A stretch of 64,000 nucleotides of DNA from a virus. Shown here piece by piece: positions 1 to 64,000 of the stretch. The stretch is taken from positions 1-64,000 of IMG/VR virus record IMGVR_UViG_3300033153_006968. The stretch is one strand, 5' to 3'. The notes beneath the pieces were generated by a model. The model was not told where the DNA came from. It worked only from the letters and a program-made list of their open reading frames with translations, and did not search any database. Each line of letters begins with the position of its first letter. Within the stretch, counting starts at the first letter, position 1. Both the position numbers and the translations under genes were made by a program.

Positions 1-598
1 CGAATACTCCTTGCGTCTTAGCCAGATGTAAATACAGATCCTTTCTATATTCACTCTTCTTTTCATTGGACAGTTCTTCCTGGAGATGCTCTATATGAGG
101 ACCTCTGTAAGCATAGTGCAACTTGGCTCCTACAAGCTTCTTGTGGCACTCCCCTACAAACTTTATTACTCCTGGTTCATTCTTAAATAGACGAGGTTGC
201 CAATCTGGATATGCCTCGTATTCCTCTCTGATGTTCTCAGAAATATTTTTCCATTTACGTCGAGGTAAATTCCAGGCTTTAACGTCAGGAGAACGCATCA
301 GGGTATGAAGCAAATGAGAATCAGAGAGTGACTCGTCAGCATCTAAAATGAGAATCCATTCATATTCCAAGACGGAGATAGCCTTGTTGTATACTTCGCT
401 AAATCCAAGATCCCTAGGCGAGACTGTGTTCTTAACTATTCTAGCCCCTAATCCCTGGGCAGTCATAGATGTGTTATCTGTAGAGTTATCGTCCACTACT
501 ACAATTTCATTTACATATTCTTTTACAGACGTAATAGGAATATGAATACAACACTCTTCATTCTTCGCTAGAACACAAAGAGAAATACCTTCTTTCAT
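1..598 (-). CDS. Glycosyltransferase family 2 (GT-A), C-terminus cut by window edge
   Basis: Reading from an ATG at 598-596 gives an open frame to the window edge (199 codons visible). The N-terminus has the GT2 nucleotide-sugar signature: VVVDDNSTDNT at residues 33-43, then the metal-binding DAD at 86-88 in the context ILILDADES. This fold transfers a sugar from a nucleotide-sugar donor in the cytoplasm; acceptor and sugar cannot be read from sequence. The start overlaps the stop of the methyltransferase gene by one base (TAATG), so translation is probably coupled. It is the last visible gene of a six-gene glycan cluster. The family call is firm; the role (decoration of virion fibres or host surface glycan) is inferred from position only. 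Confidence 0.88.
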   Translation of the reverse strand, partial: MKEGISLCVLAKNEECCIHIPITSVKEYVNEIVVVDDNSTDNTSMTAQGLGARIVKNTVSPRDLGFSEVYNKAISVLEYEWILILDADESLSDSHLLHTLMRSPDVKAWNLPRRKWKNISENIREEYEAYPDWQPRLFKNEPGVIKFVGECHKKLVGAKLHYAYRGPHIEHLQEELSNEKKSEYRKDLYLHLAKTQGVF

Positions 599-1137
599 TA
601 CCCAACCTTCTGCGCAGAAATAACTACATCGTAATCTTCATGTGCGACATTGATAATTCTAAAGCCACATCCAGCTAATACGCCCTGTAGAAACTCAGAA
701 GTAAAACCATTGTAGCGTATATCGTAATCGTTTATCTGCTTACCGTAGAGCAAAGAGAGAACCATCTCACTATGAAGCCCCATCTCTTTAGAGACTTTCT
801 CGTTAAGATAAAGCTGTTTCACTACGAGACTAATATCTGTCACCCTTACCTCAAGAACAGAATTTACGCTCAGTATTCTTTTCCATTCGTTAAGCGTTTC
901 TACCATTCGCGGGCGAGGAATGTATTCTAGAAGATGCTGAGCAACTATAAAGTCAACGCTCCGATCTGGAATAAAATCTAATTCCATTACGTCTGCAACC
1001 AGATCGACATCAGGAAGTGCCTGAATATCTACATTAGCGAACTCTTCTCGAATGTCGGTTCCACAACCAAGGTTAAGTTTTTTCTTTTCTATGCATAGTT
1101 CAAGAAAGTCTTTTGCCTTACCGTCGTCTATTAGCAC
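598..1137 (-). CDS. SAM-dependent class I methyltransferase
   Basis: A 179-aa protein with a Rossmann-type SAM site: LNLGCGTDIR at residues 21-30 (motif I), then an acidic residue after the second strand (NVDIQ), and a motif IV/post-IV region DFIVAQHLLEYIP. This is the Methyltransf_11-like pattern common in glycan biosynthesis clusters. It begins with GTG preceded by GGAGGAG four bases upstream, and the start overlaps the preceding glycosyltransferase by 20 nt. The substrate is unknown; lying between two glycosyltransferases it may methylate a sugar or a sugar precursor, but this is inference. The length is short for the fold, though the core looks complete. Confidence 0.82.
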   Translation of the reverse strand: MLIDDGKAKDFLELCIEKKKLNLGCGTDIREEFANVDIQALPDVDLVADVMELDFIPDRSVDFIVAQHLLEYIPRPRMVETLNEWKRILSVNSVLEVRVTDISLVVKQLYLNEKVSKEMGLHSEMVLSLLYGKQINDYDIRYNGFTSEFLQGVLAGCGFRIINVAHEDYDVVISAQKVG

Positions 1138-2245
1138 TAATCTCCTCCAGTCTATTTTTCATAAGTTGTCCAATTGTTTCCCAAGATAAATTGTTGTCTA
1201 CGAATTGTTTTCCTATTGAACCAACCGCTTTCGCCTGTCCTTTATTCTTAAATGCCCATCTCATCTTCTGTCGAGCTTTTATGATATCTATATCTCCCCA
1301 AACCATATCTCCAGTGTAAGCTTCCCATGGCATACCATATACTGGTGTAAGCTGATAGTCAATAGGAAATCCAGTCTGTTGATTAATGAAATCTTTAGAA
1401 CCGCTATAGTCAGTGCTTATTACTGGATTGCCAGCCATCATTGCTTCTGTTAAGGGAATTCCCCAGCCCTCAGATCTATGAAAAGAAAGATAACAATCAC
1501 AGGATTTATGAACAGCGTGGATCTGAGGCTTAGTAAGAATATCTGCTACCAACAAAATTTTAGGATAACTACTCAATCTCAATTTAAACTTAACGTCATC
1601 AATAGCCTTACGAATTTTTTCTTTTTCAGATGCATCTTCTGGATTATATAGATACGTTTTGAGAACCAAACATACATTTTCGCTAACGTCAAATTCGGTC
1701 AAATATGCTTTGAGAATAGATACGGGATTCTTGCGCTCTAACCACTGGAAGATAGAATAGAAAATATAGTCACCGGAATTTACACCTTGTATAGATACTT
1801 CAGATGTTTCTTCTTCAAAAATCTTCCTACTAAAAGTATGAGGAATTACAACAATAGGAATATTAATCCCAGAACTTTTAAAGACTTCATAGTTGTACTG
1901 TGTAGGAACCCATACTTCGTCAAGTCTATTAATCTTTTCGACCCATGGTTTAGGTAGTCTATCTGTTTCCCACACTGTGTATCCTATGTTGTATTTGCGG
2001 GAATCGATAAACTGATCAAACACATCGGGAACAGTATGAATAATCTGTATATCGGCTGTTGGTTTATGGCATATCATATTCTTAATTAATTGGCCAACTT
2101 TCCCATGATCAGATTTAAACTTTTCAAAATTTAACGGAACAACTTCTACGCCTAAACCTCGATAAGTAAGAGCCATGATATAATTACGCGCCGAATCAGA
2201 ATATCCACTAGCGTTAAAACAAGCGCTGATATAAGTTACTTTCAA
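1118..2245 (-). CDS. Glycosyltransferase family 4 (GT-B)
   Basis: A 375-aa GT-B enzyme. The C-terminal donor-binding half has the EX7E motif in EGWGIPLTE near residues 257-266, followed by AMMAGNPVI, typical of GT4. The N-terminus (VTYISACFNASGYSDSARN) has the glycine/serine-rich first loop of this family. The start is a TTG that overlaps the upstream stop (TTGA), with AAGGGG upstream; it is kept because the family-typical N-terminus begins there. It probably transfers a hexose from a nucleotide donor. Only distantly similar to the next two GT4 genes, so the cluster may add different sugars in sequence. Confidence 0.87.
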   Translation of the reverse strand: MKVTYISACFNASGYSDSARNYIMALTYRGLGVEVVPLNFEKFKSDHGKVGQLIKNMICHKPTADIQIIHTVPDVFDQFIDSRKYNIGYTVWETDRLPKPWVEKINRLDEVWVPTQYNYEVFKSSGINIPIVVIPHTFSRKIFEEETSEVSIQGVNSGDYIFYSIFQWLERKNPVSILKAYLTEFDVSENVCLVLKTYLYNPEDASEKEKIRKAIDDVKFKLRLSSYPKILLVADILTKPQIHAVHKSCDCYLSFHRSEGWGIPLTEAMMAGNPVISTDYSGSKDFINQQTGFPIDYQLTPVYGMPWEAYTGDMVWGDIDIIKARQKMRWAFKNKGQAKAVGSIGKQFVDNNLSWETIGQLMKNRLEEISANRRR

Positions 2246-3516
2246 ATTACTAACCCCTTAATACCTTCATCGGGAACTGCTATTGCTTCTTTTTCGCCTG
2301 ACAGTTCTTCAAACAAGTCTATCCATTGCCGACAGATAGTATTCCAGCTATTCTCTTCAGCCCATTCACGAGCTGCTAAAACTTTTGAACTGTTATCTTT
2401 TACCTGGTGCATCTCAATCATCTTACCTAGAATATTGCCAAGACTACCAAAGGGTCTATAGCCCGCATTGTCTATATATATGTAATCTTCACAATCATAC
2501 ATGTATCCTCTTTTTTGATCTTCTCCAACAAGTTCAGACATATTAGTATTGTCTGGGACTATAACAGGAATACCAGCTGCCATTGCCTCTGCAATAGTTA
2601 ATCCAAAACCTTCGCCGAGATGTGTAGTAATGAAACAGTCAGAGATGTTATATATCTCGTTTAACATCTTTTCTGGCCACCCATTAGAAAGATTATATCC
2701 GTTAGGAAAAAAGACATCCTTATTCATCGTTAAGCCAAGGTCTTCCAAACATACAGTCAAATCTACAACCCTATCTAGATTTTTGTCTATAGGCATCGTG
2801 TGAAGGAGAAGGACAGAATCTGGAACTCGATCCAAAAATTTCTTGAAAGCAAGTATAGTTCTAGATATTTGTTTCCTGTCAATATTTCTATTAACGCTTA
2901 AGAATACAAATTTGTCAGAATCGTCTCCCAGATATTTCTTCTTTAGTCGCTGTTTCTCGTCTTCTTTAAAAGGTTTGTATACATCCGTATTGACTCCATG
3001 GTAAATCTGCTTCAGCTTACTTCTAAAATGAGGCAACCTCTTCAGGGTTTCTGACATCCCATACTTTGTATAAGCTACTGGAGTATCAGCAAGTTCTAAC
3101 ATAGCGACGGAGTCCTTACGTACATGGCAATCTACAGGATAGTAGTAAATAATCTTAGGAACCTTTTTTCCATTAGCTTCCATCGCTTCTAAAGTCTTTT
3201 TCAGGAAAGGAGCAATACTAGAAGCTATATGCAGATCATTCACAATCCAGACAAAATCAAAATCACCCTCGGCAAGAACACGAAGAAATCCTTTCTTGCC
3301 ATATACGTCATTGGAGTCGTATAGTTTAGCGGGGATCTGTGTCCATGGCACGTTACTTAACGTATTAAAATTAACTGGATAATTAACGGCGTATTGAGAT
3401 ATGTCATATTTGCCAGTGTTATAAAGAGCCGTTAGTATATATTTGCTAACAACTCCAAACCCAGTAAACACAGAAGCGCTATCGCTATAAGCTAAAATTT
3501 TCTTTCTGCCTAACAT
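2242..3516 (-). CDS. Glycosyltransferase family 4 (GT-B), paralogue A
   Basis: A 424-aa protein with the GT4 donor-site motif EGFGLTIAE near residue 301, followed by AMAAGIPVIVPDNTN. The N-terminus reads KKILAYSDSASVFTGFGVVSK. It is a clear paralogue of the gene immediately upstream (3519-4784): the same N-terminal motif, the same HLGEG-G-TI-EAMAAG block and the same length, so the pair arose by tandem duplication. The start is ATG with a weak purine-rich region upstream, suggesting coupling to the upstream gene. Cytoplasmic sugar transferase; donor and acceptor unknown. Confidence 0.86.
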   Translation of the reverse strand: MLGRKKILAYSDSASVFTGFGVVSKYILTALYNTGKYDISQYAVNYPVNFNTLSNVPWTQIPAKLYDSNDVYGKKGFLRVLAEGDFDFVWIVNDLHIASSIAPFLKKTLEAMEANGKKVPKIIYYYPVDCHVRKDSVAMLELADTPVAYTKYGMSETLKRLPHFRSKLKQIYHGVNTDVYKPFKEDEKQRLKKKYLGDDSDKFVFLSVNRNIDRKQISRTILAFKKFLDRVPDSVLLLHTMPIDKNLDRVVDLTVCLEDLGLTMNKDVFFPNGYNLSNGWPEKMLNEIYNISDCFITTHLGEGFGLTIAEAMAAGIPVIVPDNTNMSELVGEDQKRGYMYDCEDYIYIDNAGYRPFGSLGNILGKMIEMHQVKDNSSKVLAAREWAEENSWNTICRQWIDLFEELSGEKEAIAVPDEGIKGLVI

Positions 3517-3518
3517 GT

Positions 3519-4784
3519 TTATATCAATTCTCCAATTTCGTTTTTGAGGTTTAGTTCCTCTTTTTTATTTGGCAATTCTTCAAATAACTTTATCCACTGT
3601 TGGCAAACAATGCTCCAATCATTGTCTTCAGCCCATTCACGCGCTAGTTTAACCTTCTTATTATTTTCCTTACTTCCTGCGCGGTAAACTCTATGCATTT
3701 GGTAAATGATATCTTCCAATCTCCCCATATCTCTGAATCCGCTATTGTCTATATAGATTTTTTCTTTACATTCGTACACATAGGCGCGTTCACAATTCTC
3801 TCCGAATAGCTCATGTGCATTAGTATTGTCCGGAGCTATAACGGGAACGCCAGCTGCCATTGCTTCGCAGATAGTTAATCCATGACCTTCACCCAAGTGA
3901 GCTGTGATAAAACAATTTGCCATATTATATATCTCGTTCATTATTCTGGCCGGGAAACCACGAGATGGTTCATAGTACTTAGGGAATAAAACATCTTCTG
4001 CTAAACTCAATCCGAGATCCTTTACGGCAGAGAAGAGATCGATAGAACGCCCCATGCTCTTGTCTATAGGCATAGTATGGAGAAGAAGAACAGAGTTTGG
4101 AACTTCCTTTTTGAACTCAGAGAAAGCAAGGATAATTCTCGACAATTGCTTCCTATCGCTATTTCTATTTACGGAGAGAAAGCAGAACTTACCCGCATTA
4201 CCCTTGAGATATTTTTCTTTAAGATCGTGACAAACGTCCTCTTCCAGAGGTTTGTAAACCACAGTATCTACGCCATGAGGTATCTGTTCCAGCTTAATGT
4301 CAGGGCAAGTAAGAAGTGTTTCTTTTCTTCCGTAATCATTGTAGCAAACAGGAACATCTGCTGACTTGATTAAGCCCGTTGCTCCTTCTTGCACATGGCA
4401 GTCAACTGGATAATAGTAAATTACTTTAGGTATCTTATGTCCAGCCATTTCTTTCTTATCAAGAATCTTTTTTAATTCATCGGCGATAGAATAAGTAACA
4501 TATGTATCGTTTAGTATCCAAATAAAATCAAAATCACCTTCCGATACATTTCTAAGGAACATCTTTTTCCCATACGGATCAGTTGGATCAAGTAATTTAG
4601 TAGACATTTGTTGCCAAGGAACATCGTCTGTATCTATAAAACGTGTAGGAAAGTTAATAGCCAGTTGAAATATCTCATACTTCCCAGTATCGTGTAGTGT
4701 TTTCAACACATACTTAGATACAACTCCGAATCCAGTATACGAACTGGCCGAATCAGACCAACAGAGAACTTTCTTTTTTGTCAT
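3519..4784 (-). CDS. Glycosyltransferase family 4 (GT-B), paralogue B
   Basis: A 421-aa GT4 enzyme with EGHGLTICE near residue 297, then AMAAGVPVIAPDNTN. The open frame extends to a TTG at 4817, but I place the start at the ATG at 4784: it is preceded by AAGGAAACA, it gives the N-terminus MTKKKVLCWSDSAS that matches its paralogue, and the longer form would overlap the upstream gene. Tandem duplicate of the gene at 2242-3516. Likely consecutive transfers onto the same glycan; substrates are not readable. Confidence 0.86.
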   Translation of the reverse strand: MTKKKVLCWSDSASSYTGFGVVSKYVLKTLHDTGKYEIFQLAINFPTRFIDTDDVPWQQMSTKLLDPTDPYGKKMFLRNVSEGDFDFIWILNDTYVTYSIADELKKILDKKEMAGHKIPKVIYYYPVDCHVQEGATGLIKSADVPVCYNDYGRKETLLTCPDIKLEQIPHGVDTVVYKPLEEDVCHDLKEKYLKGNAGKFCFLSVNRNSDRKQLSRIILAFSEFKKEVPNSVLLLHTMPIDKSMGRSIDLFSAVKDLGLSLAEDVLFPKYYEPSRGFPARIMNEIYNMANCFITAHLGEGHGLTICEAMAAGVPVIAPDNTNAHELFGENCERAYVYECKEKIYIDNSGFRDMGRLEDIIYQMHRVYRAGSKENNKKVKLAREWAEDNDWSIVCQQWIKLFEELPNKKEELNLKNEIGELI

Positions 4785-4795
4785 TGTTTCCTTTG

Positions 4796-5809
4796 TTATG
4801 ATAGTTTCTTTAAACAAGCATCTACTATCATATCAGAAGTGATCATCTTAAAGCAAGAATGATTTAGCTTGCAGGAAGAACTCCAACAAGCAGAACACAT
4901 CAAATTTTCCGCCGGCCAAACAGCAGAAGCATTCGGATAATAGTTTATCCTGGCTCTCGGATCTGTATCTCCGAATATCGCAACAGTTGGTACTTCTAGT
5001 GCACCAGCAAGATGAAGCATAACGCTATCGGGACAAAGAAGCAGGTCACAATTTTTCATCACTCCTGCTACGCGACGGATATCTACATCTCTTAAAACAG
5101 TAAGTCCTGGAATGCTTTCCCACATAATATTAGATGCTGGATCGGAAGTATGCCTGAGAAGGATTAATTTGAATCCTTTCTGAGATAGGGTCTGTAGAGT
5201 ATTCCTCATGGTAAGATTGTCTAAATTTCTACGCGATGCAGAAGTAAAGATGTGAACAAGAATTACCTTGTCGTTAATGTTGAAGCCTCGCTTAGAGATA
5301 AAGGCATCTCCCGCTTCTAATTCTTGTGGCTGTATGAAATATCTAACTGTCTTATCTTCAGTTGGAATACCAGCATGCTCTGCAAAAATATCTATTCTAT
5401 TCTTGGGAGGGTTATTAGGATTGGCTTCATATCCTATTGCGGGACAATGAAGATTTATAACAATATCATAATTCCCTTCATCTAGGCTGTCTCTATCTAT
5501 AACTTCGTCTACATCCGGATTGTGCTTTAGTACCTTAACTATAGCTCCACCAAGGTATCTAGTATTAGTGGCATAGGTAATATGAACGTCCTCATTGAAC
5601 ATTACCTTGAGTCCACGTAGGAGGGGAGTAGTCATTAGGATATCTCCTACCCCTTCTCCGCGAAGAACGCAGATTCTTGGTCTATGTGTGTCTAGTAATT
5701 GTTTTAATCGATTTATTCTTTTGGGAGGATTAAGATTTGCTTGTCCAGTAGCATATGGACGCATTCTTTGAAACTTTACAATACCGTCGTCGCCTAGTTT
5801 CCAGGGCAT
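4796..5809 (-). CDS. Glycosyltransferase family 9 (ADP-heptose:LPS heptosyltransferase-like)
   Basis: A 337-aa protein. The N-terminal GT9 motif is CVLRGEGVGDILMTTPLLRG (from about residue 47), and the C-terminal donor motif is CPDSVMLHLAGALEVPTVAI (about 257-277) followed by FGDTDP, matching the heptosyltransferase pattern (D-G-H-A-A-FG). A cysteine-rich stretch near the end (CSACWSSSC) is seen in many GT9 proteins. ATG start with AAGGAG four bases upstream. Family members build LPS core, but phage-encoded relatives can act on other acceptors. It opens the glycan cluster directly after the actin-like gene, 12 nt apart. Confidence 0.88.
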   Translation of the reverse strand: MPWKLGDDGIVKFQRMRPYATGQANLNPPKRINRLKQLLDTHRPRICVLRGEGVGDILMTTPLLRGLKVMFNEDVHITYATNTRYLGGAIVKVLKHNPDVDEVIDRDSLDEGNYDIVINLHCPAIGYEANPNNPPKNRIDIFAEHAGIPTEDKTVRYFIQPQELEAGDAFISKRGFNINDKVILVHIFTSASRRNLDNLTMRNTLQTLSQKGFKLILLRHTSDPASNIMWESIPGLTVLRDVDIRRVAGVMKNCDLLLCPDSVMLHLAGALEVPTVAIFGDTDPRARINYYPNASAVWPAENLMCSACWSSSCKLNHSCFKMITSDMIVDACLKKLS

Positions 5810-5821
5810 AGGACTCCTTTT

Positions 5822-6820
5822 CTAGAAAGAACTTAACAGGAGACAACCCTTCGCCACAGAAAACATTGGCTCAGAAGCATGTCTAACTTCTTTTATTTCG
5901 AATGGAAGACCTACCTTCCTTATAGATTCATCAAAAGAAGAAACAAATCCGCCGGCAAGAGAAGTACCACCGCTTACGACAACGCTAATAGGCTTAGAGA
6001 AATTAGGCAATCCCTCTTTATTCATGAGTCGAACAGATAAGTTTTTAACTACATAATCTATGAGGCGAGAATAATAAGCAGAAACCACAGAGAGAATTGG
6101 ATTATCTACATGATCTTGTCCGATAATAAAGTCTCCCTTCTCCTTCTCCATCTGTATAACACTGTCTGTTTGTCCTGTAGATTGAGCTGTCATTCTATCT
6201 ACCCAGTCACCACTTCTAGCAAGACTTAATTTAAGAACAGGATCTCCATCAAGCATGACACAGACATTACACATCCCCGCGCCGAAAGAAAGACAAATAC
6301 CTGAGTAGTCATCATTCTCCAATTCTGCATAACAGATAGCTTCTGCTTCGTTAAGAGCTACTGGCTCATATCCAAGCTCGGAGAGATCTCTCTTGAAGGC
6401 ATCCTGATGGAAGCCTGTATTGAAGTCTTCTTCTGATTGATCTATTGGTTCAGCAGGAACGGAGTAGACAAGCTTCTCTCCTTTTTTCTCCGCCGGACCA
6501 AGAAGTTTTGAAAGGATAAATTTGAGAACTTTTCGTGCTTCAGGTTCTCTTGGAGATATTACTCCGCGAAATAGTGGGCGACGTGCTTTGTCGTTCCTCT
6601 CAACAGCTTTCTCAACGGCTGCTTCGCCAACGATATAGAATGAATTACCCTCTCTAAAGAAAGATTTTCCCTTGAGGGACTTCTCAAGCATGGAAGCGGC
6701 TATCTTGGTGGGGGGAGTAATGACATAGAAAGCATCACGAAATTTGAGGAAAGAAACACCAGTCTCTGTTTCTTTTGAAACTACAAGAAAAGAAGTACCA
6801 ACGTCCAATCCTTTTGCCAT
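5822..6820 (-). CDS. Actin-like ATPase (ParM/MreB/FtsA superfamily)
   Basis: About 332 aa with the actin-fold ATPase motifs in order: phosphate-1 GLDVGTSFL at residues 4-12, phosphate-2 LSFGAGMCNV near 175-184, and the adenosine motif VVSGGTSLAGGF near 279-290. An open frame extends upstream to a TTG at 6850, but the ATG at 6820 overlaps the preceding stop as TAATG and gives the motif its usual N-terminal position. Relatives form filaments that move plasmids, shape cells or position phage DNA. The neighbours are a zinc-ribbon protein and a membrane-anchored protein, suggesting a small intracellular module. The superfamily call is strong; the subfamily and role are not determined. Confidence 0.82.
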   Translation of the reverse strand: MAKGLDVGTSFLVVSKETETGVSFLKFRDAFYVITPPTKIAASMLEKSLKGKSFFREGNSFYIVGEAAVEKAVERNDKARRPLFRGVISPREPEARKVLKFILSKLLGPAEKKGEKLVYSVPAEPIDQSEEDFNTGFHQDAFKRDLSELGYEPVALNEAEAICYAELENDDYSGICLSFGAGMCNVCVMLDGDPVLKLSLARSGDWVDRMTAQSTGQTDSVIQMEKEKGDFIIGQDHVDNPILSVVSAYYSRLIDYVVKNLSVRLMNKEGLPNFSKPISVVVSGGTSLAGGFVSSFDESIRKVGLPFEIKEVRHASEPMFSVAKGCLLLSSF

Positions 6821-7104
6821 TATTCGCCTGTATCGTTGGAATAAGTCCAAGTTATCTCAGGGGGAGTATAAGGCCAAACAGAAGGAATGTAATAACCACT
6901 AGAACAGTTACTACAGCTACTTACAAATGGAGACCAAATGGTATTACAGACAGGACATTGCCAACCTTGTGGTGCACCAATGGCAGGATATGAGAACGTA
7001 TTAACGGCAGGATTATATTTAAGTTCGTTTACTGAAAAATCTATTGTTGAGCTATTTTCCGCCGAGCAATCGGGACAATTTTCTTTTTGATTCTTGCAAG
7101 TCAT
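6820..7104 (-). CDS. Zinc-ribbon protein, function unknown
   Basis: A 94-aa protein with three CxxC pairs: C10/C13, C50/C53 and C64/C67, the last two in the spacing of a treble-clef or zinc-ribbon finger (CPVC and CSNC). No catalytic motif is seen. ATG start with GGAGAAGG just upstream; the 5' part overlaps the preceding gene by 53 nt in another frame, and its stop overlaps the start of the actin-like gene by one base. The tight coupling suggests it acts with that ATPase, perhaps as an adaptor, but this is inference from position. Confidence 0.68.
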   Translation of the reverse strand: MTCKNQKENCPDCSAENSSTIDFSVNELKYNPAVNTFSYPAIGAPQGWQCPVCNTIWSPFVSSCSNCSSGYYIPSVWPYTPPEITWTYSNDTGE

Positions 7105-7495
7105 CTACCTTCTCCTCTTCCTTAACTTCTATTTGTTCAGAACTCTCAAGGTTAGTAATATCTACGCCCATATCTATTAGTGTCTCATCTATTTGTACCA
7201 GAGTATCATCACTCGTGTCAAGGTTTTGTTTGCCAGTTCCCTTTATTTCTTCCGAAGAGATAAGGCCTTTTAATTTGTTAGCTATTCTGTCAACAAGACT
7301 ATCTAAGTCTTTATTTGTCAAAGGTGAAGACTTAGATTGTTTTTTCATTACTTTCCGCCGAATGAGATTTTTTTTCTTAAAAGATGTGATAGTTCCATCA
7401 TCTAGAAAAGGATCGCGCATAGACCTCCTTTGATGAATATAGGCTACTGCATATCCAAATATAATTGTAAGAATAAGAGCTATTCCGATCCACAA
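7052..7495 (-). CDS. Membrane-anchored hypothetical protein (single N-terminal TM)
   Basis: A 147-aa product if started at the TTG at 7495. Residues 2-20 (WIGIALILTIIFGYAVAYI) form a convincing transmembrane helix followed by basic QRRS, then a charged, probably cytoplasmic, Lys/Glu-rich tail. The TTG lacks a good ribosome site. An ATG at codon 26 is preceded by AAAGGAGG with only three bases of spacing and would remove the helix, so the start is uncertain. The hydrophobic segment is too regular to be chance, which favours the longer form. It opens the zinc-ribbon and actin-like gene group and could tether that group to the membrane. No family recognised. Confidence 0.6.
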   Translation of the reverse strand: MWIGIALILTIIFGYAVAYIHQRRSMRDPFLDDGTITSFKKKNLIRRKVMKKQSKSSPLTNKDLDSLVDRIANKLKGLISSEEIKGTGKQNLDTSDDTLVQIDETLIDMGVDITNLESSEQIEVKEEEKVDDLQESKRKLSRLLGGK

Positions 7496-7897
7496 TTAAC
7501 TACACCAAATATCGAATTGGCCACTTGCAACGACTATTTCTATATCTCTAATAAGAGGACCCGTTTCCCATTCAAATGTATCGTTAGCATTAATGTCGAT
7601 AGTCGCTCCAGTGATATCTTTGATTTGCTCTCCAGAAGTAAGGTTAGCAAGATGAGAAGTATACATAAGGTCTCCAGAAGATGCAACGCCAACCCTTGGA
7701 GGGAAAACAGTATGATATACATTAAACTTAACTTGCATTGAATCAACAGTGCATTGAATGGATACGTTTTTAGCGTCATACCCAAGGCTGTCACGAACTA
7801 ATAGAACGTCTCCAGTACCTGCGTCGGTATTAGTAAAGTTAACCGTTCTTAACCCAGGTGGTACATAGTGTGAAACAGTTTTAGTTATATCGGACAT
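7496..7897 (-). CDS. Small beta-rich virion protein, function unknown
   Basis: A 133-aa protein rich in beta-branched residues with no signal peptide or catalytic motif. Composition (VDSMQVKFNVYHTVFPP, ATIDINANDTFEWETG) suggests a beta-sandwich, as in fibre tips or small decoration proteins. It has a strong ribosome site, GGAGGA, 9 nt before the ATG. The leader shares the 14-mer AATAATTCTTGGAG with the leader of the 490-aa fibre gene. It ends the fibre block. Candidate fibre accessory protein by position only. Confidence 0.6.
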   Translation of the reverse strand: MSDITKTVSHYVPPGLRTVNFTNTDAGTGDVLLVRDSLGYDAKNVSIQCTVDSMQVKFNVYHTVFPPRVGVASSGDLMYTSHLANLTSGEQIKDITGATIDINANDTFEWETGPLIRDIEIVVASGQFDIWCS

Positions 7898-7908
7898 CTA
7901 TCCTATTC

Positions 7909-7922
7909 CTCCAAGAATTATT
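7909..7922 (-). repeat. Shared leader sequence AATAATTCTTGGAG, copy 1
   Basis: The minus strand reads AATAATTCTTGGAG just before the start of the 133-aa gene. An identical 14-mer lies at 9480-9493 before the 490-aa fibre gene. It includes the ribosome binding site but extends nine bases upstream of it, so it is more than a shared Shine-Dalgarno. It may be a common translational enhancer or evidence that the leaders were duplicated together. Confidence 0.6.
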
Positions 7923-7933
7923 ACTTCCTATAT

Positions 7934-7942
7934 AGTATATCA
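7934..7942 (-). promoter_or_regulatory. Candidate extended -10 promoter (TGATATACT)
   Basis: In the 103-nt gap upstream of the 133-aa gene the minus strand reads TGATATACT, an extended -10 element (TGnTATACT) without a good -35. It sits inside the loop of an 8-bp inverted repeat (ATTACTTC/GAAGTAAT). The largest intergenic gap of the window is here, consistent with a transcription start for the 133-aa and downstream genes. No transcript evidence is available. Confidence 0.4.
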
Positions 7943-8000
7943 TTATCTTCAAATAAGAAGTAATTTTACTATCCGCGCGCGAGAAAAGAAACTCTCCCTT

Positions 8001-9473
8001 TTATGCGCCGTAGTAATAGATCGCAACAGTACAAGTACCAGCATTTACAGAAGTAAAATCAGAATCAGTGGTAATGGTAACTCTAGGTGTTTTAGCGTCA
8101 TCATGCCATTCAGTCCCAGAAACAGCTCCCATATCTACTCCAGACACATTAGTTACGAACACATTAGGAGTTCCAGTATTGTATCTATCTGCAGTAGTTC
8201 CATCGCCTACAGTAATTACAGCCGAAGTATCGTTAGTAAATCCAGTAAGAGTATGCAAGATGGTCCGTTGTACTACTGCACCATCAGGGATAGCATCATC
8301 AAAATCAATCCAGCCAACACTATTTCCACCATCGTCGGTCATATCGTCGTGATTGAAAGTCTTAGAAACACAACCGAGAGAAGCCCGACCAGCATAACTG
8401 AGTTCTTGATGTTCAATTTGGACTTGTCTGGTTGCTCCAGAAATAGTTAAGGCAGTAGTAGCAGCAGCAGGAGTACCATTAACAGCGAGGAAGATATCGC
8501 CAGCGTCTGCTGCGCCTGCACCAGCTGCGCCAGAGTAGATGCTGACATTGCCAGAATCGCCGTCTGTGGTTGTGGCTCCAGTGTAAATCTTAACTTCACC
8601 AGTGTCATAGTCTCCTGAGTTGCTGTTAGAACCAGTATACAGCAGTATTCGCCCAGATGTTCCGGATATACTAGCGCCCTTTGTGGTTACTTGAACTTCT
8701 CCGCTATTCTGATTATTTTGAAAATATGCGTAAGTAGCCTCAAGTGTACACTGCGACTCCGAGAAATCTGCCTTGCCGCCTAACTCTATCGAATTCAATT
8801 TGAGTGTGAGATTTCCGGGAGCTTCAGTAGTTAGTGACAAGACGTTATCAGCTGACGTATCAAATTTCACACCCTGCGCAACTGTACCCATATAGCAGAA
8901 GCCATCAGCGCCTTTAACCTGAAAGCCAACGATAGTGCCGTGAGTAGACATGACAATATCACCAGCATCTGCTGCGCCTGCTCCAGCTGCGCCAGTGTAG
9001 ATCTCTACATTTCCAGTGTCACCGTCTGTGGTAGTTGCGCCTGATCTGAGGTATACAATTCCGGAGTCATGGTCGTTAACATTGGTCTGTGAGCCCGACT
9101 GCAACACCAAACCGCCCGTAGCCGTAGTATCGGATCGGCCAGACGAGCGTACGTAAAGTATGCCTGAATTCTTGCCCTCAATAGCGAACGCATCAAGACC
9201 ATTGGTTACTAGTGTTAAGTTACCACCAGCCTCATCCGTTAGTGTCAGGGCGCTGTTAACTGAAGTATCAAGTCGAATACCCTGATCTTCAGCTCCATTA
9301 GTTATTTCAACAATGCCATCTGCACTATCTGTAATCTTTGATCCCTTGACTAGTTCTAGAGGACCTGCCATAGCTTCGCTGCCATCTTCTAAGAGATATA
9401 TAGAATGGTCGTCGTCCACTAGGCCCGTTAAACCACCATGGTCACTTACGCCTGAATCTTTCTTAATACGCAT
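8001..9473 (-). CDS. Tail fibre/short-fibre protein with internal repeats
   Basis: A 490-aa protein. The N-terminus carries the fibre-associated motif SDHGGLTGLVDDDHSIYLL followed by EDGSEAMAGPL, found in several phage fibre proteins and also in the 1294-aa protein of this window. The middle has two tandem copies of a Gly/Ala/Asp-rich unit containing ATTTDGDTGNVEIYTGAAGA and ATTTDGDSGNVSIYSGAAGA, each followed by GAADAGDI. These probably form trimeric beta-structure. The C-terminus (VAIYYYGA) resembles a small beta-sandwich knob. Leader 14-mer and GGAG site before the ATG. Likely extracellular, trimeric and host-contacting; receptor unknown. Confidence 0.72.
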   Translation of the reverse strand: MRIKKDSGVSDHGGLTGLVDDDHSIYLLEDGSEAMAGPLELVKGSKITDSADGIVEITNGAEDQGIRLDTSVNSALTLTDEAGGNLTLVTNGLDAFAIEGKNSGILYVRSSGRSDTTATGGLVLQSGSQTNVNDHDSGIVYLRSGATTTDGDTGNVEIYTGAAGAGAADAGDIVMSTHGTIVGFQVKGADGFCYMGTVAQGVKFDTSADNVLSLTTEAPGNLTLKLNSIELGGKADFSESQCTLEATYAYFQNNQNSGEVQVTTKGASISGTSGRILLYTGSNSNSGDYDTGEVKIYTGATTTDGDSGNVSIYSGAAGAGAADAGDIFLAVNGTPAAATTALTISGATRQVQIEHQELSYAGRASLGCVSKTFNHDDMTDDGGNSVGWIDFDDAIPDGAVVQRTILHTLTGFTNDTSAVITVGDGTTADRYNTGTPNVFVTNVSGVDMGAVSGTEWHDDAKTPRVTITTDSDFTSVNAGTCTVAIYYYGA

Positions 9474-9479
9474 CTATTT

Positions 9480-9493
9480 CTCCAAGAATTATT
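9480..9493 (-). repeat. Shared leader sequence AATAATTCTTGGAG, copy 2
   Basis: Second copy of the 14-mer found at 7909-7922. It provides the ribosome binding site of the 490-aa fibre gene and lies directly after the fibre-gene remnant at 9494-9532. Confidence 0.6.
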
Positions 9494-9532
9494 CTACTTC
9501 GCTTGCCAGCCGGTATCCCCAGCATATAGCTC
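9494..9532 (-). pseudogene. Orphan 3' end of a tail-fibre gene (12 codons plus stop)
   Basis: Directly after the stop of the HNH gene, in the same frame, the minus strand encodes ELYAGDTGWQAK then TAG. This has the typical end of phage fibre or baseplate proteins and resembles the end of the 243-aa protein upstream (LYIKETGAGSSGWASK). It has no start codon or ribosome site of its own. I read it as the displaced 3' end of a fibre gene left when the HNH gene inserted, or of a lost second copy of that gene. Confidence 0.6.
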
Positions 9533-10099
9533 TTAAAAATCTATTTTGTTTTCCTTTAATATTGTTTTCAATTTTCTAACTTCGTGTTCTAAATTTTTTA
9601 TTTGTTCTTTATAATGAAGCCAAGAACTATGCTCTTTTTTGGGCAAAGCTTGAAGATTCCCTATCTGGTTATCACTTTTAAGGCCATTAATATGATGGAC
9701 TATCCAATCTTTTCTCAAAAATCCATTTTTAAGAGCGGGAGAATCAGAGAACTTTTGATTTAAATATTGCTCCATTATAAATCGATGTTCCGGTATGTAA
9801 CCGTTTATGTCTGAATTCGGATGTTCTGATTTAAGTATATATGTATACCCATTATGTTTATAGCGTCCACCATTCCACCCATGGTGTTTATCTCCGGAAT
9901 ACTTAGCTCTAGATCTCTGTGTTTGCATCCCGCGCCCTCTCAGCTTTATCCCTCTTTTTAAAAGATGATATCTAATAGTTTCGTAAGTACAACCAAGATA
10001 AACGGCAATATCTTTAAGGCTATATTCCTCTTTGTACAATTTGTCCATTTCGAACAATTGTTCTTCCGTCCAATTATAGCGTTTTGACGTATTGCCCAT
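9533..10099 (-). CDS. HNH homing endonuclease (HNH_3 type, N-terminal HTH)
   Basis: A 188-aa protein. Residues 8-50 look like a helix-turn-helix (TEEQLFEMDKLYKEEYSLKD and following). The nuclease core contains EHRFIMEQYL at 104-113 and the beta-beta-alpha metal site VHHINGLKSDNQIGNLQAL at 134-152, with catalytic HH 135-136 and the N of HINGLKSDN. A lysine-rich C-terminal helix may bind DNA. The gene looks richer in A/T than its neighbours and has no clear Shine-Dalgarno, typical of a mobile free-standing endonuclease. It separates the 243-aa fibre gene from an orphan fibre 3' end. Cuts DNA at an intron-less or fibre-gene allele to spread itself; target not determined. Confidence 0.9.
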   Translation of the reverse strand: MGNTSKRYNWTEEQLFEMDKLYKEEYSLKDIAVYLGCTYETIRYHLLKRGIKLRGRGMQTQRSRAKYSGDKHHGWNGGRYKHNGYTYILKSEHPNSDINGYIPEHRFIMEQYLNQKFSDSPALKNGFLRKDWIVHHINGLKSDNQIGNLQALPKKEHSSWLHYKEQIKNLEHEVRKLKTILKENKIDF

Positions 10100-10102
10100 A
10101 TC

Positions 10103-10834
10103 TTATTTACTCGCCCAACCACTCGATCCAGCGCCTGTTTCTTTAATATATAGAGTAGAACCTACACCGCCATCGGTGTCAACATACATACTTCCTACTG
10201 GAGCAGTAACTACACTTTCTGGAGTTCCTGTTCCTTTTACAATCTGAACAGAGGACGACAGAGTAGCATCTACTCCGCCTATACCAATAGGTCCAGTCAT
10301 CAATCCTCCAGAGAGAGGAAGGTAAGATGTTCCTGTGAGAAAACTATCTACATCAGTTGCTATCTCTATAAGGGCAGCTTGTACAGTATTAGATTCGTCG
10401 GATAAACCAGGTACAGTATCTGTTTGTACAGAAATACTCGCTGCAGAGAAAGCAACACCAGCTATACTCCCTGATAGAGTGGCGTTAATACCGTCTACGT
10501 AGGTGTATAGTTCCTGAAGCTGTTCAAAGATTGTATATGGACGAGCATTAATAGAATCATAATATGTTGGATTGCTAATGGCTGTAGCGTCAGCGTTAGC
10601 GTAAAGATTATCTCCATCTAAGCCGTTAGTGAAAGCATCTACACTGGTATCATCTGTACCGTCTGGTACGGTTAATAGCAGGGGATAAAGATAGTTATTC
10701 CACTCATTATATAGTGACGTGAAGTCATTACTAATTTCCTCAAAAGAATCATTCCACTTCAAAGAAGAAGTAGGACCTCTTTTTGTCGCGCGGCGAACAA
10801 TAAAACTAATATTCAGTTGGCCTAATCGTGCCAT
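10103..10834 (-). CDS. Tail fibre or baseplate-attached fibre protein
   Basis: A 243-aa protein. The N-terminal 50 residues (INISF-like strand then WNDSFEEISNDFTSLYNEWN) resemble the N-terminus of the 620-aa fibre, suggesting a common attachment module. The middle has the fibre motif YLPLSGGLMTGPIGIGG, and the end GSMYVDTDGG then LYIKETGAGSSGWASK is the standard C-terminal strand pattern of phage fibre trimers. ATG start with GAGAGG upstream and a near-consensus promoter before it. The HNH gene starts 3 nt after its stop. Structural, extracellular; the exact receptor role is unknown. Confidence 0.68.
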   Translation of the reverse strand: MARLGQLNISFIVRRATKRGPTSSLKWNDSFEEISNDFTSLYNEWNNYLYPLLLTVPDGTDDTSVDAFTNGLDGDNLYANADATAISNPTYYDSINARPYTIFEQLQELYTYVDGINATLSGSIAGVAFSAASISVQTDTVPGLSDESNTVQAALIEIATDVDSFLTGTSYLPLSGGLMTGPIGIGGVDATLSSSVQIVKGTGTPESVVTAPVGSMYVDTDGGVGSTLYIKETGAGSSGWASK

Positions 10835-10851
10835 GGTTAACCCTCTCTATA

Positions 10852-10879
10852 ATAATACGTTATTTCTGCCTTTTCTCAA
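10852..10879 (-). promoter_or_regulatory. Candidate sigma70-like promoter (TTGAGA-N16-TATTAT)
   Basis: Minus strand TTGAGA at 10874-10879 and TATTAT at 10852-10857 with a 16-bp spacer, each one base from consensus. It lies at the end of the 754-aa gene, overlapping its stop, and upstream of the 243-aa fibre gene. Position and match are good; the call rests on motif alone. Confidence 0.5.
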
Positions 10880-13140
10880 TCCCCGAACTTCAATCTATAG
10901 CTATTTAAGGCTGGACCAATAGTTGTACCTTCTGTAGATAGAGTAGCCTTGAGCCTAAAGTATGTGTATCTTTGACTTATGAGATTAAAACGAATAAGAA
11001 ATTTTTCATTGACTGCATCAGTCTTTACACCGTCTACCTTTACTACGAATACTAGAGTAGAACTATTACCATCTGTATGTGTAGTTGGAGCGTCTCTGTC
11101 TAGAGAGTAATAAGAATATCCATCAACAGAAATATTGCCTACAAGATCAAAAATACTAATCTTCTTCATTCTTCGCTCGAAAAAATTATCCGCGCCGAGA
11201 TAAACTCTTTCTTGGTCGGCGGGGTAATTCTCTCCATAGTCATATCCTTCAATTAATAGCTTGTGGTTATACGGATATAAAGGATCGGCAATTACAAGAC
11301 CACTAGTGCCAGTCAGAGTATTGAGTTCAGGAGTAACATGCTTCCAGTTCTTCTTATGTACTTTGATCTCATGAAGTCCATTGAACGAAGATGTCTTGCC
11401 TTTCAAGACTCCCTTATCTACATTATGATCATATTCAACTCCGTCTATGATTATGTAGTTGTCGCCAACGTCAATAGAGATACCGTTTGAATCTAATATC
11501 TCTACAACAGTTATATAATAGGGCTCTTCATATCTCCATCCTCTCTGAATGCTTCGAACAGAATTTTCTGCAGTGAGACCTCTTTCTCCCACATTTCTGA
11601 AGATTGTGATTCTGTCTTCGTCTATTTCAAGTGCCGTTCCAGTCCCGCTACCAGTATAGGTAGAGTCTTTAATCTGATAGTCTAATATTCTTTCATTAGA
11701 ATTGTTGAATACGTACCTACGTGCCGTAGCGTCAACACTCTCGCTGAGAACACTGTCGTCAGTATCTTGAGATAAAAGAGTAAACGTCTGAGCAGGATTC
11801 CTAAAAGTAGAAGAAGTCCCAAGATAGGACACTCCCACACTAGCTAATTCAACTTCAGTCAAATCTCCCAAATCTATAACGCTAGGATATTTAGGACTTG
11901 CTTCGCTTGCAGGGGAAATAGGTTGCCAGACCGTATCGCTATCTACGGCGATAGGAGTGTCATCACCGGCGGTAATGGAATAATTTATAGACGTAACCGG
12001 ATCGTTATTACTATCGGTCGCAAACAATTCGCAAGTTTCAAGAGCGACCTTTGAAAAATCTTTAGGTTCTTCGTTCGTGTCGAGTATAGAAAGGGTCTCA
12101 GAAACAAAGTCCTGAGATGTATTTGCTGTGAATATCTCGCTATAAAAAGATATTTCTTTAAATCCAAATTCGTAAAGAGACGTACCGTCATCGGCAGTAG
12201 AGTCAGCTCCTTCTTTTATCAGAACAAATTTTATATATTTAGCGTTAACAGCTTCAAAGTCAAAGCTAGCCTTAGAGCTAACCTTCTGAGTGTAAGACGA
12301 AGTATAGCTACTGGCGGTATCAGATAGCTGGCGAAAACTGTAATTATCAACAGAATACAAAGGGGTAATTGTGGTCAGATTGGACTGAGAGGATTCGTGA
12401 AGTTCTAAGTATATACCGTTGATAGAAACTGGTTCTTCGCCCAGTCTAACAAAAAGCTCACACACAACAGCTTTGTTATCCTTCATGCTAATTCTAGTCC
12501 ACCAGTTTCTTGATTCCTGGTGGAAAATCTTTGTCAAATCTCCTTCTACAGAATCCTGACGACCTATATATCCAATGGAAGATTTAATCTTGAAAGAAAC
12601 ATCTCTGCTTTCTAACTCGTTTAAAAATACCCTTGGATTATTGGTAATGCCATTAAGAGATATCCTTTGGCTCGATAGATCGTATGCTGCAGTTGTCAAA
12701 GTCGAATCTACATTCGCCGCGTCAGAAAAATTCTCAAAAAAGAAGGAATGGAATCCTTCAGTATCCTGAGCGAGTAACAATTTGCTCGCAACAGAATTTT
12801 CTAATACGCTCAGTCTCTTCTCTAATATATCCGCTTCTGTCTGCCATCTTCCAAAATCTTCTATTGAAGTCTTGGAAAGATTGAACATTTCTTTATACAG
12901 AACTCTTAAATCTTGCCGGATAGTATTGAAGGTGTTATTAAATTTCGCGGCGGAAGAAAAATCTCTCTCCGCGATTTCATAATCAGAAAAGGAGAACTGA
13001 GGAACAGACAGATCTAACGTATTTAGATTTTCAGTAATATAATTTTGTATATCTTTAAAAGAAGTATAGGTATCAAGTTTTATCTTGTCGTTAACAAGGG
13101 CTTCAAATAGTAATTTTCTATACGTACTGCTAATGGTCAT
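10876..13140 (-). CDS. Baseplate/fibre protein with discoidin-like domain, paralogue 3
   Basis: A 754-aa protein, the third of a tandem family. The N-terminal approximately 120 residues are helical (FNNTFNTIRQDLRVLYKEMF and a later KRLSVLENSVASKLLL), matching the same region in the 677-aa and 476-aa proteins. Next is a beta-sandwich region of discoidin/F5-8C appearance (residues about 180-330: VRLGEEPVSINGIYLELHES, NAKYIKFVLIKEG, YEFGFKEISFYSE). The C-terminal half is beta-rich and ends TYFRLKATLSTEGTTIGP. Start overlaps the previous stop by TAATG. Probably a baseplate-periphery protein or fibre that binds a carbohydrate; not assigned to a known phage family. Confidence 0.62.
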   Translation of the reverse strand: MTISSTYRKLLFEALVNDKIKLDTYTSFKDIQNYITENLNTLDLSVPQFSFSDYEIAERDFSSAAKFNNTFNTIRQDLRVLYKEMFNLSKTSIEDFGRWQTEADILEKRLSVLENSVASKLLLAQDTEGFHSFFFENFSDAANVDSTLTTAAYDLSSQRISLNGITNNPRVFLNELESRDVSFKIKSSIGYIGRQDSVEGDLTKIFHQESRNWWTRISMKDNKAVVCELFVRLGEEPVSINGIYLELHESSQSNLTTITPLYSVDNYSFRQLSDTASSYTSSYTQKVSSKASFDFEAVNAKYIKFVLIKEGADSTADDGTSLYEFGFKEISFYSEIFTANTSQDFVSETLSILDTNEEPKDFSKVALETCELFATDSNNDPVTSINYSITAGDDTPIAVDSDTVWQPISPASEASPKYPSVIDLGDLTEVELASVGVSYLGTSSTFRNPAQTFTLLSQDTDDSVLSESVDATARRYVFNNSNERILDYQIKDSTYTGSGTGTALEIDEDRITIFRNVGERGLTAENSVRSIQRGWRYEEPYYITVVEILDSNGISIDVGDNYIIIDGVEYDHNVDKGVLKGKTSSFNGLHEIKVHKKNWKHVTPELNTLTGTSGLVIADPLYPYNHKLLIEGYDYGENYPADQERVYLGADNFFERRMKKISIFDLVGNISVDGYSYYSLDRDAPTTHTDGNSSTLVFVVKVDGVKTDAVNEKFLIRFNLISQRYTYFRLKATLSTEGTTIGPALNSYRLKFGD

Positions 13141-14777
13141 TAGATCAGATTCCCTTTTGTTATTACCTTCAACATATAATCTTTAAGAACGGGCGTAAAG
13201 TAATCTTTCAATTCGGAAAGATCTCTAGTTACGCCCTCTATATAGTCGTAACTAATCTGATAGTTTGCGCTATCTATACCCGGCAATAAGCTTTTACTAA
13301 GTATTTCTTTGTCGCTAATCGTGACGATGTCATTTTTTACCGTGAAAAAATCACTCTCTACCTTGCGAGCTATTTCGTATTTAATCTTATAGTTTGTATA
13401 TTCGTAATCTACAGATATACTCCAGTCACTATTCATTGCTCGCTGTGTATGGATCTCTCCCTTCGCATAGTCTACAGAATATAGCCCGTCACTACCATAG
13501 TCTGGATTTGAAACATAGTAATTAATTGTTTGGGCCGGCTTAAGATTTCTACGAGTTACATTAGGTATCCCGATAAAGCTATAGCTTAGTTCAAAAGAAC
13601 TAGTTCCCAACTTTGCATATACTTTACGATAGTCAAGGGCATTAGGATTTCTACTAACGTAATAATTCCCAACGGCCAGATAGACATCAGAGAAAGAATT
13701 AACTTCGTTTGCAAAAGTTTCAGAAGAGCCAAAAACCACATCATAACCAGAAGAAAGTTCAATGTCTCCATTTAAATCAAAATAGGAGATAAGGCCTGCA
13801 GCATCAAAATGAATCATTTGAGATACATTTTGAACTCTAAGTTCAAATTCTTCTTCTGCTTCAGCTAGTTCGTCTCTTCCGTTTACATAATCGACCTTGA
13901 GGATAAATGGATCAACGCTACTTCCAAGAGGCTCTCCGCTTGAATCCATGCTGTTTATAACCAAGCTGCCCTCAACTACATTAAAGTGTTTCAGCCCAAG
14001 CACTGTCCTGCTATCTGTTGTTGGCAATCTTAAATTAAATTCCTCAAATGTTTCCCAACCGTTCTCTAAAATTTCTATACTATCATTCGCGGAATCTGTA
14101 GTAGTCCATTTCCAATCACTATCAGATATCTCAACTACATCCTCATACTCATAACTGATAGTTTCGGAGTTTGTAGTGTCCGTTGGTTGATTTAGATATA
14201 TAGTGCCATTTTCAGTATCTATAGACCAGTCATATATGTTAGAAAATTCGTCTTTCCCATTAACAAATGTCTGCTTATTTGAGACTCCAAACTCTGCTTC
14301 TATGCTAGAGGTGTCTGTAATATTCTCATACTCTAAATCCATAACGACGACATGTTCAGGAATTATTTCTATCCATCTCTTAGCGGGGTAATGCTTTTCG
14401 ATTATTACAGAACCTTCACTTACGTTGGGAGTAGAATTCAATTTAGCTATATGATTATTTTCTTCCGTCGAAGGGAAAAGAAGTTCTGATTCAAAATATA
14501 TACTAATGTCACAACCTTCAGGCGGAGCCATAGTGTCATAGCTATGCCCAAATTCAAGAACTCTGTCAACTAAGTTCAGCCAAAAAACACGGAATTCAGA
14601 ATCTGTACTATTGGCCGCTGCGTTGTCTCCAGTATAATAACTAATAGGATTTGAAGCTGCAGTCCATTCTTCGCCCGCGACAAAAATATGTATCCATTCA
14701 GATAGAGAAATCTGTTCATCTACGCTATACGAAATAGGATCGTTACTATCTGCAATTTTCTCCATCGGACTTTTCAT
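13140..14777 (-). CDS. C-terminal half of paralogue 2, separated by a frameshift
   Basis: A 545-aa beta-rich open frame. The ATG at 14777 has no Shine-Dalgarno. The same frame is open upstream to 14912, across the end of the 476-aa gene, reading GPVEDTVSIVSPLLG and KDSQYTFPSNDSSRFQL with no ATG, GTG or TTG start available. Together with the 476-aa gene it would give an approximately 1,050-aa protein comparable to the complete paralogues on either side (helical N-terminus, discoidin-like domain, beta-rich C-terminus). I therefore interpret it as the displaced distal part of that gene rather than an independent gene. A separate internally started product is possible but poorly supported. Confidence 0.6.
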   Translation of the reverse strand: MKSPMEKIADSNDPISYSVDEQISLSEWIHIFVAGEEWTAASNPISYYTGDNAAANSTDSEFRVFWLNLVDRVLEFGHSYDTMAPPEGCDISIYFESELLFPSTEENNHIAKLNSTPNVSEGSVIIEKHYPAKRWIEIIPEHVVVMDLEYENITDTSSIEAEFGVSNKQTFVNGKDEFSNIYDWSIDTENGTIYLNQPTDTTNSETISYEYEDVVEISDSDWKWTTTDSANDSIEILENGWETFEEFNLRLPTTDSRTVLGLKHFNVVEGSLVINSMDSSGEPLGSSVDPFILKVDYVNGRDELAEAEEEFELRVQNVSQMIHFDAAGLISYFDLNGDIELSSGYDVVFGSSETFANEVNSFSDVYLAVGNYYVSRNPNALDYRKVYAKLGTSSFELSYSFIGIPNVTRRNLKPAQTINYYVSNPDYGSDGLYSVDYAKGEIHTQRAMNSDWSISVDYEYTNYKIKYEIARKVESDFFTVKNDIVTISDKEILSKSLLPGIDSANYQISYDYIEGVTRDLSELKDYFTPVLKDYMLKVITKGNLI

Positions 14778-14887
14778 AACGTCAAAATCTAATTGAAATC
14801 TTGAAGAATCATTGCTCGGAAATGTATATTGAGAATCTTTAAGGCCAGCACTTCCTAGTAACGGAGAGACAATACTGACTGTATCTT

Positions 14888-16318
14888 CTACTGGTCCAAT
14901 ACTACAGAACCGTCATCGAACACATCGTCGTTTCTTTTAAATACACCTTTTATTCTGACATCCGTAACTGGAACTGGAGTCTCAATCGCATTAACTCCTG
15001 TATTGTTAAAGTTAATAATCTCAGGGATCTCAGATTCAACACCAGATATGCCTGTAAATTTTTTAGTCTGAATCGCGTTCCAGCTTTGTCCATTATCTGG
15101 AGATATAAAATAATCAATAGAAGTAAGGATAGAAGGAGATGCTGGATTCTGATTGGTGTCAAGAATCATCTTTTTAATTTCATCAGTCATAGAGAATGTA
15201 GTAGAAATGAACTCTCCCTCATTCTTGAAACCCAGTCTATAAATACCTATGTCTCGTATACCTATTGTGTATCTATTCATGTCCATATCTAGATATGATA
15301 TTCGCTGACGAAATACAAAGCTAACATATTTAACTTTCCGTGGAGTAAACGTATATAGTCCTTGACCTGCATAGTCAGAAGTAGAAGGGGCAAGACTAAA
15401 AATATTTGCCTCGTCTTCTGTATTAAATCCGGCAATGGGGATATCGTCTTTGATACTGGTATATTCGTCGCCATCAGGAGAAGTCTTAATGTCGTCAATC
15501 TCGATAACTCCGCTTCCTCCAAGATTATAGGGATTAACAACGATATGGTTGATAACTTTTGGTTCACCAAGATTAATGGTCATGTCTAACACAAGCGGAT
15601 TTTGACTGTCGAAATAAGGAGGCACAGTTCCACTGTATTCAAACCATGTATCTGCATTGTTATCCACAAGCTTACTAATGTCTGTCTTAATAATGCTTGT
15701 CCAATAATCTGCCGCGTTTAAAGACTCGTTAATAATTACTTTTTCTTGTATATTTATTAGCTCAGTTGTATCGCTATCTATCGGGAGAGTTATAATTCCT
15801 TCTTCCTGATTGACGTGGCACTGTTCGCTGTTTAGCAATGCAGAGCCAATGTCTATTTTAGATAGACTGTTAAAAGAATCCTTAAAGAAGAAAACGTCCT
15901 TTGTAGGATTAACTGCATAAAGAAGATAATCCCCCACGTCCGAAGAAACTTTCTTAATTCGTGCGTTAATTCTATTAGCTTCAATAGCTGCATAGTTAAA
16001 ATTAGATAAAGTAAGCTTCTCTATATTCTCAAGCTCTTTAAATACGACAATAAGATCGTCAAGAATTCGGTTAAAGGCGTTGTTATAGAAATCCTTCTCT
16101 GGCAATACTCCTGCTTTCAATTCTTCAAAGTCAAAAACAGGCTCTGTCAAATCTTTATAGAAGGTATTTAGAACCTTGATAGATTCACCAATCAATTGTT
16201 CTTGGGTATTAAAGTCTCCAGATTCTACACTTTGATTAAGTGTCTCAGATAACCTATCTAGCTTAGACTTTAGAAGTATACTTCTGTCGGCTATTAAGTA
16301 TTTATTGCCAGCAGACAT
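14888..16318 (-). CDS. N-terminal part of paralogue 2 (discoidin-like baseplate/fibre protein), frameshifted
   Basis: A 476-aa protein. The helical N-terminus (YNNAFNRILDDLIVVFKELE) matches its tandem paralogues. The following discoidin-like domain has the ligand-site style pattern LVDNNADTWFEYSGT, then LDMTINLGEPKVINHIVVNP, and ends with VKYVSFVFRQ and DIGIYRLGF. It stops at a TAG (14888-14890) after GSVVLDQ, while the -1 frame continues for 590 codons. A single lost G in TTGGACC (restoring TTG GGA CCA) would join the two frames. TAATG coupling with the upstream 677-aa gene. Confidence 0.6.
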   Translation of the reverse strand: MSAGNKYLIADRSILLKSKLDRLSETLNQSVESGDFNTQEQLIGESIKVLNTFYKDLTEPVFDFEELKAGVLPEKDFYNNAFNRILDDLIVVFKELENIEKLTLSNFNYAAIEANRINARIKKVSSDVGDYLLYAVNPTKDVFFFKDSFNSLSKIDIGSALLNSEQCHVNQEEGIITLPIDSDTTELINIQEKVIINESLNAADYWTSIIKTDISKLVDNNADTWFEYSGTVPPYFDSQNPLVLDMTINLGEPKVINHIVVNPYNLGGSGVIEIDDIKTSPDGDEYTSIKDDIPIAGFNTEDEANIFSLAPSTSDYAGQGLYTFTPRKVKYVSFVFRQRISYLDMDMNRYTIGIRDIGIYRLGFKNEGEFISTTFSMTDEIKKMILDTNQNPASPSILTSIDYFISPDNGQSWNAIQTKKFTGISGVESEIPEIINFNNTGVNAIETPVPVTDVRIKGVFKRNDDVFDDGSVVLDQ

Positions 16319-18351
16319 TAAATTTCCTCAAACCTTGAACTATTTTTCTCTCCAATCACAAGTCTATATTCTTCCACGGCGGAAGATAAGGCATTTCTTG
16401 AACTGTTATTACGTATAATAACACATAAACCAATATCAGATCTAACTGCATCAGATTCTGTAACAGCTTTATCTATGGCAACAATATGCGATGAAAGAGT
16501 TCTAATAGATGTGTCTCCCTTTAAATCAACAACATCTATACCAGAACCCGTATATGCAGATAAAGAAACTGGAACACTTCTGGTAGTCGAAGTCATTGGA
16601 GTGTAAGTAACCGTATATATATCTCCAACATATGGGTTTTCTATTCGTATATTAAACTTCATCGGATCTCCATTGCCTGGAGTTTTTTCGGTTGACGTGG
16701 TAATATCTGTCCAGTCTGTATCCGCTAATAGATAACCATTCCTGTGAACCTTAACAGTTCCGACTGTCTCGTCTGTAAAAAACATTGTAGAACCAACGTC
16801 GTTTATTCTTTGCCCGCCAGAAGATTTTTTTGTTAGAAGTAGTCGCTCATGATGTAGTCTAGTGGTGTTCAAAGGCAATATGGGAAATCTTGTAATTTGT
16901 ACTACTTGTTCGTTAACGTTTATATCTCTTTTGATTACCCAATATTCAATACTTGAAAAGAAGAAATTGCCATCACTCGTATCGTATGTCGTAGAAGTGC
17001 TAGACGAACTAGTGTTAACGCTTGAAGCAACAGGCCTTGTCTCAGACACAGTTAGTCCTACCTGTCCAATCTGTTCAATATTTTTAAAGGGACTAATATA
17101 TATACTCTTACTTGCATAAGAAGAAAGTCCGATCCTCACATTGTCTAACCCTATGGTAAATTCATATCCAGAGAACGTATCCTTAGAGCTGTCAAAAATA
17201 CCGATAACATCTTTTACTTGCACGGAGGTCAAAATATTCTTTAGGTCTTCCATCATGCTTCGCAATTCGGGAGCAAATGTTTCTGGAGGTTGCATATATG
17301 TTTGATCAAATAAAGAATTATCCGCCGAATTATATTCAAATTCAATCCAGTCGGGGTTATCATTTCTAAATGTGAGTATCACTTTGTTGGTCCCTGTCTT
17401 CTCGAACATTAAAGCAACAGGCGTTAATAAAGACTGTTCGGGATCTAGAAGTGTCGTAACAGAATTATTTCCATCCACATACTCTACACTCTCAAGAACA
17501 ACTCCATGAAGAGAAATAGGCTCTATCTCTATGAAGTTTATATCTACAGTACCAGGTAACTCAAATTCTAATTTCGTTTTTACGTATGGCTTTATAGAGC
17601 TGAAAAGAGATGTTTGAACCCAGTAAGTCCCACCTTCACCGTCTATTATATTTTCGATTTTAACGCTAGGAGGATCTACAATCAACTCACTTCTCGGCGC
17701 TTCTGAATCGAATATCTGTCTCACCTTTTTGATATCATATTCAATTTTAGTATTTGTTAGAGTTAATCTTTCTCCAATCAAGTCAATACTAGCATCTTCG
17801 TCATTAGTCTCAAAAAAGACTCCAGTCCTCGGATCAGAGAAAACAATCGAAGACATCGTTCCGGTTTGCGCATTAGATCTCGTAGTCCTATTTTCTCCAA
17901 CTTCTCTAAAGGTAGAAAAGATAGAAACACCAAAACCGTCAGAGCTGTTATCCATAAACTCATACATGCCAGACTTGGCCTCTAGCTCTGCAATAGCTTG
18001 TCTCATCTTCTTAAAGACGACATCTCTAATAACTGCCTGATGTGACTTCTGCACTTCGTTAATATTTGTAGCCTCTTCGAATCCCGCAATCAAGTCATCC
18101 TCTATACGTTCGAGCATAAAATTGTAGGTTCCAGAATCAATCGTCTCGTCCGATTTCGCTTCAAATAGTTTCAAGGTAGGAGTAAGTTCAGTTTGGGTCA
18201 GTTCTCTTATAAGGGTATCTAGTTGTTCTACGAATTCTTGAACAGTCCGTATTTCTCCAGCCTGCTTCTTCTTATTTAAAAGCTTCAGGACTTGATCTGC
18301 CTGACGTTTGTCGATTATTCTATTAAACTTTTCTAGATATTTAGTTGCCAT
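16318..18351 (-). CDS. Baseplate/fibre protein with discoidin-like domain, paralogue 1
   Basis: A 677-aa protein, first of the tandem trio. The N-terminal helical region (YNFMLERIEDDLIAGFEEAT, then MRQAIAELEAKSGMYEFM) is followed by a discoidin-like segment (IIDGEGGTYWVQTSLF, LEFELPGTVDINFIEIEP) and a beta-rich C-terminus with a Ser/Thr-rich linker (SSVNTSSSSTSTTYDTSDGN). TAATG overlaps on both sides place it in one translation-coupled group with its paralogues and the propeller protein. It is likely an outer baseplate or adhesin component. The fold call is by appearance; no database check was possible. Confidence 0.62.
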   Translation of the reverse strand: MATKYLEKFNRIIDKRQADQVLKLLNKKKQAGEIRTVQEFVEQLDTLIRELTQTELTPTLKLFEAKSDETIDSGTYNFMLERIEDDLIAGFEEATNINEVQKSHQAVIRDVVFKKMRQAIAELEAKSGMYEFMDNSSDGFGVSIFSTFREVGENRTTRSNAQTGTMSSIVFSDPRTGVFFETNDEDASIDLIGERLTLTNTKIEYDIKKVRQIFDSEAPRSELIVDPPSVKIENIIDGEGGTYWVQTSLFSSIKPYVKTKLEFELPGTVDINFIEIEPISLHGVVLESVEYVDGNNSVTTLLDPEQSLLTPVALMFEKTGTNKVILTFRNDNPDWIEFEYNSADNSLFDQTYMQPPETFAPELRSMMEDLKNILTSVQVKDVIGIFDSSKDTFSGYEFTIGLDNVRIGLSSYASKSIYISPFKNIEQIGQVGLTVSETRPVASSVNTSSSSTSTTYDTSDGNFFFSSIEYWVIKRDINVNEQVVQITRFPILPLNTTRLHHERLLLTKKSSGGQRINDVGSTMFFTDETVGTVKVHRNGYLLADTDWTDITTSTEKTPGNGDPMKFNIRIENPYVGDIYTVTYTPMTSTTRSVPVSLSAYTGSGIDVVDLKGDTSIRTLSSHIVAIDKAVTESDAVRSDIGLCVIIRNNSSRNALSSAVEEYRLVIGEKNSSRFEEI

Positions 18352-21300
18352 TAACTACTCGCATCAAACGTCTTTGCTATAAAGATATTGGGATTATCTA
18401 TTTCCTTAACTCCGATATCAACAGGACCAATAGGCTGACCAGATAATTGAGTCCAAGTTCCGTCTATATCCTTACCTCCAACAACAGAGATACGATAAAC
18501 AACACCAGTATCTAATCCTGTAATTGTATATGTATTCCCGCCAGCCGCATCAGGGAGTACAGAACCGTTTGCAACAGTCCAGGATTTTCCATCTACTGAA
18601 TAGTAAATGTAGTAGCTAATGTCAGCGCCATAGCTTGACCATGCTATTTGTATAGAATTAGCGTAGGGAATAATAGACGTTATTACAGGATCAACACCAT
18701 AAGCTTTTATCAGAGGATATACTCCCAACGCTGTGTGTTTATCTATAACTTCTGTTGCTCTCTTTTGAGTAGATATTCCGCCCGCGCCGGAGAAAGTTTC
18801 AACTGGAATTTCAACTAGATAAGAAGCGGTTCCTGGATAGGGTATGCCATCCCATTGTCCTATATCCCAATACCAATTGACCTCACTATTTGCTTCCTTC
18901 GCAGCGGAAAGTAAATCTTCTTTAATTCCTCCGCCAGGAATACGAGTATCTATAATAGTCGCATCGTCTATAGAAGAATCTATACCAACAGTCATCTCTC
19001 CTAAAGTTAGAAATGTGCCATCTCCTTCAGTACTTAAATCTGAAAGGAAAGTTGTGTAAATGGGAGAGGTAAGAATGGTGCCGGACTCTCCTGCGGTGAC
19101 AAAAAGACCATTGCTGTAAGTAATCCCAAGTAAGTCCTCGGCAGTTCCACTAATTTGACGAGTCCAAGTTGTTCCATCTAAAGAAGTTAAGATAGTGCCA
19201 TCGTCTGTAGTAATTGTAAAAAGACCATTGCCATAAGCAGCAGCATATATCCATGAACTAACTCCAGTAGGATAACTAGTCCAATCGATTCCATTTGAAG
19301 AAACGAGGACAACGTTAGACCAGGTGATTACTACAAAAAGACCATCGCCATAGGTAGCTCCGTATAAAGTTGAGACTAGTCCACTAGTCTGGCTAGTCCA
19401 AGTTTCTCCGTCTGAAGAAGTGAGGATTTTGCCACCAGAGCCAACAACTACAAAAAGATCACTGCCATAGGTAATTCCGTTTAAGCTTACGCCTAGTCCA
19501 CTAGTCTGGCTAGTCCAAGTTTCTCCGTCTGGAGAAGTGAGAATAACTCCACCGTCACCAACTGCTACAAAAAGATCGTTGCCGTAAGTAACTCCGTATA
19601 TCTCGTTGACTGCCTCGCTAGTCTGGCTAGTCCAAGTTTCTCCATCTGAAGAAGTGAGAATAACTCCGTCATCACCAACTACTACAAAAATACCGTTGCC
19701 ATAAGTAACGGCACGGAGAGGCGTGGTTACTCCACTAGTCTGACTAGTCCAAGTTTTTCCGTCTGGAGAGGTGAGGATTTTGCCATTGAAGCCGACTATC
19801 ATAAAAAGACCGTTGCCATAAGTAACTCCAAGTAAATATCCAGTATATCCACTGGTCCGACTAGTCCAATCGACAGGGACAGCGTCAGCAAAACCAACGC
19901 TAGGACTAAAGTCAACTAGAGAAGAAGCGAAAGAAGATTCATAAACTAATATACGTCCATCATCTAACAGTTTAGTGTCGTCACTAAAACTAGAATAATT
20001 AGACTCTATTACTTGCCCCTTTTTATCTACGATTAAATAACTCAATGTTCTAGATTCGTCTTCTGTCAGTTCTTCCGAGTCGACAAAGAGTACTACTTTC
20101 TGCTCATAAATGTCTAAGTTGTGTGTTGGGTTAAAGTCAATCAGAGTAAATTCATACTCTTCTTCCTCAAAAGAATAGCTTGAAATAATCTCATAATTGC
20201 TCTTTAGGTTAACTCCTACAATGTCTAAAATTCCATTAACGCTATCTATACTTCTAATACCTGTCTGATTAGAATAAGAATACTTTGAAAATGTAGAACC
20301 ATTGCTAGCTATCGTTGCATCTTTAGACGAGTCGGTGGTAAAAGCCGCTACCGCTTCGCCTACTTCGTTATTTATTAATACGTCTACATAAAGGGAATCG
20401 CTGCTACTTTGATATATATTTTTTCTATTTAGTTTAATTAATTTCTTAGAAAGGTAGGTAGACTTTTCCTCTTCGGTTTTTTTATAGGGACCTACTGGAT
20501 TCCAATTCTGAGTATCGAACTCTGCAATGTGATACCTATATGTAGTCCCAGATACGGTGGCAAAAAAACTTCCGTTCAATATTCTTGCAAACCAAGGAAT
20601 GTCAACGTCCAAATCGTCAAAAGGTTCTATCTTTATCTTAGAATTGTTTTTTATTTTATATGCGTAATTTGTAGAGGTAGGTAAGACAACATCAAAATCC
20701 TGACCAATCCGATTGGCGAGAAAAACTTTACGTCCGTCATTGATGATATTCAGCTCTTCGTCTAAATCACTAAATAAAGCTTCTGTGTAGATGTCTTGGT
20801 TGTAAAATATCTCTGTATAATACTTGATGATATTGCTCGCATCTTTAACAGAGTATTGTACATAGCGAATAAGATTTAGAGCGTTACGTACGGCAGAAAA
20901 ATCGTTGTAAATAATACCTTCATCATAGTCAATGTCCAAATTAAGATTTTCGAGCACGTTCATATTCTGATCCAGTATCTCTACGTTCGTAAGGACTATA
21001 TTCTCAGCAAGATCCATATCGGAAGTTGAAACTCTTGGTAAATTAGTTGTATCTAGAATGTGCTGATAAAACAAAGGGAGAGATTCAGACAAACCTTGGA
21101 TTGATATAAATTGATCTGTGATGAGTAATCTATCTGATTCTGCAGTGAAAAAGTTTCTAGACTCAACTATTGTAAAGTCGTCAGTAAATTCTGATCCATT
21201 AGCCACTAGAGAACTTGACTTATCTACAACGGAAACGACGTTATCAGCTCCAAATATGTCAGAAGCAAAATAGGATACATTTGTATCTTCATCTGTTGTT

Positions 21301-21377
21301 AATCTTTTATAGGCAATGTTTTCCCGCCGACGAAAGATATTTAACAGTATGTCAGTATCATATTGAACCGCTGTCAT
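18351..21377 (-). CDS. Large adhesin with seven-bladed beta-propeller and FN3 domain
   Basis: A 1008-aa protein. Residues 1-500 are a beta-rich N-terminal region (attachment or spacer). Residues about 504-776 hold exactly seven 39-residue units, each of the form WTSQTSG-x-YGNGLFVVVG-x-G-ILTSSDGET, the Ycf48/sialidase-like repeat pattern, which would close as a seven-bladed propeller. After a linker, a fibronectin type III domain spans about 895-990 (IQIAWSSYGADISYYIYYSV, YTITGLDTGVVYRISVVGG). The architecture suggests an extended adhesin binding glycan or protein. No peptidase or lyase motif is seen. One-nt gap to the 620-aa fibre upstream. Confidence 0.78.
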   Translation of the reverse strand: MTAVQYDTDILLNIFRRRENIAYKRLTTDEDTNVSYFASDIFGADNVVSVVDKSSSLVANGSEFTDDFTIVESRNFFTAESDRLLITDQFISIQGLSESLPLFYQHILDTTNLPRVSTSDMDLAENIVLTNVEILDQNMNVLENLNLDIDYDEGIIYNDFSAVRNALNLIRYVQYSVKDASNIIKYYTEIFYNQDIYTEALFSDLDEELNIINDGRKVFLANRIGQDFDVVLPTSTNYAYKIKNNSKIKIEPFDDLDVDIPWFARILNGSFFATVSGTTYRYHIAEFDTQNWNPVGPYKKTEEEKSTYLSKKLIKLNRKNIYQSSSDSLYVDVLINNEVGEAVAAFTTDSSKDATIASNGSTFSKYSYSNQTGIRSIDSVNGILDIVGVNLKSNYEIISSYSFEEEEYEFTLIDFNPTHNLDIYEQKVVLFVDSEELTEDESRTLSYLIVDKKGQVIESNYSSFSDDTKLLDDGRILVYESSFASSLVDFSPSVGFADAVPVDWTSRTSGYTGYLLGVTYGNGLFMIVGFNGKILTSPDGKTWTSQTSGVTTPLRAVTYGNGIFVVVGDDGVILTSSDGETWTSQTSEAVNEIYGVTYGNDLFVAVGDGGVILTSPDGETWTSQTSGLGVSLNGITYGSDLFVVVGSGGKILTSSDGETWTSQTSGLVSTLYGATYGDGLFVVITWSNVVLVSSNGIDWTSYPTGVSSWIYAAAYGNGLFTITTDDGTILTSLDGTTWTRQISGTAEDLLGITYSNGLFVTAGESGTILTSPIYTTFLSDLSTEGDGTFLTLGEMTVGIDSSIDDATIIDTRIPGGGIKEDLLSAAKEANSEVNWYWDIGQWDGIPYPGTASYLVEIPVETFSGAGGISTQKRATEVIDKHTALGVYPLIKAYGVDPVITSIIPYANSIQIAWSSYGADISYYIYYSVDGKSWTVANGSVLPDAAGGNTYTITGLDTGVVYRISVVGGKDIDGTWTQLSGQPIGPVDIGVKEIDNPNIFIAKTFDASS
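19055..19870 (-). repeat. Seven direct repeats of about 117 nt encoding propeller blades
   Basis: The DNA contains seven consecutive units of about 117 nt. Blades 2-5 are nearly alike at the nucleotide level (for example the recurring plus-strand stretch ctagtccaagtttctccgtc), while blades 1, 6 and 7 are more diverged. The close similarity indicates recent duplication or ongoing conversion among the middle blades. Confidence 0.8.
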
Positions 21378-21378
21378 A

Positions 21379-23241
21379 TTAGTCTATCTGTGCCCAACTC
21401 CCATTTAGATAACAATACAGATGATGATCGGTACTATTTACATACACGTCTCCCTCGACACCAACAGTAGGCTCAGTGTCTTGAGGAACAATACGAAGAG
21501 CAGGATGGTTAGGAGTAGTAGTATCACTTTCAGCAACTATGCCATAATTGGTTGTGCTTCGGCCCCATATGCCTATTTCTCCACCGTCTGACCATCCAAA
21601 CACGCCCGCAATGCCTCCCGATGGAGCGTAACCTTCTACGCCATATGTCGTCTCGCTCGTACCATATACGCCAGCAACGTCTGTACTCGATCCCTTAAGT
21701 CCATAACCGTTTGTACTATATCCCCACAGCCCTATCCCGGTAGGATTGTTTGCGATTAGGGCGTCAAAAGGAGATGCGAGATATAGTAATGCTCTTTGAC
21801 TATCTGGATCTCCAAAAAGAATACTGCGACTATTCGCAGAATCGTTTAAATAATTTCCGTCTACAGCTACGGTAGATGCCATTACCAAGTTACCAAGCAT
21901 AGCATTGTCGTTTACATCTCTATTTCTTCCACCTGAAGTTCCTGGACTCCCTGCGCGAGAAAGAAGAGAAATATGATCGTCGTGAGCCCACCTACTTGGA
22001 GCCCAAGCGGGAACATCTGTAGGATACTGGTTGTTATGGTTAGAACCAGTGTATGCACTTGGTGGTGGATTGAGATTAGTTAGTTTGCTGTGTTCCATTA
22101 GTGAAGAAAAGTCACCTTCGTTCCCGTGCGTATGGTTCATGAATGCATTAGAAAGAGTCCAAAAAGAACGAGCCAACGGAGAACCTACAGCAATAACAAC
22201 ATAATCTGTCTGATTATAACTGACCTCTGTTTCGTCGGTAGTTACATCAGATGCAAAACTCACAGCACTACTTGAAACTTCAAAAACCCATTCCTTCGTA
22301 GCGTCAGGACCTCTCTTGAACACGGCATCAGCTATGATAGTTCCAGAACCTCTATCCCAGAGATAAAGAAATCCTGCAGGAAGAGTATCTCCTTCTGTCA
22401 TTGCGCTCAACTGAGCCTTTAACTCTTTAGGTAAACTATATCTATAAAATGCATCAACGAGAGCAGACGTAGTAGGATCTTGCCAAAGATGTTTGCTACC
22501 CTCTGTCGCTACGGTAGCGTCATAGTTATCGCTTAAATCACCAACAGGAGGATATCTTTCAGGTAAGGACCATCCATCAAAAGGGCCATTGTCAAAGTCT
22601 GTAGCAGAGGCATGGGACAAAGGACATCTCGGAGGCAAATGGATATAATACTTCGCGCCGGACTGAGAAATCTTACAACTTGTATAGTCGGCTTGTCTTG
22701 GATCTGGAATAACTCCAGGTAATGTTTCTGTTCTTGTATTCCATTCTGTAGTATCAACTGTATAACTAACTTCGTCAGCAGCGACTAATGCGTCAAAAGA
22801 GATGAGTCTACCAGTATCTACATCTACCCAATAATCTCCAGTCGCATCTACGTCATACTTATTTGATTTGAGAGAAGTGAGTGTAGTCCCTGCCGTAATT
22901 GCAATTGTGGCAGATTTAGGTTTAAATTGAAGATAAATTTCATTCTGACCGGCGAATTTAGTCCCAATATTATCTACATAAATAAAATCTTCATCTACCG
23001 GATAGAAACAAGGATTGAGATATTTGTTCTGACCAATCGTTCTAGCAAGATTAGGAAGTTGTAGAGGAAAGGTAAAGAGAAGACTGTCTCCAGACTGATT
23101 CCATAAGTCACCGACTGCTTTCTCGATCGTATTCGTAGCAGCGCGTAACTGATGATTAATAGCAGTTACCTTGTGAGCAGTAGGCTGTTCTCCGTCTGCA
23201 AAAGTTATTGTTAGTGTTGCCGTCCGTCTCAGTTTGTCCAT
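21379..23241 (-). CDS. Tail fibre protein with short beta-repeat shaft
   Basis: A 620-aa protein. The N-terminus (TLTITFADGEQPTAHKVTAI) resembles that of the 243-aa protein and probably docks on the baseplate. A helical segment (INHQLRAATNTIEKAVGDLW) follows. Near residues 500-580 there is a run of short glycine-rich units (GLWGYSTNGYGLKGSSTDVA, GVYGTSETTYGVEGYAPSGG, IAGVFGWSDGGEIGIWGRST), a trimeric beta-helix-like shaft. It ends GDVYVNSTDHHLYCYLNGSW, a typical fibre terminus. Start has GGAGGT and GAGGG upstream. Extracellular, likely trimeric. Confidence 0.72.
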   Translation of the reverse strand: MDKLRRTATLTITFADGEQPTAHKVTAINHQLRAATNTIEKAVGDLWNQSGDSLLFTFPLQLPNLARTIGQNKYLNPCFYPVDEDFIYVDNIGTKFAGQNEIYLQFKPKSATIAITAGTTLTSLKSNKYDVDATGDYWVDVDTGRLISFDALVAADEVSYTVDTTEWNTRTETLPGVIPDPRQADYTSCKISQSGAKYYIHLPPRCPLSHASATDFDNGPFDGWSLPERYPPVGDLSDNYDATVATEGSKHLWQDPTTSALVDAFYRYSLPKELKAQLSAMTEGDTLPAGFLYLWDRGSGTIIADAVFKRGPDATKEWVFEVSSSAVSFASDVTTDETEVSYNQTDYVVIAVGSPLARSFWTLSNAFMNHTHGNEGDFSSLMEHSKLTNLNPPPSAYTGSNHNNQYPTDVPAWAPSRWAHDDHISLLSRAGSPGTSGGRNRDVNDNAMLGNLVMASTVAVDGNYLNDSANSRSILFGDPDSQRALLYLASPFDALIANNPTGIGLWGYSTNGYGLKGSSTDVAGVYGTSETTYGVEGYAPSGGIAGVFGWSDGGEIGIWGRSTTNYGIVAESDTTTPNHPALRIVPQDTEPTVGVEGDVYVNSTDHHLYCYLNGSWAQID

Positions 23242-23272
23242 TTAAATACCCTCTACCTCCAATTATACCTCA

Positions 23273-26200
23273 TTAACCCACTTCATACAGACCACTTGGT
23301 AATGGATCGTTCAAGTCTAGGAAAACGCGCTGATCTAGTACAGACGCTATTTCGCTATTATCATCTTTCAATCTATATCCAATAGGTGTCATATTAGGAG
23401 CAACTCCAGAGAACGTATATCCATCTAAATCAACAGACCTAGTATCTAATTTCCTCGTTCTTCTAAACCAAGTTACGTAATCTTCATAAGTTAAACCATA
23501 GTCTGGCTGGAATGTATAATCAGTTTGCTCTCCAGAACTAAGTCTAATCTCATCATAATAACCAAGAGCGCTAAAATTTCCACCAAGGTCCACAACTTCA
23601 GCTCCAATACCAGAAGCGGCAAATCCAGCTACATATTCTAATCCAGAAGTTATAGTCTGAGGAATGTTGTTGAAAGGTATATTGTCGGAATTAATGATAG
23701 AAATATTATCTACCCAAACATCTAAATCAAGCTGTCCGCTATTGAGAACTACGTCATCTGGACTAAAGTCCCAAGACATTTTGATCTGATGCCAATAACC
23801 GTCTGTTAAATTAGTGCTGTCTAATCTATAGGCTCTTTGACTCGCTATTCCAGCAGTCTGTCCACTCGCCATCCAGTCAAAGAATACATATGGAGTAACG
23901 CCGATTTTTTCTGCGCGGATAATAATTCCATCATAACCTATCGGACTCGTACCATCCTCTAGAGTGGTAGAACTTTGTCCAACAAGATAATTAAGATATT
24001 CCGCATTAGAGCCTGAACCCAATTGATAATCTGCGTAAGGAGTCTTGTAATGTAACTCAAGAGTTCCTTTGTTCATATCTAGATATTCAGGCACTAGACC
24101 ACTAGCCATTACACAATCGCTAGATACGGCAACACTAAGAGACTGAGTATTAAAAGCATTTGTAGTAATAAAAGAAGTTCCATAATCAGTTCCGTCTACA
24201 CCACTGGGGCTAGCATCTGTGTAATCTCCATCAAAACGATACAAAACTCTTGAAGGAGGATCTGTTATCGTTAATTCTTTATACTCTTTGATAGTAGTAG
24301 GTAGTCTTTCATTAAGATAGTAATCCCATAATTCACCTGACGTAGCTATGATAGTGGCATCTGGTAAAGCATTAACGTCATAAGGTCTATTAAATAGATT
24401 GGTAGGTATATCCGCCGAAGAAGTAAAGAAAAATACCCCATCAGATTTCTCAGGAACGTTAGTGTCAAGATTTATAGTATTCGAATAAGTCTTCTTTCTC
24501 GTTTTGTTATTTGTTATGTACGCTCTAGCTCTATCTCCGCCTTCAACGGCAATAAAGAAAGATCTAACATCGCCGGCAAATGGATCTTCTCCATCACTAG
24601 CATAAATTAGCTGAAGAATAGGATTATCAGATGTTCCAATGTTCTGATGGTGGATAGGCCATATAGGAGAGTTAATAAAATCTATAGAGATAAAATAAAT
24701 AGTTCCGCCAGTTCCAACAACTACATAATTCCCATCGTTATGTCCAACTCCATGAAGATTAACAGATCCATTTACACCTGTAAGAACAGTCCAATTACCA
24801 GTTCCGTCTGGAGAACTCATTATGACGTTGCTATTAGCTGAAGTAACGAAAAGTCCAGAACCGTAATCAATTCCCTTAAATCCGTAACCAGCAACCGTTG
24901 CAGAATCCCAGCTATCTCCGTCCGAAGAGGTGATTATGGACCCTATTCCAACAAGTAAAAAGAAACCATCTGCATAAATACCATCATAATAATCTTGTTC
25001 CACAGGAGCTGACTTTGGAGTCCAGCTACTCCCGCCATCTGAAGAAACTGATAAATTCCCTTCTTGACTCCCAACTACCCATACGCCATTGCCATATGTG
25101 ATACAAAGGCAATCCTGTGCAATTCCTACATTGTCGCTAGACCAACTAATTCCGCTATCTGACGATTTGTATACCTCGCCCGAAAACGAAGATGCTATCC
25201 AAAGACCACTGCCATAAGCAACGTCGAATATCCCACTTCTGTCACCAGCTCCGGCAGATTCGCTCCAATCAATTCCGTTCGACGAAGTTAGGATTATCCC
25301 ACTATCTCCGCCTGCAACAAATATGCCGTTTGCGAAATGAATGCCATCAAAATCTTCACCCGATGTTCCGCTAGTTCTAGCTGTCCAGACTTTTCCATCT
25401 AAAGATGTTAATATGGTGTCATTATTTCCAACTGCCACCCAAAGACCTGCTCCATAAGTAACTTCATTCAAGTCTTCGCTCGTTCCGCTAGTCTGCGAAG
25501 AAGGTATTAAACCATTTTGCTCAATCCCAAAATGAGGACTTATAACTCCCGAATCAGAATCATATAGCAGAACTTTCCTTCCCGTTCCAGTATTAGACGA
25601 GAGGGTATCGTCAAAGGTTACAGGCTCTTCAAGGCCAAACATATCTCTGTAATCTTTCTCAAAATCTAACCCCGACTGAAGAGAAGTAGATACGCCCATA
25701 GGGGTAACTTCGAATTCTTCATCTGTAATATAATCTGTATAATAATCGTCTAAACCACTAGCTGGAATCCCGATAGAATCGTCGTTATCGTAAACGGCAT
25801 AGATGAGAACCCCACTAGGACTAGTCGGTTCAAACAGATTTGCTATCTCATATATATTGTAATCACCGCTTACAGTCACATCTTGAGTGAATCGACCTAC
25901 ACTCTCAAAATTGGCAGGTGGACTATAGATGACCTTTGCTTGACCACTTGCGTCCGTCAAAGAATTGTCTAAGTTAGCAGAACCCACAGAAGGATCCAGT
26001 ATCTCAAAGCCAACATTGACACCCTCGATAACTCGACCCTCAATATCTTTAACCGTCGCTACAAGGTTGCCTACAGATCCGCCAACCTCTGTCTGGTAGT
26101 CAGATCCAGTCTCGTAGCTTGCTTCAAGAATTATAGAGGCAGGCTCAGTATCGTTCATTGTGGCTAGAACGAATCCAGCGTCAAACGGATTGTGGATAGG

Positions 26201-27268
26201 ATTAGTATCTGCATCATAAGCCGCTGTAAAATCTCTGCTCTTCTCAGGTTCATATTCAACTACCAATCCAGAAGTGTAACGCGAGATTACTTTCGATCCG
26301 GCTTCCGGCATGCATCCAGACCAGAATGCAACAACGCCCAACATGTCGTCAACCTTACATTCGTAAGGCCATTCCGCTTCGCCTACAGGTTCGTTAAATA
26401 CTTGATTACTGTCTATTTTATTCCACCAGGTATAAGCGCCAGAAGAAACATAAGACATTATCTCTACCTGGCCAGAAGGATCTACTGGAGAATATCTGAA
26501 GTTATAAACTTCTTGAGTTCCGTCAGAGACACCGACTAACTCATAGCTGTCAAATTCGCCGGAAGCGGCAATAATATCTTGATAGCCTTGATCTACAAAA
26601 ATGCGAGGAGTGGCACTATAATCATAATCGACAACAAATTCTTCTTGCCCCGAAGCCATATTGTGAAACGCGATAGTTCCGTCGTCGTTTAATGTATCGG
26701 CATCATCTTCGCCCGTGAATTCAACTTTCTTACGCAAGTTGATATCAATCTCATATTCTCTTTTGGTCTTATCGAAAACATATCGCCTAACATTAACCGG
26801 AACACCGGGCTTAGGTTTGTAGTCAAGGTTGATATATTGAACGCCACTCTGTGTCTGATTGTGGTAGAAATGCTCCAGTCTAAGATCGTCGCTGAATAGA
26901 TACCATTCCGTATTTCTGTCATAAAAATGTCCGTGGTGTATCTTAGGAATCCACAACTCGTCATTCTCAACTACTGAATCTTCGACAGAAAGAAGAAGAA
27001 GATCGTTATTATCTCCAATGCCAGACTGCCAATAATCGTAGGTAAGCCAGGAAGAAACTGGATCCCAAACGACAGGAGCAGATTCAGTTGCATTCAGCTC
27101 TCTATCAGTAGGCCATACTTTTTTATCCCACTGCCAGCCCTGAACTAATTTGCCAGAACCAGGATGCTTTACGTCCGTATATCTTGATTGGAAACCTATA
27201 GATAAATCTTTAGATCCGCTGTAATAGATATGTAGGATAACGTCGTTGTCTACTGAATAATTACTCAT
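23273..27268 (-). CDS. Giant adhesin: Ig-like, seven-bladed propeller and LamG-like domains
   Basis: A 1331-aa protein. The N-terminal approximately 370 residues are beta-rich. About 380-470 resembles an invasin-type (Big_1) Ig domain: GSVGNLVATVKDIEGRVIEG, then LTDASGQAKVIYSPP. About 590-870 has seven YGSGLWVAVG-like, ILTSSDG-ending units, a second propeller in this genome. About 1000-1245 looks like a concanavalin/LamG lectin-like sandwich (RFDGDYTDASPSGVDG, GTLELHYKTPYADYQLG, GYWHQIKMSWDF). A short C-terminal segment ends DLNDPLPSGLYEVG. Domains of this kind bind surface polysaccharides or proteins. Start follows the previous stop with no gap. Confidence 0.76.
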   Translation of the reverse strand: MSNYSVDNDVILHIYYSGSKDLSIGFQSRYTDVKHPGSGKLVQGWQWDKKVWPTDRELNATESAPVVWDPVSSWLTYDYWQSGIGDNNDLLLLSVEDSVVENDELWIPKIHHGHFYDRNTEWYLFSDDLRLEHFYHNQTQSGVQYINLDYKPKPGVPVNVRRYVFDKTKREYEIDINLRKKVEFTGEDDADTLNDDGTIAFHNMASGQEEFVVDYDYSATPRIFVDQGYQDIIAASGEFDSYELVGVSDGTQEVYNFRYSPVDPSGQVEIMSYVSSGAYTWWNKIDSNQVFNEPVGEAEWPYECKVDDMLGVVAFWSGCMPEAGSKVISRYTSGLVVEYEPEKSRDFTAAYDADTNPIHNPFDAGFVLATMNDTEPASIILEASYETGSDYQTEVGGSVGNLVATVKDIEGRVIEGVNVGFEILDPSVGSANLDNSLTDASGQAKVIYSPPANFESVGRFTQDVTVSGDYNIYEIANLFEPTSPSGVLIYAVYDNDDSIGIPASGLDDYYTDYITDEEFEVTPMGVSTSLQSGLDFEKDYRDMFGLEEPVTFDDTLSSNTGTGRKVLLYDSDSGVISPHFGIEQNGLIPSSQTSGTSEDLNEVTYGAGLWVAVGNNDTILTSLDGKVWTARTSGTSGEDFDGIHFANGIFVAGGDSGIILTSSNGIDWSESAGAGDRSGIFDVAYGSGLWIASSFSGEVYKSSDSGISWSSDNVGIAQDCLCITYGNGVWVVGSQEGNLSVSSDGGSSWTPKSAPVEQDYYDGIYADGFFLLVGIGSIITSSDGDSWDSATVAGYGFKGIDYGSGLFVTSANSNVIMSSPDGTGNWTVLTGVNGSVNLHGVGHNDGNYVVVGTGGTIYFISIDFINSPIWPIHHQNIGTSDNPILQLIYASDGEDPFAGDVRSFFIAVEGGDRARAYITNNKTRKKTYSNTINLDTNVPEKSDGVFFFTSSADIPTNLFNRPYDVNALPDATIIATSGELWDYYLNERLPTTIKEYKELTITDPPSRVLYRFDGDYTDASPSGVDGTDYGTSFITTNAFNTQSLSVAVSSDCVMASGLVPEYLDMNKGTLELHYKTPYADYQLGSGSNAEYLNYLVGQSSTTLEDGTSPIGYDGIIIRAEKIGVTPYVFFDWMASGQTAGIASQRAYRLDSTNLTDGYWHQIKMSWDFSPDDVVLNSGQLDLDVWVDNISIINSDNIPFNNIPQTITSGLEYVAGFAASGIGAEVVDLGGNFSALGYYDEIRLSSGEQTDYTFQPDYGLTYEDYVTWFRRTRKLDTRSVDLDGYTFSGVAPNMTPIGYRLKDDNSEIASVLDQRVFLDLNDPLPSGLYEVG

Positions 27269-28168
27269 CTATGGCCCAACTGAGATTCCCGTAATACTCA
27301 ATAGTTCATTCACAAAATCTGCACCAAGTTCCTTGGGCGCTCCATTGATTGTATCCCCATCACTATCTGTAATCTGCTCAAACATTTTAGTCTTGAAGTC
27401 GTCAGACTGTAGGTTGTGTACAATCACTGGGCTTGCCCATACTTTAAAATCGTCATTTCTATATTTATATCTTATTGCCGATCCTGGAGAAGGACTTTCT
27501 GTAGTATAGATTATTCCATTTAAATAATCAATATAATATTGTCCAGCTCTTACAAGTTCTATTTGCGTATCAACTCTACTTACTAGATTAGAGCTAGAAA
27601 CAGAAACAGAGTCAGAAAATAATTTATTATGATTTAAATTAATTACTGCGCCAGAGGTAGATAAATCCTCAGAGACAATAAGTTCAACAGAGCTTTGATC
27701 GTAAATCGTCATCGAACGTGTACTACTACTAACTCCGCTCTTAATACTTGCTGAAAAATAACCTGTTGCTTGAATAGAGGTAAGTAGTTCTGAATAATTA
27801 TATGCTCCGTCATCATGGTCGTATCTGTCAATAGTTGCAGCTAACCCACTAGTGCTATCAGTATAGTCGCTATACACATAGCATTTCGTTTCCTCAAATA
27901 TGATTGCCGGATTGCTCCCCAAAGAGTCTCCATCAGAGTCTAACACCGGAGTAATAGTCATAGCTTGAAACATATTTAGTCCAAGCTCTCTTGTGATAGC
28001 GTAAACCAATCCAAGACGATCTGAACCAGCTCTATGAACAAAGACATCAAAGAGACGCTGCTTATATGCGTCATTTTTTTCACCAGAAAGACGAACCAGA
28101 TCTAGTAATAGACCCATGTTGTCCAACTCGTTATGGACTTGCCATTGCTCTGGAGTATAAGTTGCCAT
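27269..28168 (-). CDS. Baseplate-associated protein, family not recognised
   Basis: A 299-aa protein. The N-terminus (TPEQWQVHNELDNMGLLLDL, then RLSGEKNDAYKQRLFDVFVH) is helical and similar in style to the N-terminal segment of tail proteins that follow gpJ in Mu- and T4-like baseplates. The remainder is beta-rich (QTFIELVRAGQYYIDYLNG-type strands). TAATG coupling to the 532-aa gene. Probably wedge or fibre-connector; inferred from position between gpJ-like and the adhesins. Confidence 0.55.
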   Translation of the reverse strand: MATYTPEQWQVHNELDNMGLLLDLVRLSGEKNDAYKQRLFDVFVHRAGSDRLGLVYAITRELGLNMFQAMTITPVLDSDGDSLGSNPAIIFEETKCYVYSDYTDSTSGLAATIDRYDHDDGAYNYSELLTSIQATGYFSASIKSGVSSSTRSMTIYDQSSVELIVSEDLSTSGAVINLNHNKLFSDSVSVSSSNLVSRVDTQIELVRAGQYYIDYLNGIIYTTESPSPGSAIRYKYRNDDFKVWASPVIVHNLQSDDFKTKMFEQITDSDGDTINGAPKELGADFVNELLSITGISVGP

Positions 28169-29766
28169 TATGTAATATCTACGCTATCGTAATCCTCTCT
28201 AAAATAAACTATCTTATCTTTATAATCTACTATCATCAAGTCTGTATGTAAATCGAATTTGTGGAATGAAGTACTTGTCTTTATCCATAACTGTTGATCT
28301 GAACTAAAGTCCAAACCGCTCATAGTCTCACCAGGCATATCAGAAGACAAGTCTATTGTAGTTAATGGAAGTTTATACTGAACGGGGACTATTACTTTAT
28401 CGTACTGTACCACTCCGTCACTATATACAGCCTCAAGAGTAAATTTATATTCTCCGCGCTCGGAAGCGACAATCAATCTTTCTTCTTCTAATTGCCTACT
28501 GTAACTAGTGGGATAATTCCAGAAGTCCGAAGTAACCGAAACTGCTACGCCGTTAGACAGTCCATATTTTACTCCGTCAGGAGTTTCGTATGACAGTCGA
28601 TACTTGTCAATTTTTTTCAGCAAACGAGTTTGAGTAGGGGTAATAGATATGTCTTCTCCGAACAATACATAGTCTTCACCAAGTTCTATTTTGACTTCAG
28701 GACCATTAGTTCTTTCTCTAACAAAGTCAACACCGCTCACCGTTGTTTCTTCCATGCTGTAACAGTATAATTTAGCGCTGTGGTCGATAACCCAACATCT
28801 ATCTGTAAATGGCTGCACAGCTATATCTGCCGCACTGACATTGCTCTCGCTAGAGTCAAGAAGTTCCCATCTATTCTCTGGAGCCTTGTCAGAAAATCCA
28901 AACAAGAGATTCTGCCATTCGTCAGATATATAACCTATTCTATCTAGGGTGGAACCACGAGCAAATCCTCCAAGGTCCCAGAACTCATCAACTTTATTAT
29001 CGTTTTCTGACCATCTAAGATTGTAGAAAGACCAATATGGACCAGCGTTAGTATCTCCAGATAAAATATCTACCTGAACTCCGCTCTCCATATTATAAAT
29101 GTCGACACGAGTTATCTCTTCCCACTCTTTGAGAGTCTGTCTTTTCTCGTCCCAAGCATATGTAAGAGTCTCTGTTTCTTCGGTTCCTTTTCTTGTGGTA
29201 CCGGTGAGAACAACTTGACCTCTATCAACTTCGCTATCGTCGTTAACTGAGACGTACTGAGTACCGCTACTTACTTCCACCCATAAATGTCCACCGCCCA
29301 AATGGTGAGCGAGTAAACCGCTGTATGGAAAATCATCTACAAATTGAGAAAGAAGCTTGTCAGTTTTATTTGACACAGTATCTGAAAGGGTTGTTCGAGT
29401 TGGTATGGCATTATACCAAAGATCTTCTAAGTCGTTGTTGTCCGCTAATGAAACAGAATATTCTACGCTACTAGAAGTTCCCACAACAGTAGGAGCAATC
29501 TCTATTGGATTTAAAGGATCTGAAGTATTAGTAGAAAAGGTAAACGAAGTAGGTAATTGAACCTTATAGACAAGGTCAATTTCATCAAGATTAACGGTAG
29601 AAAGATATTGGTTCCACTTCATTCTCTCTAAGTATTTGTCCATTTTATCAATGGGCAGGGATAGAGCATTAAAAAATTGAAAACCTATAGATTGATCGTT
29701 ATTTCGGATCCTAGAATAAGTCGGATAATAATTTACTAACTCTTGAACACTTCTTCTCTTTGTCAT
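28168..29766 (-). CDS. Baseplate wedge or fibre-connector protein
   Basis: A 532-aa protein. The N-terminus (YYPTYSRIRNNDQSIGFQFF, then LSLPIDKMDKYLERMKWNQY) has the compact helical look of gpI-like/T4 gp7-region wedge proteins. The rest is beta-rich with possible Ig-like repeats (SRQLEEERLIVASERGEYKF). TAATG overlaps on both sides couple it to the gpJ-like gene and the 299-aa gene. Its exact equivalent in T4 or Mu is not clear from sequence. Confidence 0.58.
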   Translation of the reverse strand: MTKRRSVQELVNYYPTYSRIRNNDQSIGFQFFNALSLPIDKMDKYLERMKWNQYLSTVNLDEIDLVYKVQLPTSFTFSTNTSDPLNPIEIAPTVVGTSSSVEYSVSLADNNDLEDLWYNAIPTRTTLSDTVSNKTDKLLSQFVDDFPYSGLLAHHLGGGHLWVEVSSGTQYVSVNDDSEVDRGQVVLTGTTRKGTEETETLTYAWDEKRQTLKEWEEITRVDIYNMESGVQVDILSGDTNAGPYWSFYNLRWSENDNKVDEFWDLGGFARGSTLDRIGYISDEWQNLLFGFSDKAPENRWELLDSSESNVSAADIAVQPFTDRCWVIDHSAKLYCYSMEETTVSGVDFVRERTNGPEVKIELGEDYVLFGEDISITPTQTRLLKKIDKYRLSYETPDGVKYGLSNGVAVSVTSDFWNYPTSYSRQLEEERLIVASERGEYKFTLEAVYSDGVVQYDKVIVPVQYKLPLTTIDLSSDMPGETMSGLDFSSDQQLWIKTSTSFHKFDLHTDLMIVDYKDKIVYFREDYDSVDIT

Positions 29767-30989
29767 TAACTCGCAATTGTAAACAAGATCGGACTGGTTC
29801 CGGCGTATTGATTCTCGACAATGACTCGTTCATCCTCTTCTGCGCTATAGTCGTTAAGGAGGATTCCTCGAATTTTATTGTCTTCAAGCTTTGTAGGTTT
29901 GTAGGTATAAATGTTTTCAAAAGGTTTAGTGGCGCTTCCAACATTTTTGATTTCGGAAGATGTAGCCATTACACGTTCAATCAGTTCATTCACGATCATA
30001 TCTTCATCTATATCTAGACTGTTAATATAGTCTGTTACATTTGATGTCACAGCATTCAGTATATTAGTTTCTTCTGATGCTGTCATTCTTTTTTTGAGAG
30101 TTAGTTTACCAACAAGAGAGATTCCTACTTCAATAGGGGCTCTTACACTCGGCACTACACCATGCGCTACAACTTTAAGCACTGCTTCGTTCACTGCGCT
30201 AATGAGGCCAGTCGGAACAGTAGGAGTCACAGCTTTGATTAAGACATCAAAAGTTCCTATACCTCTGAAATATGGAATAATTACTAAATCTGCTACACCT
30301 GGAGTGTTTAGAACGGCTAGTCTAACTGATGTAAGATTGGCCTTTTCGGCACTAGTTACTTGTTTAGATATACGAAAACGATAATTGGTATCTATCTCTC
30401 CGTCCTCTCCTTTGATAACTTCTGAATCGTTAACGACTTTGAGAGAATCATCTGCACTGCCTGTATAGTTAGTGAAGTTATGATATTTTAATTGCCGCGC
30501 GCCAACATTGCTTCTTGTTCCAGGCTGAACTGCCTGTGCAGCAACATACACTTCAGAGAGAGAAGAAGACAAAATAACATTATAGGGAATCCTATATGTT
30601 ACTCCCGTACCAGCAAGAGCTGTGCCTACACTTGTTCCAGAAGATAAAAGTATTGAATTGCCATTATTGACATCTCCAAATGTACCACTATCTACATAGA
30701 ATCTTATTACCCTTTCAGAAGAAGAAACAGAAGCGGTCTCTTGACCAAGCTTCTCTATTCCCATCATGTCGCCAATAAATTCTAGATATTTTCCATCTGC
30801 GCCGACAAGAAGAGCTTGAGCGATATTCACGTCGAACTTCTGATACATCTTGCCGAGCTTACCAGAAAGAGCATTTACTATAGCTCGCGTCTTGCTACCA
30901 ACAGAGGTTTTTGTAATGGGAGTATTGTCTATGACTTCAATAAGTAAATCGCCAAATATTTTATCTTTGGACTCTGAGAATAACGGCAT
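29766..30989 (-). CDS. Baseplate J / gp6-like wedge protein
   Basis: A 407-aa protein with the features of the Baseplate_J family: N-terminal helix pair (KTSVGSKTRAIVNALSGKLG), beta-domain with VYVAAQAVQPGTRSNVGARQ, then GEDGEIDTNYRFRISKQVT and the conserved VRLAVLNTPGVADLVIIPYF, ending in a C-terminal alpha-beta domain. In Mu and P2 this protein (gp47/gpJ) forms the wedge ring with gp25-like and gpI-like partners. The gp25-like gene lies immediately upstream with TAATG overlap, matching that partner order. Confidence 0.85.
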   Translation of the reverse strand: MPLFSESKDKIFGDLLIEVIDNTPITKTSVGSKTRAIVNALSGKLGKMYQKFDVNIAQALLVGADGKYLEFIGDMMGIEKLGQETASVSSSERVIRFYVDSGTFGDVNNGNSILLSSGTSVGTALAGTGVTYRIPYNVILSSSLSEVYVAAQAVQPGTRSNVGARQLKYHNFTNYTGSADDSLKVVNDSEVIKGEDGEIDTNYRFRISKQVTSAEKANLTSVRLAVLNTPGVADLVIIPYFRGIGTFDVLIKAVTPTVPTGLISAVNEAVLKVVAHGVVPSVRAPIEVGISLVGKLTLKKRMTASEETNILNAVTSNVTDYINSLDIDEDMIVNELIERVMATSSEIKNVGSATKPFENIYTYKPTKLEDNKIRGILLNDYSAEEDERVIVENQYAGTSPILFTIAS

Positions 30990-31471
30990 TATGTTCTCCT
31001 AAAAATATGCTCTCTTTCTCTCTGGTCTTGAGGTTTAAACCAAACGCTATCTTCAACACTATCGTATATAACAGTTACAACGACTGGCTGTCCCAATTCA
31101 AGACTGTTCATATTGGTAGCCATAGCATTGACCTTAATAAATATAGCAACTTCGTGTATTCCGATAGGGGTAACTCGAACATCCAAATCTTCTGGACGAA
31201 CTACGTTGTTAGAAATGAGAGAACTCTTTACTCTTTGCTCTATAGCTTTTCCAATCTCTCTCGTATTCGGCTCTCCTCTATAATCGCTGAGGGTCGTCGC
31301 AAAAGCAGGATTGGCTTTCCAGTCTCCTACTTCGCTCTTAATAATACTTTGAATTTCTTGAATTTTTGCCTGGATTAGATCCGCAGAGGTGTCTCCAAGG
31401 TCGCCGTCTTTACCTACTGTATAGTCTCCGTCATATGTGAATTCAAGATCTATAGAATCGTATAATGAAAT
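30989..31471 (-). CDS. gp25-like baseplate wedge protein, probable AUU start
   Basis: About 160 aa of the T4 gp25/P2 gpW-like fold: IQEIQSIIKSEVGDWKANPA, a positively charged turn TLSDYRGEPNTREIGKAIEQ, and VRPEDLDVRVTPIGIHEVAI. An in-frame TTG at 31486 would place the start inside the only Shine-Dalgarno (GGAGG at 31478-31482). The better start is ATT (31471-31469), 8 nt after GGAGG, because no ATG, GTG or TTG codon follows before the family region. This is unusual and needs protein data. Functions with the gpJ-like protein in the wedge. Confidence 0.78.
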   Translation of the reverse strand: MSLYDSIDLEFTYDGDYTVGKDGDLGDTSADLIQAKIQEIQSIIKSEVGDWKANPAFATTLSDYRGEPNTREIGKAIEQRVKSSLISNNVVRPEDLDVRVTPIGIHEVAIFIKVNAMATNMNSLELGQPVVVTVIYDSVEDSVWFKPQDQREREHIFRRT

Positions 31472-31492
31472 TGCCGTTACCTCCAAACAATA

Positions 31493-31831
31493 TTATACCA
31501 CCAAAAAAGCCATTAAAAACGGAAGTGATAAAGCCACACTTGTAAACATTCCTATTGGAGGAATGGGCAGTTGAGAAGGGATAGGAGTAACAATAGTAGA
31601 AGGAACCATCTTCACAAAATCATTCATTCCTACAAAAAGACCTGCAGTTCTGATATTCTCACCAGTCGTAATAAAAGATACTGGACCACTTATATGGGTT
31701 CCCTTCTTGTCTATGGCGATAAAAGCACTCTTGGAACCAGCCATTATAGCAGTCTCTGGAGTGATCATAAAGCCAGCATCACTTTCTCTGCTCGCCTTCC
31801 AAATTTTGTAGTCCTTCTTACTTGCTCCCAT
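31493..31831 (-). CDS. Small baseplate protein with hydrophobic C-terminus
   Basis: A 112-aa protein. Residues 1-70 are a short beta-rich domain (AGFMITPETAIMAGSKSAFI, GTHISGPVSFITTGENIRTA). The C-terminus is proline-rich (TPIPSQLPIPPIG) followed by a 19-residue hydrophobic stretch (MFTSVALSLPFLMAFLVV) that could be a membrane segment. It lies between the OB-spike-like and gp25-like genes. The region may be the tip of the spike or a membrane-interacting baseplate protein, but no family is recognised. Confidence 0.55.
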   Translation of the reverse strand: MGASKKDYKIWKASRESDAGFMITPETAIMAGSKSAFIAIDKKGTHISGPVSFITTGENIRTAGLFVGMNDFVKMVPSTIVTPIPSQLPIPPIGMFTSVALSLPFLMAFLVV

Positions 31832-31839
31832 TTATCCTC

Positions 31840-32259
31840 CTAAAGTAGGCCCGGGGAAAAAATCCTATAGGCACCTACAGCTACTTCATTCAGGTAAGGC
31901 GTCTTTCTAAGAAAGCTGTGATCTTCGTCCCCTATCACTTCAATTATAGCATTTCTTGGACTAAGTTTTCCTCTCCAATATATTCTAACAACTAAACCTT
32001 CTCTGAGTGCACCCCAAAGAAGATAAATCTCAGACAACGGAGTGGCCAGTGGCAAAAACGCATTAGAGATCTCGTTCCCTACCTTTCCGTCTGCCTCTAA
32101 TTTTTTAACCTTTACCTGACCACTGTCATAGTTAACGGCACTTATGATCCCATAGGTAACTCTGTCCTGCTTGTCGGAAGGCTGCTGCGCTTGACGATTT
32201 GTTTCGTGCAAGGCTTGCTGTAGTTCGTTTTTAGGTGCGGAAGAATTATATCCTGGCAT
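31840..32259 (-). CDS. gpV-like OB-fold baseplate spike/hub protein
   Basis: A 139-aa protein. Residues 33-115 form an OB-fold pattern of the phage_base_V type: VTYGIISAVNYDSGQVKVKK, SNAFLPLATPLSEIYLLWGA, LREGLVVRIYWRGKLSPRNA and IIEVIG. The preceding 30 residues are Gln/Asn-rich. In contractile phages the OB domain docks the spike on the hub. Coupled by TAATG to the hub gene. Confidence 0.72.
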   Translation of the reverse strand: MPGYNSSAPKNELQQALHETNRQAQQPSDKQDRVTYGIISAVNYDSGQVKVKKLEADGKVGNEISNAFLPLATPLSEIYLLWGALREGLVVRIYWRGKLSPRNAIIEVIGDEDHSFLRKTPYLNEVAVGAYRIFSPGLL

Positions 32260-35200
32260 TATTCTGGTGGACTAATTATATCTCCTAATAAATAATTACT
32301 AATATCTCCTTGGGTATGACCGGCCCAACTATTAGGATGAAGTTTATCATAAACGTCATTAAGATACAATGGAGCAGTCCTTTCAGCTTCTTTGATCCAT
32401 TTGCCAATCCTCTGAATAAAGCTGCCTCCAGTATGTCTGTTGGGAAGCCCTCCTATCATAGGTTTGTTTCCAAGAACTAACGGAGAGAATCTAAAAGGAT
32501 GAGCAAGCTGAGTTCTCGTTATTAACTTTCTGAATATGAATATCCCGAGCATTCCGGTAATAGAGGACGCCCCTTTAACGCCTATAGCATTCTCGGAAGA
32601 ATTAAAAAACATCCTGGCGATTGGGGCAAATGGAGCACTAAGCGGAGCTAACACACCCTGCGTTACTGCTGCGCCAACAGTGTCAATACTTCCCACTCCT
32701 ACAGAAGCTTTAACTATAGAACCAAGACTCTGAAGACCTATTGATTTGAGACCCTGTTCTACTATCAATCCCATCGCATCTGCCGTAGCCATTGTAGAAT
32801 GTTGATTAACGTGAACCATAAGATCAGGAGTTATCTCTGTTATAAATCCGTTCTTCTGACTAAATCGATGTATAACTTGCTCTACTTCTATCGGTCCATA
32901 CATGTCGTTATATTCGTCAAAAATATAGACAACATCAAAAGGACGGATTTTAGGATTGCCAACAGAAACAATAGAGCCTGTATACGCTTCCTTTAAAGAG
33001 TTGAATAAAAGAGAAACGCAATAATTTTTTGCCATCTCATAACCTACACAATTAGGATACTGGGCAAATAGCTCTCTAACTTCTTCATCTGGAATAGCCG
33101 CATCTGCTTTCAGAGTGAAGGCCTTAGCATCATCAAAATTTAGTCGTGCTGTATCGTTGTCTACATAAGGAGAATCATCGCTATACTGTAGAGTTACGGT
33201 ATTAAAAGTATTATGTGCCGAAGAAGAAATAGAATTGTGGAGAATATGCATAGAGCTTGTCAGAACATGATATGAACGAAATGGTTTTATAAAGCCCTTA
33301 TCTAAGGCATAAATCTTTGCAATCTTCTTTACCCAAGCTTCCTGTTCTTTCTTGTCATTGGTCGTAACGGCATTCTCTAATTCTTCTGACGGGAGAGAGT
33401 CATTACCGACCATTCTCTCCTGTGCTCTTTGTTGTTCCTCTCCTTCAACTCCGTCTTTAACAATTTTCCTCATCTGCTCCATTACGTCTTCTTCAGAATG
33501 ATCTGGATCTCTAGCGAAATAAAGCTGATCTGGCAATCCAAAAAACATTGTCATCCTAGGGCCATGTTTGCCTTGATAAGGAACTGGGCAAGCGATATAA
33601 CTTGGATGTCTAAGAGTCATCTCTTGAAATACGTCCCATACAGTTGTGTGATATAGAGAATAAGTAGGAGTCGTTGAAAAATTGCCAAGAAATCTATCCA
33701 TTAGACCAAGAACATTGCTTCCCTGCGGCGCAAAAATATTATCGTCTTGCGGCGAAGGTTGGAATTTCCACCGATTCTTAAGCAGACTGTATCCGGCATT
33801 CTTTCCAAATTCACCACCTTCCCATCTACCGAAATGTACAACCTCTGGTGAAGCAAGAAGCTGTTCAAGCATTGCAAAGGTTCTGCCATCTCCATCAAAC
33901 CACCCACCGAACTCTTTTACTTCCCCATGGATCGACTGAATAAGTTCTATGGCAAAGCTCTGACAAACAATCTCTACCAAATCGGTACTCTCAGAAAATT
34001 GCACATCTGTTATTACGCCATTAAAAACAACGTCTAGCTCATCTGGATTATTGCTGTATCCCAAATTAAGTTGTACCTGTATGCCAGGCTGCAACATAAG
34101 AGAAGCGATCGGATTTTCTTTAGCTGTGTTCGTTGCAGAGCCTCCTTTTTCTACTGCAATATTTCCCTCTTCGTCAAGATTTTTAGTTGGATCAGCGGCA
34201 AAAGAAAACTTCCTATTACTAAGAACTCCAGATATATTTGTCATTCTAATTCTGCACAAATCTGCAGCAATCTTTCTACTTCTAATTACTTCTATCTCTT
34301 GAATCGCACTATATGAAAAGAAATCATCAAAGGCAAATTTCTTTCTTTCGCCCAAATCGCTTTCAATAAAATAAAGCTTGAAGGTAGGATAGGCGCGTTT
34401 CATGCCATACCCTTGTCCGCTCTTCAATTCTTTTTCGAATTGTTCAATACTCTTCGTAAATAGGCTTTCGTTATTTGGATCAAGGCCAGCTATAGGTCCT
34501 TGAGATTTAGTTGTTTCTCCTTTGAGAATCGGTAAAGGATCTGTATGTTGACCATCTTTTTCCATTTGAAAATGGAGATGAGGTCCTGTTGAATAACCAG
34601 TAGTGCCCATATGTCCTATTAATTTGCCGACTTCTACCGTAAGAGCCCTATTAACGCCATCGTCAGAAATTCCTAAATCGGCAGAACGATATAAAATACT
34701 AGCCCAACCCTGAGTAATTTCGTCCCACATTAGATGAGAATATTTAGTAATCCATCCGTTAGCATGCTGTATTACTAAAGTCACTCCCTTTGCATCTGCT
34801 CTCGCTTGCTGCGCGATTTCTAAAGTTGGATGAAATATAACTTTGCCATAATCACTTATTTTTATAATCCGTCCAGAGGCAGATGCCAATATCTCACTAC
34901 CTCTACTGTCTCTCCAATTATCTGCAGCAAGATCTAGTCCTTTATGAAAGGAAGGCTTCTTTTCGCCCTGTTTTTTTGCAACAGGATCGTCTCTCTTCCC
35001 ATACCTAGATGTAATCCTACGGACAGTAGAACGGGTGGGCCACTTAAAACTAGGATCCTTGCCAGAATCATGATCGGCAGGATTCTCATATTCACTAGGT
35101 GGCAAAAAAGACAATACTTCATTCGTTTCAAATCTATGCTGTACGGCAGCCGCATTAGAAGGAGGAGATACATTACTCTCTATTGAATTTCTATAATTGG

Positions 35201-38081
35201 TGTTAAGGTTGTTGTCTTGATTATCTCCATCGCCGGGCTGGATAGATACAAGCTCAATAGGCTTTTCAGCCTCATAAGAAGCACAGCCTAAAGAGCCAAC
35301 CAGCTGATTAGGAGCCATAGCGTTATCTTTGAAAGAGCTATCTTTCTTTGAGATATAATCGTCTACCGCTCCGTTATCTGCTTCGCCATCTTTTTCGTCT
35401 GCTTTAGATTGTCTTTCTATTAAATCTTTGTTCTCTCTCGAAAACATGCCCGTCAATAAACTAGATTTCTCTAGACCGAGTATATCCTTCTCGTACACAT
35501 TCTTAAACCAGTCACCCTCTACTTGCTCTTGTGTCTCTTTTGCTTCAATAATGGCATCCTTTGCATCGTTCATAGCTTCGATAGGAATGAGATTATCTAC
35601 AACATCATTTTGCGGCTCAAAGAAATAAAAATCAGGATCAATGAAAGCAGCTATTCCAACGTTCTTTAGAGCTAGTCCAGATTCCTCATACAAGCCATTC
35701 AATTTGTTATATGCGTTCTTAGACAGATCGTCAGAGCTTGCCTGAAGCGTAGAAAGAACATCCCTAATGGGAAAGTCAGGATAATTATCTGCGCCGGCAG
35801 AAAGACCAGTCTTATTCATTGACTCTCTAACCTCTTTGAACTGGGGAAGATCTCGTAAACTCTTAGTATTTAAAATTTTATCAAGGAATTTCTGCGTAAA
35901 AACTGCCCATTCCTGAAAGCTATTATTGATAAGAGCATTTAATCTAATGTTGTCTTCAGTTCCAATCCCTTCTACGATATCTTCAACGCTTGTATCTCGA
36001 AATTGTCCCATCCCTATACTTCCAAGAAGAGCTTGTTCTTCTTGTCCTTGATTATATGCGTCTATAATTTTTTCGCTTTTAACCTGAGTATCTCCAAGGT
36101 TATGTTCTGATACATAAGATTTTCCATAAAAATCACTTCTAAATGTATTAATATATCCTTGTCCTTTCGCTCTTCTAATAGAGTTGTATATTTCTGTTAA
36201 ATCTTCGTTAACTCTCTCTATACTTATTAAATCTTTATTCTTTAAAAGTAAAAGATCTGCCACTATTTCTTTAGCTAAAACTGAATTATTCCAAGGTCCA
36301 ATTAAATTTCCTAAATTGAGAACTAATTTTTTAACAAAATTCGCAAGATTTTCCGCATACTCGGAACAAAGTTTTGCAAACCGTGCATTTCTACCGTTGT
36401 TTTCAGGACCAGAATATTCATAATATTTTAAGGGAGAAAGAGCAACTCCAAATGCTTGCTTCCCAGATTCCTGAATTTCGATCTTTTCATGAGTTGTTTT
36501 ATAGTTTAGACCTAAAAAGAAATGTTCTGTAGCTCCTTGTATTTCATATAGTTTATCTGGATAAAATTTAATATTTTTTTCTATAATCTCTGCAATCTTT
36601 GACCTTAAATCCTGACCGCTTGTAAAAGATCCACTAGCTTGAAAATTCTCCCTAGTGTACTCTGTCAAAGGATTATCTACGAGAACAAGGGCACCCTGAT
36701 AACTGCCAGGTTCTCCCTCTATGTTCTCAACAACGAAACTCTCTGCAAGGAACCCTTCGAGTCCACACATGTTAACTATGTCATTTTCAATCTTGATGTT
36801 TCTGTGTCCGGCGGGAATATTCCTATATTTTAAAGATTGATCTTCCACCGCAGAATAGAAAGAAGAAAGCTTCTCTATAGCGCTTTCCATAGTTGTAGCA
36901 AAAGAAATAACTACTTCAGCGTCTATACTTCCTATATGTTGAAAAGATGGGAATGGATGTCCCATTAGAGGAAGCATTGCAAGGATATTCTCAAAAGAAA
37001 TAGATATACTTTGTATGACTAATCCTGTGTCGTTGAAGTCTAAACTTACCCCGCGAGAAAGAAGAATGGTATCTTCCTTATCATATTTGTCTTTACCGTC
37101 TGGATTCTTCTGAAGAGAAGGAGAACCTTTGAAAGAAACGGCACTACCATTTATTTGAACAACGGTCCACTCAGTCATATATTCGTATTTAGAACTAGAT
37201 AGTTGATTAGTTAAAACGTTCCTAAATTTGCTCAATACTTGAGTCGCAGGCATATCGTCAAGCATAGAGGTCATATCACCGACTAATTCTCTAACGTTTG
37301 TCTCTGCCCATCTCTTGTCGGCGACTTCTTTAGAGAGCATATCTCGAATGCCTTTTATATCCTGATTCTCTTTCCCTTCAGCGCCAGTCATTAAAGAGGC
37401 TAGATTAGAGCGAATACTCTTAATAATCTCAATTTCTTTTTCTAGTTGTTCGTATTTTCTTATTGTAATAGAACCAAATTGTTTGAAACGAGCGGTCAAT
37501 CCAGTCTGCAAACTTCCGACATCTCTGTATCCGAAATCGCTAGTGCGAAACGCCCTTCTCTGCTCCGCATGATAAAGCATTTTCCAAGCCTTAGAATCTG
37601 CTGGATTGAAAACTGGCTTAGGTTCCCATATATGAGATTTGAATGCAAAGTCTCTTGTGAATGGGAAATAATTAAACCAACAAAAATGAAAATTAACAGT
37701 AATTACATTTGTGTCTTGATTGTCTTTAACGATCTCTATCTGTTTAACTGCTATAGCCATATTCTGAATATTGTTACTTCCAAGAATAGACTTTCTAAGG
37801 AATTGATTTTCGATAAAACAGAAAGGAGTTACGCGGATTTGAGAGATAATATTGCGCAACTTAGAAAGCCCATTTGTTAGATCTCCTATTTTATTCCCTG
37901 GAGATGGATTGTCTGTGAATTCCGCAGTTACATAGATGTCAAGAGTGGAGTAGCCAGACTTAGATTTGACAGATGAACGAGTCCTAAGCGTCTGCCACTT
38001 GTGATTAAATGAACGTCTATCTATTCTTATATTTTTGGGAGGAATATCAAGAATTATGTCATTGATCTGGAATGAACTCAT
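32259..38081 (-). CDS. Giant baseplate hub with M23 (lysostaphin-like) peptidase domain
   Basis: A 1940-aa protein. The approximately 1010-1185 region is an M23 zinc peptidase: H1046 and D1050 in FHKGLDLAA, HLM of TKYSHLMW, and H1168/H1170 in GPHLHFQM supply the metal and catalytic ligands, all present. The C-terminal 650 residues have the hub/late-control-D type pattern ending in IRPFDVVYIFDEYNDMYGPI and VEQVIHRFSQKNGFITEITP. The N-terminal part resembles LysM-linked tail proteins (FQINDIILDIPPKNIRIDRR). It probably builds the tail-tip hub and digests peptidoglycan during entry. Very long for a hub, fusing roles that T4 splits. Confidence 0.85.
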   Translation of the reverse strand: MSSFQINDIILDIPPKNIRIDRRSFNHKWQTLRTRSSVKSKSGYSTLDIYVTAEFTDNPSPGNKIGDLTNGLSKLRNIISQIRVTPFCFIENQFLRKSILGSNNIQNMAIAVKQIEIVKDNQDTNVITVNFHFCWFNYFPFTRDFAFKSHIWEPKPVFNPADSKAWKMLYHAEQRRAFRTSDFGYRDVGSLQTGLTARFKQFGSITIRKYEQLEKEIEIIKSIRSNLASLMTGAEGKENQDIKGIRDMLSKEVADKRWAETNVRELVGDMTSMLDDMPATQVLSKFRNVLTNQLSSSKYEYMTEWTVVQINGSAVSFKGSPSLQKNPDGKDKYDKEDTILLSRGVSLDFNDTGLVIQSISISFENILAMLPLMGHPFPSFQHIGSIDAEVVISFATTMESAIEKLSSFYSAVEDQSLKYRNIPAGHRNIKIENDIVNMCGLEGFLAESFVVENIEGEPGSYQGALVLVDNPLTEYTRENFQASGSFTSGQDLRSKIAEIIEKNIKFYPDKLYEIQGATEHFFLGLNYKTTHEKIEIQESGKQAFGVALSPLKYYEYSGPENNGRNARFAKLCSEYAENLANFVKKLVLNLGNLIGPWNNSVLAKEIVADLLLLKNKDLISIERVNEDLTEIYNSIRRAKGQGYINTFRSDFYGKSYVSEHNLGDTQVKSEKIIDAYNQGQEEQALLGSIGMGQFRDTSVEDIVEGIGTEDNIRLNALINNSFQEWAVFTQKFLDKILNTKSLRDLPQFKEVRESMNKTGLSAGADNYPDFPIRDVLSTLQASSDDLSKNAYNKLNGLYEESGLALKNVGIAAFIDPDFYFFEPQNDVVDNLIPIEAMNDAKDAIIEAKETQEQVEGDWFKNVYEKDILGLEKSSLLTGMFSRENKDLIERQSKADEKDGEADNGAVDDYISKKDSSFKDNAMAPNQLVGSLGCASYEAEKPIELVSIQPGDGDNQDNNLNTNYRNSIESNVSPPSNAAAVQHRFETNEVLSFLPPSEYENPADHDSGKDPSFKWPTRSTVRRITSRYGKRDDPVAKKQGEKKPSFHKGLDLAADNWRDSRGSEILASASGRIIKISDYGKVIFHPTLEIAQQARADAKGVTLVIQHANGWITKYSHLMWDEITQGWASILYRSADLGISDDGVNRALTVEVGKLIGHMGTTGYSTGPHLHFQMEKDGQHTDPLPILKGETTKSQGPIAGLDPNNESLFTKSIEQFEKELKSGQGYGMKRAYPTFKLYFIESDLGERKKFAFDDFFSYSAIQEIEVIRSRKIAADLCRIRMTNISGVLSNRKFSFAADPTKNLDEEGNIAVEKGGSATNTAKENPIASLMLQPGIQVQLNLGYSNNPDELDVVFNGVITDVQFSESTDLVEIVCQSFAIELIQSIHGEVKEFGGWFDGDGRTFAMLEQLLASPEVVHFGRWEGGEFGKNAGYSLLKNRWKFQPSPQDDNIFAPQGSNVLGLMDRFLGNFSTTPTYSLYHTTVWDVFQEMTLRHPSYIACPVPYQGKHGPRMTMFFGLPDQLYFARDPDHSEEDVMEQMRKIVKDGVEGEEQQRAQERMVGNDSLPSEELENAVTTNDKKEQEAWVKKIAKIYALDKGFIKPFRSYHVLTSSMHILHNSISSSAHNTFNTVTLQYSDDSPYVDNDTARLNFDDAKAFTLKADAAIPDEEVRELFAQYPNCVGYEMAKNYCVSLLFNSLKEAYTGSIVSVGNPKIRPFDVVYIFDEYNDMYGPIEVEQVIHRFSQKNGFITEITPDLMVHVNQHSTMATADAMGLIVEQGLKSIGLQSLGSIVKASVGVGSIDTVGAAVTQGVLAPLSAPFAPIARMFFNSSENAIGVKGASSITGMLGIFIFRKLITRTQLAHPFRFSPLVLGNKPMIGGLPNRHTGGSFIQRIGKWIKEAERTAPLYLNDVYDKLHPNSWAGHTQGDISNYLLGDIISPPE

Positions 38082-41000
38082 CTACCTCAAAACTCTATTT
38101 GCTATTGTTGACGGACTTAAGCTATTACTATTATCTCTTACATTTACGTTAATTCTATCAGCTCCTGTAGCAGCTCCTAACCTACTTGTAAAATCTCTAC
38201 TCATTTGCTTAGTCGTTACGCGCGCAGAAACATTCGTTGCTTGGCCAGGGTTAACGCGAACTGTAGGAGTATACATTCTTGACGGAGGAGAAGGACTGCC
38301 TACTGCTTGGCCAGGAGGCATTACGTCTTCTGGTTTCATTTGAGAACCAGCCTTATTCACCCTCATCATAGGTCTAGAATCTGGTATCATCACTGAGCCA
38401 GGACCTACAAGGCTGTCTGGCTTACTTAATGCTGCGGCTATAGCAAGAGAACCAGCAAAGCCGAAACCAACAGCTTTCTTATGTTTCAGAACTCCCAATC
38501 CCGCCGAAGCAAGAAAATTCTTCGCAGTCATGGCAGCTTTAGAAACATTAGCTCCCAACCCAGTTGCTACACCTCCTGTATAGGCTAGATATTTTCCGAG
38601 TTGCTCAACGGTAGGAGCCATTCTGCCCTGCGCCATACGGGCCATTTTGTCCATTCCTGTAGCTTCAGAGATTTCGAGAGCAGATATAATATCCTGTGAT
38701 GCCTGCCTCACATTAGGAGCAGGAAGAACGTTGCTCATTTTTATTCCATAATGTTTTTCAACATCTTTTATTATTGCAGATCCTGGATCTATTGTCACTC
38801 CTTCAGTTAGATATCTCCCCGCAAGAGATCCTTCGTCCATAGCTCCCATAATGGTGCTTTCAAGCCTAGCGGCATTTTTATCCCGTAAACTTGACTGAAG
38901 AGTTTTGAAATAGTTTTCCATCTGATATTCAAGAACTTCTCTTTGGCCATGGTGTTTACCTGCAATAGCCATCTGTTCTCCGTGCTGAAGTACGAACAAA
39001 GCATCTGCCGTCCTTTGTTTAGATAGTCCCGATTCTACTATCGCCTTTCTTGCCATCGAGATGTCGGTAGATACCAAAGGAGTCCACTTCTGAGCAGTAC
39101 CTAGTTTCATAGCGTCGGCAACCATTCCTTGTCGAGTCGTCAACTCTCCTAAAGCGACCGTTCCAGATCTTGCTTTAATGATCTGAGTCCTAATAGAGTG
39201 TTGTACCTGCGCTTGAGTATATATGTTATCTTGATATAAAAGTTGCTCTCCAATTTTTTCGCCAATCTTAGGCTTCATGAAAGCTGCGGCGATAATATCT
39301 GCATCAAAGTCGGCCAACATACCTGCTGCAGGAGATAGAGTAAGGGCCGCTTCTTTCCCTCCAGATTTGAGAGAGGTGGCAAAAGAAGGTAAAGATATAA
39401 TCGGTTCAGTAATTCCTTCTATCGCTCTGATATTTACCCCCTGAATAGATCCAGCGGCCGTAAAAGGGTGTCTCATAAGTATCCCGGGAGACCCAGATCC
39501 TAAAAATTGCTTCTCTATCTTTGTAACTTCAGCCCTAGAATAAACTCCGGTATCTACCAACTCTTCAAGCATTTGCCTTCCATGCCCTATCGGGATCCCG
39601 ACCTCTGCAGCGTGTGCCGGAGTAAATCCCTTTACCTTTGTCAACCCGGTAAAAAATCTTGAACCAAGAATCTTTCTCTTCTTGCCGAATAAAGCTCCTG
39701 CGCCTTCGCCATATGGCGCCTGTTGTTTTTGAATTCCTCCTATGAAGTCTCTAATAGCTACATCTGCATCAAGTAAGTCAGCGCTCTTCTCGGCAGATAG
39801 TTGTCTTGCTAGAGTATGATAAATACCAGCTACATCTCCTTTTACAGTATCTCCTGCAGCGGTCATATAAGGCTTTAATATATCTCCGCCGGGAATAAAA
39901 ACTTCTCTCTTCCCAGCCTTTAGCCATCCACCTTCTTTACCGCCTGCCTCTAACCAAGCTTGAAATCCTGCTGAGTCATATCCTTTAACTCCAATATCCC
40001 ACATACGAGCACCCTTCCCAGGAGAAGCCATGCCTTCAACAGATTGTAACGTTTTGGTCAGGGCATCATATGTAGCGGTAGCTCTTGGGTCCGTCATGGC
40101 AGCTCTCCGAGCAAAGTCCTCTGCAATCTCTTCTCCAAGTGCTCCATGTTGTCCCGCGCGCAAAAGATCAAATGCTCTAGATTCTATAGATCCTAACTTT
40201 CCAGCACCAGTTCTTTCCATTGTCTCGCCAAACATAGACTGAGATATACCCAGAGATAATCCCTCAGTTCCAAGCAAAGCGTCAAATTGATGCACTGAAA
40301 TACCTGCTTCTTTCATAGCAAATCGCTTCACGCCTTTGATAAAACCTTCACCTTCACCATATTTTCCAGCTATATAAGAGGCAAACACATTTGGATTTCG
40401 CATAAACGAAGCGAGTTTACCGTTGCGACGAATGGCATCTTCCGTTCTCGTCCCTTCGATCATATCCCAAAGACCAGTGATAATCTGGTTGTTTCTGTTG
40501 GCCATCTTTAATTTATTAGCAGAAGCTATCTGCAAAGGTTCTCCAGTCGCCATAGCGTCCAAAAATGGCCGACGTTGCTCCGGAGACATTCCTGCAGTTA
40601 AATCCCATACCGACTGTCTAACATCTGCCGGATCTGCAAATTTCATCATCGCTTTGAGACCACCAAAAGCACCAAAGATCTTTTGAGCTATACCAGGTCT
40701 ATGAGTCTGTAAATAATAAAGAGATTTTAAATCTCCCTTACCGACAGTAGAAAACCCTTCAACTCCCAACAACTTCATATTGCTTTCATAAGCAACGCCT
40801 TTGCCTTCCGGCGTCCAACCAAGCATCTCACCTGGTGTAAAAGTTGCGCCTTTAGCGATACGCTCTTCTACGCCTTCAACAAATGTCTTAAAATGTACTG
40901 GATCAGGCATTCTAAATGCTTCAAGCATTCTTCTTGTCTGAGGAGTTCCTGTAATAATACTTTCGCCTTCTCCCAGCCCTAGCTTCTGAAGTTGGGTGGC

Positions 41001-42353
41001 GTATTTTTCTGGATCTACATAGAGAGTTCTTATATGTGGTGCAGCATAGGCTCCAAAATCTTTACGCCAACCTTGTGTTTCAAATATGGACCATTTAGAT
41101 CCCTGATTCATAAACTCTTCAACGGCAGCAGGAGTCATTCTCCATTCTCTAGCTGCTTGCATGGGCCTATTACCAAAAGAGGCGACTTCTGGAGTTGGAG
41201 ACCAAGCTCTTGGATCAAGAGTGGATAGCCTCCATTTGGATAGATTCTTAGGACTCGTAGAAGGATATAGTCCACCTTGTTCCATAATACGAGCCCCTTC
41301 TCGACTCGTAGGTTCTCTAAATATATCTCCTTCAAGAATACGAACGTCTACAGCTTGTCCGCGAATATTTAATTCACTCTTTCTAGCAGCGTTTTTTATA
41401 CTAGATGGAAGATTAGGGACATGCGGCATAGCAAATATATCTCTCTCATATACTGATTTCAATACTTTTTGAATATCAAAGGCGGATTTATATTCGCCCG
41501 CAGCAAGACTTGGTAATATCGTCTGTTCTATATCTTTAAGATAATACTGAGTCCTCGTCATCTTCTCTAACAGATTGCCACGAGGATCAAAAATATGTGC
41601 TCCAACAGCTACCCTCTTCGAAGACTGGGTAAGGCCTTCTACTAATGCTCCTTTCTGAGACATCGGAATAGTCACGTCAAATTTATGTTTCCCATATCTG
41701 AAAGGCATCTTGTATGTCCCAAAACCTTCTTGTTGCCAACCTTTACGAGTATAATATTTGACCTCTCCAGCAGCAGTAACGCCTGTATCTTTAGTAAACT
41801 CTTTATGAAATGCCTGTAATTCAGCAGGTAATTCATTGATGGCTTTATTCATTGCGCGCGGAAAAGAAAGATTTTCTACTCTCTCAACTGTAGGCATCTT
41901 GCCGATTACCTCCATATGTTTACCAAGTAGTCCTACATTCTTTTTAAACTTTCGATAAGCAGACGCCATAAATAGAGAGTTATTACGCTGAAGTGTTTGC
42001 TTTATAGATGTGTAGACTTTGTTGGCAGGCATAGTTTTTATATCGCCGGCGAATGAAAGAACTTCCCCTGCTAATGGATCTGTAGATTGTATAGCTTCTA
42101 TCCATGCCCTTCTAGCTATCTCTGCACCTTCTTTAGTCCTGAAAACACCAGCCATCTCATTCATTAAGCTCATATCTATAGCCGAAACAGCTTCTCTTGG
42201 CGCGGCAGATACAGCTTTATTCAGGAATGAAGAGCCCATACTTGGAGGAACAAAAGCACCAGCCTTAGCTGCTTGATGAATAGCGAAACCAGAACCAGCA
42301 ACAAAAGGAGATGCTACTAATAAATCTTTCAAAAAGTTCCTATCGTCAGGCAC
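38082..42353 (-). CDS. Giant virion protein with RNA-polymerase-beta'-like catalytic motifs
   Basis: A 1423-aa protein between the tape-measure candidate and the hub. Four motifs occur in the order and approximate spacing of the beta' double-psi barrel: GKKRKILGSR (890-899; beta' has GK-G-LLGKR), EVGIP (917-921; beta' QCGLP), MRHPFTAAGSIQGVNIRAIE (960-979; beta' NRAPTLHR, RdRp R-P-x-H-P-G-D-I) and LADFDADII (1013-1021; beta' NADFDGD). All three metal Asp are present (D1015, D1017, D1019), the glycine is Ala. GEQMAIAGKHHG at 1125-1136 resembles the AVD-xx-KTG block of single-chain polymerases. GTG start with AAGGAAGG upstream. A virion RNA polymerase is my inference; a degenerate relative without activity is possible. 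Confidence 0.58.
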   Translation of the reverse strand: MPDDRNFLKDLLVASPFVAGSGFAIHQAAKAGAFVPPSMGSSFLNKAVSAAPREAVSAIDMSLMNEMAGVFRTKEGAEIARRAWIEAIQSTDPLAGEVLSFAGDIKTMPANKVYTSIKQTLQRNNSLFMASAYRKFKKNVGLLGKHMEVIGKMPTVERVENLSFPRAMNKAINELPAELQAFHKEFTKDTGVTAAGEVKYYTRKGWQQEGFGTYKMPFRYGKHKFDVTIPMSQKGALVEGLTQSSKRVAVGAHIFDPRGNLLEKMTRTQYYLKDIEQTILPSLAAGEYKSAFDIQKVLKSVYERDIFAMPHVPNLPSSIKNAARKSELNIRGQAVDVRILEGDIFREPTSREGARIMEQGGLYPSTSPKNLSKWRLSTLDPRAWSPTPEVASFGNRPMQAAREWRMTPAAVEEFMNQGSKWSIFETQGWRKDFGAYAAPHIRTLYVDPEKYATQLQKLGLGEGESIITGTPQTRRMLEAFRMPDPVHFKTFVEGVEERIAKGATFTPGEMLGWTPEGKGVAYESNMKLLGVEGFSTVGKGDLKSLYYLQTHRPGIAQKIFGAFGGLKAMMKFADPADVRQSVWDLTAGMSPEQRRPFLDAMATGEPLQIASANKLKMANRNNQIITGLWDMIEGTRTEDAIRRNGKLASFMRNPNVFASYIAGKYGEGEGFIKGVKRFAMKEAGISVHQFDALLGTEGLSLGISQSMFGETMERTGAGKLGSIESRAFDLLRAGQHGALGEEIAEDFARRAAMTDPRATATYDALTKTLQSVEGMASPGKGARMWDIGVKGYDSAGFQAWLEAGGKEGGWLKAGKREVFIPGGDILKPYMTAAGDTVKGDVAGIYHTLARQLSAEKSADLLDADVAIRDFIGGIQKQQAPYGEGAGALFGKKRKILGSRFFTGLTKVKGFTPAHAAEVGIPIGHGRQMLEELVDTGVYSRAEVTKIEKQFLGSGSPGILMRHPFTAAGSIQGVNIRAIEGITEPIISLPSFATSLKSGGKEAALTLSPAAGMLADFDADIIAAAFMKPKIGEKIGEQLLYQDNIYTQAQVQHSIRTQIIKARSGTVALGELTTRQGMVADAMKLGTAQKWTPLVSTDISMARKAIVESGLSKQRTADALFVLQHGEQMAIAGKHHGQREVLEYQMENYFKTLQSSLRDKNAARLESTIMGAMDEGSLAGRYLTEGVTIDPGSAIIKDVEKHYGIKMSNVLPAPNVRQASQDIISALEISEATGMDKMARMAQGRMAPTVEQLGKYLAYTGGVATGLGANVSKAAMTAKNFLASAGLGVLKHKKAVGFGFAGSLAIAAALSKPDSLVGPGSVMIPDSRPMMRVNKAGSQMKPEDVMPPGQAVGSPSPPSRMYTPTVRVNPGQATNVSARVTTKQMSRDFTSRLGAATGADRINVNVRDNSNSLSPSTIANRVLR

Positions 42354-45300
42354 TTAACACCTTCCTTATGGCTTCAACAGCCTCATCGGTCTTATCTTCT
42401 TCAACTTCTATATCTACGGACGTTCCACTTCCAGATCGAGAAGTAATGAACGAACTACTATTCTCCATCTTATCAACAAAAAACAATTCGTTAAGTCTAC
42501 CCTGTACATCTTCTCTAGAGAGCTTTTCAGACTCAAGCAGAGGTTGGATAGCCTCTTCGTCTATAAACTCTTTGTAGGGCAATTCTGCGCCTCTGGAGGG
42601 CCATAAATTAAGCTCGATAGGATCTCCTCCAATCTCCTGGACAAGTTTGAGTTTAACATCTTCTAAATCAACTGAAGGATGAAAGCCCGCCCAATCCGCC
42701 CCGGGAATAGAAGGAACCTGAGAAAGTAACTTGGTTCTTCTATACCAATCAGGGTAACTCTCTCCTTTAAGCTTTGTAGCTACATATTCTGCAAATAGAT
42801 CTTTGCTTGTAGGGAGTCCTTCTGTTCGAGCCTCGTCGTAAACTTGATCTATCTCTTCTTCTGCTTCTGCCTCTTGCTCTTCTGTGAGTACTCCTTCTTT
42901 GATTGCGGTTTTGAGATCTTGAGCATGAACCATCTTCCACCGCGCAAGATAAAGAGACTTTTCATTCTCTGGCACCATCTCTAAGATGCGCGCCCTCTCT
43001 TCATATGACTCGGCACCTTCAAATGCTTGAAAGTAATCTCTTTCTCTTCTCGGGAGTGAGCGATAAATAGATGTATAATTTCTAGTATAAGGACTAACTC
43101 CGAATAACGTTTCGTTCTTCTTTGCTTCGAATTCTTTGACCGCAGCAGTATCATCAGCCATCTGTGCCATATTAGATAACCTTGCATATTTGGTATACTT
43201 GAGAATATCAAAATATTCCTCTATATTTCTGAGATGTTCGGAATGTTCAGGAACGCCTTCGGCACCAAGGGCTCGTCCCATTAATCTTCCGAATGGTTTA
43301 GCAAAGTGTTCAAGAGGGTGTGTCCAGAAAGCACTTGGAGTTCCGTAGAGAACATCCCTCTCATATGCTTCGATAGCAGTTCTAGTATGAACTAGTTTGC
43401 CGCCAGGAGATACAGGAGTCAACTGATCAAAAGCAGTCTCTGCGTTGTGAGCAAGTAGCTCCCAATAGCCACCAAATAATCTATCGGATAAAGAAGTCTC
43501 CTTTGCTCCAGAAGCTTTCCATTCATTCATCGCAATCATCAAGTCAGAACTTTCCTGCCGCGCGGGAGAAAAAATATCGCCCATTGGTGACAGATGTTTA
43601 TATTCTTGAAATTCTATTCTCTGTTTTTTGGATTTAACCTGCTCAAGAGTAGTCTGATATATATCTTCCTCTTGTTCGGACCAATCTCCCCTTGTTCTCT
43701 TCCCTCTTATCTTAGAATAAGTTCTCTTATATTTGTCTGTATATGGAGCCACATCGGCTAATATTTTATATTGATGAATAAGGGGATAGTCCGCAGGGTC
43801 TACGCCTTCTAGCTCTGGATGGAGAGCAGCATATCCAACACCAGGAAGACGTATTTCTCCCATTTGTACTTTGGTAAATGGATCGCCATATTGAATATTA
43901 GGTCCTCTTTCTCCAGGCCCTGGCAACCATTCAGGCATTAAATTTCTAATAGGATTCTGAAGTTCAATCTGTCTTCTTCTATGAGGATACAAACGCCTCC
44001 AGGCTTCACTTAGTCCTGCAAGGCCGCCTAACTCCCTATCCCAATATTCTCTTTCGTAACTAGCTATCCTGCTTGCGCTTTCCAATTGAGACATCTGGTC
44101 AAACCAATCCTGACTACCTGTGAGTTTTTCCTTTATTGCCGAAGAAATAAAACCAGTCAAACCAGGTAATTCAGTTCCTAGTCTATATATCTGCTCACCA
44201 GCCATTTCGGCTAATCCTGGAGCAATAGGAACTCCACCAGGCTCTTGTCCTATCTCTGTAGCTACCCTTCCTCCAAACCCAGGAGCAGGAAGTTTGACTC
44301 CTCTATCAGAGAAAAACTCATCAATGTGCATATATAATTGTGGCTTAATCCATCTGCCTACAGTCTGAGATAATAAAGGTCCAATAAACGGTACATCTTC
44401 AAAAGGTAAACCAGTAGTCGGATAGGGTCTATCCTCATAATGTTCTCTTTCTAGTTCGTAAGTAAATTGACTCTTCCACCATTTAGATACTGGACTTAAT
44501 TCTTCATCTTCTCCCCAGATAGATTTTTCTTTCCCGCGCAACCTAAGCATTGCATAAGTATGTGGACGATAATATCGAATACGGGTACCCTCGTACGGCT
44601 GACGGCCAAGTTCCCACCAACGACTTTTACGTATTGGAACTTCCTGTTCTCCTGAGTAGATACGTCTCAATTCTTCTGGAGATTGTTCCGGAATTAACGC
44701 ACCAGGAATAAAGGGGGCGATGAGAGCCAAGCCAGCAAGAGCACCTGCTCCAATTAGCGCTTTGCTAGGAGTCATTCTGCTCAGTAATTTATTGGTTCCA
44801 GCATTCTCAAAGAATTTCCCCATCTTGGCCCAAGACTCAAACTGCCCATCCAATCTTTGTCGCGCCAAGGAAGAAGATATTCCTTCAGATATTTGAAGGG
44901 CGGCCATCTTCCAAGTCTTATATCCGTAGATTCCAACGCCAATACCCATAGCTCCCATAGCTGGGAAGGCTGCAAGTTTCAGTAAGTCAGTGCTGCCTGG
45001 AGCCACTTCTTTTTGTTTCCGTACAAATTCTTGAAGTCCGGTCACTTCAGCAATCTCTGCCGCTTTGACATGCGCCGCTACAGGAATGGTTGCCAATCCA
45101 TAGGTAAGGCCATGTTCGAACAGGGTTCCCTCAGTTGCTTCGCTGGTACGCGCTGCCCAATCAAGAGTTCCATACCCAAGAGCAAGAGCGCCTAATCCAA
45201 GTCCATACTTTCCAGATAGCCTAGCTAACATCTCAAGACCACCCGCCTCTTTAACTGCAAGATACTTGCCAACAGAGGGCATAAAACGACCAATACCGGG

Positions 45301-46101
45301 TATCTTACTAGGAGAGTCGGCAGTCATTCTGAGTAATCTATTAAACCTCTGTATTTGCTCAGTCCCAAGAGCGCCTAACTTTCTACCCCAGTGTTCTGTT
45401 AGAGTTTTTCCGCCTATTATCTGGGCAGCATATCCTTCACCAAGCTGAGGGTTAACTATAATTTGTTTGCCCCACTTGAATTCAGGAGAAGCAAAGAAAC
45501 GATCAAAAGGAATGGATCCTTTTAATCCAAGTCTACGCGCATAAGCTCCGCCGATATGGGATCTTTCTCCAACTCCAGGAGACGTAATAGCTGAAGCATA
45601 TTTAAGGGCTACATCCCCGCCGCCCCAATAAAGGCTACCTCCTTTGAGAGATACTCCTTCCTGAAGCAATCTCTGGTATGTAAAGGAACCAGGCTTCTCA
45701 CCTATAATACGGGCAAGATATTCGGCGTATTGCTTATTCTTACCTAATAATTCTGGACCAACAACTAATTCGGCTTTTCTTACAGCTGTTTCAAATGGGC
45801 TAAATATATGACTTAATTGGAATGTTCTAAACGCTTTAACGGGAGAGTATTCTTCAAGTGCTCTCAAGCCAGCGACATAGTAATCCCATACATGCTTGCC
45901 CTTTCTTCCGGCAGGCATATACCCTAACGCCCCAATTGCTCCAAGAGTGGCAGCAAAACCAGCTACGCCACCAACTTGTGATCCGATTGGTCGGGTTAAT
46001 TTTTGGGGTTCAGTTGTCCAGTAATCAGGTTGGCTGGTTGGATCTGTTAAAGATGGGCCGTAATAAGACCGTGCAGAATTGAATACAAATTGATTAGCCA
46101 C
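42346..46101 (-). CDS. Tape-measure/tail-interior protein candidate with hydrophobic segments
   Basis: A 1251-aa protein directly downstream of the tail-assembly chaperones, the usual tape-measure position. It has four hydrophobic stretches that could span membranes: about 43-62 (GGVAGFAATLGAIGALGYMP), 297-317 (YGLGLGALALGYGTLDW), 377-396 (FPAMGAMGIGVGIYGYKTW) and 447-472 (LIGAGALAGLALIAPFIPGA). The second half is charged and partly helical with YYRPHTYAMLRLRGKEK and MHIDEFF. No long coiled coil is obvious, so it may be a channel or ejected protein rather than a classical tape measure. GTG start; overlaps the next gene by 8 nt. Could also be partner of the polymerase-like protein, but no beta-subunit motif was found. 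Confidence 0.6.
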   Translation of the reverse strand: MANQFVFNSARSYYGPSLTDPTSQPDYWTTEPQKLTRPIGSQVGGVAGFAATLGAIGALGYMPAGRKGKHVWDYYVAGLRALEEYSPVKAFRTFQLSHIFSPFETAVRKAELVVGPELLGKNKQYAEYLARIIGEKPGSFTYQRLLQEGVSLKGGSLYWGGGDVALKYASAITSPGVGERSHIGGAYARRLGLKGSIPFDRFFASPEFKWGKQIIVNPQLGEGYAAQIIGGKTLTEHWGRKLGALGTEQIQRFNRLLRMTADSPSKIPGIGRFMPSVGKYLAVKEAGGLEMLARLSGKYGLGLGALALGYGTLDWAARTSEATEGTLFEHGLTYGLATIPVAAHVKAAEIAEVTGLQEFVRKQKEVAPGSTDLLKLAAFPAMGAMGIGVGIYGYKTWKMAALQISEGISSSLARQRLDGQFESWAKMGKFFENAGTNKLLSRMTPSKALIGAGALAGLALIAPFIPGALIPEQSPEELRRIYSGEQEVPIRKSRWWELGRQPYEGTRIRYYRPHTYAMLRLRGKEKSIWGEDEELSPVSKWWKSQFTYELEREHYEDRPYPTTGLPFEDVPFIGPLLSQTVGRWIKPQLYMHIDEFFSDRGVKLPAPGFGGRVATEIGQEPGGVPIAPGLAEMAGEQIYRLGTELPGLTGFISSAIKEKLTGSQDWFDQMSQLESASRIASYEREYWDRELGGLAGLSEAWRRLYPHRRRQIELQNPIRNLMPEWLPGPGERGPNIQYGDPFTKVQMGEIRLPGVGYAALHPELEGVDPADYPLIHQYKILADVAPYTDKYKRTYSKIRGKRTRGDWSEQEEDIYQTTLEQVKSKKQRIEFQEYKHLSPMGDIFSPARQESSDLMIAMNEWKASGAKETSLSDRLFGGYWELLAHNAETAFDQLTPVSPGGKLVHTRTAIEAYERDVLYGTPSAFWTHPLEHFAKPFGRLMGRALGAEGVPEHSEHLRNIEEYFDILKYTKYARLSNMAQMADDTAAVKEFEAKKNETLFGVSPYTRNYTSIYRSLPRRERDYFQAFEGAESYEERARILEMVPENEKSLYLARWKMVHAQDLKTAIKEGVLTEEQEAEAEEEIDQVYDEARTEGLPTSKDLFAEYVATKLKGESYPDWYRRTKLLSQVPSIPGADWAGFHPSVDLEDVKLKLVQEIGGDPIELNLWPSRGAELPYKEFIDEEAIQPLLESEKLSREDVQGRLNELFFVDKMENSSSFITSRSGSGTSVDIEVEEDKTDEAVEAIRKVLSA

Positions 46102-46102
46102 A

Positions 46103-47026
46103 CTATTTCTTCTTGAGTTGCTCCTTTAGTCTTTGCCTGTTCCTCTCAATCCTTTCTTCTGCTTCCTTCATTCTTTCATCGAAGGGTTTAATTTTAGCTT
46201 TCTCGCCTCTCTTTAGAGCTTCAAGTTGACTCTTGTACATTGTCTTTGCATCACTAATCATTTGCCTTTCTTCTAAGCTTTCAGCCATAGGATCGGTGTC
46301 TAGATTGTGTACCAGTTCATTTAATGATATCACAGTATTCCCGTCTTCGTCAGTCTCCTTCCCGAAATCAGGAATTGCTTCTTCTTCCATATATGGTTGA
46401 TTAAGAGACTTTTCTCCCGCCGTTTGTCTGCTTCTCGCATTCCAATCTCTTGGTTCTTCTTGTACTTCAAACTCTCTCCTTAATTTAGATAAGTCAACCT
46501 TGGGCTTTCTTCTCTGTTTCTGTTCCGCCCGCTCGTCAAAAAATCCAATAGGCTCTTTGAGGACTCCCAATTCTAGAAGTTTCCGCTCCGCTAGAGCAAG
46601 TCTATCCATTAGGGTATATATATCCATTGAATATATATCATCAGGGGTGTAAGCTGAGAAAGCTTGAGTTATCAAAGAAATAGCTTGATGGACAATATTA
46701 TCTACATTATATCGCGCGAGGTTTAAAAAATATTCGAATTCTTCTGAGTTTTGAGGGGCGGAGCTTCTAAGGATTAGATCCGCGACGAATGATACAGTAC
46801 CTGCTTTTTGCTTATCTATATTCTCTACAAATACTTCATCTTTAACACACTTACAAAAGATCTCATTTTCTAATACCGCCGGGGCAATAAGATTTCTTTG
46901 GATTGCTTGAGCATAATGAAAATACTCACCTACAGATAAAAGTACACAGGGAACAATAGTTCCGTCTGGTACTTCTAATATAAAAACTGGACCGTAGGCT
47001 TGACGGTAATCAGAAAGAGATAGCAA
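46103..47026 (-). CDS. Tail-assembly chaperone, downstream partner
   Basis: A 307-aa protein starting TTG with AAGGA upstream. It is in the same reading frame as the 137-aa chaperone and separated from it by one UAA and two codons (TAA GGA AAT TTG). Residues 30-130 are helical and hydrophobic in part; the rest is very charged with long Glu/Lys helices (ERMKEAEERIERNRQRLKEQ), as in the extended chaperone isoforms that bind tape measures. Position before the giant protein supports the role. Family identity is by context. Confidence 0.6.
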   Translation of the reverse strand: MLSLSDYRQAYGPVFILEVPDGTIVPCVLLSVGEYFHYAQAIQRNLIAPAVLENEIFCKCVKDEVFVENIDKQKAGTVSFVADLILRSSAPQNSEEFEYFLNLARYNVDNIVHQAISLITQAFSAYTPDDIYSMDIYTLMDRLALAERKLLELGVLKEPIGFFDERAEQKQRRKPKVDLSKLRREFEVQEEPRDWNARSRQTAGEKSLNQPYMEEEAIPDFGKETDEDGNTVISLNELVHNLDTDPMAESLEERQMISDAKTMYKSQLEALKRGEKAKIKPFDERMKEAEERIERNRQRLKEQLKKK

Positions 47027-47032
47027 ATTTCC

Positions 47033-47446
47033 TTACAGTTTCATTACGAGCATAGAAGCCATAGCAGGGTTCATAAAGTTGGATTGCATTAGTATTTGCT
47101 CAGAAAGGGTAGGAATACTGCCTCCTTTTCTTTCAAAAATAGATTTGTCCGACGCCCAAAGTAGGCAAGCATCAACTACTCCTCCCTCGAAATCAAGCTC
47201 CTGCCCTTCTTGTTGCCCGGCGAGTTGGGCTTTCTTCTGAAGCTCTAGGTAGTCTGCACGAGAAATAGGGTGCCAGATAAATAGTTCTTCTTCGGAAAAT
47301 CCAGAAGTAAAGATTTCTCCGAATTGCTCTTTCCATTTCTCGATATCTGTCTCAGAAGGAGAATCAGCATGTCCCTTTAGAAACCCTTTAAGATCGGGAG
47401 CCTCAGGAGCTTGTTGCTCAACGGTATTCGTCTCTGTATCTGTCAT
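47033..47446 (-). CDS. Tail-assembly chaperone, upstream partner
   Basis: A 137-aa protein. The C-terminus GSIPTLSEQILMQSNFMNPA has the look of the common myovirus/siphovirus tail-assembly chaperone (TLSEQIM-Q-GF). The N-terminus is acidic and Gln/Glu-rich. ATG start with AAGGAGGT upstream and a near-consensus promoter 28 nt before the start. Between the tube proteins and the giant proteins it occupies the canonical chaperone position. Confidence 0.72.
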   Translation of the reverse strand: MTDTETNTVEQQAPEAPDLKGFLKGHADSPSETDIEKWKEQFGEIFTSGFSEEELFIWHPISRADYLELQKKAQLAGQQEGQELDFEGGVVDACLLWASDKSIFERKGGSIPTLSEQILMQSNFMNPAMASMLVMKL

Positions 47447-47473
47447 AGATACCTCCTTGTTCGTCTGCTGTAT

Positions 47474-47502
47474 ATATTACTAGATTGTCACCGGATTGGC
47501 AA
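47474..47502 (-). promoter_or_regulatory. Candidate sigma70-like promoter (TTGCCA-N17-TAATAT)
   Basis: TTGCCA at 47497-47502 and TAATAT at 47474-47479 on the minus strand, 17-bp spacer, in the 68-nt gap upstream of the 137-aa chaperone. It could start transcription of the chaperones and the giant tail genes independently of the sheath operon. Confidence 0.5.
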
Positions 47503-47514
47503 CTATAAATATCT

Positions 47515-48273
47515 TTAAACTCTTGTCTTCGCGAAAAAACTATAAGATTCTTGTACCGGATTTCCATCTATTTCTATTCGTTGCGCAGTTCCCACTATAT
47601 ACACATCTTCTAATTTTATTATTGTATGGTTAGCTCTATTATCTCCTGCAAAATCTCCATAAGAAATAAAAATATCAAAAGGATTAAGATCTACGTCATC
47701 TGCACGTCTATTCTCGTTCAGTAATTGTTCTTCAGAAGGACCCCAAACTTTATCTTCAAAGTTTTCAAATAAACCCTCTGCTCTACCTACGCTATTTTCA
47801 GAAAGAGCCGCTCGTGCACGAGTACGAGAAGAAAAACCAGTTAAAGAAGCATAGCTATCTGCAAGAGCTTCTATATTCTTAGTCCTTTCATCAGGCTCTA
47901 TTTCTGCGTTAATCATTCTCTCTATATTCCTGCTAACTTGATTTCCCGAACTTGTCCAGGGATTATCGTCTAAAGGACCTTCCAGTCCTTTAATAAGCTT
48001 TTTATATCTAGCAAGAATTAGCCAGAGATAACCTGCTTCTTTAAAGTTGATAGAGAACTGACCCTGAACTATTATCTGCCCTTTAGATACTTGGCGGAAG
48101 AATTGATCTGCGTATCCATAAAGAGGTCGTCTATTCTGTTGAACTGTGAAGTTGAGAGAGGTAACTTCATCTACAAGCACATCTCCTATAAATAAAGCTA
48201 CCTGAGAAGAGGAGAAATATTCTACGTTATATACGCCTGGTTTAATGCCGTCAAAAGTAGTTTCGTCAGCCAT
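47515..48273 (-). CDS. Tail-tube-fold protein, paralogue 3
   Basis: A 252-aa protein. SSQVALFIGDVLVDEVTSLN, then FTVQQNRRPLYGYADQFFRQ and KGQIIVQGQFSINFKEAGYL, matches the tube fold in the same order as the two upstream paralogues; the C-terminus (IKLEDVYIVGTAQRIEIDGN) is the last strand pair. It starts with TAATG overlap. Likely a tube cap, tube-baseplate adaptor or minor tube protein, as in phages with several tube-like proteins. Confidence 0.66.
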   Translation of the reverse strand: MADETTFDGIKPGVYNVEYFSSSQVALFIGDVLVDEVTSLNFTVQQNRRPLYGYADQFFRQVSKGQIIVQGQFSINFKEAGYLWLILARYKKLIKGLEGPLDDNPWTSSGNQVSRNIERMINAEIEPDERTKNIEALADSYASLTGFSSRTRARAALSENSVGRAEGLFENFEDKVWGPSEEQLLNENRRADDVDLNPFDIFISYGDFAGDNRANHTIIKLEDVYIVGTAQRIEIDGNPVQESYSFFAKTRV

Positions 48274-49403
48274 TATCTATTAAGGAGAGATCTACGCACT
48301 CCTAACCTCTGAAGATAATCGTCATAATTTGCCTTATTTGTAAAGAGGAGTTTAGATCCGTCTGTAGGCAAACCTTCGTCATTAAAATGCATTCCTCTCT
48401 GATCTCGTTGTAATCCTATATTGCCCATGGACACCATAGGATCTACATCCCGCGCAACAAAATTAATTATTTCTTCTGTAAGAAGATCTTCAACAGAAAG
48501 AGTATATCCATCGTTCATAAATTCTACACCATAAATAGCCGCTTTAGAAAGACTGCCATACTCATTTGCAAATATAATAGTTAAATCGATTGGAGGTAGT
48601 TGATCTGCAAGAAGAGAAGATACTTGAGAGTCTACAGAGTATTTTGGATCTCCATACTTGTTCGCAGTGCTCCCCATAGCTCTTATTAATTGAGCAAGAG
48701 CATGTTCGTTAAACATAGTAAAAATCATACTTCCCGCGATCGTACGATGCGTTCTTGTCCATCCTTTTACGTTAGCCATCCCAAAGGCCCTAACTGGATT
48801 CTTCTGCCTGTGAGACTGGATAGATATAGTCTGAAGTGTAGCAAGGACGAGAGTAGAAGACGCACTTTTTTGTAAGTCGTTTAGCTTCTTCAATTTAGAA
48901 GTTATACCATCCCTGATACTCGTCAAATATAGGATATCGTCTTCCATCGCCTTGATGGTTTTTTCCCCCGTTGTATCATTTTGCCAGCTGTTAAAGTACG
49001 TACTGAACCCAGACGCTCCGGGGTCAGACATAGAGCTAAATCCTCCACCCTTTAAAAAGAAATCTAAACCAAGAACTCCATTCTCAGCAATCTCGGCCAA
49101 TAACCCAGGAAATCCTCCGCCACTACTTTTTCCAGTGAAAGAAATTAGTCCATCTATTAATCCATTTAAATCTCTTTCTTGATTATTTAGATAGTCAAAC
49201 TCTATATTAGATGTTACTTCTCCATACATATGGGCAACAACTTTTATATCCGCGCCGGAATAGGAACTTCCTAACCAATTAATCTTAAGAGACTGATCCT
49301 CTCTGCCAGGGAGAGTACTCTCAAGATCTGCCACCTCTACAGTATTAGCCTCAACCTGATTGATGTCCGACTCTTGTTCGTTAGGATAATTCTCGTTAGC
49401 CAC
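48273..49403 (-). CDS. Tail-tube-fold protein with insertion, paralogue 2
   Basis: A 376-aa protein. Strand blocks RTIAGSMIFTMFNEHALAQL and DLTIIFANEYGSLSKAAIYG parallel the 217-aa protein (GIAGTLIFIMFDRHALLSTF and DVTLAAANEYGSLAVMRIFG). An extra approximately 125 residues (about 60-185) of helical and Gly/Ser-rich sequence are inserted in an early loop. Starts with GTG and GGAGAG seven bases upstream. A terminator precedes it, so it is probably made at lower level than the 217-aa protein, which fits a specialised ring at one tail end. Confidence 0.68.
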   Translation of the reverse strand: MANENYPNEQESDINQVEANTVEVADLESTLPGREDQSLKINWLGSSYSGADIKVVAHMYGEVTSNIEFDYLNNQERDLNGLIDGLISFTGKSSGGGFPGLLAEIAENGVLGLDFFLKGGGFSSMSDPGASGFSTYFNSWQNDTTGEKTIKAMEDDILYLTSIRDGITSKLKKLNDLQKSASSTLVLATLQTISIQSHRQKNPVRAFGMANVKGWTRTHRTIAGSMIFTMFNEHALAQLIRAMGSTANKYGDPKYSVDSQVSSLLADQLPPIDLTIIFANEYGSLSKAAIYGVEFMNDGYTLSVEDLLTEEIINFVARDVDPMVSMGNIGLQRDQRGMHFNDEGLPTDGSKLLFTNKANYDDYLQRLGVRRSLLNR

Positions 49404-49415
49404 TCACATCTCTCC

Positions 49416-49454
49416 AAAAAAAATAGGCAGGGCCAGTAAGTACCAACCCTGCCT
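49416..49454 (-). terminator. Intrinsic terminator between tube paralogues
   Basis: Minus strand AGGCAGGG (49454-49447) and CCCTGCCT (49432-49425) form a perfect 8-bp stem with a 14-nt loop, followed by A and T8. It is the only strong intrinsic terminator seen in the window. It follows the 217-aa tube gene, which is the high-copy member, so partial termination would lower expression of genes downstream. Confidence 0.85.
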
Positions 49455-49476
49455 TATATTCTATCACAAAGCTCTA

Positions 49477-50130
49477 TTAACTTTCAGCTGAAAGGTTAAC
49501 TTTACCAACTGGTCTCCAAGGAACTAGAGTTCTTGCTACATAAGTATTCTGCATTTCTGAAACAATATCGTCAATAGAAACGCCGTAACCTTCATTGAGT
49601 AATTCTATACCGAATATACGCATGACGGCAAGTGAACCGTATTCATTTGCCGCAGCGAGAGTAACGTCGAATGGAGGGATTTGATCAGAGAACCAAGGAG
49701 CAGCAGGAACTTGATCACTATCAACGGCAGTAATATTAGTCTCTGCTACCTGCACAGAAGCCGCAGCTGCTGCAGGGTTAGCAAGCGTAACTGAAGATAA
49801 GTCTTTGGTTACGTCAGCAGAAGGTCTAACATCGTCAATATCTGACAAGAAGAGCAGACGCTGATTAGCTTCAGGTTGCTGATCTCCAAAAGTAGAAAGA
49901 AGAGCATGTCTATCGAACATGATAAAGATAAGAGTTCCAGCAATTCCTCTCTTACCGCGTGAGAATGCCCGAGGATCAGCAGAGCCCATTGTATAAATAG
50001 GTGCTTTCTCTCGACTAACACTATACGAAATAGCTTGGAGTTCTGCAATTACCTGGTTGCCAAAGACACCCTTGATATCAACTCCAGAAAAACTGTTATA
50101 ACCTTTTGCAAATAGAGAAGTCTGAGCCAT
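49477..50130 (-). CDS. Major tail tube protein candidate, paralogue 1
   Basis: A 217-aa protein after the sheath. It has GIAGTLIFIMFDRHALLSTF near residues 59-78, DVTLAAANEYGSLAVMRIFG near 150-169 and IELLNEGYGVSIDDIVSEMQ, forming a beta-sandwich pattern with a helix, as in contractile-tail tubes. It has the strong site AAGGAGGA before the ATG, and a terminator after it, both expected for a high-copy protein. Position directly downstream of sheath (sheath then tube) is classical. Confidence 0.78.
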   Translation of the reverse strand: MAQTSLFAKGYNSFSGVDIKGVFGNQVIAELQAISYSVSREKAPIYTMGSADPRAFSRGKRGIAGTLIFIMFDRHALLSTFGDQQPEANQRLLFLSDIDDVRPSADVTKDLSSVTLANPAAAAASVQVAETNITAVDSDQVPAAPWFSDQIPPFDVTLAAANEYGSLAVMRIFGIELLNEGYGVSIDDIVSEMQNTYVARTLVPWRPVGKVNLSAES

Positions 50131-50144
50131 TTATCTATTCCTCC

Positions 50145-52058
50145 TTATACCGCAGCCAGTCCGACTGTAACGACGATTTCTCTCAACTCGAATGCGGGAA
50201 CAAGCTTAAGCTGAACAAACGCCTGACCTAGAACACGTTGAGCTGGAGTAGCGGTAACTCTCACCTCATATCTCTGCAAGTCTTGATTCGTAACACGTTG
50301 TTTGCATTTGTTGTCACAAGCAGTTTCAAGAGCTGCAAGTTTAATGCCTGTGATGCCTTCTCCTAAGAAAGGTTCGCCTACTTCGCGAATGTCGTCAATA
50401 ACTGCCTTTACAATGCGAACAGTAGAGAGTCTACGATAGTCGCTGTCCGGACGTGCGGCAGTAGGAGCGTCACTTACAACGATACCTTTAATTTTCTTAT
50501 GGAAGGTAACATAACGAAGACCGGCAAGAAGATCAAGCTTCGCAGTACCAATACGGAACGGAAGAGAAATACTCTTGAGAATCTTGTTAGTAGGAGCACT
50601 CGACGGAGGTAGACCTGAATAAAATCCACCGTAAGTAGCAGCGCCAGTTGCCATATAAGAAGTAGCGCGACTTTGGTTAGCAAGAATCGGATAGGTAGCA
50701 ACTACATTAATATACTTACCAATATCGATAAGATGGTCATTATCGTCAGTTTGCTGGGTTCCATCCATAAATCCGTCGTCAGTTGCGGCAAATCCGCCGG
50801 CATAAAGACCATCTACACCATTTATAATATGGCCAGCAAGACCACCTGAGCTAACTCGACCAGCCATGAACTTGTTACCAAGCAGACCAGTTCCGTTAGT
50901 TGTAATAATAGTATTACCGTTTGCGTCTGTACTAGTAACTGGAACAGTGCCAATCCAAGCTTTTACTTGAGCAGGAGAACGACCATCTGCAGGTTTAACT
51001 CCAATGGCGCTAGTCATCTCGGCACTCTGTTCGCTCTGGCGATAGCAGAAGTCAGCAAGCTGATAAGCAAAGTTAACTTCATGGAAATCGTCAGCGTCTA
51101 AAGCTGTCCCGTCAGTCTTAGTTGTCGAAGAAGCAGAGCCAGCACTCGGAGAAATATTTGCCGCAGCGAAAGTAGGATTGGTAGGATCGTTCGGGAACCA
51201 CCACCAGAAATATTGAGTTCCTAGATACTCTTCGGTATAGAACTTGCCAAGGACATCGTCGTCAGCACCAGCGCTTGCAGGATAGTCAGAGAGGGCAGTA
51301 AGGCCGCGATCGTTAATCTGGCCAGTAGTTAAGTCCATGACATTCAGATCATCAAGATATATATTCATAGGAAGAACTACATCAAGATCTTCGTCTGACA
51401 TAAAGTCATATGCTCGCCAAAGACCTTCGTAAATCTTCGTTCGACATAGAGCACCAGCTCCAGTAGAGCTATTTGGTACACCGTCAGTACCTGCTGTATA
51501 TACGGCAGGACCATCGCCGTCTGCGTCGGCCGCAGCGAGAGTGATAGGAGTTGAAGAAGTTCCTATATCTGAAACTGAACCAGTAGTGCTACCGCTTACA
51601 GCTACTTCGCCATCGTCGATAGCGCTCAGCGGATAAGCAGGATTGTTGTCGTAAATTACTTCGTCATCACTTGCTCTATAGACTCGAAGTCGTCCAGTGG
51701 AAGCTTCGAAAAAGATTAAATAATCAGTACCAGCAGTTGTATCCTTAGAGATAGTTTCTACTGTAAATCCAGTACCATCGCCGACACCAGAAAGAGTTGC
51801 AGAAGTAGCTCCAATACGGAAAAGTTTCAGATTAAGCGCACCGCCGATAATAGCTTCATACATACCTCTGATAAGAGTTCCTGTAGAGCCAAAAGCAGCT
51901 GCAGCGTCTGATGCTTTATCTACGCTGTATAACGTCTCTGAGTCACCACTTGCAGCTGTTCCAACAACACAAACTACAGGATTATCATTCCGCTGTACGA
52001 TAGTTAAAAGACCATCAATTTTATTAGTTCTGACTTCTGCAAGATTTTCAAAAGACAT
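50145..52058 (-). CDS. Tail sheath protein
   Basis: A 637-aa protein. The N-terminus (MSFENLAEVRTNKIDGLLTI, VVCVVGTAASGDSETLYSVD and AFGSTGTLIRGMYEAIIGGA) and the C-terminal sheath domain (RLSTVRIVKAVIDDIREVGE, LAALETACDNKCKQRVTNQD, VTATPAQRVLGQAFVQLKLV) match the contractile sheath fold, ending in an arm strand LREIVVTVGLAAV. The middle 150-450 is the variable insertion. AAGGAGAGG site before the ATG. Polymerises around the tube and contracts on infection. Confidence 0.88.
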   Translation of the reverse strand: MSFENLAEVRTNKIDGLLTIVQRNDNPVVCVVGTAASGDSETLYSVDKASDAAAAFGSTGTLIRGMYEAIIGGALNLKLFRIGATSATLSGVGDGTGFTVETISKDTTAGTDYLIFFEASTGRLRVYRASDDEVIYDNNPAYPLSAIDDGEVAVSGSTTGSVSDIGTSSTPITLAAADADGDGPAVYTAGTDGVPNSSTGAGALCRTKIYEGLWRAYDFMSDEDLDVVLPMNIYLDDLNVMDLTTGQINDRGLTALSDYPASAGADDDVLGKFYTEEYLGTQYFWWWFPNDPTNPTFAAANISPSAGSASSTTKTDGTALDADDFHEVNFAYQLADFCYRQSEQSAEMTSAIGVKPADGRSPAQVKAWIGTVPVTSTDANGNTIITTNGTGLLGNKFMAGRVSSGGLAGHIINGVDGLYAGGFAATDDGFMDGTQQTDDNDHLIDIGKYINVVATYPILANQSRATSYMATGAATYGGFYSGLPPSSAPTNKILKSISLPFRIGTAKLDLLAGLRYVTFHKKIKGIVVSDAPTAARPDSDYRRLSTVRIVKAVIDDIREVGEPFLGEGITGIKLAALETACDNKCKQRVTNQDLQRYEVRVTATPAQRVLGQAFVQLKLVPAFELREIVVTVGLAAV

Positions 52059-52082
52059 TCTATTCCTCTCCTTCTTAACTCT

Positions 52083-52793
52083 TTATCGAGCAGACATGGT
52101 TAAATTAATATAGATTTCCTCAAGCGCTCTTTCGCTTAACATCTTTATTTTCTCATTTCTCACAAAATAATCAAGGGGCCTTCCATACCATTTTTGACTA
52201 TCTTTTTCAAGAACTTTATCTGCCCCGCGCTCATAAAAAATTGTTCTATCTACTCCTTCAGCTTTGAACCACCAATCATACTCAAACATAAGATTCATAA
52301 GCCAATCAACTCGTGAATTAGCCGCCTTATTAGTTTGTGCCCAGCACGTTAATCTAACAATACTGTCAGTCCAATATCCAAGAGTGGCGACTTTATAACC
52401 TGGAGTATCAGGATCGTCAACCTCTTCTCTAAACATAAACCTAAGATTCTTAACTCCTCCTTCCATAGGAGAGCCTTGAGAGAATGAGCCAGGGACAGAC
52501 TTGACGCAAGACACAGATATAACTTCTGTACTGAGTTTCTTGTCAGGCATTTCTTCCGTAAAGATAACCTTTTCTGCATCGGGAGTATTAGCTCTAGTCT
52601 GATAATCGTCTACTGCTCGTTTGAATAAGGCATACACGTCTCTAAGTGAATGGAGAGCAATTTTAGGAGTTCTTAGTCGCGGCTGCTGGTGAGAAGTGTC
52701 TCTATCGAAATAACTCTGATAAAGCTGAGTAACGTGTACTCTCCGATTATCCTCTTTTAAGTCTTCATCAAGAATATCTTCTAATAATGTCAT
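52083..52793 (-). CDS. Tail terminator/completion protein candidate
   Basis: A 236-aa protein immediately upstream of the sheath. It contains FRSEEVDDPDTPG-type loops, SIVRLTCWAQTNKAANSRVD, then WLMNLMFEYDWWF, similar in style to tail terminator proteins (strand-helix-strand with the sequence V-L-CWA). C-terminal helix KMLSERALEEIYINLTMSAR. TAATG overlap with the 187-aa gene. Assignment rests on position and general look; a neck role is likely, T4 gp15-like in concept. Confidence 0.5.
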   Translation of the reverse strand: MTLLEDILDEDLKEDNRRVHVTQLYQSYFDRDTSHQQPRLRTPKIALHSLRDVYALFKRAVDDYQTRANTPDAEKVIFTEEMPDKKLSTEVISVSCVKSVPGSFSQGSPMEGGVKNLRFMFREEVDDPDTPGYKVATLGYWTDSIVRLTCWAQTNKAANSRVDWLMNLMFEYDWWFKAEGVDRTIFYERGADKVLEKDSQKWYGRPLDYFVRNEKIKMLSERALEEIYINLTMSAR

Positions 52794-53356
52794 TATCCAC
52801 CTGGCCCATTAAGAAATTTTACATCTTCTTTATATGTAGCTATCTTGTAATATTCAAGTCTTCCATTGTCGGCACGAAAATCAAAAAGAGTATTAATTCT
52901 ATACACCGCTGTTCTACGCAAAGGCTTTACTTTTTCACCAGCAGTATTTAAATTTAACTCAACTATCTTATCCGCCTCTGTAATAACTTCGGAATAATCA
53001 GCATAGAATAAGACAACAGGAATATTCCATAGAGAAGGAGAGGCTAGTTGTTCCTTGAGGGCATTTCCTACATCGCTCTTGATAATAACTTTATATACGT
53101 CTAGAAATATTTCGTCCCAATAATAGCCATCCCCAAAACAAAATCCACAAAAATGATCCTTATCTGGTTCTCCAGTCACATCATCTACGCAAGCACAAGC
53201 TGTGAGTCCACCACTATCTGTCCTGCGCATTCTACGAAGAACAGCGGGTATCTTTTTAGATATCTCCGGATATGAACCTTGAAGGAAATTAGTCATCTCA
53301 TCTCTGAGGCTAATCTCAGTACGGGTTATTCCTTTATAAAAATTATTATTGGGCAT
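52793..53356 (-). CDS. Head-closure/neck protein candidate with Cys cluster
   Basis: A 187-aa protein with C54, C56, C70 and C73 in a loop (TACACVDD and HFCGFCFGDGYYW), a zinc-knuckle-like arrangement seen in some head-tail joining proteins with C-C-GxG loops. N-terminal helix precedes; the C-terminus is beta-rich (RTAVYRINTLFDFR). Its position between a neck candidate and the tail-terminator candidate suggests a head-closure role. No enzymatic motif. Confidence 0.5.
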   Translation of the reverse strand: MPNNNFYKGITRTEISLRDEMTNFLQGSYPEISKKIPAVLRRMRRTDSGGLTACACVDDVTGEPDKDHFCGFCFGDGYYWDEIFLDVYKVIIKSDVGNALKEQLASPSLWNIPVVLFYADYSEVITEADKIVELNLNTAGEKVKPLRRTAVYRINTLFDFRADNGRLEYYKIATYKEDVKFLNGPGG

Positions 53357-53359
53357 TTA

Positions 53360-54343
53360 TTACCAAAAACGTTTCTTTGATTTGAAAACTCTTTCAAACC
53401 GCCGCGAAGGGGAAAGTTTATCTACATAGTTAGCGGCTGGTCTCTTATCTGAAATGCCAGATGAATCATTTGTAGGAGCCCACATTCTGTCTACAATAGG
53501 TCTATCGTAATCATACTCTCCTTTCACAACCCCTGTAGGCTGTTGAGAATCAAGAGCATATCCACCAGAGATAATTTGAGGTTCCCACTTTTGAATACAG
53601 TCTAAGATGCGGAGAAGAGTTCTTTCTATTGCATTTGTATCATACTCAACACGGAGATTATCTAGAGTTTTAGATTTTAATCCATGGCTAGTTATATTAT
53701 CAAGGAGAGTAAATGCTACTTTACAAGTTGTCCATTCCCGCCGCGCATGAGAGAAAAATGAGTCATTGCGAGTAAGCTGGAAGCTAAGTTGATCTACTTC
53801 TAGACTTGCTTCAAGAATTGCCAACTGGAGAGTAAAGTCAGATAAATCCTCAAGATAACTCCCTATTTCTAACCTTACCTTCCTTGAAGTTGTGTAGGAA
53901 GGAGAGGTTGTAGTAAGAAATTCAAAAGAATATCCATCAGTTAAATAGGTTCCATCAGTTGCCATGATTCCAGAAGAAAGAGTTACCTCTATTAAGTTGT
54001 TAACATAGAGCTGATCTCCAACTTCTTCTATATCGCCGGCGGAATAAACAGCAAAATTAAACTCTTCAGAAAGAACTTGTCCATTCAATATCCCAGACCA
54101 CGAATCTGTCCACGTACCTTCGGTAGCTGTACCAGGAACTTCATAAGAGTGTTCCCAGATACCCTGCCCTACATATACCACTTCGCTAGAAGTGCTGAAA
54201 ATAGCATTGGCTTCTTCAGAGGTATCGGCTCCAGGTTCGTAGATATGAAGCCAGACACCGCTAGCTATAGCAGGATCACCTAAATCGTCTTTAAATCTCG
54301 CGCGAAGATCAATTTCTTGACCGGCGATTACGTCTCTGGACAT
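53360..54343 (-). CDS. Neck or structural protein, Ig-like N-terminus
   Basis: A 327-aa protein. Residues 5-100 resemble an Ig-like beta-sandwich (GQEIDLRARFKDDLGDPAIA, VYVGQGIWEHSYEVPGTATE, GTWTDSWSGILNGQV). The C-terminal half is mixed, with DFTLQLAILEASLEVDQLSF and a helical ILDCIQKWEPQII, ending in basic residues (RRFERVFKSKKRFW). ATG with GAGG upstream. Lies between the 1294-aa protein and the neck candidates. Unassigned. Confidence 0.5.
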   Translation of the reverse strand: MSRDVIAGQEIDLRARFKDDLGDPAIASGVWLHIYEPGADTSEEANAIFSTSSEVVYVGQGIWEHSYEVPGTATEGTWTDSWSGILNGQVLSEEFNFAVYSAGDIEEVGDQLYVNNLIEVTLSSGIMATDGTYLTDGYSFEFLTTTSPSYTTSRKVRLEIGSYLEDLSDFTLQLAILEASLEVDQLSFQLTRNDSFFSHARREWTTCKVAFTLLDNITSHGLKSKTLDNLRVEYDTNAIERTLLRILDCIQKWEPQIISGGYALDSQQPTGVVKGEYDYDRPIVDRMWAPTNDSSGISDKRPAANYVDKLSPSRRFERVFKSKKRFW

Positions 54344-54401
54344 GGATAGACCTCTATAAAATTATAACCCGGATATTAAGAATTGCTATTATCGATTTTC
54401 G

Positions 54402-57400
54402 TTAACCGCCAACCATAGAACAGGTTAAACGAACATTGTCAACGGTGAAATCTGGGGTACCTACATCTATTGTTCTCATTGCAACCTGGATTGTTTGTCC
54501 TGCCGCTAATGCCATAATGCCCGTTCCTGTACTTGCCTGTTCTTGATTTACAAACTTAGAAGTAGTATGGCAGTGAGGAGAATCGGCCGCAGGTGCTGCT
54601 CCGTCAATTTCTATTCCGAATTCAATATGGTCATTCGCTGCATCAACTTCGTACGAGATATCAAATGTTACCAAATATTTCCCGGCATAAGTTACAGTTA
54701 ATAAACCATTACCATCATGCGTTACAAGGTTTAGGGAACCACTTATCATATCGGCGTCAACAACGTTATACCAAGTGTTTTGAACTGCAGACGCTTGTGT
54801 CCAACCAATATGATCTCCGTAACAGTAACCATATGGAACGCCTGCGCCTGCACCAGTATAAAGTACATCGCCAGCGTGTGTGGCACCAGCTGAATACATA
54901 TCTCCAGAAGCAACAATGTCTTCCGCGTGAAAATCAGTTAGAGCACTATCGTCAGCAAGTTTGCAATAAAGATCTTCGTTGCCTCCAGCAAGTGCAGAAT
55001 AATAAGCAGTATCTCCTCCAAATCGGAGCAAACTTTCATCATATACTACAACGTTCCCACCACTATCGACGTTGAAAATATCTTCGCCATCGCTCTTTTC
55101 AATGGCGAACAAATCTGCATTTTGAGAGCTGTTGCCGGTAATAGTTAGCTGAACTTCGTCTGCCGAACCAGTAATGGCAACTTTTCTATCGGCATAAAGC
55201 ATGCCGTCAACTTCAAGAGCATTTCCGCAAATAACATTGCCTGCAGCTAAGCTATGAGAAGTTGTGGCGGCATCCCCGAGATTCAACGCAAAGGAAAAAT
55301 TCGTTAAACGGATTCCGCCAAGACTCATATATCCGAAACCCCAATAATCGCTCACAAAAGCAACTCGTGCCCCACCAAAAGCAAGCTCAAGTTTATATTG
55401 GCCCTGAGAACGGATAAAGGAACCCGTATATAGATCTCCTCTAAACTGTGCATAACCGCCATCTTGAACGGCTAATCCATCATGTGCAAGTAGCTTCCCA
55501 GTCATTGCTCTAGTACCGTCTATTAGTAGATACTGAGAATGATCATCGTCTGCTAAACCGTCAAGCTCGCCATGGTCAGAGGATCCTTCTCCAGCACTAT
55601 CTAAATCTACCCAATCGGCTCCAGTGTAACCTTGAAAATTAGAACCGTCCCACTGAATAGTCCCGGCAGTTTCATTCCCTGTTCCGACCTGTATGCCGCC
55701 AGTAGAATACATATCTCCAGAAGCAACAAGATCTTCTGCGTGGAAATCAGTTAGAGCACCACTATCAGCAAGTTTGCAATATAAATCCTCGTTGCCTCCA
55801 GTAAGTGCAGGATAATAAGCAGTATCTCCTCCAAATCGAAGCAAGCTTTCATCATTTAATAAGAGATTTCCTCCAAAATAAGCATCTCCGCCCGCAAGAT
55901 AAAAAGCCCAAGAATCGTCTATAGTCATCTTAACCCCTGAAGCAGGGGCTGCATCTACATAAAAAGAAGAAGCGGTAGTAACGGTTGTAGGACTTGTTCC
56001 ATCTAGAGTAAGGGTTCCAACTCTAAATCCTGACTCAATAGGCCTGACAGGTCCTCCAATTGATAAGCTTTGATCGGGAATTGTAAATACATATCCAACA
56101 CTAGAGTTTAAATGGGGTCTCCAAGCTTCCAAACCTCCATAATGCGGAAGTCTCAAATTTAAATAATTATGGTTGTAGAAGTCTATGTCGTTTACATTTT
56201 GGACAAAACCATTAGATTTAAACTTAATAGCTCCAGTAGCACTATTGTCTTGGAATAATAGATTAACTCCCTTTCCTGAATTAGTGCCCGTATTTCTAAA
56301 AAATTTCACATCAAAATCTTCACCACTTTTCTTCTTCGTAAATGTAGTATCACCATCACTATCAATATTGAGAACATCCTCGCTGTCACTCTTCTCGATT
56401 ACAAATAGATCTGCGCTCTGAGAACTATTCCCGGTTATGGTTAGCTGAACCTCGTCAGCAGAACCAACAACGCCGACTCCACCAGTAAATGCGCGAGTAC
56501 CATCCACTAGAGAATATTGGAGATGATCGTCTCCTCCTAAACCAGTTAGATCTCCATGATCTGCAGTACTTAAAGCTACTCTCGAAACAGCTTCATTACG
56601 CCAATCTACATAATCGTCGCCTTCTTCCGTGGATACTATCCTTGCATTTACTGCCGAATCATAAGATACGTTAGTCTGGAATATGACAGTTGCTATTGGT
56701 CTAATTTCTGGAAAAAGCAAATCACCAAGAACAAGGGACTGTATCTCTGTTTTTGCGCCTGTCCTAGCCGCTAATTTAGTCAGATAGTCAACTTGTCCCA
56801 TGATAGCAATCATAGGTTTATCTTTTTCTGTAGTTGCGAATACATGATAAAGAACATACCGAGTACTGGCAACTTCTGTCAATTGCCATGCTCCACCAGT
56901 ATATTCGTTCCAAGCTAATCTTGTTGCTGAAGTTCCATCGTATGTTCTAACGCTAAACCCTGTTTCTGTATGTCTCTGCCATTCAGCGCTTGCGCCCAGC
57001 ATATAATATATGGGCAACCCAGTTGTCGAACTTACAGCGGCGATAGATGAGTATATATCTTCATCCGAAACAGAACCAGTATCAACTCCGAATTGAGCAT
57101 CTGCTGTAACTCCTGTACCATCTACGTTAACGGTATTTAATCCGAGACCAAATAAATATGCTAACCCTTGAACGAAATGAAGATAATTGTGAGTATTAGG
57201 AGACATACTATTCCCATGCCTCTCTTCGCCAACATAAATAGCTGTAGATGTAGATGTATCCCAATATAAGATACAGACAAGACATTTAGTTCTAATTACG
57301 GTGCTATAATCACTTGTTGTGGGATTAGCTAACGCAGTTAGAGTACTCCCGTCATAGTAAATTACATGAATGCCTTCTACGTCTGTTATCTGTACTGTAT

Positions 57401-58286
57401 CTCCAGTTGTTGTATATTTAACGCCCGACATAAAATATTCGAATGAAGTAGATGTTGGCTGTATAGACAAAGTCCTGTCTGGGCTGCTGTCTGTCCAGGT
57501 AAGTGTACTAGTTGTTCTAGTCACAAATCCATTCTGACCCCAGTCATCACGGAGAGTATACTGTGTATGATCGTCGTCTGATAGACCGGTCAAACAACCA
57601 TGATCGGGAGCAATCAATATCCTGCATAGAATAACGCCATTCTCTTGATGAGAATATAAAACAATACCTAGAAAGATATGAGCATTAGGAAGACCCGGAG
57701 CAACATTTGTAAGCCCTCCATCAACGGTCGACAAATAAAGACAATCTCCTTCAGAATAAGAGTCGGTGTCCAAATCTCTAATTAATCCAAAAGTTGTAAC
57801 ATATCCAGTTGCATTATCTGCAATATCTGAAGTTACAATGCCGATTGTAGATTCGCAAACTCCGACATTAGACGCATTAGCTTTAGCTATAGTAGGCCTA
57901 TTCCCTTGAGCGCCATCAACATACACTACACTCCCATTTGGAATAGTGCCTCCAGTTTTGTTCGTGGCTCTTAAAACCTGTTCTTGTCCAACCTGGATTA
58001 CAGTTTCGGATACTTCGGTACCTATATTTAATGTCTTGTCGTCGTCATTCCAACACAGAGAGCCTTCTGAATGGGTATGGGAAAAAGATGTATTGAATTG
58101 GATAGAGCCTACATTACTGAAGCTTCCATTGTCGTCAACAAGGATAGGAGAACTTTGGATTATGTCTCCATTAGTTCCGTTGAAGCGGACTAATGCATTA
58201 TCGGCTGAACTAGATGGACCAAAAACAACTTGAAAGGCCCCTAATTTTATATGTTCTATTTTGTGTTGTTCGAGTTTGGAAGGCAT
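54402..58286 (-). CDS. Long fibre/whisker protein with repeats and C1q-like C-terminus
   Basis: A 1294-aa protein. It has three copies of a fibre motif: LTGLSDDDHTQYTLRD, LTGLGGDDHLQYSLVDGTRA and LDGLADDDHSQYLLIDGTRA, each preceding an AFTGG or AMTGK turn, plus pairs of longer internal repeats. The last approximately 135 residues (QNTWYNVVDADMISGSLNLV, TVTYAGKYLVTFDISYEV and VDNVRLTCSMVGG) look like a C1q/TNF jelly roll, a known trimeric fibre tip. The N-terminus contains HTHSEGSLCWNDDDKTLNIG, a fibre-like segment. Probably a fibre or whisker; the encoded position near neck genes may mean a whisker on the collar. Confidence 0.72.
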   Translation of the reverse strand: MPSKLEQHKIEHIKLGAFQVVFGPSSSADNALVRFNGTNGDIIQSSPILVDDNGSFSNVGSIQFNTSFSHTHSEGSLCWNDDDKTLNIGTEVSETVIQVGQEQVLRATNKTGGTIPNGSVVYVDGAQGNRPTIAKANASNVGVCESTIGIVTSDIADNATGYVTTFGLIRDLDTDSYSEGDCLYLSTVDGGLTNVAPGLPNAHIFLGIVLYSHQENGVILCRILIAPDHGCLTGLSDDDHTQYTLRDDWGQNGFVTRTTSTLTWTDSSPDRTLSIQPTSTSFEYFMSGVKYTTTGDTVQITDVEGIHVIYYDGSTLTALANPTTSDYSTVIRTKCLVCILYWDTSTSTAIYVGEERHGNSMSPNTHNYLHFVQGLAYLFGLGLNTVNVDGTGVTADAQFGVDTGSVSDEDIYSSIAAVSSTTGLPIYYMLGASAEWQRHTETGFSVRTYDGTSATRLAWNEYTGGAWQLTEVASTRYVLYHVFATTEKDKPMIAIMGQVDYLTKLAARTGAKTEIQSLVLGDLLFPEIRPIATVIFQTNVSYDSAVNARIVSTEEGDDYVDWRNEAVSRVALSTADHGDLTGLGGDDHLQYSLVDGTRAFTGGVGVVGSADEVQLTITGNSSQSADLFVIEKSDSEDVLNIDSDGDTTFTKKKSGEDFDVKFFRNTGTNSGKGVNLLFQDNSATGAIKFKSNGFVQNVNDIDFYNHNYLNLRLPHYGGLEAWRPHLNSSVGYVFTIPDQSLSIGGPVRPIESGFRVGTLTLDGTSPTTVTTASSFYVDAAPASGVKMTIDDSWAFYLAGGDAYFGGNLLLNDESLLRFGGDTAYYPALTGGNEDLYCKLADSGALTDFHAEDLVASGDMYSTGGIQVGTGNETAGTIQWDGSNFQGYTGADWVDLDSAGEGSSDHGELDGLADDDHSQYLLIDGTRAMTGKLLAHDGLAVQDGGYAQFRGDLYTGSFIRSQGQYKLELAFGGARVAFVSDYWGFGYMSLGGIRLTNFSFALNLGDAATTSHSLAAGNVICGNALEVDGMLYADRKVAITGSADEVQLTITGNSSQNADLFAIEKSDGEDIFNVDSGGNVVVYDESLLRFGGDTAYYSALAGGNEDLYCKLADDSALTDFHAEDIVASGDMYSAGATHAGDVLYTGAGAGVPYGYCYGDHIGWTQASAVQNTWYNVVDADMISGSLNLVTHDGNGLLTVTYAGKYLVTFDISYEVDAANDHIEFGIEIDGAAPAADSPHCHTTSKFVNQEQASTGTGIMALAAGQTIQVAMRTIDVGTPDFTVDNVRLTCSMVGG
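54892..55042 (-). repeat. Long imperfect repeat in fibre gene, copy distal to 5' end
   Basis: About 150 nt encoding ESLLRFGGDTAYY, EDLYCKLADDSALTDFHAED and VASGDMYS. It matches 55704-55857 closely at nucleotide level, so it is a recent internal duplication inside the 1294-aa gene. Confidence 0.75.
55704..55857 (-). repeat. Long imperfect repeat in fibre gene, copy proximal to 5' end
   Basis: Partner of 54892-55042. A further related pair, encoding VQLTITGNSSQ and ADLF-IEKSD, lies around 55066-55190 and 56365-56490, so blocks of a composite unit were duplicated together. Confidence 0.75.
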
Positions 58287-59029
58287 TAGATAGAGAGAAT
58301 AATCTTTTTACCTTGAACTTCTATCACCTTAGCAATGTCTTCATTTACGGTTATACCAGCAGAAGGATGATCTGTAGCGACATATCCTTTGATGTTGATA
58401 GAATCGTTCGTTGCGGTAATTGAAGAGATCTCTTTGTTGAATTCAATCTCGATAGTAGATAAATCTAATTCCTGTTCTACTGCGTCATTCACAGGAGACG
58501 TACTCTCTACTTCAAGTGGAGTTTGAACAGAAAGAACAGAGGTCTGATAAGTCAGAGGAACGAGAACAGAAGTAGAAGCTGTAGCTGGTAGAGCTTCAAT
58601 AGAGCCAGAACCAGAAGTCCAGCTAAAGGTAATATGTCCTGTATAACTATTGGCAGCAGGATCTTGTGCTTCAGGTAAATGAGCTGTATACTCCGTAAGC
58701 GCAGCCATTGGGTGAGTCGGAGTAAATGTCATTTTTGTTCGACTGCCAGAAAGAGTTTCATACGAAAATAAGCCAGAAACTATGCCCTGATAACCAGGGG
58801 ATGCAAGGAGATCGTCACCTTGAGATACGTTGTCTGGATAGAGGTTCCATTCTGCTACGCCTGGACCTATAAATTGATCTGTGTCTGGACCAGAAATAAA
58901 GAATTCCCTAGAAAGAGAATCTTCGTCCATTAACCTGTCAAAAGTTATTGTGACCGTTGATGAAAGCGGAATGCTCGCAGAGCCTGCTGCTGGACTATAG
59001 TCTTGAATTATCGATTTTAAGTCTGCCAT
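58286..59029 (-). CDS. Ig-like domain virion protein (Big_5 style)
   Basis: A 247-aa protein containing two Ig-like domains of the SbsA/Big_5 pattern: SSTVTITFDRLMDEDSLSRE with TFTPTHPMAALTEYTAHLPE (residues about 20-115), and STIEIEFNKEISSITATNDS toward the C-terminus. TAATG coupling on both sides. Ig-like proteins often decorate capsids or tails. No catalytic motif. Confidence 0.74.
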   Translation of the reverse strand: MADLKSIIQDYSPAAGSASIPLSSTVTITFDRLMDEDSLSREFFISGPDTDQFIGPGVAEWNLYPDNVSQGDDLLASPGYQGIVSGLFSYETLSGSRTKMTFTPTHPMAALTEYTAHLPEAQDPAANSYTGHITFSWTSGSGSIEALPATASTSVLVPLTYQTSVLSVQTPLEVESTSPVNDAVEQELDLSTIEIEFNKEISSITATNDSINIKGYVATDHPSAGITVNEDIAKVIEVQGKKIILSI

Positions 59030-59676
59030 TAGCTGCTATCGGGTTCTTCTCCCATATGGATAATTATCTCATGTTCTTCACTTTCTTCTATGTCTGTAAT
59101 ATTGTCTAAATACGCCTTCTCTACGCCTTTATAGAGCTGATGTTTCAGATAATTACCGTTAGGATTCCCGACCACTGTATTTATATTCTTCGCAACGCTT
59201 TCTTCTTGTCTTTTTATGAGTTTGTTTTTAAATTCTTTTACCAAATTAAGAATAGTCTTCCTATTTTTTTCGTTCTGTTCAAGATTGTATACCATGTTAA
59301 GACTTTCTAGATTAAGCTGAGGTAAACTCTTTTTCACTGTTGCAACATTATTAGAAAGTAATCCCTTTATTTTCTTAGCCTTCTCAACTAATTCGACTGC
59401 TTGTTTGTCTCCTTTCAAAACTGAAGGAATATCAACTGAAGAATCCTTTTCAAGAACAATTGTCTTTTTAGGGAAAAGGACATTTTCTAATTCTTCGATA
59501 TTCTCTACATTTAGAATACCGTTAGCTATATTAAGCCAAAGAGTTTCTAGATGTGTTCTCGTAAGATTAGAAAGGTCAACATTGAGCCACTCGTTATTCT
59601 CAAACGAAAGATGGAGACTCGTCTCCTGAAGAGCCCACATAGGGTTACGATTAGTGTCCTTAATTTTAATCTGCAT
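59029..59676 (-). CDS. Hypothetical charged helical protein
   Basis: A 215-aa protein, Leu/Lys/Glu-rich and mostly helical (TLWLNIANGILNVENIEELE, KQAVELVEKAKKIKGLLSNN, ILNLVKEFKNKLIKRQEESV). The acidic C-terminus (ITDIEESEEHEIIIHMGEEP) lacks any motif I recognise. Good ribosome site (AGAGGAGAA) before ATG. May be an assembly chaperone or scaffold for the adjacent fibre genes, by analogy only. Confidence 0.5.
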   Translation of the reverse strand: MQIKIKDTNRNPMWALQETSLHLSFENNEWLNVDLSNLTRTHLETLWLNIANGILNVENIEELENVLFPKKTIVLEKDSSVDIPSVLKGDKQAVELVEKAKKIKGLLSNNVATVKKSLPQLNLESLNMVYNLEQNEKNRKTILNLVKEFKNKLIKRQEESVAKNINTVVGNPNGNYLKHQLYKGVEKAYLDNITDIEESEEHEIIIHMGEEPDSS

Positions 59677-59707
59677 TTATTCTCCTCTTACAAAGAGTAT
59701 ATAAGAA

Positions 59708-61168
59708 TTAACTCTTCAATCCAAGGAATTTCCCAACTGTTAGCAATTTTTTCTTCATAAATGCGCCGAAAGATCCAGGCGACAAGTGAGCGTCAATTTG
59801 TTCATCCCATACTGCGTCTGCAATCTGAGATACTCCCTGTATTAGATTGTCAGAGTTTACTGTTGCTCCAGGGCCACTATTGTCTGTAAGCTTTGCTATT
59901 CCTCTAACTATGATAGTTCCAGAAGTAACAGTAGAATCTATTATAAGATGTCCAGAAGACATATCGATCGAGATAAAGTCACCAGGACCAGAATAGTTAA
60001 TAATTTTCAAAGATCCACTAAAATCTCTGACAACCAAGTCTTGGCCAGATCCGCCAAGATCTATTATCGGAGCTAGTAATTCATTCTGAGCCAGACTAGA
60101 AAAGCATTGCATCAACATTGCTTGTACGCCGCCACCAAGAACTATAGTGCCGTGTATCGCTGTTTGCCACACATAGCCACTATAATATGACAAACTCATA
60201 ATTTGACTCTGTCTAATTACGGCATTAGAGTCAAGAGTTCCAGTTAGGGTACAGTTCCTGAATTCGCAACGATCTACGATAGCAGAATTCGCCACAGTTA
60301 TAGTGACAGAGGCAGGAGAGGTAGCGTCAAAAACAAACCCGTCGCTAAAATCGCCTACATCTACTGTCATAGACTCCATAATACAAAACATACCGAGTCC
60401 ACGTTCTTCTGCTATAGATTTAGCGTCAATCATATTATCGCAAGGCGATACTTTTGTGCCAATTGGGAAAGCTGTTCCAGAAGAACCTGTAGAAGGTTTA
60501 ATGGATACACAGCCATCAAAAGACGAATGTTCCAACTGTGTAACGTTTTGCAGAGTAGCTGAAGACGAAGAGGTTCTAACTATCTGAGTAAAAACAGTAG
60601 GAAAAATAGCGTCGGCTGAACCCCCTTGAGTGTCAACTCCAGTCAAGTTACCTCCAGCAATCTCACATTGAACTGTAGCGAATATGGAATAATCGTCCCC
60701 TATTCCCCAATCATTATTTACTCCATTCTCTAGATCGGTATGAGTAACATAGTTTTCTCCCGAAGGGGCAGACACTACAGTAGCGAACGAATGATCGTCC
60801 CAATTAATTACAGAGTCTCCTCTGTTAACTCCACTGGCTGTAAAATCTACTCCCGCCGCGCCAGTAAGGGTTGTTCCGTAGATATCATCTGCGTCTGCTA
60901 AACCGTCAGCTATATGAGTAGTACGAGCTTCAAAAGAAACCTGAGCATCTTGAAGAGAGGCAGTGATTCCAACTGTGACTCCTCCGCCTAAGTCTTCTTT
61001 TCCTGCAGCGTTAACTAAATGAGGGTTGTCGATGTTGATGAGTTCGTCTTCGTTGTCTCGGCAAGTGTCAACTAGATCTTGTATAGAAAATTCAGTAGAT
61101 GGAGCATCTACCTCGATGATTCGTGGACTTGTTGTCCAGTCTATTGTAACATCATTACGAATAGCCAT
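59708..61168 (-). CDS. Beta-helix-like virion protein with C-terminal VWDE motif
   Basis: A 486-aa protein. Residues about 290-420 show short repeated strands suggesting a parallel beta-helix (SIVDRCEFRNCTLTGTLDSN, VIRQSQIM, MLMQCFSS, IVRGIAKLTDNSG). The C-terminus IADAVWDEQIDAHLSPGSFG, followed by AFMKKKL, resembles a recurrent C-terminal motif of phage structural proteins. The start has no Shine-Dalgarno; a promoter-like sequence ends just before it, so the mRNA may be leaderless. Confidence 0.62.
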   Translation of the reverse strand: MAIRNDVTIDWTTSPRIIEVDAPSTEFSIQDLVDTCRDNEDELINIDNPHLVNAAGKEDLGGGVTVGITASLQDAQVSFEARTTHIADGLADADDIYGTTLTGAAGVDFTASGVNRGDSVINWDDHSFATVVSAPSGENYVTHTDLENGVNNDWGIGDDYSIFATVQCEIAGGNLTGVDTQGGSADAIFPTVFTQIVRTSSSSATLQNVTQLEHSSFDGCVSIKPSTGSSGTAFPIGTKVSPCDNMIDAKSIAEERGLGMFCIMESMTVDVGDFSDGFVFDATSPASVTITVANSAIVDRCEFRNCTLTGTLDSNAVIRQSQIMSLSYYSGYVWQTAIHGTIVLGGGVQAMLMQCFSSLAQNELLAPIIDLGGSGQDLVVRDFSGSLKIINYSGPGDFISIDMSSGHLIIDSTVTSGTIIVRGIAKLTDNSGPGATVNSDNLIQGVSQIADAVWDEQIDAHLSPGSFGAFMKKKLLTVGKFLGLKS

Positions 61169-61176
61169 ATATAATG

Positions 61177-61205
61177 ATTTTACAACATTAATCTAAATAG
61201 TACAA
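61177..61205 (-). promoter_or_regulatory. Candidate promoter (TTGTAC-N17-TAAAAT) at a leaderless-looking gene
   Basis: TTGTAC at 61200-61205, 17-bp spacer, TAAAAT at 61177-61182. A start point about 7 nt downstream would fall at approximately 61170, only 2 nt before the ATG at 61168-61166. With no ribosome site at this gene, a leaderless transcript fits. Confidence 0.45.
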
Positions 61206-61212
61206 ATACTAA

Positions 61213-61374
61213 CTATTCTTTTTGTTGAAGTTCGGCTTCTGCTAGAAACATCTGAAGCTGAGCTTTCTCCTTTATTTTCTTCTCGATTTCAGTCTGGAAA
61301 AGAATAATCTCCTTATCACACCTCTCTATATCTGCTCTCAGAGCACTTGGATCATATTGTATTTTTCTCACCAT
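61213..61374 (-). CDS. Small coiled-coil protein, 53 aa
   Basis: A 53-aa product (MVRKIQYDPSALRADIERCD then a Lys/Glu/Gln-rich helix ending EAELQQKE). Heptad-like hydrophobic spacing suggests one coiled coil. GGAG precedes the ATG by two bases, so the next codon, GTG, five bases after GGAG, may be the real start. It lies in the gap between the 812-aa and 486-aa genes, where such small helical chaperones or linkers are common. Function unknown. Confidence 0.55.
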   Translation of the reverse strand: MVRKIQYDPSALRADIERCDKEIILFQTEIEKKIKEKAQLQMFLAEAELQQKE

Positions 61375-61381
61375 GTCTCCA

Positions 61382-63820
61382 TTAAGTCACAATACCATCG
61401 GTAGTTCGAATAGCGGCAACACTCAAGCCAGTATTGTTCACGGTACCAGAAGTTTCAAATGGTAAGATACCTTTCTTTCTCACTCGGATTAAGACAGTTC
61501 TGTTACTTAGGTAAAGGATACTTTGTTCAACGGATGTACCTCCAGCTTCTTCGTCAATGAATGGGACATATGCATCATCGGCATCGTCATAATTCGCAAC
61601 AAGAACTGGACTTATTCCGCTGAAGATCTTCCCAGACCATGAGGTAAATATATATCTTTGTTCAGATCCATCATCGTTGTTAATAACTCTTAGAATTCCA
61701 GCAGCAGGAGTATCTTGAGCAATATTCTCTACAACTTCAAAAGTACTGAGACCTGATGTGTTGTTAGTATTATGGCTCTGGTATTGGGCCTTATTAATTG
61801 CACCCGCAGCTGTTAAGAAAACACCAACTCTATCACCAGTTATCAAAGAAGAAACCGTAACAGTAACAGAGATCGGCGGAGTCTGTGTAGCTCCAGCCGC
61901 ATCAATTAATTGATAACTTTGACCAGAAGCCATGCCGGAAACCCAAACACTTTGAGCACCGAAGAATTTACCACCAGCGAATGTCCCAAATGGAGCTGAT
62001 TTAACAGGAGTATATCCTGTAAACGCCTGAATATATTCTTCGCCATCCAGTTCTGTAATCACTCCGTCAATAACTGTATACATAGCAAAATCAGAATCTT
62101 CTCTACAGACGAACTTCAGGTATTGATATACTTGCGCTAGGGTTCTTCCAGCCTCATAGATATCGCCACCCTGTATAATCACGTCATAGGATTTATCAGA
62201 TTGCTGTTCAAATGCTTTTAACATAGTATGAGAAGACTGAAGAGCCTGATCGGGAGTTGCGGTTGCACTAGACAGCTGTCCAGAAACCTCATTCCCACTC
62301 AAGTCAGTGCTAGTACAATTGCCCAATGTTAGAACACTAGATGAGTCTTTTAGAACAATTGCAGTTTGAGCCTGTCCATCATCCCATGTAACCTGTTCTC
62401 CTACGGTAAATGTACCGCTAGTACCACCTGTAGTTACTGTCCCATTTACGAATGCAACAGTTATGTCGCTAAACCCCGATACAGCAGTAATACTATCGGC
62501 ATCAAGAGTAACGTCTCCATCAGTAGCCCCTGTCGCATTTTCGTCATCGTCAAAAGTTGTGTAATAAGCTTCTCTAGCAGTCCCAGTAACAGTTTCGTCC
62601 ACTTGACAAACTGCCTTATCGTTAGCTCCATCAACTCCTCTAAGTAATCTCTTAGCGCCAGAAGTAAGGCCAGTAATAATTTGCCCTAATGTGCTAAAGT
62701 CGGATGCCTCAGCGTCCCAAGAAAGAAGAGTATCTCCAAGAGTCCCGTTCGTAATTCCGGTTGCACCAGAAGTTCCACCAGAAAAACTCTCGTCATCCGA
62801 AAGAGTTCCTTTCACTCCGCTAATTCCAAGTAGTCCAACACCAGAAGAATATTCTACAAAAGATATAACTTCAGCACTCCAAGTACCATTGGTCTCAGAA
62901 ATAATTTCTCCTGTTGAGAAATCAGTACCGACCCCGCCGTCATACAAAAGATAATAGTCGGCCGTAGTATGATCTAAGTCTGTAGCTGTACCTAACGGTA
63001 CGGCGTTACGCCCACCTTCGCCAAGATCGATTTCGAAATGGTCAAAGCTATCACTTTCTTGTCTTGCGAAAACAGTCACATATCCCTTTGGTTCACCAAG
63101 TTCGTAACCAGCTTCTTTAATCTTAAGTAAAACGTCAATATGACCACGATTCCAATTGTCTAAATTACTCCATTCGTCAAGGACTATACCTCCTTGGAAA
63201 ATATAAGCTTGGGGAGACGGATCGGACGAAATTGTACCAAGAGTATATACGTTAGTATAAAGTTCCTCTCCGCTCAAAGAACCGCCAGCATCTATTAAGT
63301 TTCCAGCTCCACTACCTGCACCATCGGTAACATCAAGAGCAGTTCCGACATCTGTAAATTCGTCAGACGCATCACCGTTATCAACCCGGATCCACCAGTA
63401 TCTCTTTGTATTGTCGTAAGATAGTAACGTTCCGGTATCTGTAGGAGAACCACCAGAGTACCCAATTTCCTCTCCTAAGTCTCCAGAGCCAGCCCAAACA
63501 TAACCGCCAGCTTCAAGTTTCAGGAGTCGAACACCATCGTCGTAACCACTAACACTATATCCATCAGTTTTAATAGCTCCGCCACTAAGGTATTTATGAG
63601 CATAAGATAATTCGCCAGGATCTAGGAACCATCCATTAATCATGGTGTAAGCAGTAGGAGTTTGAGCGCTCATAGGCTCAGGATTGTCCATCTGAGCTAA
63701 TTCGTCAAAAACGTCCTGTAACCAGGAATATAATTCGTTGACATCGTAAACGGTTGTGCCGTATTGATGATAAACTCGTCTATTTACTGTATCGATACCA
63801 AAATCTGCTCCAATAGGCAT
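61382..63820 (-). CDS. Large beta-rich virion protein, tandem family member
   Basis: An 812-aa beta-rich protein with an N-terminal helical segment (YDVNELYSWLQDVFDELAQM) and many Gly/Asp/Thr-rich repeats (for example FSGGTSGATGITNG, GTVTTGGTSGTFTVGEQVTW). It ends in a small domain ILYLSNRTVLIRVRKKGILP then FETSGTV, which is also the end of the gene just upstream. Strong ribosome site CTGGAGGAA and promoter upstream. Probably a surface-exposed head or neck protein; no family recognised. Confidence 0.62.
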   Translation of the reverse strand: MPIGADFGIDTVNRRVYHQYGTTVYDVNELYSWLQDVFDELAQMDNPEPMSAQTPTAYTMINGWFLDPGELSYAHKYLSGGAIKTDGYSVSGYDDGVRLLKLEAGGYVWAGSGDLGEEIGYSGGSPTDTGTLLSYDNTKRYWWIRVDNGDASDEFTDVGTALDVTDGAGSGAGNLIDAGGSLSGEELYTNVYTLGTISSDPSPQAYIFQGGIVLDEWSNLDNWNRGHIDVLLKIKEAGYELGEPKGYVTVFARQESDSFDHFEIDLGEGGRNAVPLGTATDLDHTTADYYLLYDGGVGTDFSTGEIISETNGTWSAEVISFVEYSSGVGLLGISGVKGTLSDDESFSGGTSGATGITNGTLGDTLLSWDAEASDFSTLGQIITGLTSGAKRLLRGVDGANDKAVCQVDETVTGTAREAYYTTFDDDENATGATDGDVTLDADSITAVSGFSDITVAFVNGTVTTGGTSGTFTVGEQVTWDDGQAQTAIVLKDSSSVLTLGNCTSTDLSGNEVSGQLSSATATPDQALQSSHTMLKAFEQQSDKSYDVIIQGGDIYEAGRTLAQVYQYLKFVCREDSDFAMYTVIDGVITELDGEEYIQAFTGYTPVKSAPFGTFAGGKFFGAQSVWVSGMASGQSYQLIDAAGATQTPPISVTVTVSSLITGDRVGVFLTAAGAINKAQYQSHNTNNTSGLSTFEVVENIAQDTPAAGILRVINNDDGSEQRYIFTSWSGKIFSGISPVLVANYDDADDAYVPFIDEEAGGTSVEQSILYLSNRTVLIRVRKKGILPFETSGTVNNTGLSVAAIRTTDGIVT

Positions 63821-63849
63821 TCAATTTCCTCCAGATATACTGATAATCT

Positions 63850-63877
63850 ATTATACCTTGTCACGCTATGGTGTAAA
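63850..63877 (-). promoter_or_regulatory. Candidate sigma70-like promoter (TTTACA-N16-TATAAT)
   Basis: TTTACA at 63872-63877, 16-bp spacer, perfect TATAAT at 63850-63855, 27 nt upstream of the 812-aa start. The -35 lies inside the 3' end of the preceding gene. Best promoter match in the window. Confidence 0.6.
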
Positions 63878-64000
63878 GTTTGGATCTGCAATCCATACAG
63901 CTGTAACTGTAAGACCATTTGAGTCAACTATACCGGTAGTCGAAAAAGGTAAATAGCCCTTATATCTAGCTCTTACAATTGCAGGTTGAGGGGTTCCAGT
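63866..64000 (-). CDS. C-terminal end of a paralogue of the 812-aa virion protein
   Basis: The frame open from the window edge to TAG at 63866-63868 ends AIVRARYKGYLPFSTTGIVD then SNGLTVTAVWIADPNFTP. It aligns with the end of the 812-aa protein (VLIRVRKKGILPFETSGTVN, NTGLSVAAIRTTDGIVT). The rest is outside the window. Tandem duplication of this protein family. Confidence 0.72.
   Translation of the reverse strand, partial: TGTPQPAIVRARYKGYLPFSTTGIVDSNGLTVTAVWIADPNFTP

Follow-up and report, generated by a model that had tools for sequence, protein, structure and literature searches.

The 1423-aa protein encoded within the tail gene block of the 64,000-nucleotide viral sequence analyzed here (the window) is distantly related to beta', the catalytic half of cellular RNA polymerase (RNAP). 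A sequence-only reading had suggested a virion polymerase at this position, and its polymerase assignment is supported by profile, conservation, and fold evidence, with enzymatic activity and early transcription remaining inferences. We consider it likely that the protein is a divergent double-psi-barrel RNA polymerase carried in the phage tail, a proposal in which RNA synthesis, presence in the virion of this phage, and ejection are inferred.

The ORF is genuine; it lies on the minus strand, begins with a GTG start codon, and shares 8 nt with the 1251-aa gene upstream of it. It sits in the structural block, downstream of the sheath and tube genes and flanked by orthologues of gp35 and of the hub protein gp37 of Acinetobacter phage ME3:

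38082..42353, minus strand: polymerase-like tail-block protein, 1423 aa (ORF and translation; full-length homologues by BLASTP)
32259..38081, minus strand: baseplate hub/M23 peptidase protein, 1940 aa, next gene (Pfam Peptidase_M23, 5e-15; tblastn to ME3 gp37, 9e-41)
42346..46101, minus strand: virion protein, 1251 aa, previous gene, orthologue of ME3 gp35 (BLASTP, 5e-84)
50145..52058, minus strand: tail sheath, marker of the contractile-tail block (PHROG 16991, 4.5e-74)
29766..30989, minus strand: baseplate wedge subunit (PHROG 6, 5.3e-26)

The 1423-aa protein alone gave no match in Pfam, PHROG, PDB, tblastn, or IMG/VR single-sequence searches, and only searches that started from its two neighbors, the hub gene and the gene upstream, led to its relatives. 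These fill the same position ahead of the M23/hub gene in a divergent set of more than 20 phages and prophages, and they include ME3 gp36, Bacillus phage KLEB27-3 gp34, and many IMG/VR contig proteins; full-length homologues are encoded in four IMG/VR loci (L050, L056, L051, and L049; BLASTP E values of 1.6e-100 to 3e-29). A scan of genome contigs added only two uninformative MAG contigs. The tail-block location proposed earlier is kept across the lineage, in ME3, KLEB27-3, and the IMG/VR contigs. The accompanying placement of the gene between tape-measure and hub genes has to be revised, given that the gene itself fills the slot of orf146 of 0305phi8-36, published as the "tape measure" (PMC2147016). 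Proteins in this slot measure 198 aa in L047/L048, 745 aa in L005, 1423 aa in the window, and 2434 aa in KLEB27-3. The polymerase part is absent in L005/L054, L047/L048, L053, and MTATph1 and is thus not essential to the tail. The C-terminal tail is the constant part of the family and probably a docking segment:

38085..38336, minus strand: C-terminal tail (about residues 1340-1423), "...INVNVRDNSNSLSPSTIANRVL" with a hydrophobic stretch before it, conserved in nearly all homologues

This tail is kept even in homologues without the polymerase part, and in some relatives nothing but the C-terminal ~200 aa remains. The tail-docking segment thus looks like the fixed element of the protein, with the polymerase as its cargo.

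The beta'-type motif series G-x-GSR, GIP, RxP, and DxDxD is present in order around the catalytic barrel. The residue positions first reported for GKKRKILGSR (890), EVGIP (917), RHP...GSIQ (961-971), LADFDADII (1013), and GEQMAIAGKHHG (1125) all agreed with the translation. The conserved blocks are as follows:

39657..39686, minus strand: GKKRKILGSR (890-899), beta' counterpart GKkG.iR..ilGsR (hhalign to the beta' profile)
39555..39605, minus strand: EVGIPIGHGRQMLEELV (917-933), beta' counterpart cGLP...A.elF (hhalign)
39441..39473, minus strand: RHP...GSIQ (961-971), beta' counterpart NRxPTlhr.SiQ (hhalign; R961 invariant)
39297..39311, minus strand: DFDAD (1015-1019), metal-site triad, beta' counterpart DFDGD (Asp conservation; hmmsearch against PDB)
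38952..38978, minus strand: EQMAIAGKH (1126-1134), conserved EQxPISGKH block after the active site (K1133 invariant), inferred to be the trigger/bridge region

Lack of conservation of these motifs in homologues would have refuted the original proposal. The motifs, above all the three Asp, are kept: D1015, D1017, D1019, R961, and K1133 are invariant in 21/21 aligned sequences (homologues 13-29% identical to the window protein; alignment numbering is residue +223), and G897/S898 are invariant across the 13 near sequences. We considered that the protein could nevertheless be a catalytically dead structural relic, with the polymerase fold retained as a tail-channel or tape-like component. Such a relic would fit the published tape-measure assignment of this slot in 0305phi8-36 (PMC2147016), the very low overall identity, and the Gly of DFDGD, which is free to vary within the near family. 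However, invariance of the Asp triad, R961, and K1133 at such low identity argues for retained catalysis, and the 198-aa version in L047/L048 cannot set tail length. We therefore regard a relic as unlikely, and we judge a tape-measure reading unlikely on account of the same short slot proteins, the tail lengths of these phages being unknown.

A genuine polymerase that is made late, acts as an intracellular nonvirion enzyme, and is merely sited in the structural operon appears less probable still. Packaging cannot be concluded just from where the gene lies, but the co-location with the hub gene is conserved, the shared C-terminal tail persists without the polymerase, KLEB27-3 gp34 carries the annotation "structural protein," and several relatives already have a separate polymerase. 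The latter is an orf99-type gene, found elsewhere in five relatives, an arrangement that resembles the pairing of virion and nonvirion RNAPs in other phages; the same model gave no orf99-type match in ME3, KLEB27-3, or MTATph1. A match to PF05183, the Pfam family that orf99/YonO/QDE-1 RNAPs resemble, in the record containing the window (an 85.6-kb structural fragment) was discarded because it was weak, on the opposite strand, and interrupted by an internal stop.

The relationship to beta' was established by profile comparison. A profile of the 13 nearest sequences aligned with the beta' profile with all four motif blocks in register (hhalign 95.5%, score 68.9), whereas none of 100 column shuffles scored above 23.7, the reversed profile gave 22.9, and the profiles of two neighboring genes gave 19.5 and 15.7; with the DxDxD block masked, the score was still 41.2. 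Two nonoverlapping subgroup profiles (13 near and 5 distant sequences) matched phage/bacterial beta' at 95.6% and 95.1%, with scores of 83 and 76 (shuffles, ≤28). When the family profile was searched against all PDB sequences with hmmsearch, the beta' chains of the AR9 nonvirion RNAP were the best match (E = 1.1e-4, ~200 residues), and DFDAD aligned to AR9 beta' in this search; PHIKZ055 was also matched by sequence profile (E = 0.0095). The near-family full-length profile alone gave no RNAP match in PDB by hmmsearch, and the RNAP match needs either the distant family members or profile-profile comparison.

Structure prediction pointed in the same direction. The sequence-only reading would have failed on a confident model without a double-psi barrel around residues 890-1025, whereas the AlphaFold2 model (pTM 0.75) has a confident beta-rich domain at 893-1025 (pLDDT ~90) and retrieves beta' chains. 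Foldseek gave 62 matches at E ≤ 1e-3, and RNAP beta' chains accounted for 50/50 of the PDB matches listed. On this model, the expected catalytic barrel (DPBB-A) is present as a predicted, not a solved, fold. For a second model, of a distant member, AR9 beta' was the top match (Foldseek E = 1.7e-7), but that model is of low confidence (pLDDT 53.9), and its fold matches are supporting only. A candidate for the second barrel lies further toward the N terminus:

40638..40964, minus strand: beta-rich segment (464-572), candidate second barrel (DPBB-B) (model secondary structure; near-invariant K567)

In the double-barrel superfamily, catalytic lysines are expected in the second barrel. This candidate had a BFVD match to poxvirus RPO132 but no significant hhalign match to the beta profile (scores, 18 to 25).

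Some other enzyme with a beta'-type barrel, e.g., a primase-like or PolD-like nucleic-acid enzyme acting on entering DNA, is conceivable given that archaeal PolD also has two such barrels (PMC10770324). We find it improbable because RNAP beta' chains are the best matches by both sequence and fold, and it is RNAPs with which the GSR, R-x-P, and DxDxD blocks line up. From the failure of single-sequence searches to find an RNAP, it could be argued that the protein is an unrelated tape measure or tail protein whose motifs resemble those of beta' by chance, but the concordance of profiles, conservation, and fold effectively refutes this.

There is a precedent for a virion polymerase residing in a tail protein. 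In the Thermus phage P23-45, gp96 is a virion RNAP fused to the tape-measure protein, a second, nonvirion RNAP is encoded in the genome, and the role proposed for gp96 is transcription of the pre-early genes while the DNA enters the cell (PMC10770324). The sequence-only reading placed a polymerase within the tail gene block, a location that holds lineage-wide, but it overlooked this precedent. By analogy, gp96 appears to be the closest functional precedent for the window protein, which would likewise be a double-barrel RNAP in a tail-interior protein of a long-tailed phage. P23-45 differs in that its tail is noncontractile and its RNAP is located N-terminally in a tape measure of 5002 aa (PMC10770324), whereas the window family belongs to a contractile-tail lineage and consists of proteins of ~1400 to 2450 residues, in which the putative RNAP lies toward the C-terminal half and the hub/peptidase is encoded by a gene of its own. 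No sequence relationship to gp96 was detected (hhalign probability, 0.1 to 0.3%). By sequence profile and fold search, the closest proteins are the RNAP beta' subunits of AR9/PBS1 and phiKZ; these are separate subunits, whereas the putative window polymerase is a single long polypeptide whose gene lies in the tail block. The virion enzyme of phiKZ is packaged in the head. The N4-type virion RNAP is a giant, virion-borne, ejected polymerase of the T7-type fold, unrelated to the window protein, in which it had no significant Pfam match. Single-chain double-barrel polymerases are known in 0305phi8-36 orf99, YonO, and QDE-1 (PMC2147016, PMC7824862). Genes of the orf99 type occur in the same phage lineage as the tail protein but outside the structural block, and the two profiles scored 22.9 against each other, at control level; the orf99-type enzymes are a separate family. 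The orf146 protein of 0305phi8-36 and its BtI1/BwK1 counterparts occupy the same slot before the hub; their conservation is limited to the last ~60 residues, which matches the constant C-terminal tail of the window family, and no polymerase was recognized in them (PMC2147016).

We propose that residues ~860-1160 form a beta'-type catalytic barrel that would bind two metal ions via D1015, D1017, and D1019. The preceding part would probably supply the second barrel together with accessory domains, in which case the enzyme would act as a single chain. The last ~100 to 150 residues, comprising the hydrophobic stretch and the conserved tail, may anchor the protein to the tail interior or hub. At infection, the polymerase would travel down the tube together with the DNA and transcribe whichever genes enter the cell first, and a second polymerase (the orf99-type gene in several relatives) or the host enzyme could take over later. 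Given that the beta'-like gene and its arrangement recur across the lineage, these long-tailed phages probably inject their own transcription enzyme with the DNA, with ejection itself being inferred.

On balance, we favor the view that this is an ancient, widespread, and hitherto unrecognized family of tail-borne virion RNAPs in the 0305phi8-36/ME3 lineage of phages with long contractile tails, in which the gene called "tape measure" would encode a polymerase as cargo attached to an invariable docking tail; the orf146 sequence itself was not compared. Because the sequence kinship of the family lies with beta' and not with the P23-45 enzyme, polymerases would have come to reside in tails on more than one occasion. 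It cannot be excluded that some members are already listed in the survey of two-RNAP phages in PMC10770324. If our interpretation is correct, a large phage lineage would generally rely on host-independent first transcription by a tail-delivered enzyme, which would no longer be peculiar to one Thermus phage group. It would also give a likely function to a large "hypothetical" or "tape measure" protein of isolated phages, such as ME3 gp36 and KLEB27-3 gp34. The passage of a folded polymerase through a contractile tail tube would then call for an explanation, and the set of polymerases from which the origin of cellular RNA polymerase is reconstructed would gain a distinct, beta'-like group.

The sequence-only reading had placed a possible virion RNA polymerase in the tail gene block, on the basis of motifs resembling those of beta', the largest RNA polymerase (RNAP) subunit. 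The 1423-aa ORF (38082-42353), its minus-strand orientation and all of the motifs named were borne out when the sequence was reread. Searches with the protein alone gave nothing in Pfam or PHROG and nothing significant in the PDB, and tblastn against 50,697 phage records found no match; by sequence, it is an orphan when searched in this way. Relatives were reached by synteny, as the gene lying between orthologues of both flanking genes. The counterparts so identified are gp36 of Acinetobacter phage ME3 and gp34 of Bacillus phage KLEB27-3, both of which carry an R-x-P...D-x-D-x-D series (REP...GGDHDQDQ and NRYPTIN...KADYDGD, respectively). IMG/VR was scanned with alignments of the hub and the upstream protein, and in many of the loci found the gene directly before the hub bears this series. 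BLASTP linked the window protein to the syntenic genes of loci L050 (1.6e-100), L056 (4.5e-56), L051 (9e-47) and L049 (3e-29), PSI-BLAST linked it to more distant ones, and a further scan using the tail-protein family itself added loci L083-L093.

Our findings demonstrate that the tail protein is homologous to the catalytic domain of beta' and conserves its catalytic residues. The polymerase reading is strong on the side of homology, with enzymatic function inferred. A profile of 21 family sequences, run with hmmsearch against all PDB sequences, placed two beta' chains of the AR9 non-virion RNAP at the top (E=1.1e-4), in an alignment spanning the GSR, GI, RxPT and DxDxD blocks. A profile weighted to distant members matched the beta' protein PHIKZ055 (E=0.0095), and the full-length profile of the near family (the 13 nearest sequences) alone found no RNAP beta' in the PDB. 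Profile-profile comparison was clearer. Against a profile that combined five phage beta' sequences with E. coli RpoC and with one of cellular type from a contig of an Enterococcus phage, the near family scored 68.9 (95.5%), compared to a maximum of 23.7 for 100 column shuffles, 22.9 for the reversed profile, 19.5 for the hub and 15.7 for the upstream protein; with the DxDxD block masked, the score was 41.2. A distant subgroup that shares no sequences with the near family (its members resemble KLEB27-3 or Bacillus prophages) independently reached 76.4 (95.1%; shuffles no higher than 27.7), and an intermediate subgroup alone reached just 34.3 (5.7%). The near family is closest to phage beta', given that it scored 35.3 against cellular beta' only.

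G512, P821, R961, D1015, D1017, D1019 and K1133 are invariant across the 21-sequence alignment, whose members share 13-29% identity with the window protein, and K567 is almost so; in the 13 nearest sequences, invariance extends to E1126, Q1127, I1130, K1133, H1134 and G897/S898. The family does not conserve the Gly of DFDGD, so its replacement by Ala in the window protein is unremarkable.

An AF2 model of residues 224-1340, predicted with the 21-sequence alignment, had a mean pLDDT of 73.7 (about 90 around 893-1025) and a pTM of 0.75, with the Asp triad in an irregular stretch flanked by strands. All 50 PDB matches listed by Foldseek were RNAP beta' chains (best E=1.3e-4), and 62 matches had E<=1e-3. 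Global TM-scores of these matches were low, at about 0.14 of the query, which is what one would expect with only the catalytic part shared. A distant member gave a low-confidence model (pLDDT 53.9), for which all PDB matches listed were RNAP largest-subunit chains, the best being AR9 beta' (E=1.7e-7). In BFVD, ME3 proteins and giant-virus RNAPs are among the best named matches, as are a siphovirus "minor tail protein" and poxvirus RPO132, a beta-type subunit. The minor tail protein (A0A8S5SD80 of siphovirus ctnpt50; TM 0.43 of the query) is possibly another tail-borne polymerase, from a noncontractile phage. Segment 464-572 is beta-rich, ends near K567 and lies in the right order for the second, beta-type double-psi barrel. 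Comparison with a beta profile was not significant, and a single-chain, two-barrel architecture therefore remains only an inference.

The gene content of the window, from an 85.6-kb parent record, is that of a structural block. On its right side lie the genes for terminase and the capsid region, followed leftward by the tail sheath, tube-like proteins, the 1251-aa upstream protein, the 1423-aa protein, the 1940-aa hub/M23 peptidase, the wedge and further baseplate/fibre genes. Close to the latter are three tandem glycosyltransferase-like genes of a single PHROG (2170; 1118-4817). Elsewhere in the same phage (L108:17419-19593; record 81419-83593), a 724-aa protein contains a motif like FSGKDDxYNTIEGLxHxGxAxRxRRxxTDFGSG twice and was not found in the related loci searched. 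The window sheath and hub are kin to those of ME3, KLEB27-3 and Moorella phage MTATph1, and the ME3 annotation provides the link to the 0305phi8-36 lineage of long-tailed jumbo myoviruses.

This tail-gene slot is conserved, and polymerase-less variants of it exist. A hydrophobic stretch and C-terminal tail are common to nearly all members, including polymerase-less versions of 745 aa (L005), 805 aa (L053) and 198 aa (L047/L048). The 198-aa ORF (L047:13788-14381; also in L048) amounts to the C-terminal hydrophobic stretch and probable docking tail alone, the gene in a naturally "empty" form. Because this segment is kept without the polymerase, it is the family's constant element and is probably tail-associated, with the polymerase apparently its cargo. 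Likewise, only the last ~60 residues of orf146, the 0305phi8-36 slot gene, are conserved in BtI1; orf146 was called tape measure mainly on length (PMC2147016). A product of 198 aa cannot serve as the tape measure of a long tail, which argues against that role for the slot protein. By position, the better candidate is the 1251-aa protein (42346-46101), which comes directly after the small tail genes and carries the conserved block NPIxNxMPxWLPG...GDPYxKVPMGExRLPGxGY, found across the lineage. In MTATph1 (OR602862.1; CDS0027-CDS0031), istA/istB-like insertion-sequence genes break the slot, which has no polymerase motif; its N-terminal part has a DnaQ-exonuclease-like region in common with KLEB27-3 gp34. 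At L065:12238-17600, the gene is present as two ORFs (906 and 874 aa, with RWPT...ADTDLD in the second), possibly a two-subunit version.

Five relatives (L103-L107) carry a separate ORF of ~1170-1220 aa with GADxDGDT, far from the tail block. These ORFs match PF05183, three of the five above its cut-off, and are of the type described as orf99 of 0305phi8-36, a single-chain RNA polymerase. The tail protein has no detectable similarity to orf99-type polymerases. No orf99-type match was found in ME3, KLEB27-3 or MTATph1, and the record to which the window belongs is too incomplete to decide the matter.

Tail-borne virion RNAPs are already known from one phage group. We found no description of one in the 0305phi8-36/ME3 lineage in the open literature, subscription papers and supplementary tables being outside our search. 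The closest working analogue is the tape-measure-fused polymerase of P23-45, which is modeled to transcribe during DNA entry (PMC10770324). We make no claim of membership in that family, since a test for sequence similarity gave a negative result. That the tail protein is a single-chain enzyme is supported by inference, as is its location in the tail interior; KLEB27-3 gp34 is annotated as structural, with no basis stated. In the absence of ejection or transcription data, we propose that the tail protein may be ejected and would then transcribe the first-entering genes.
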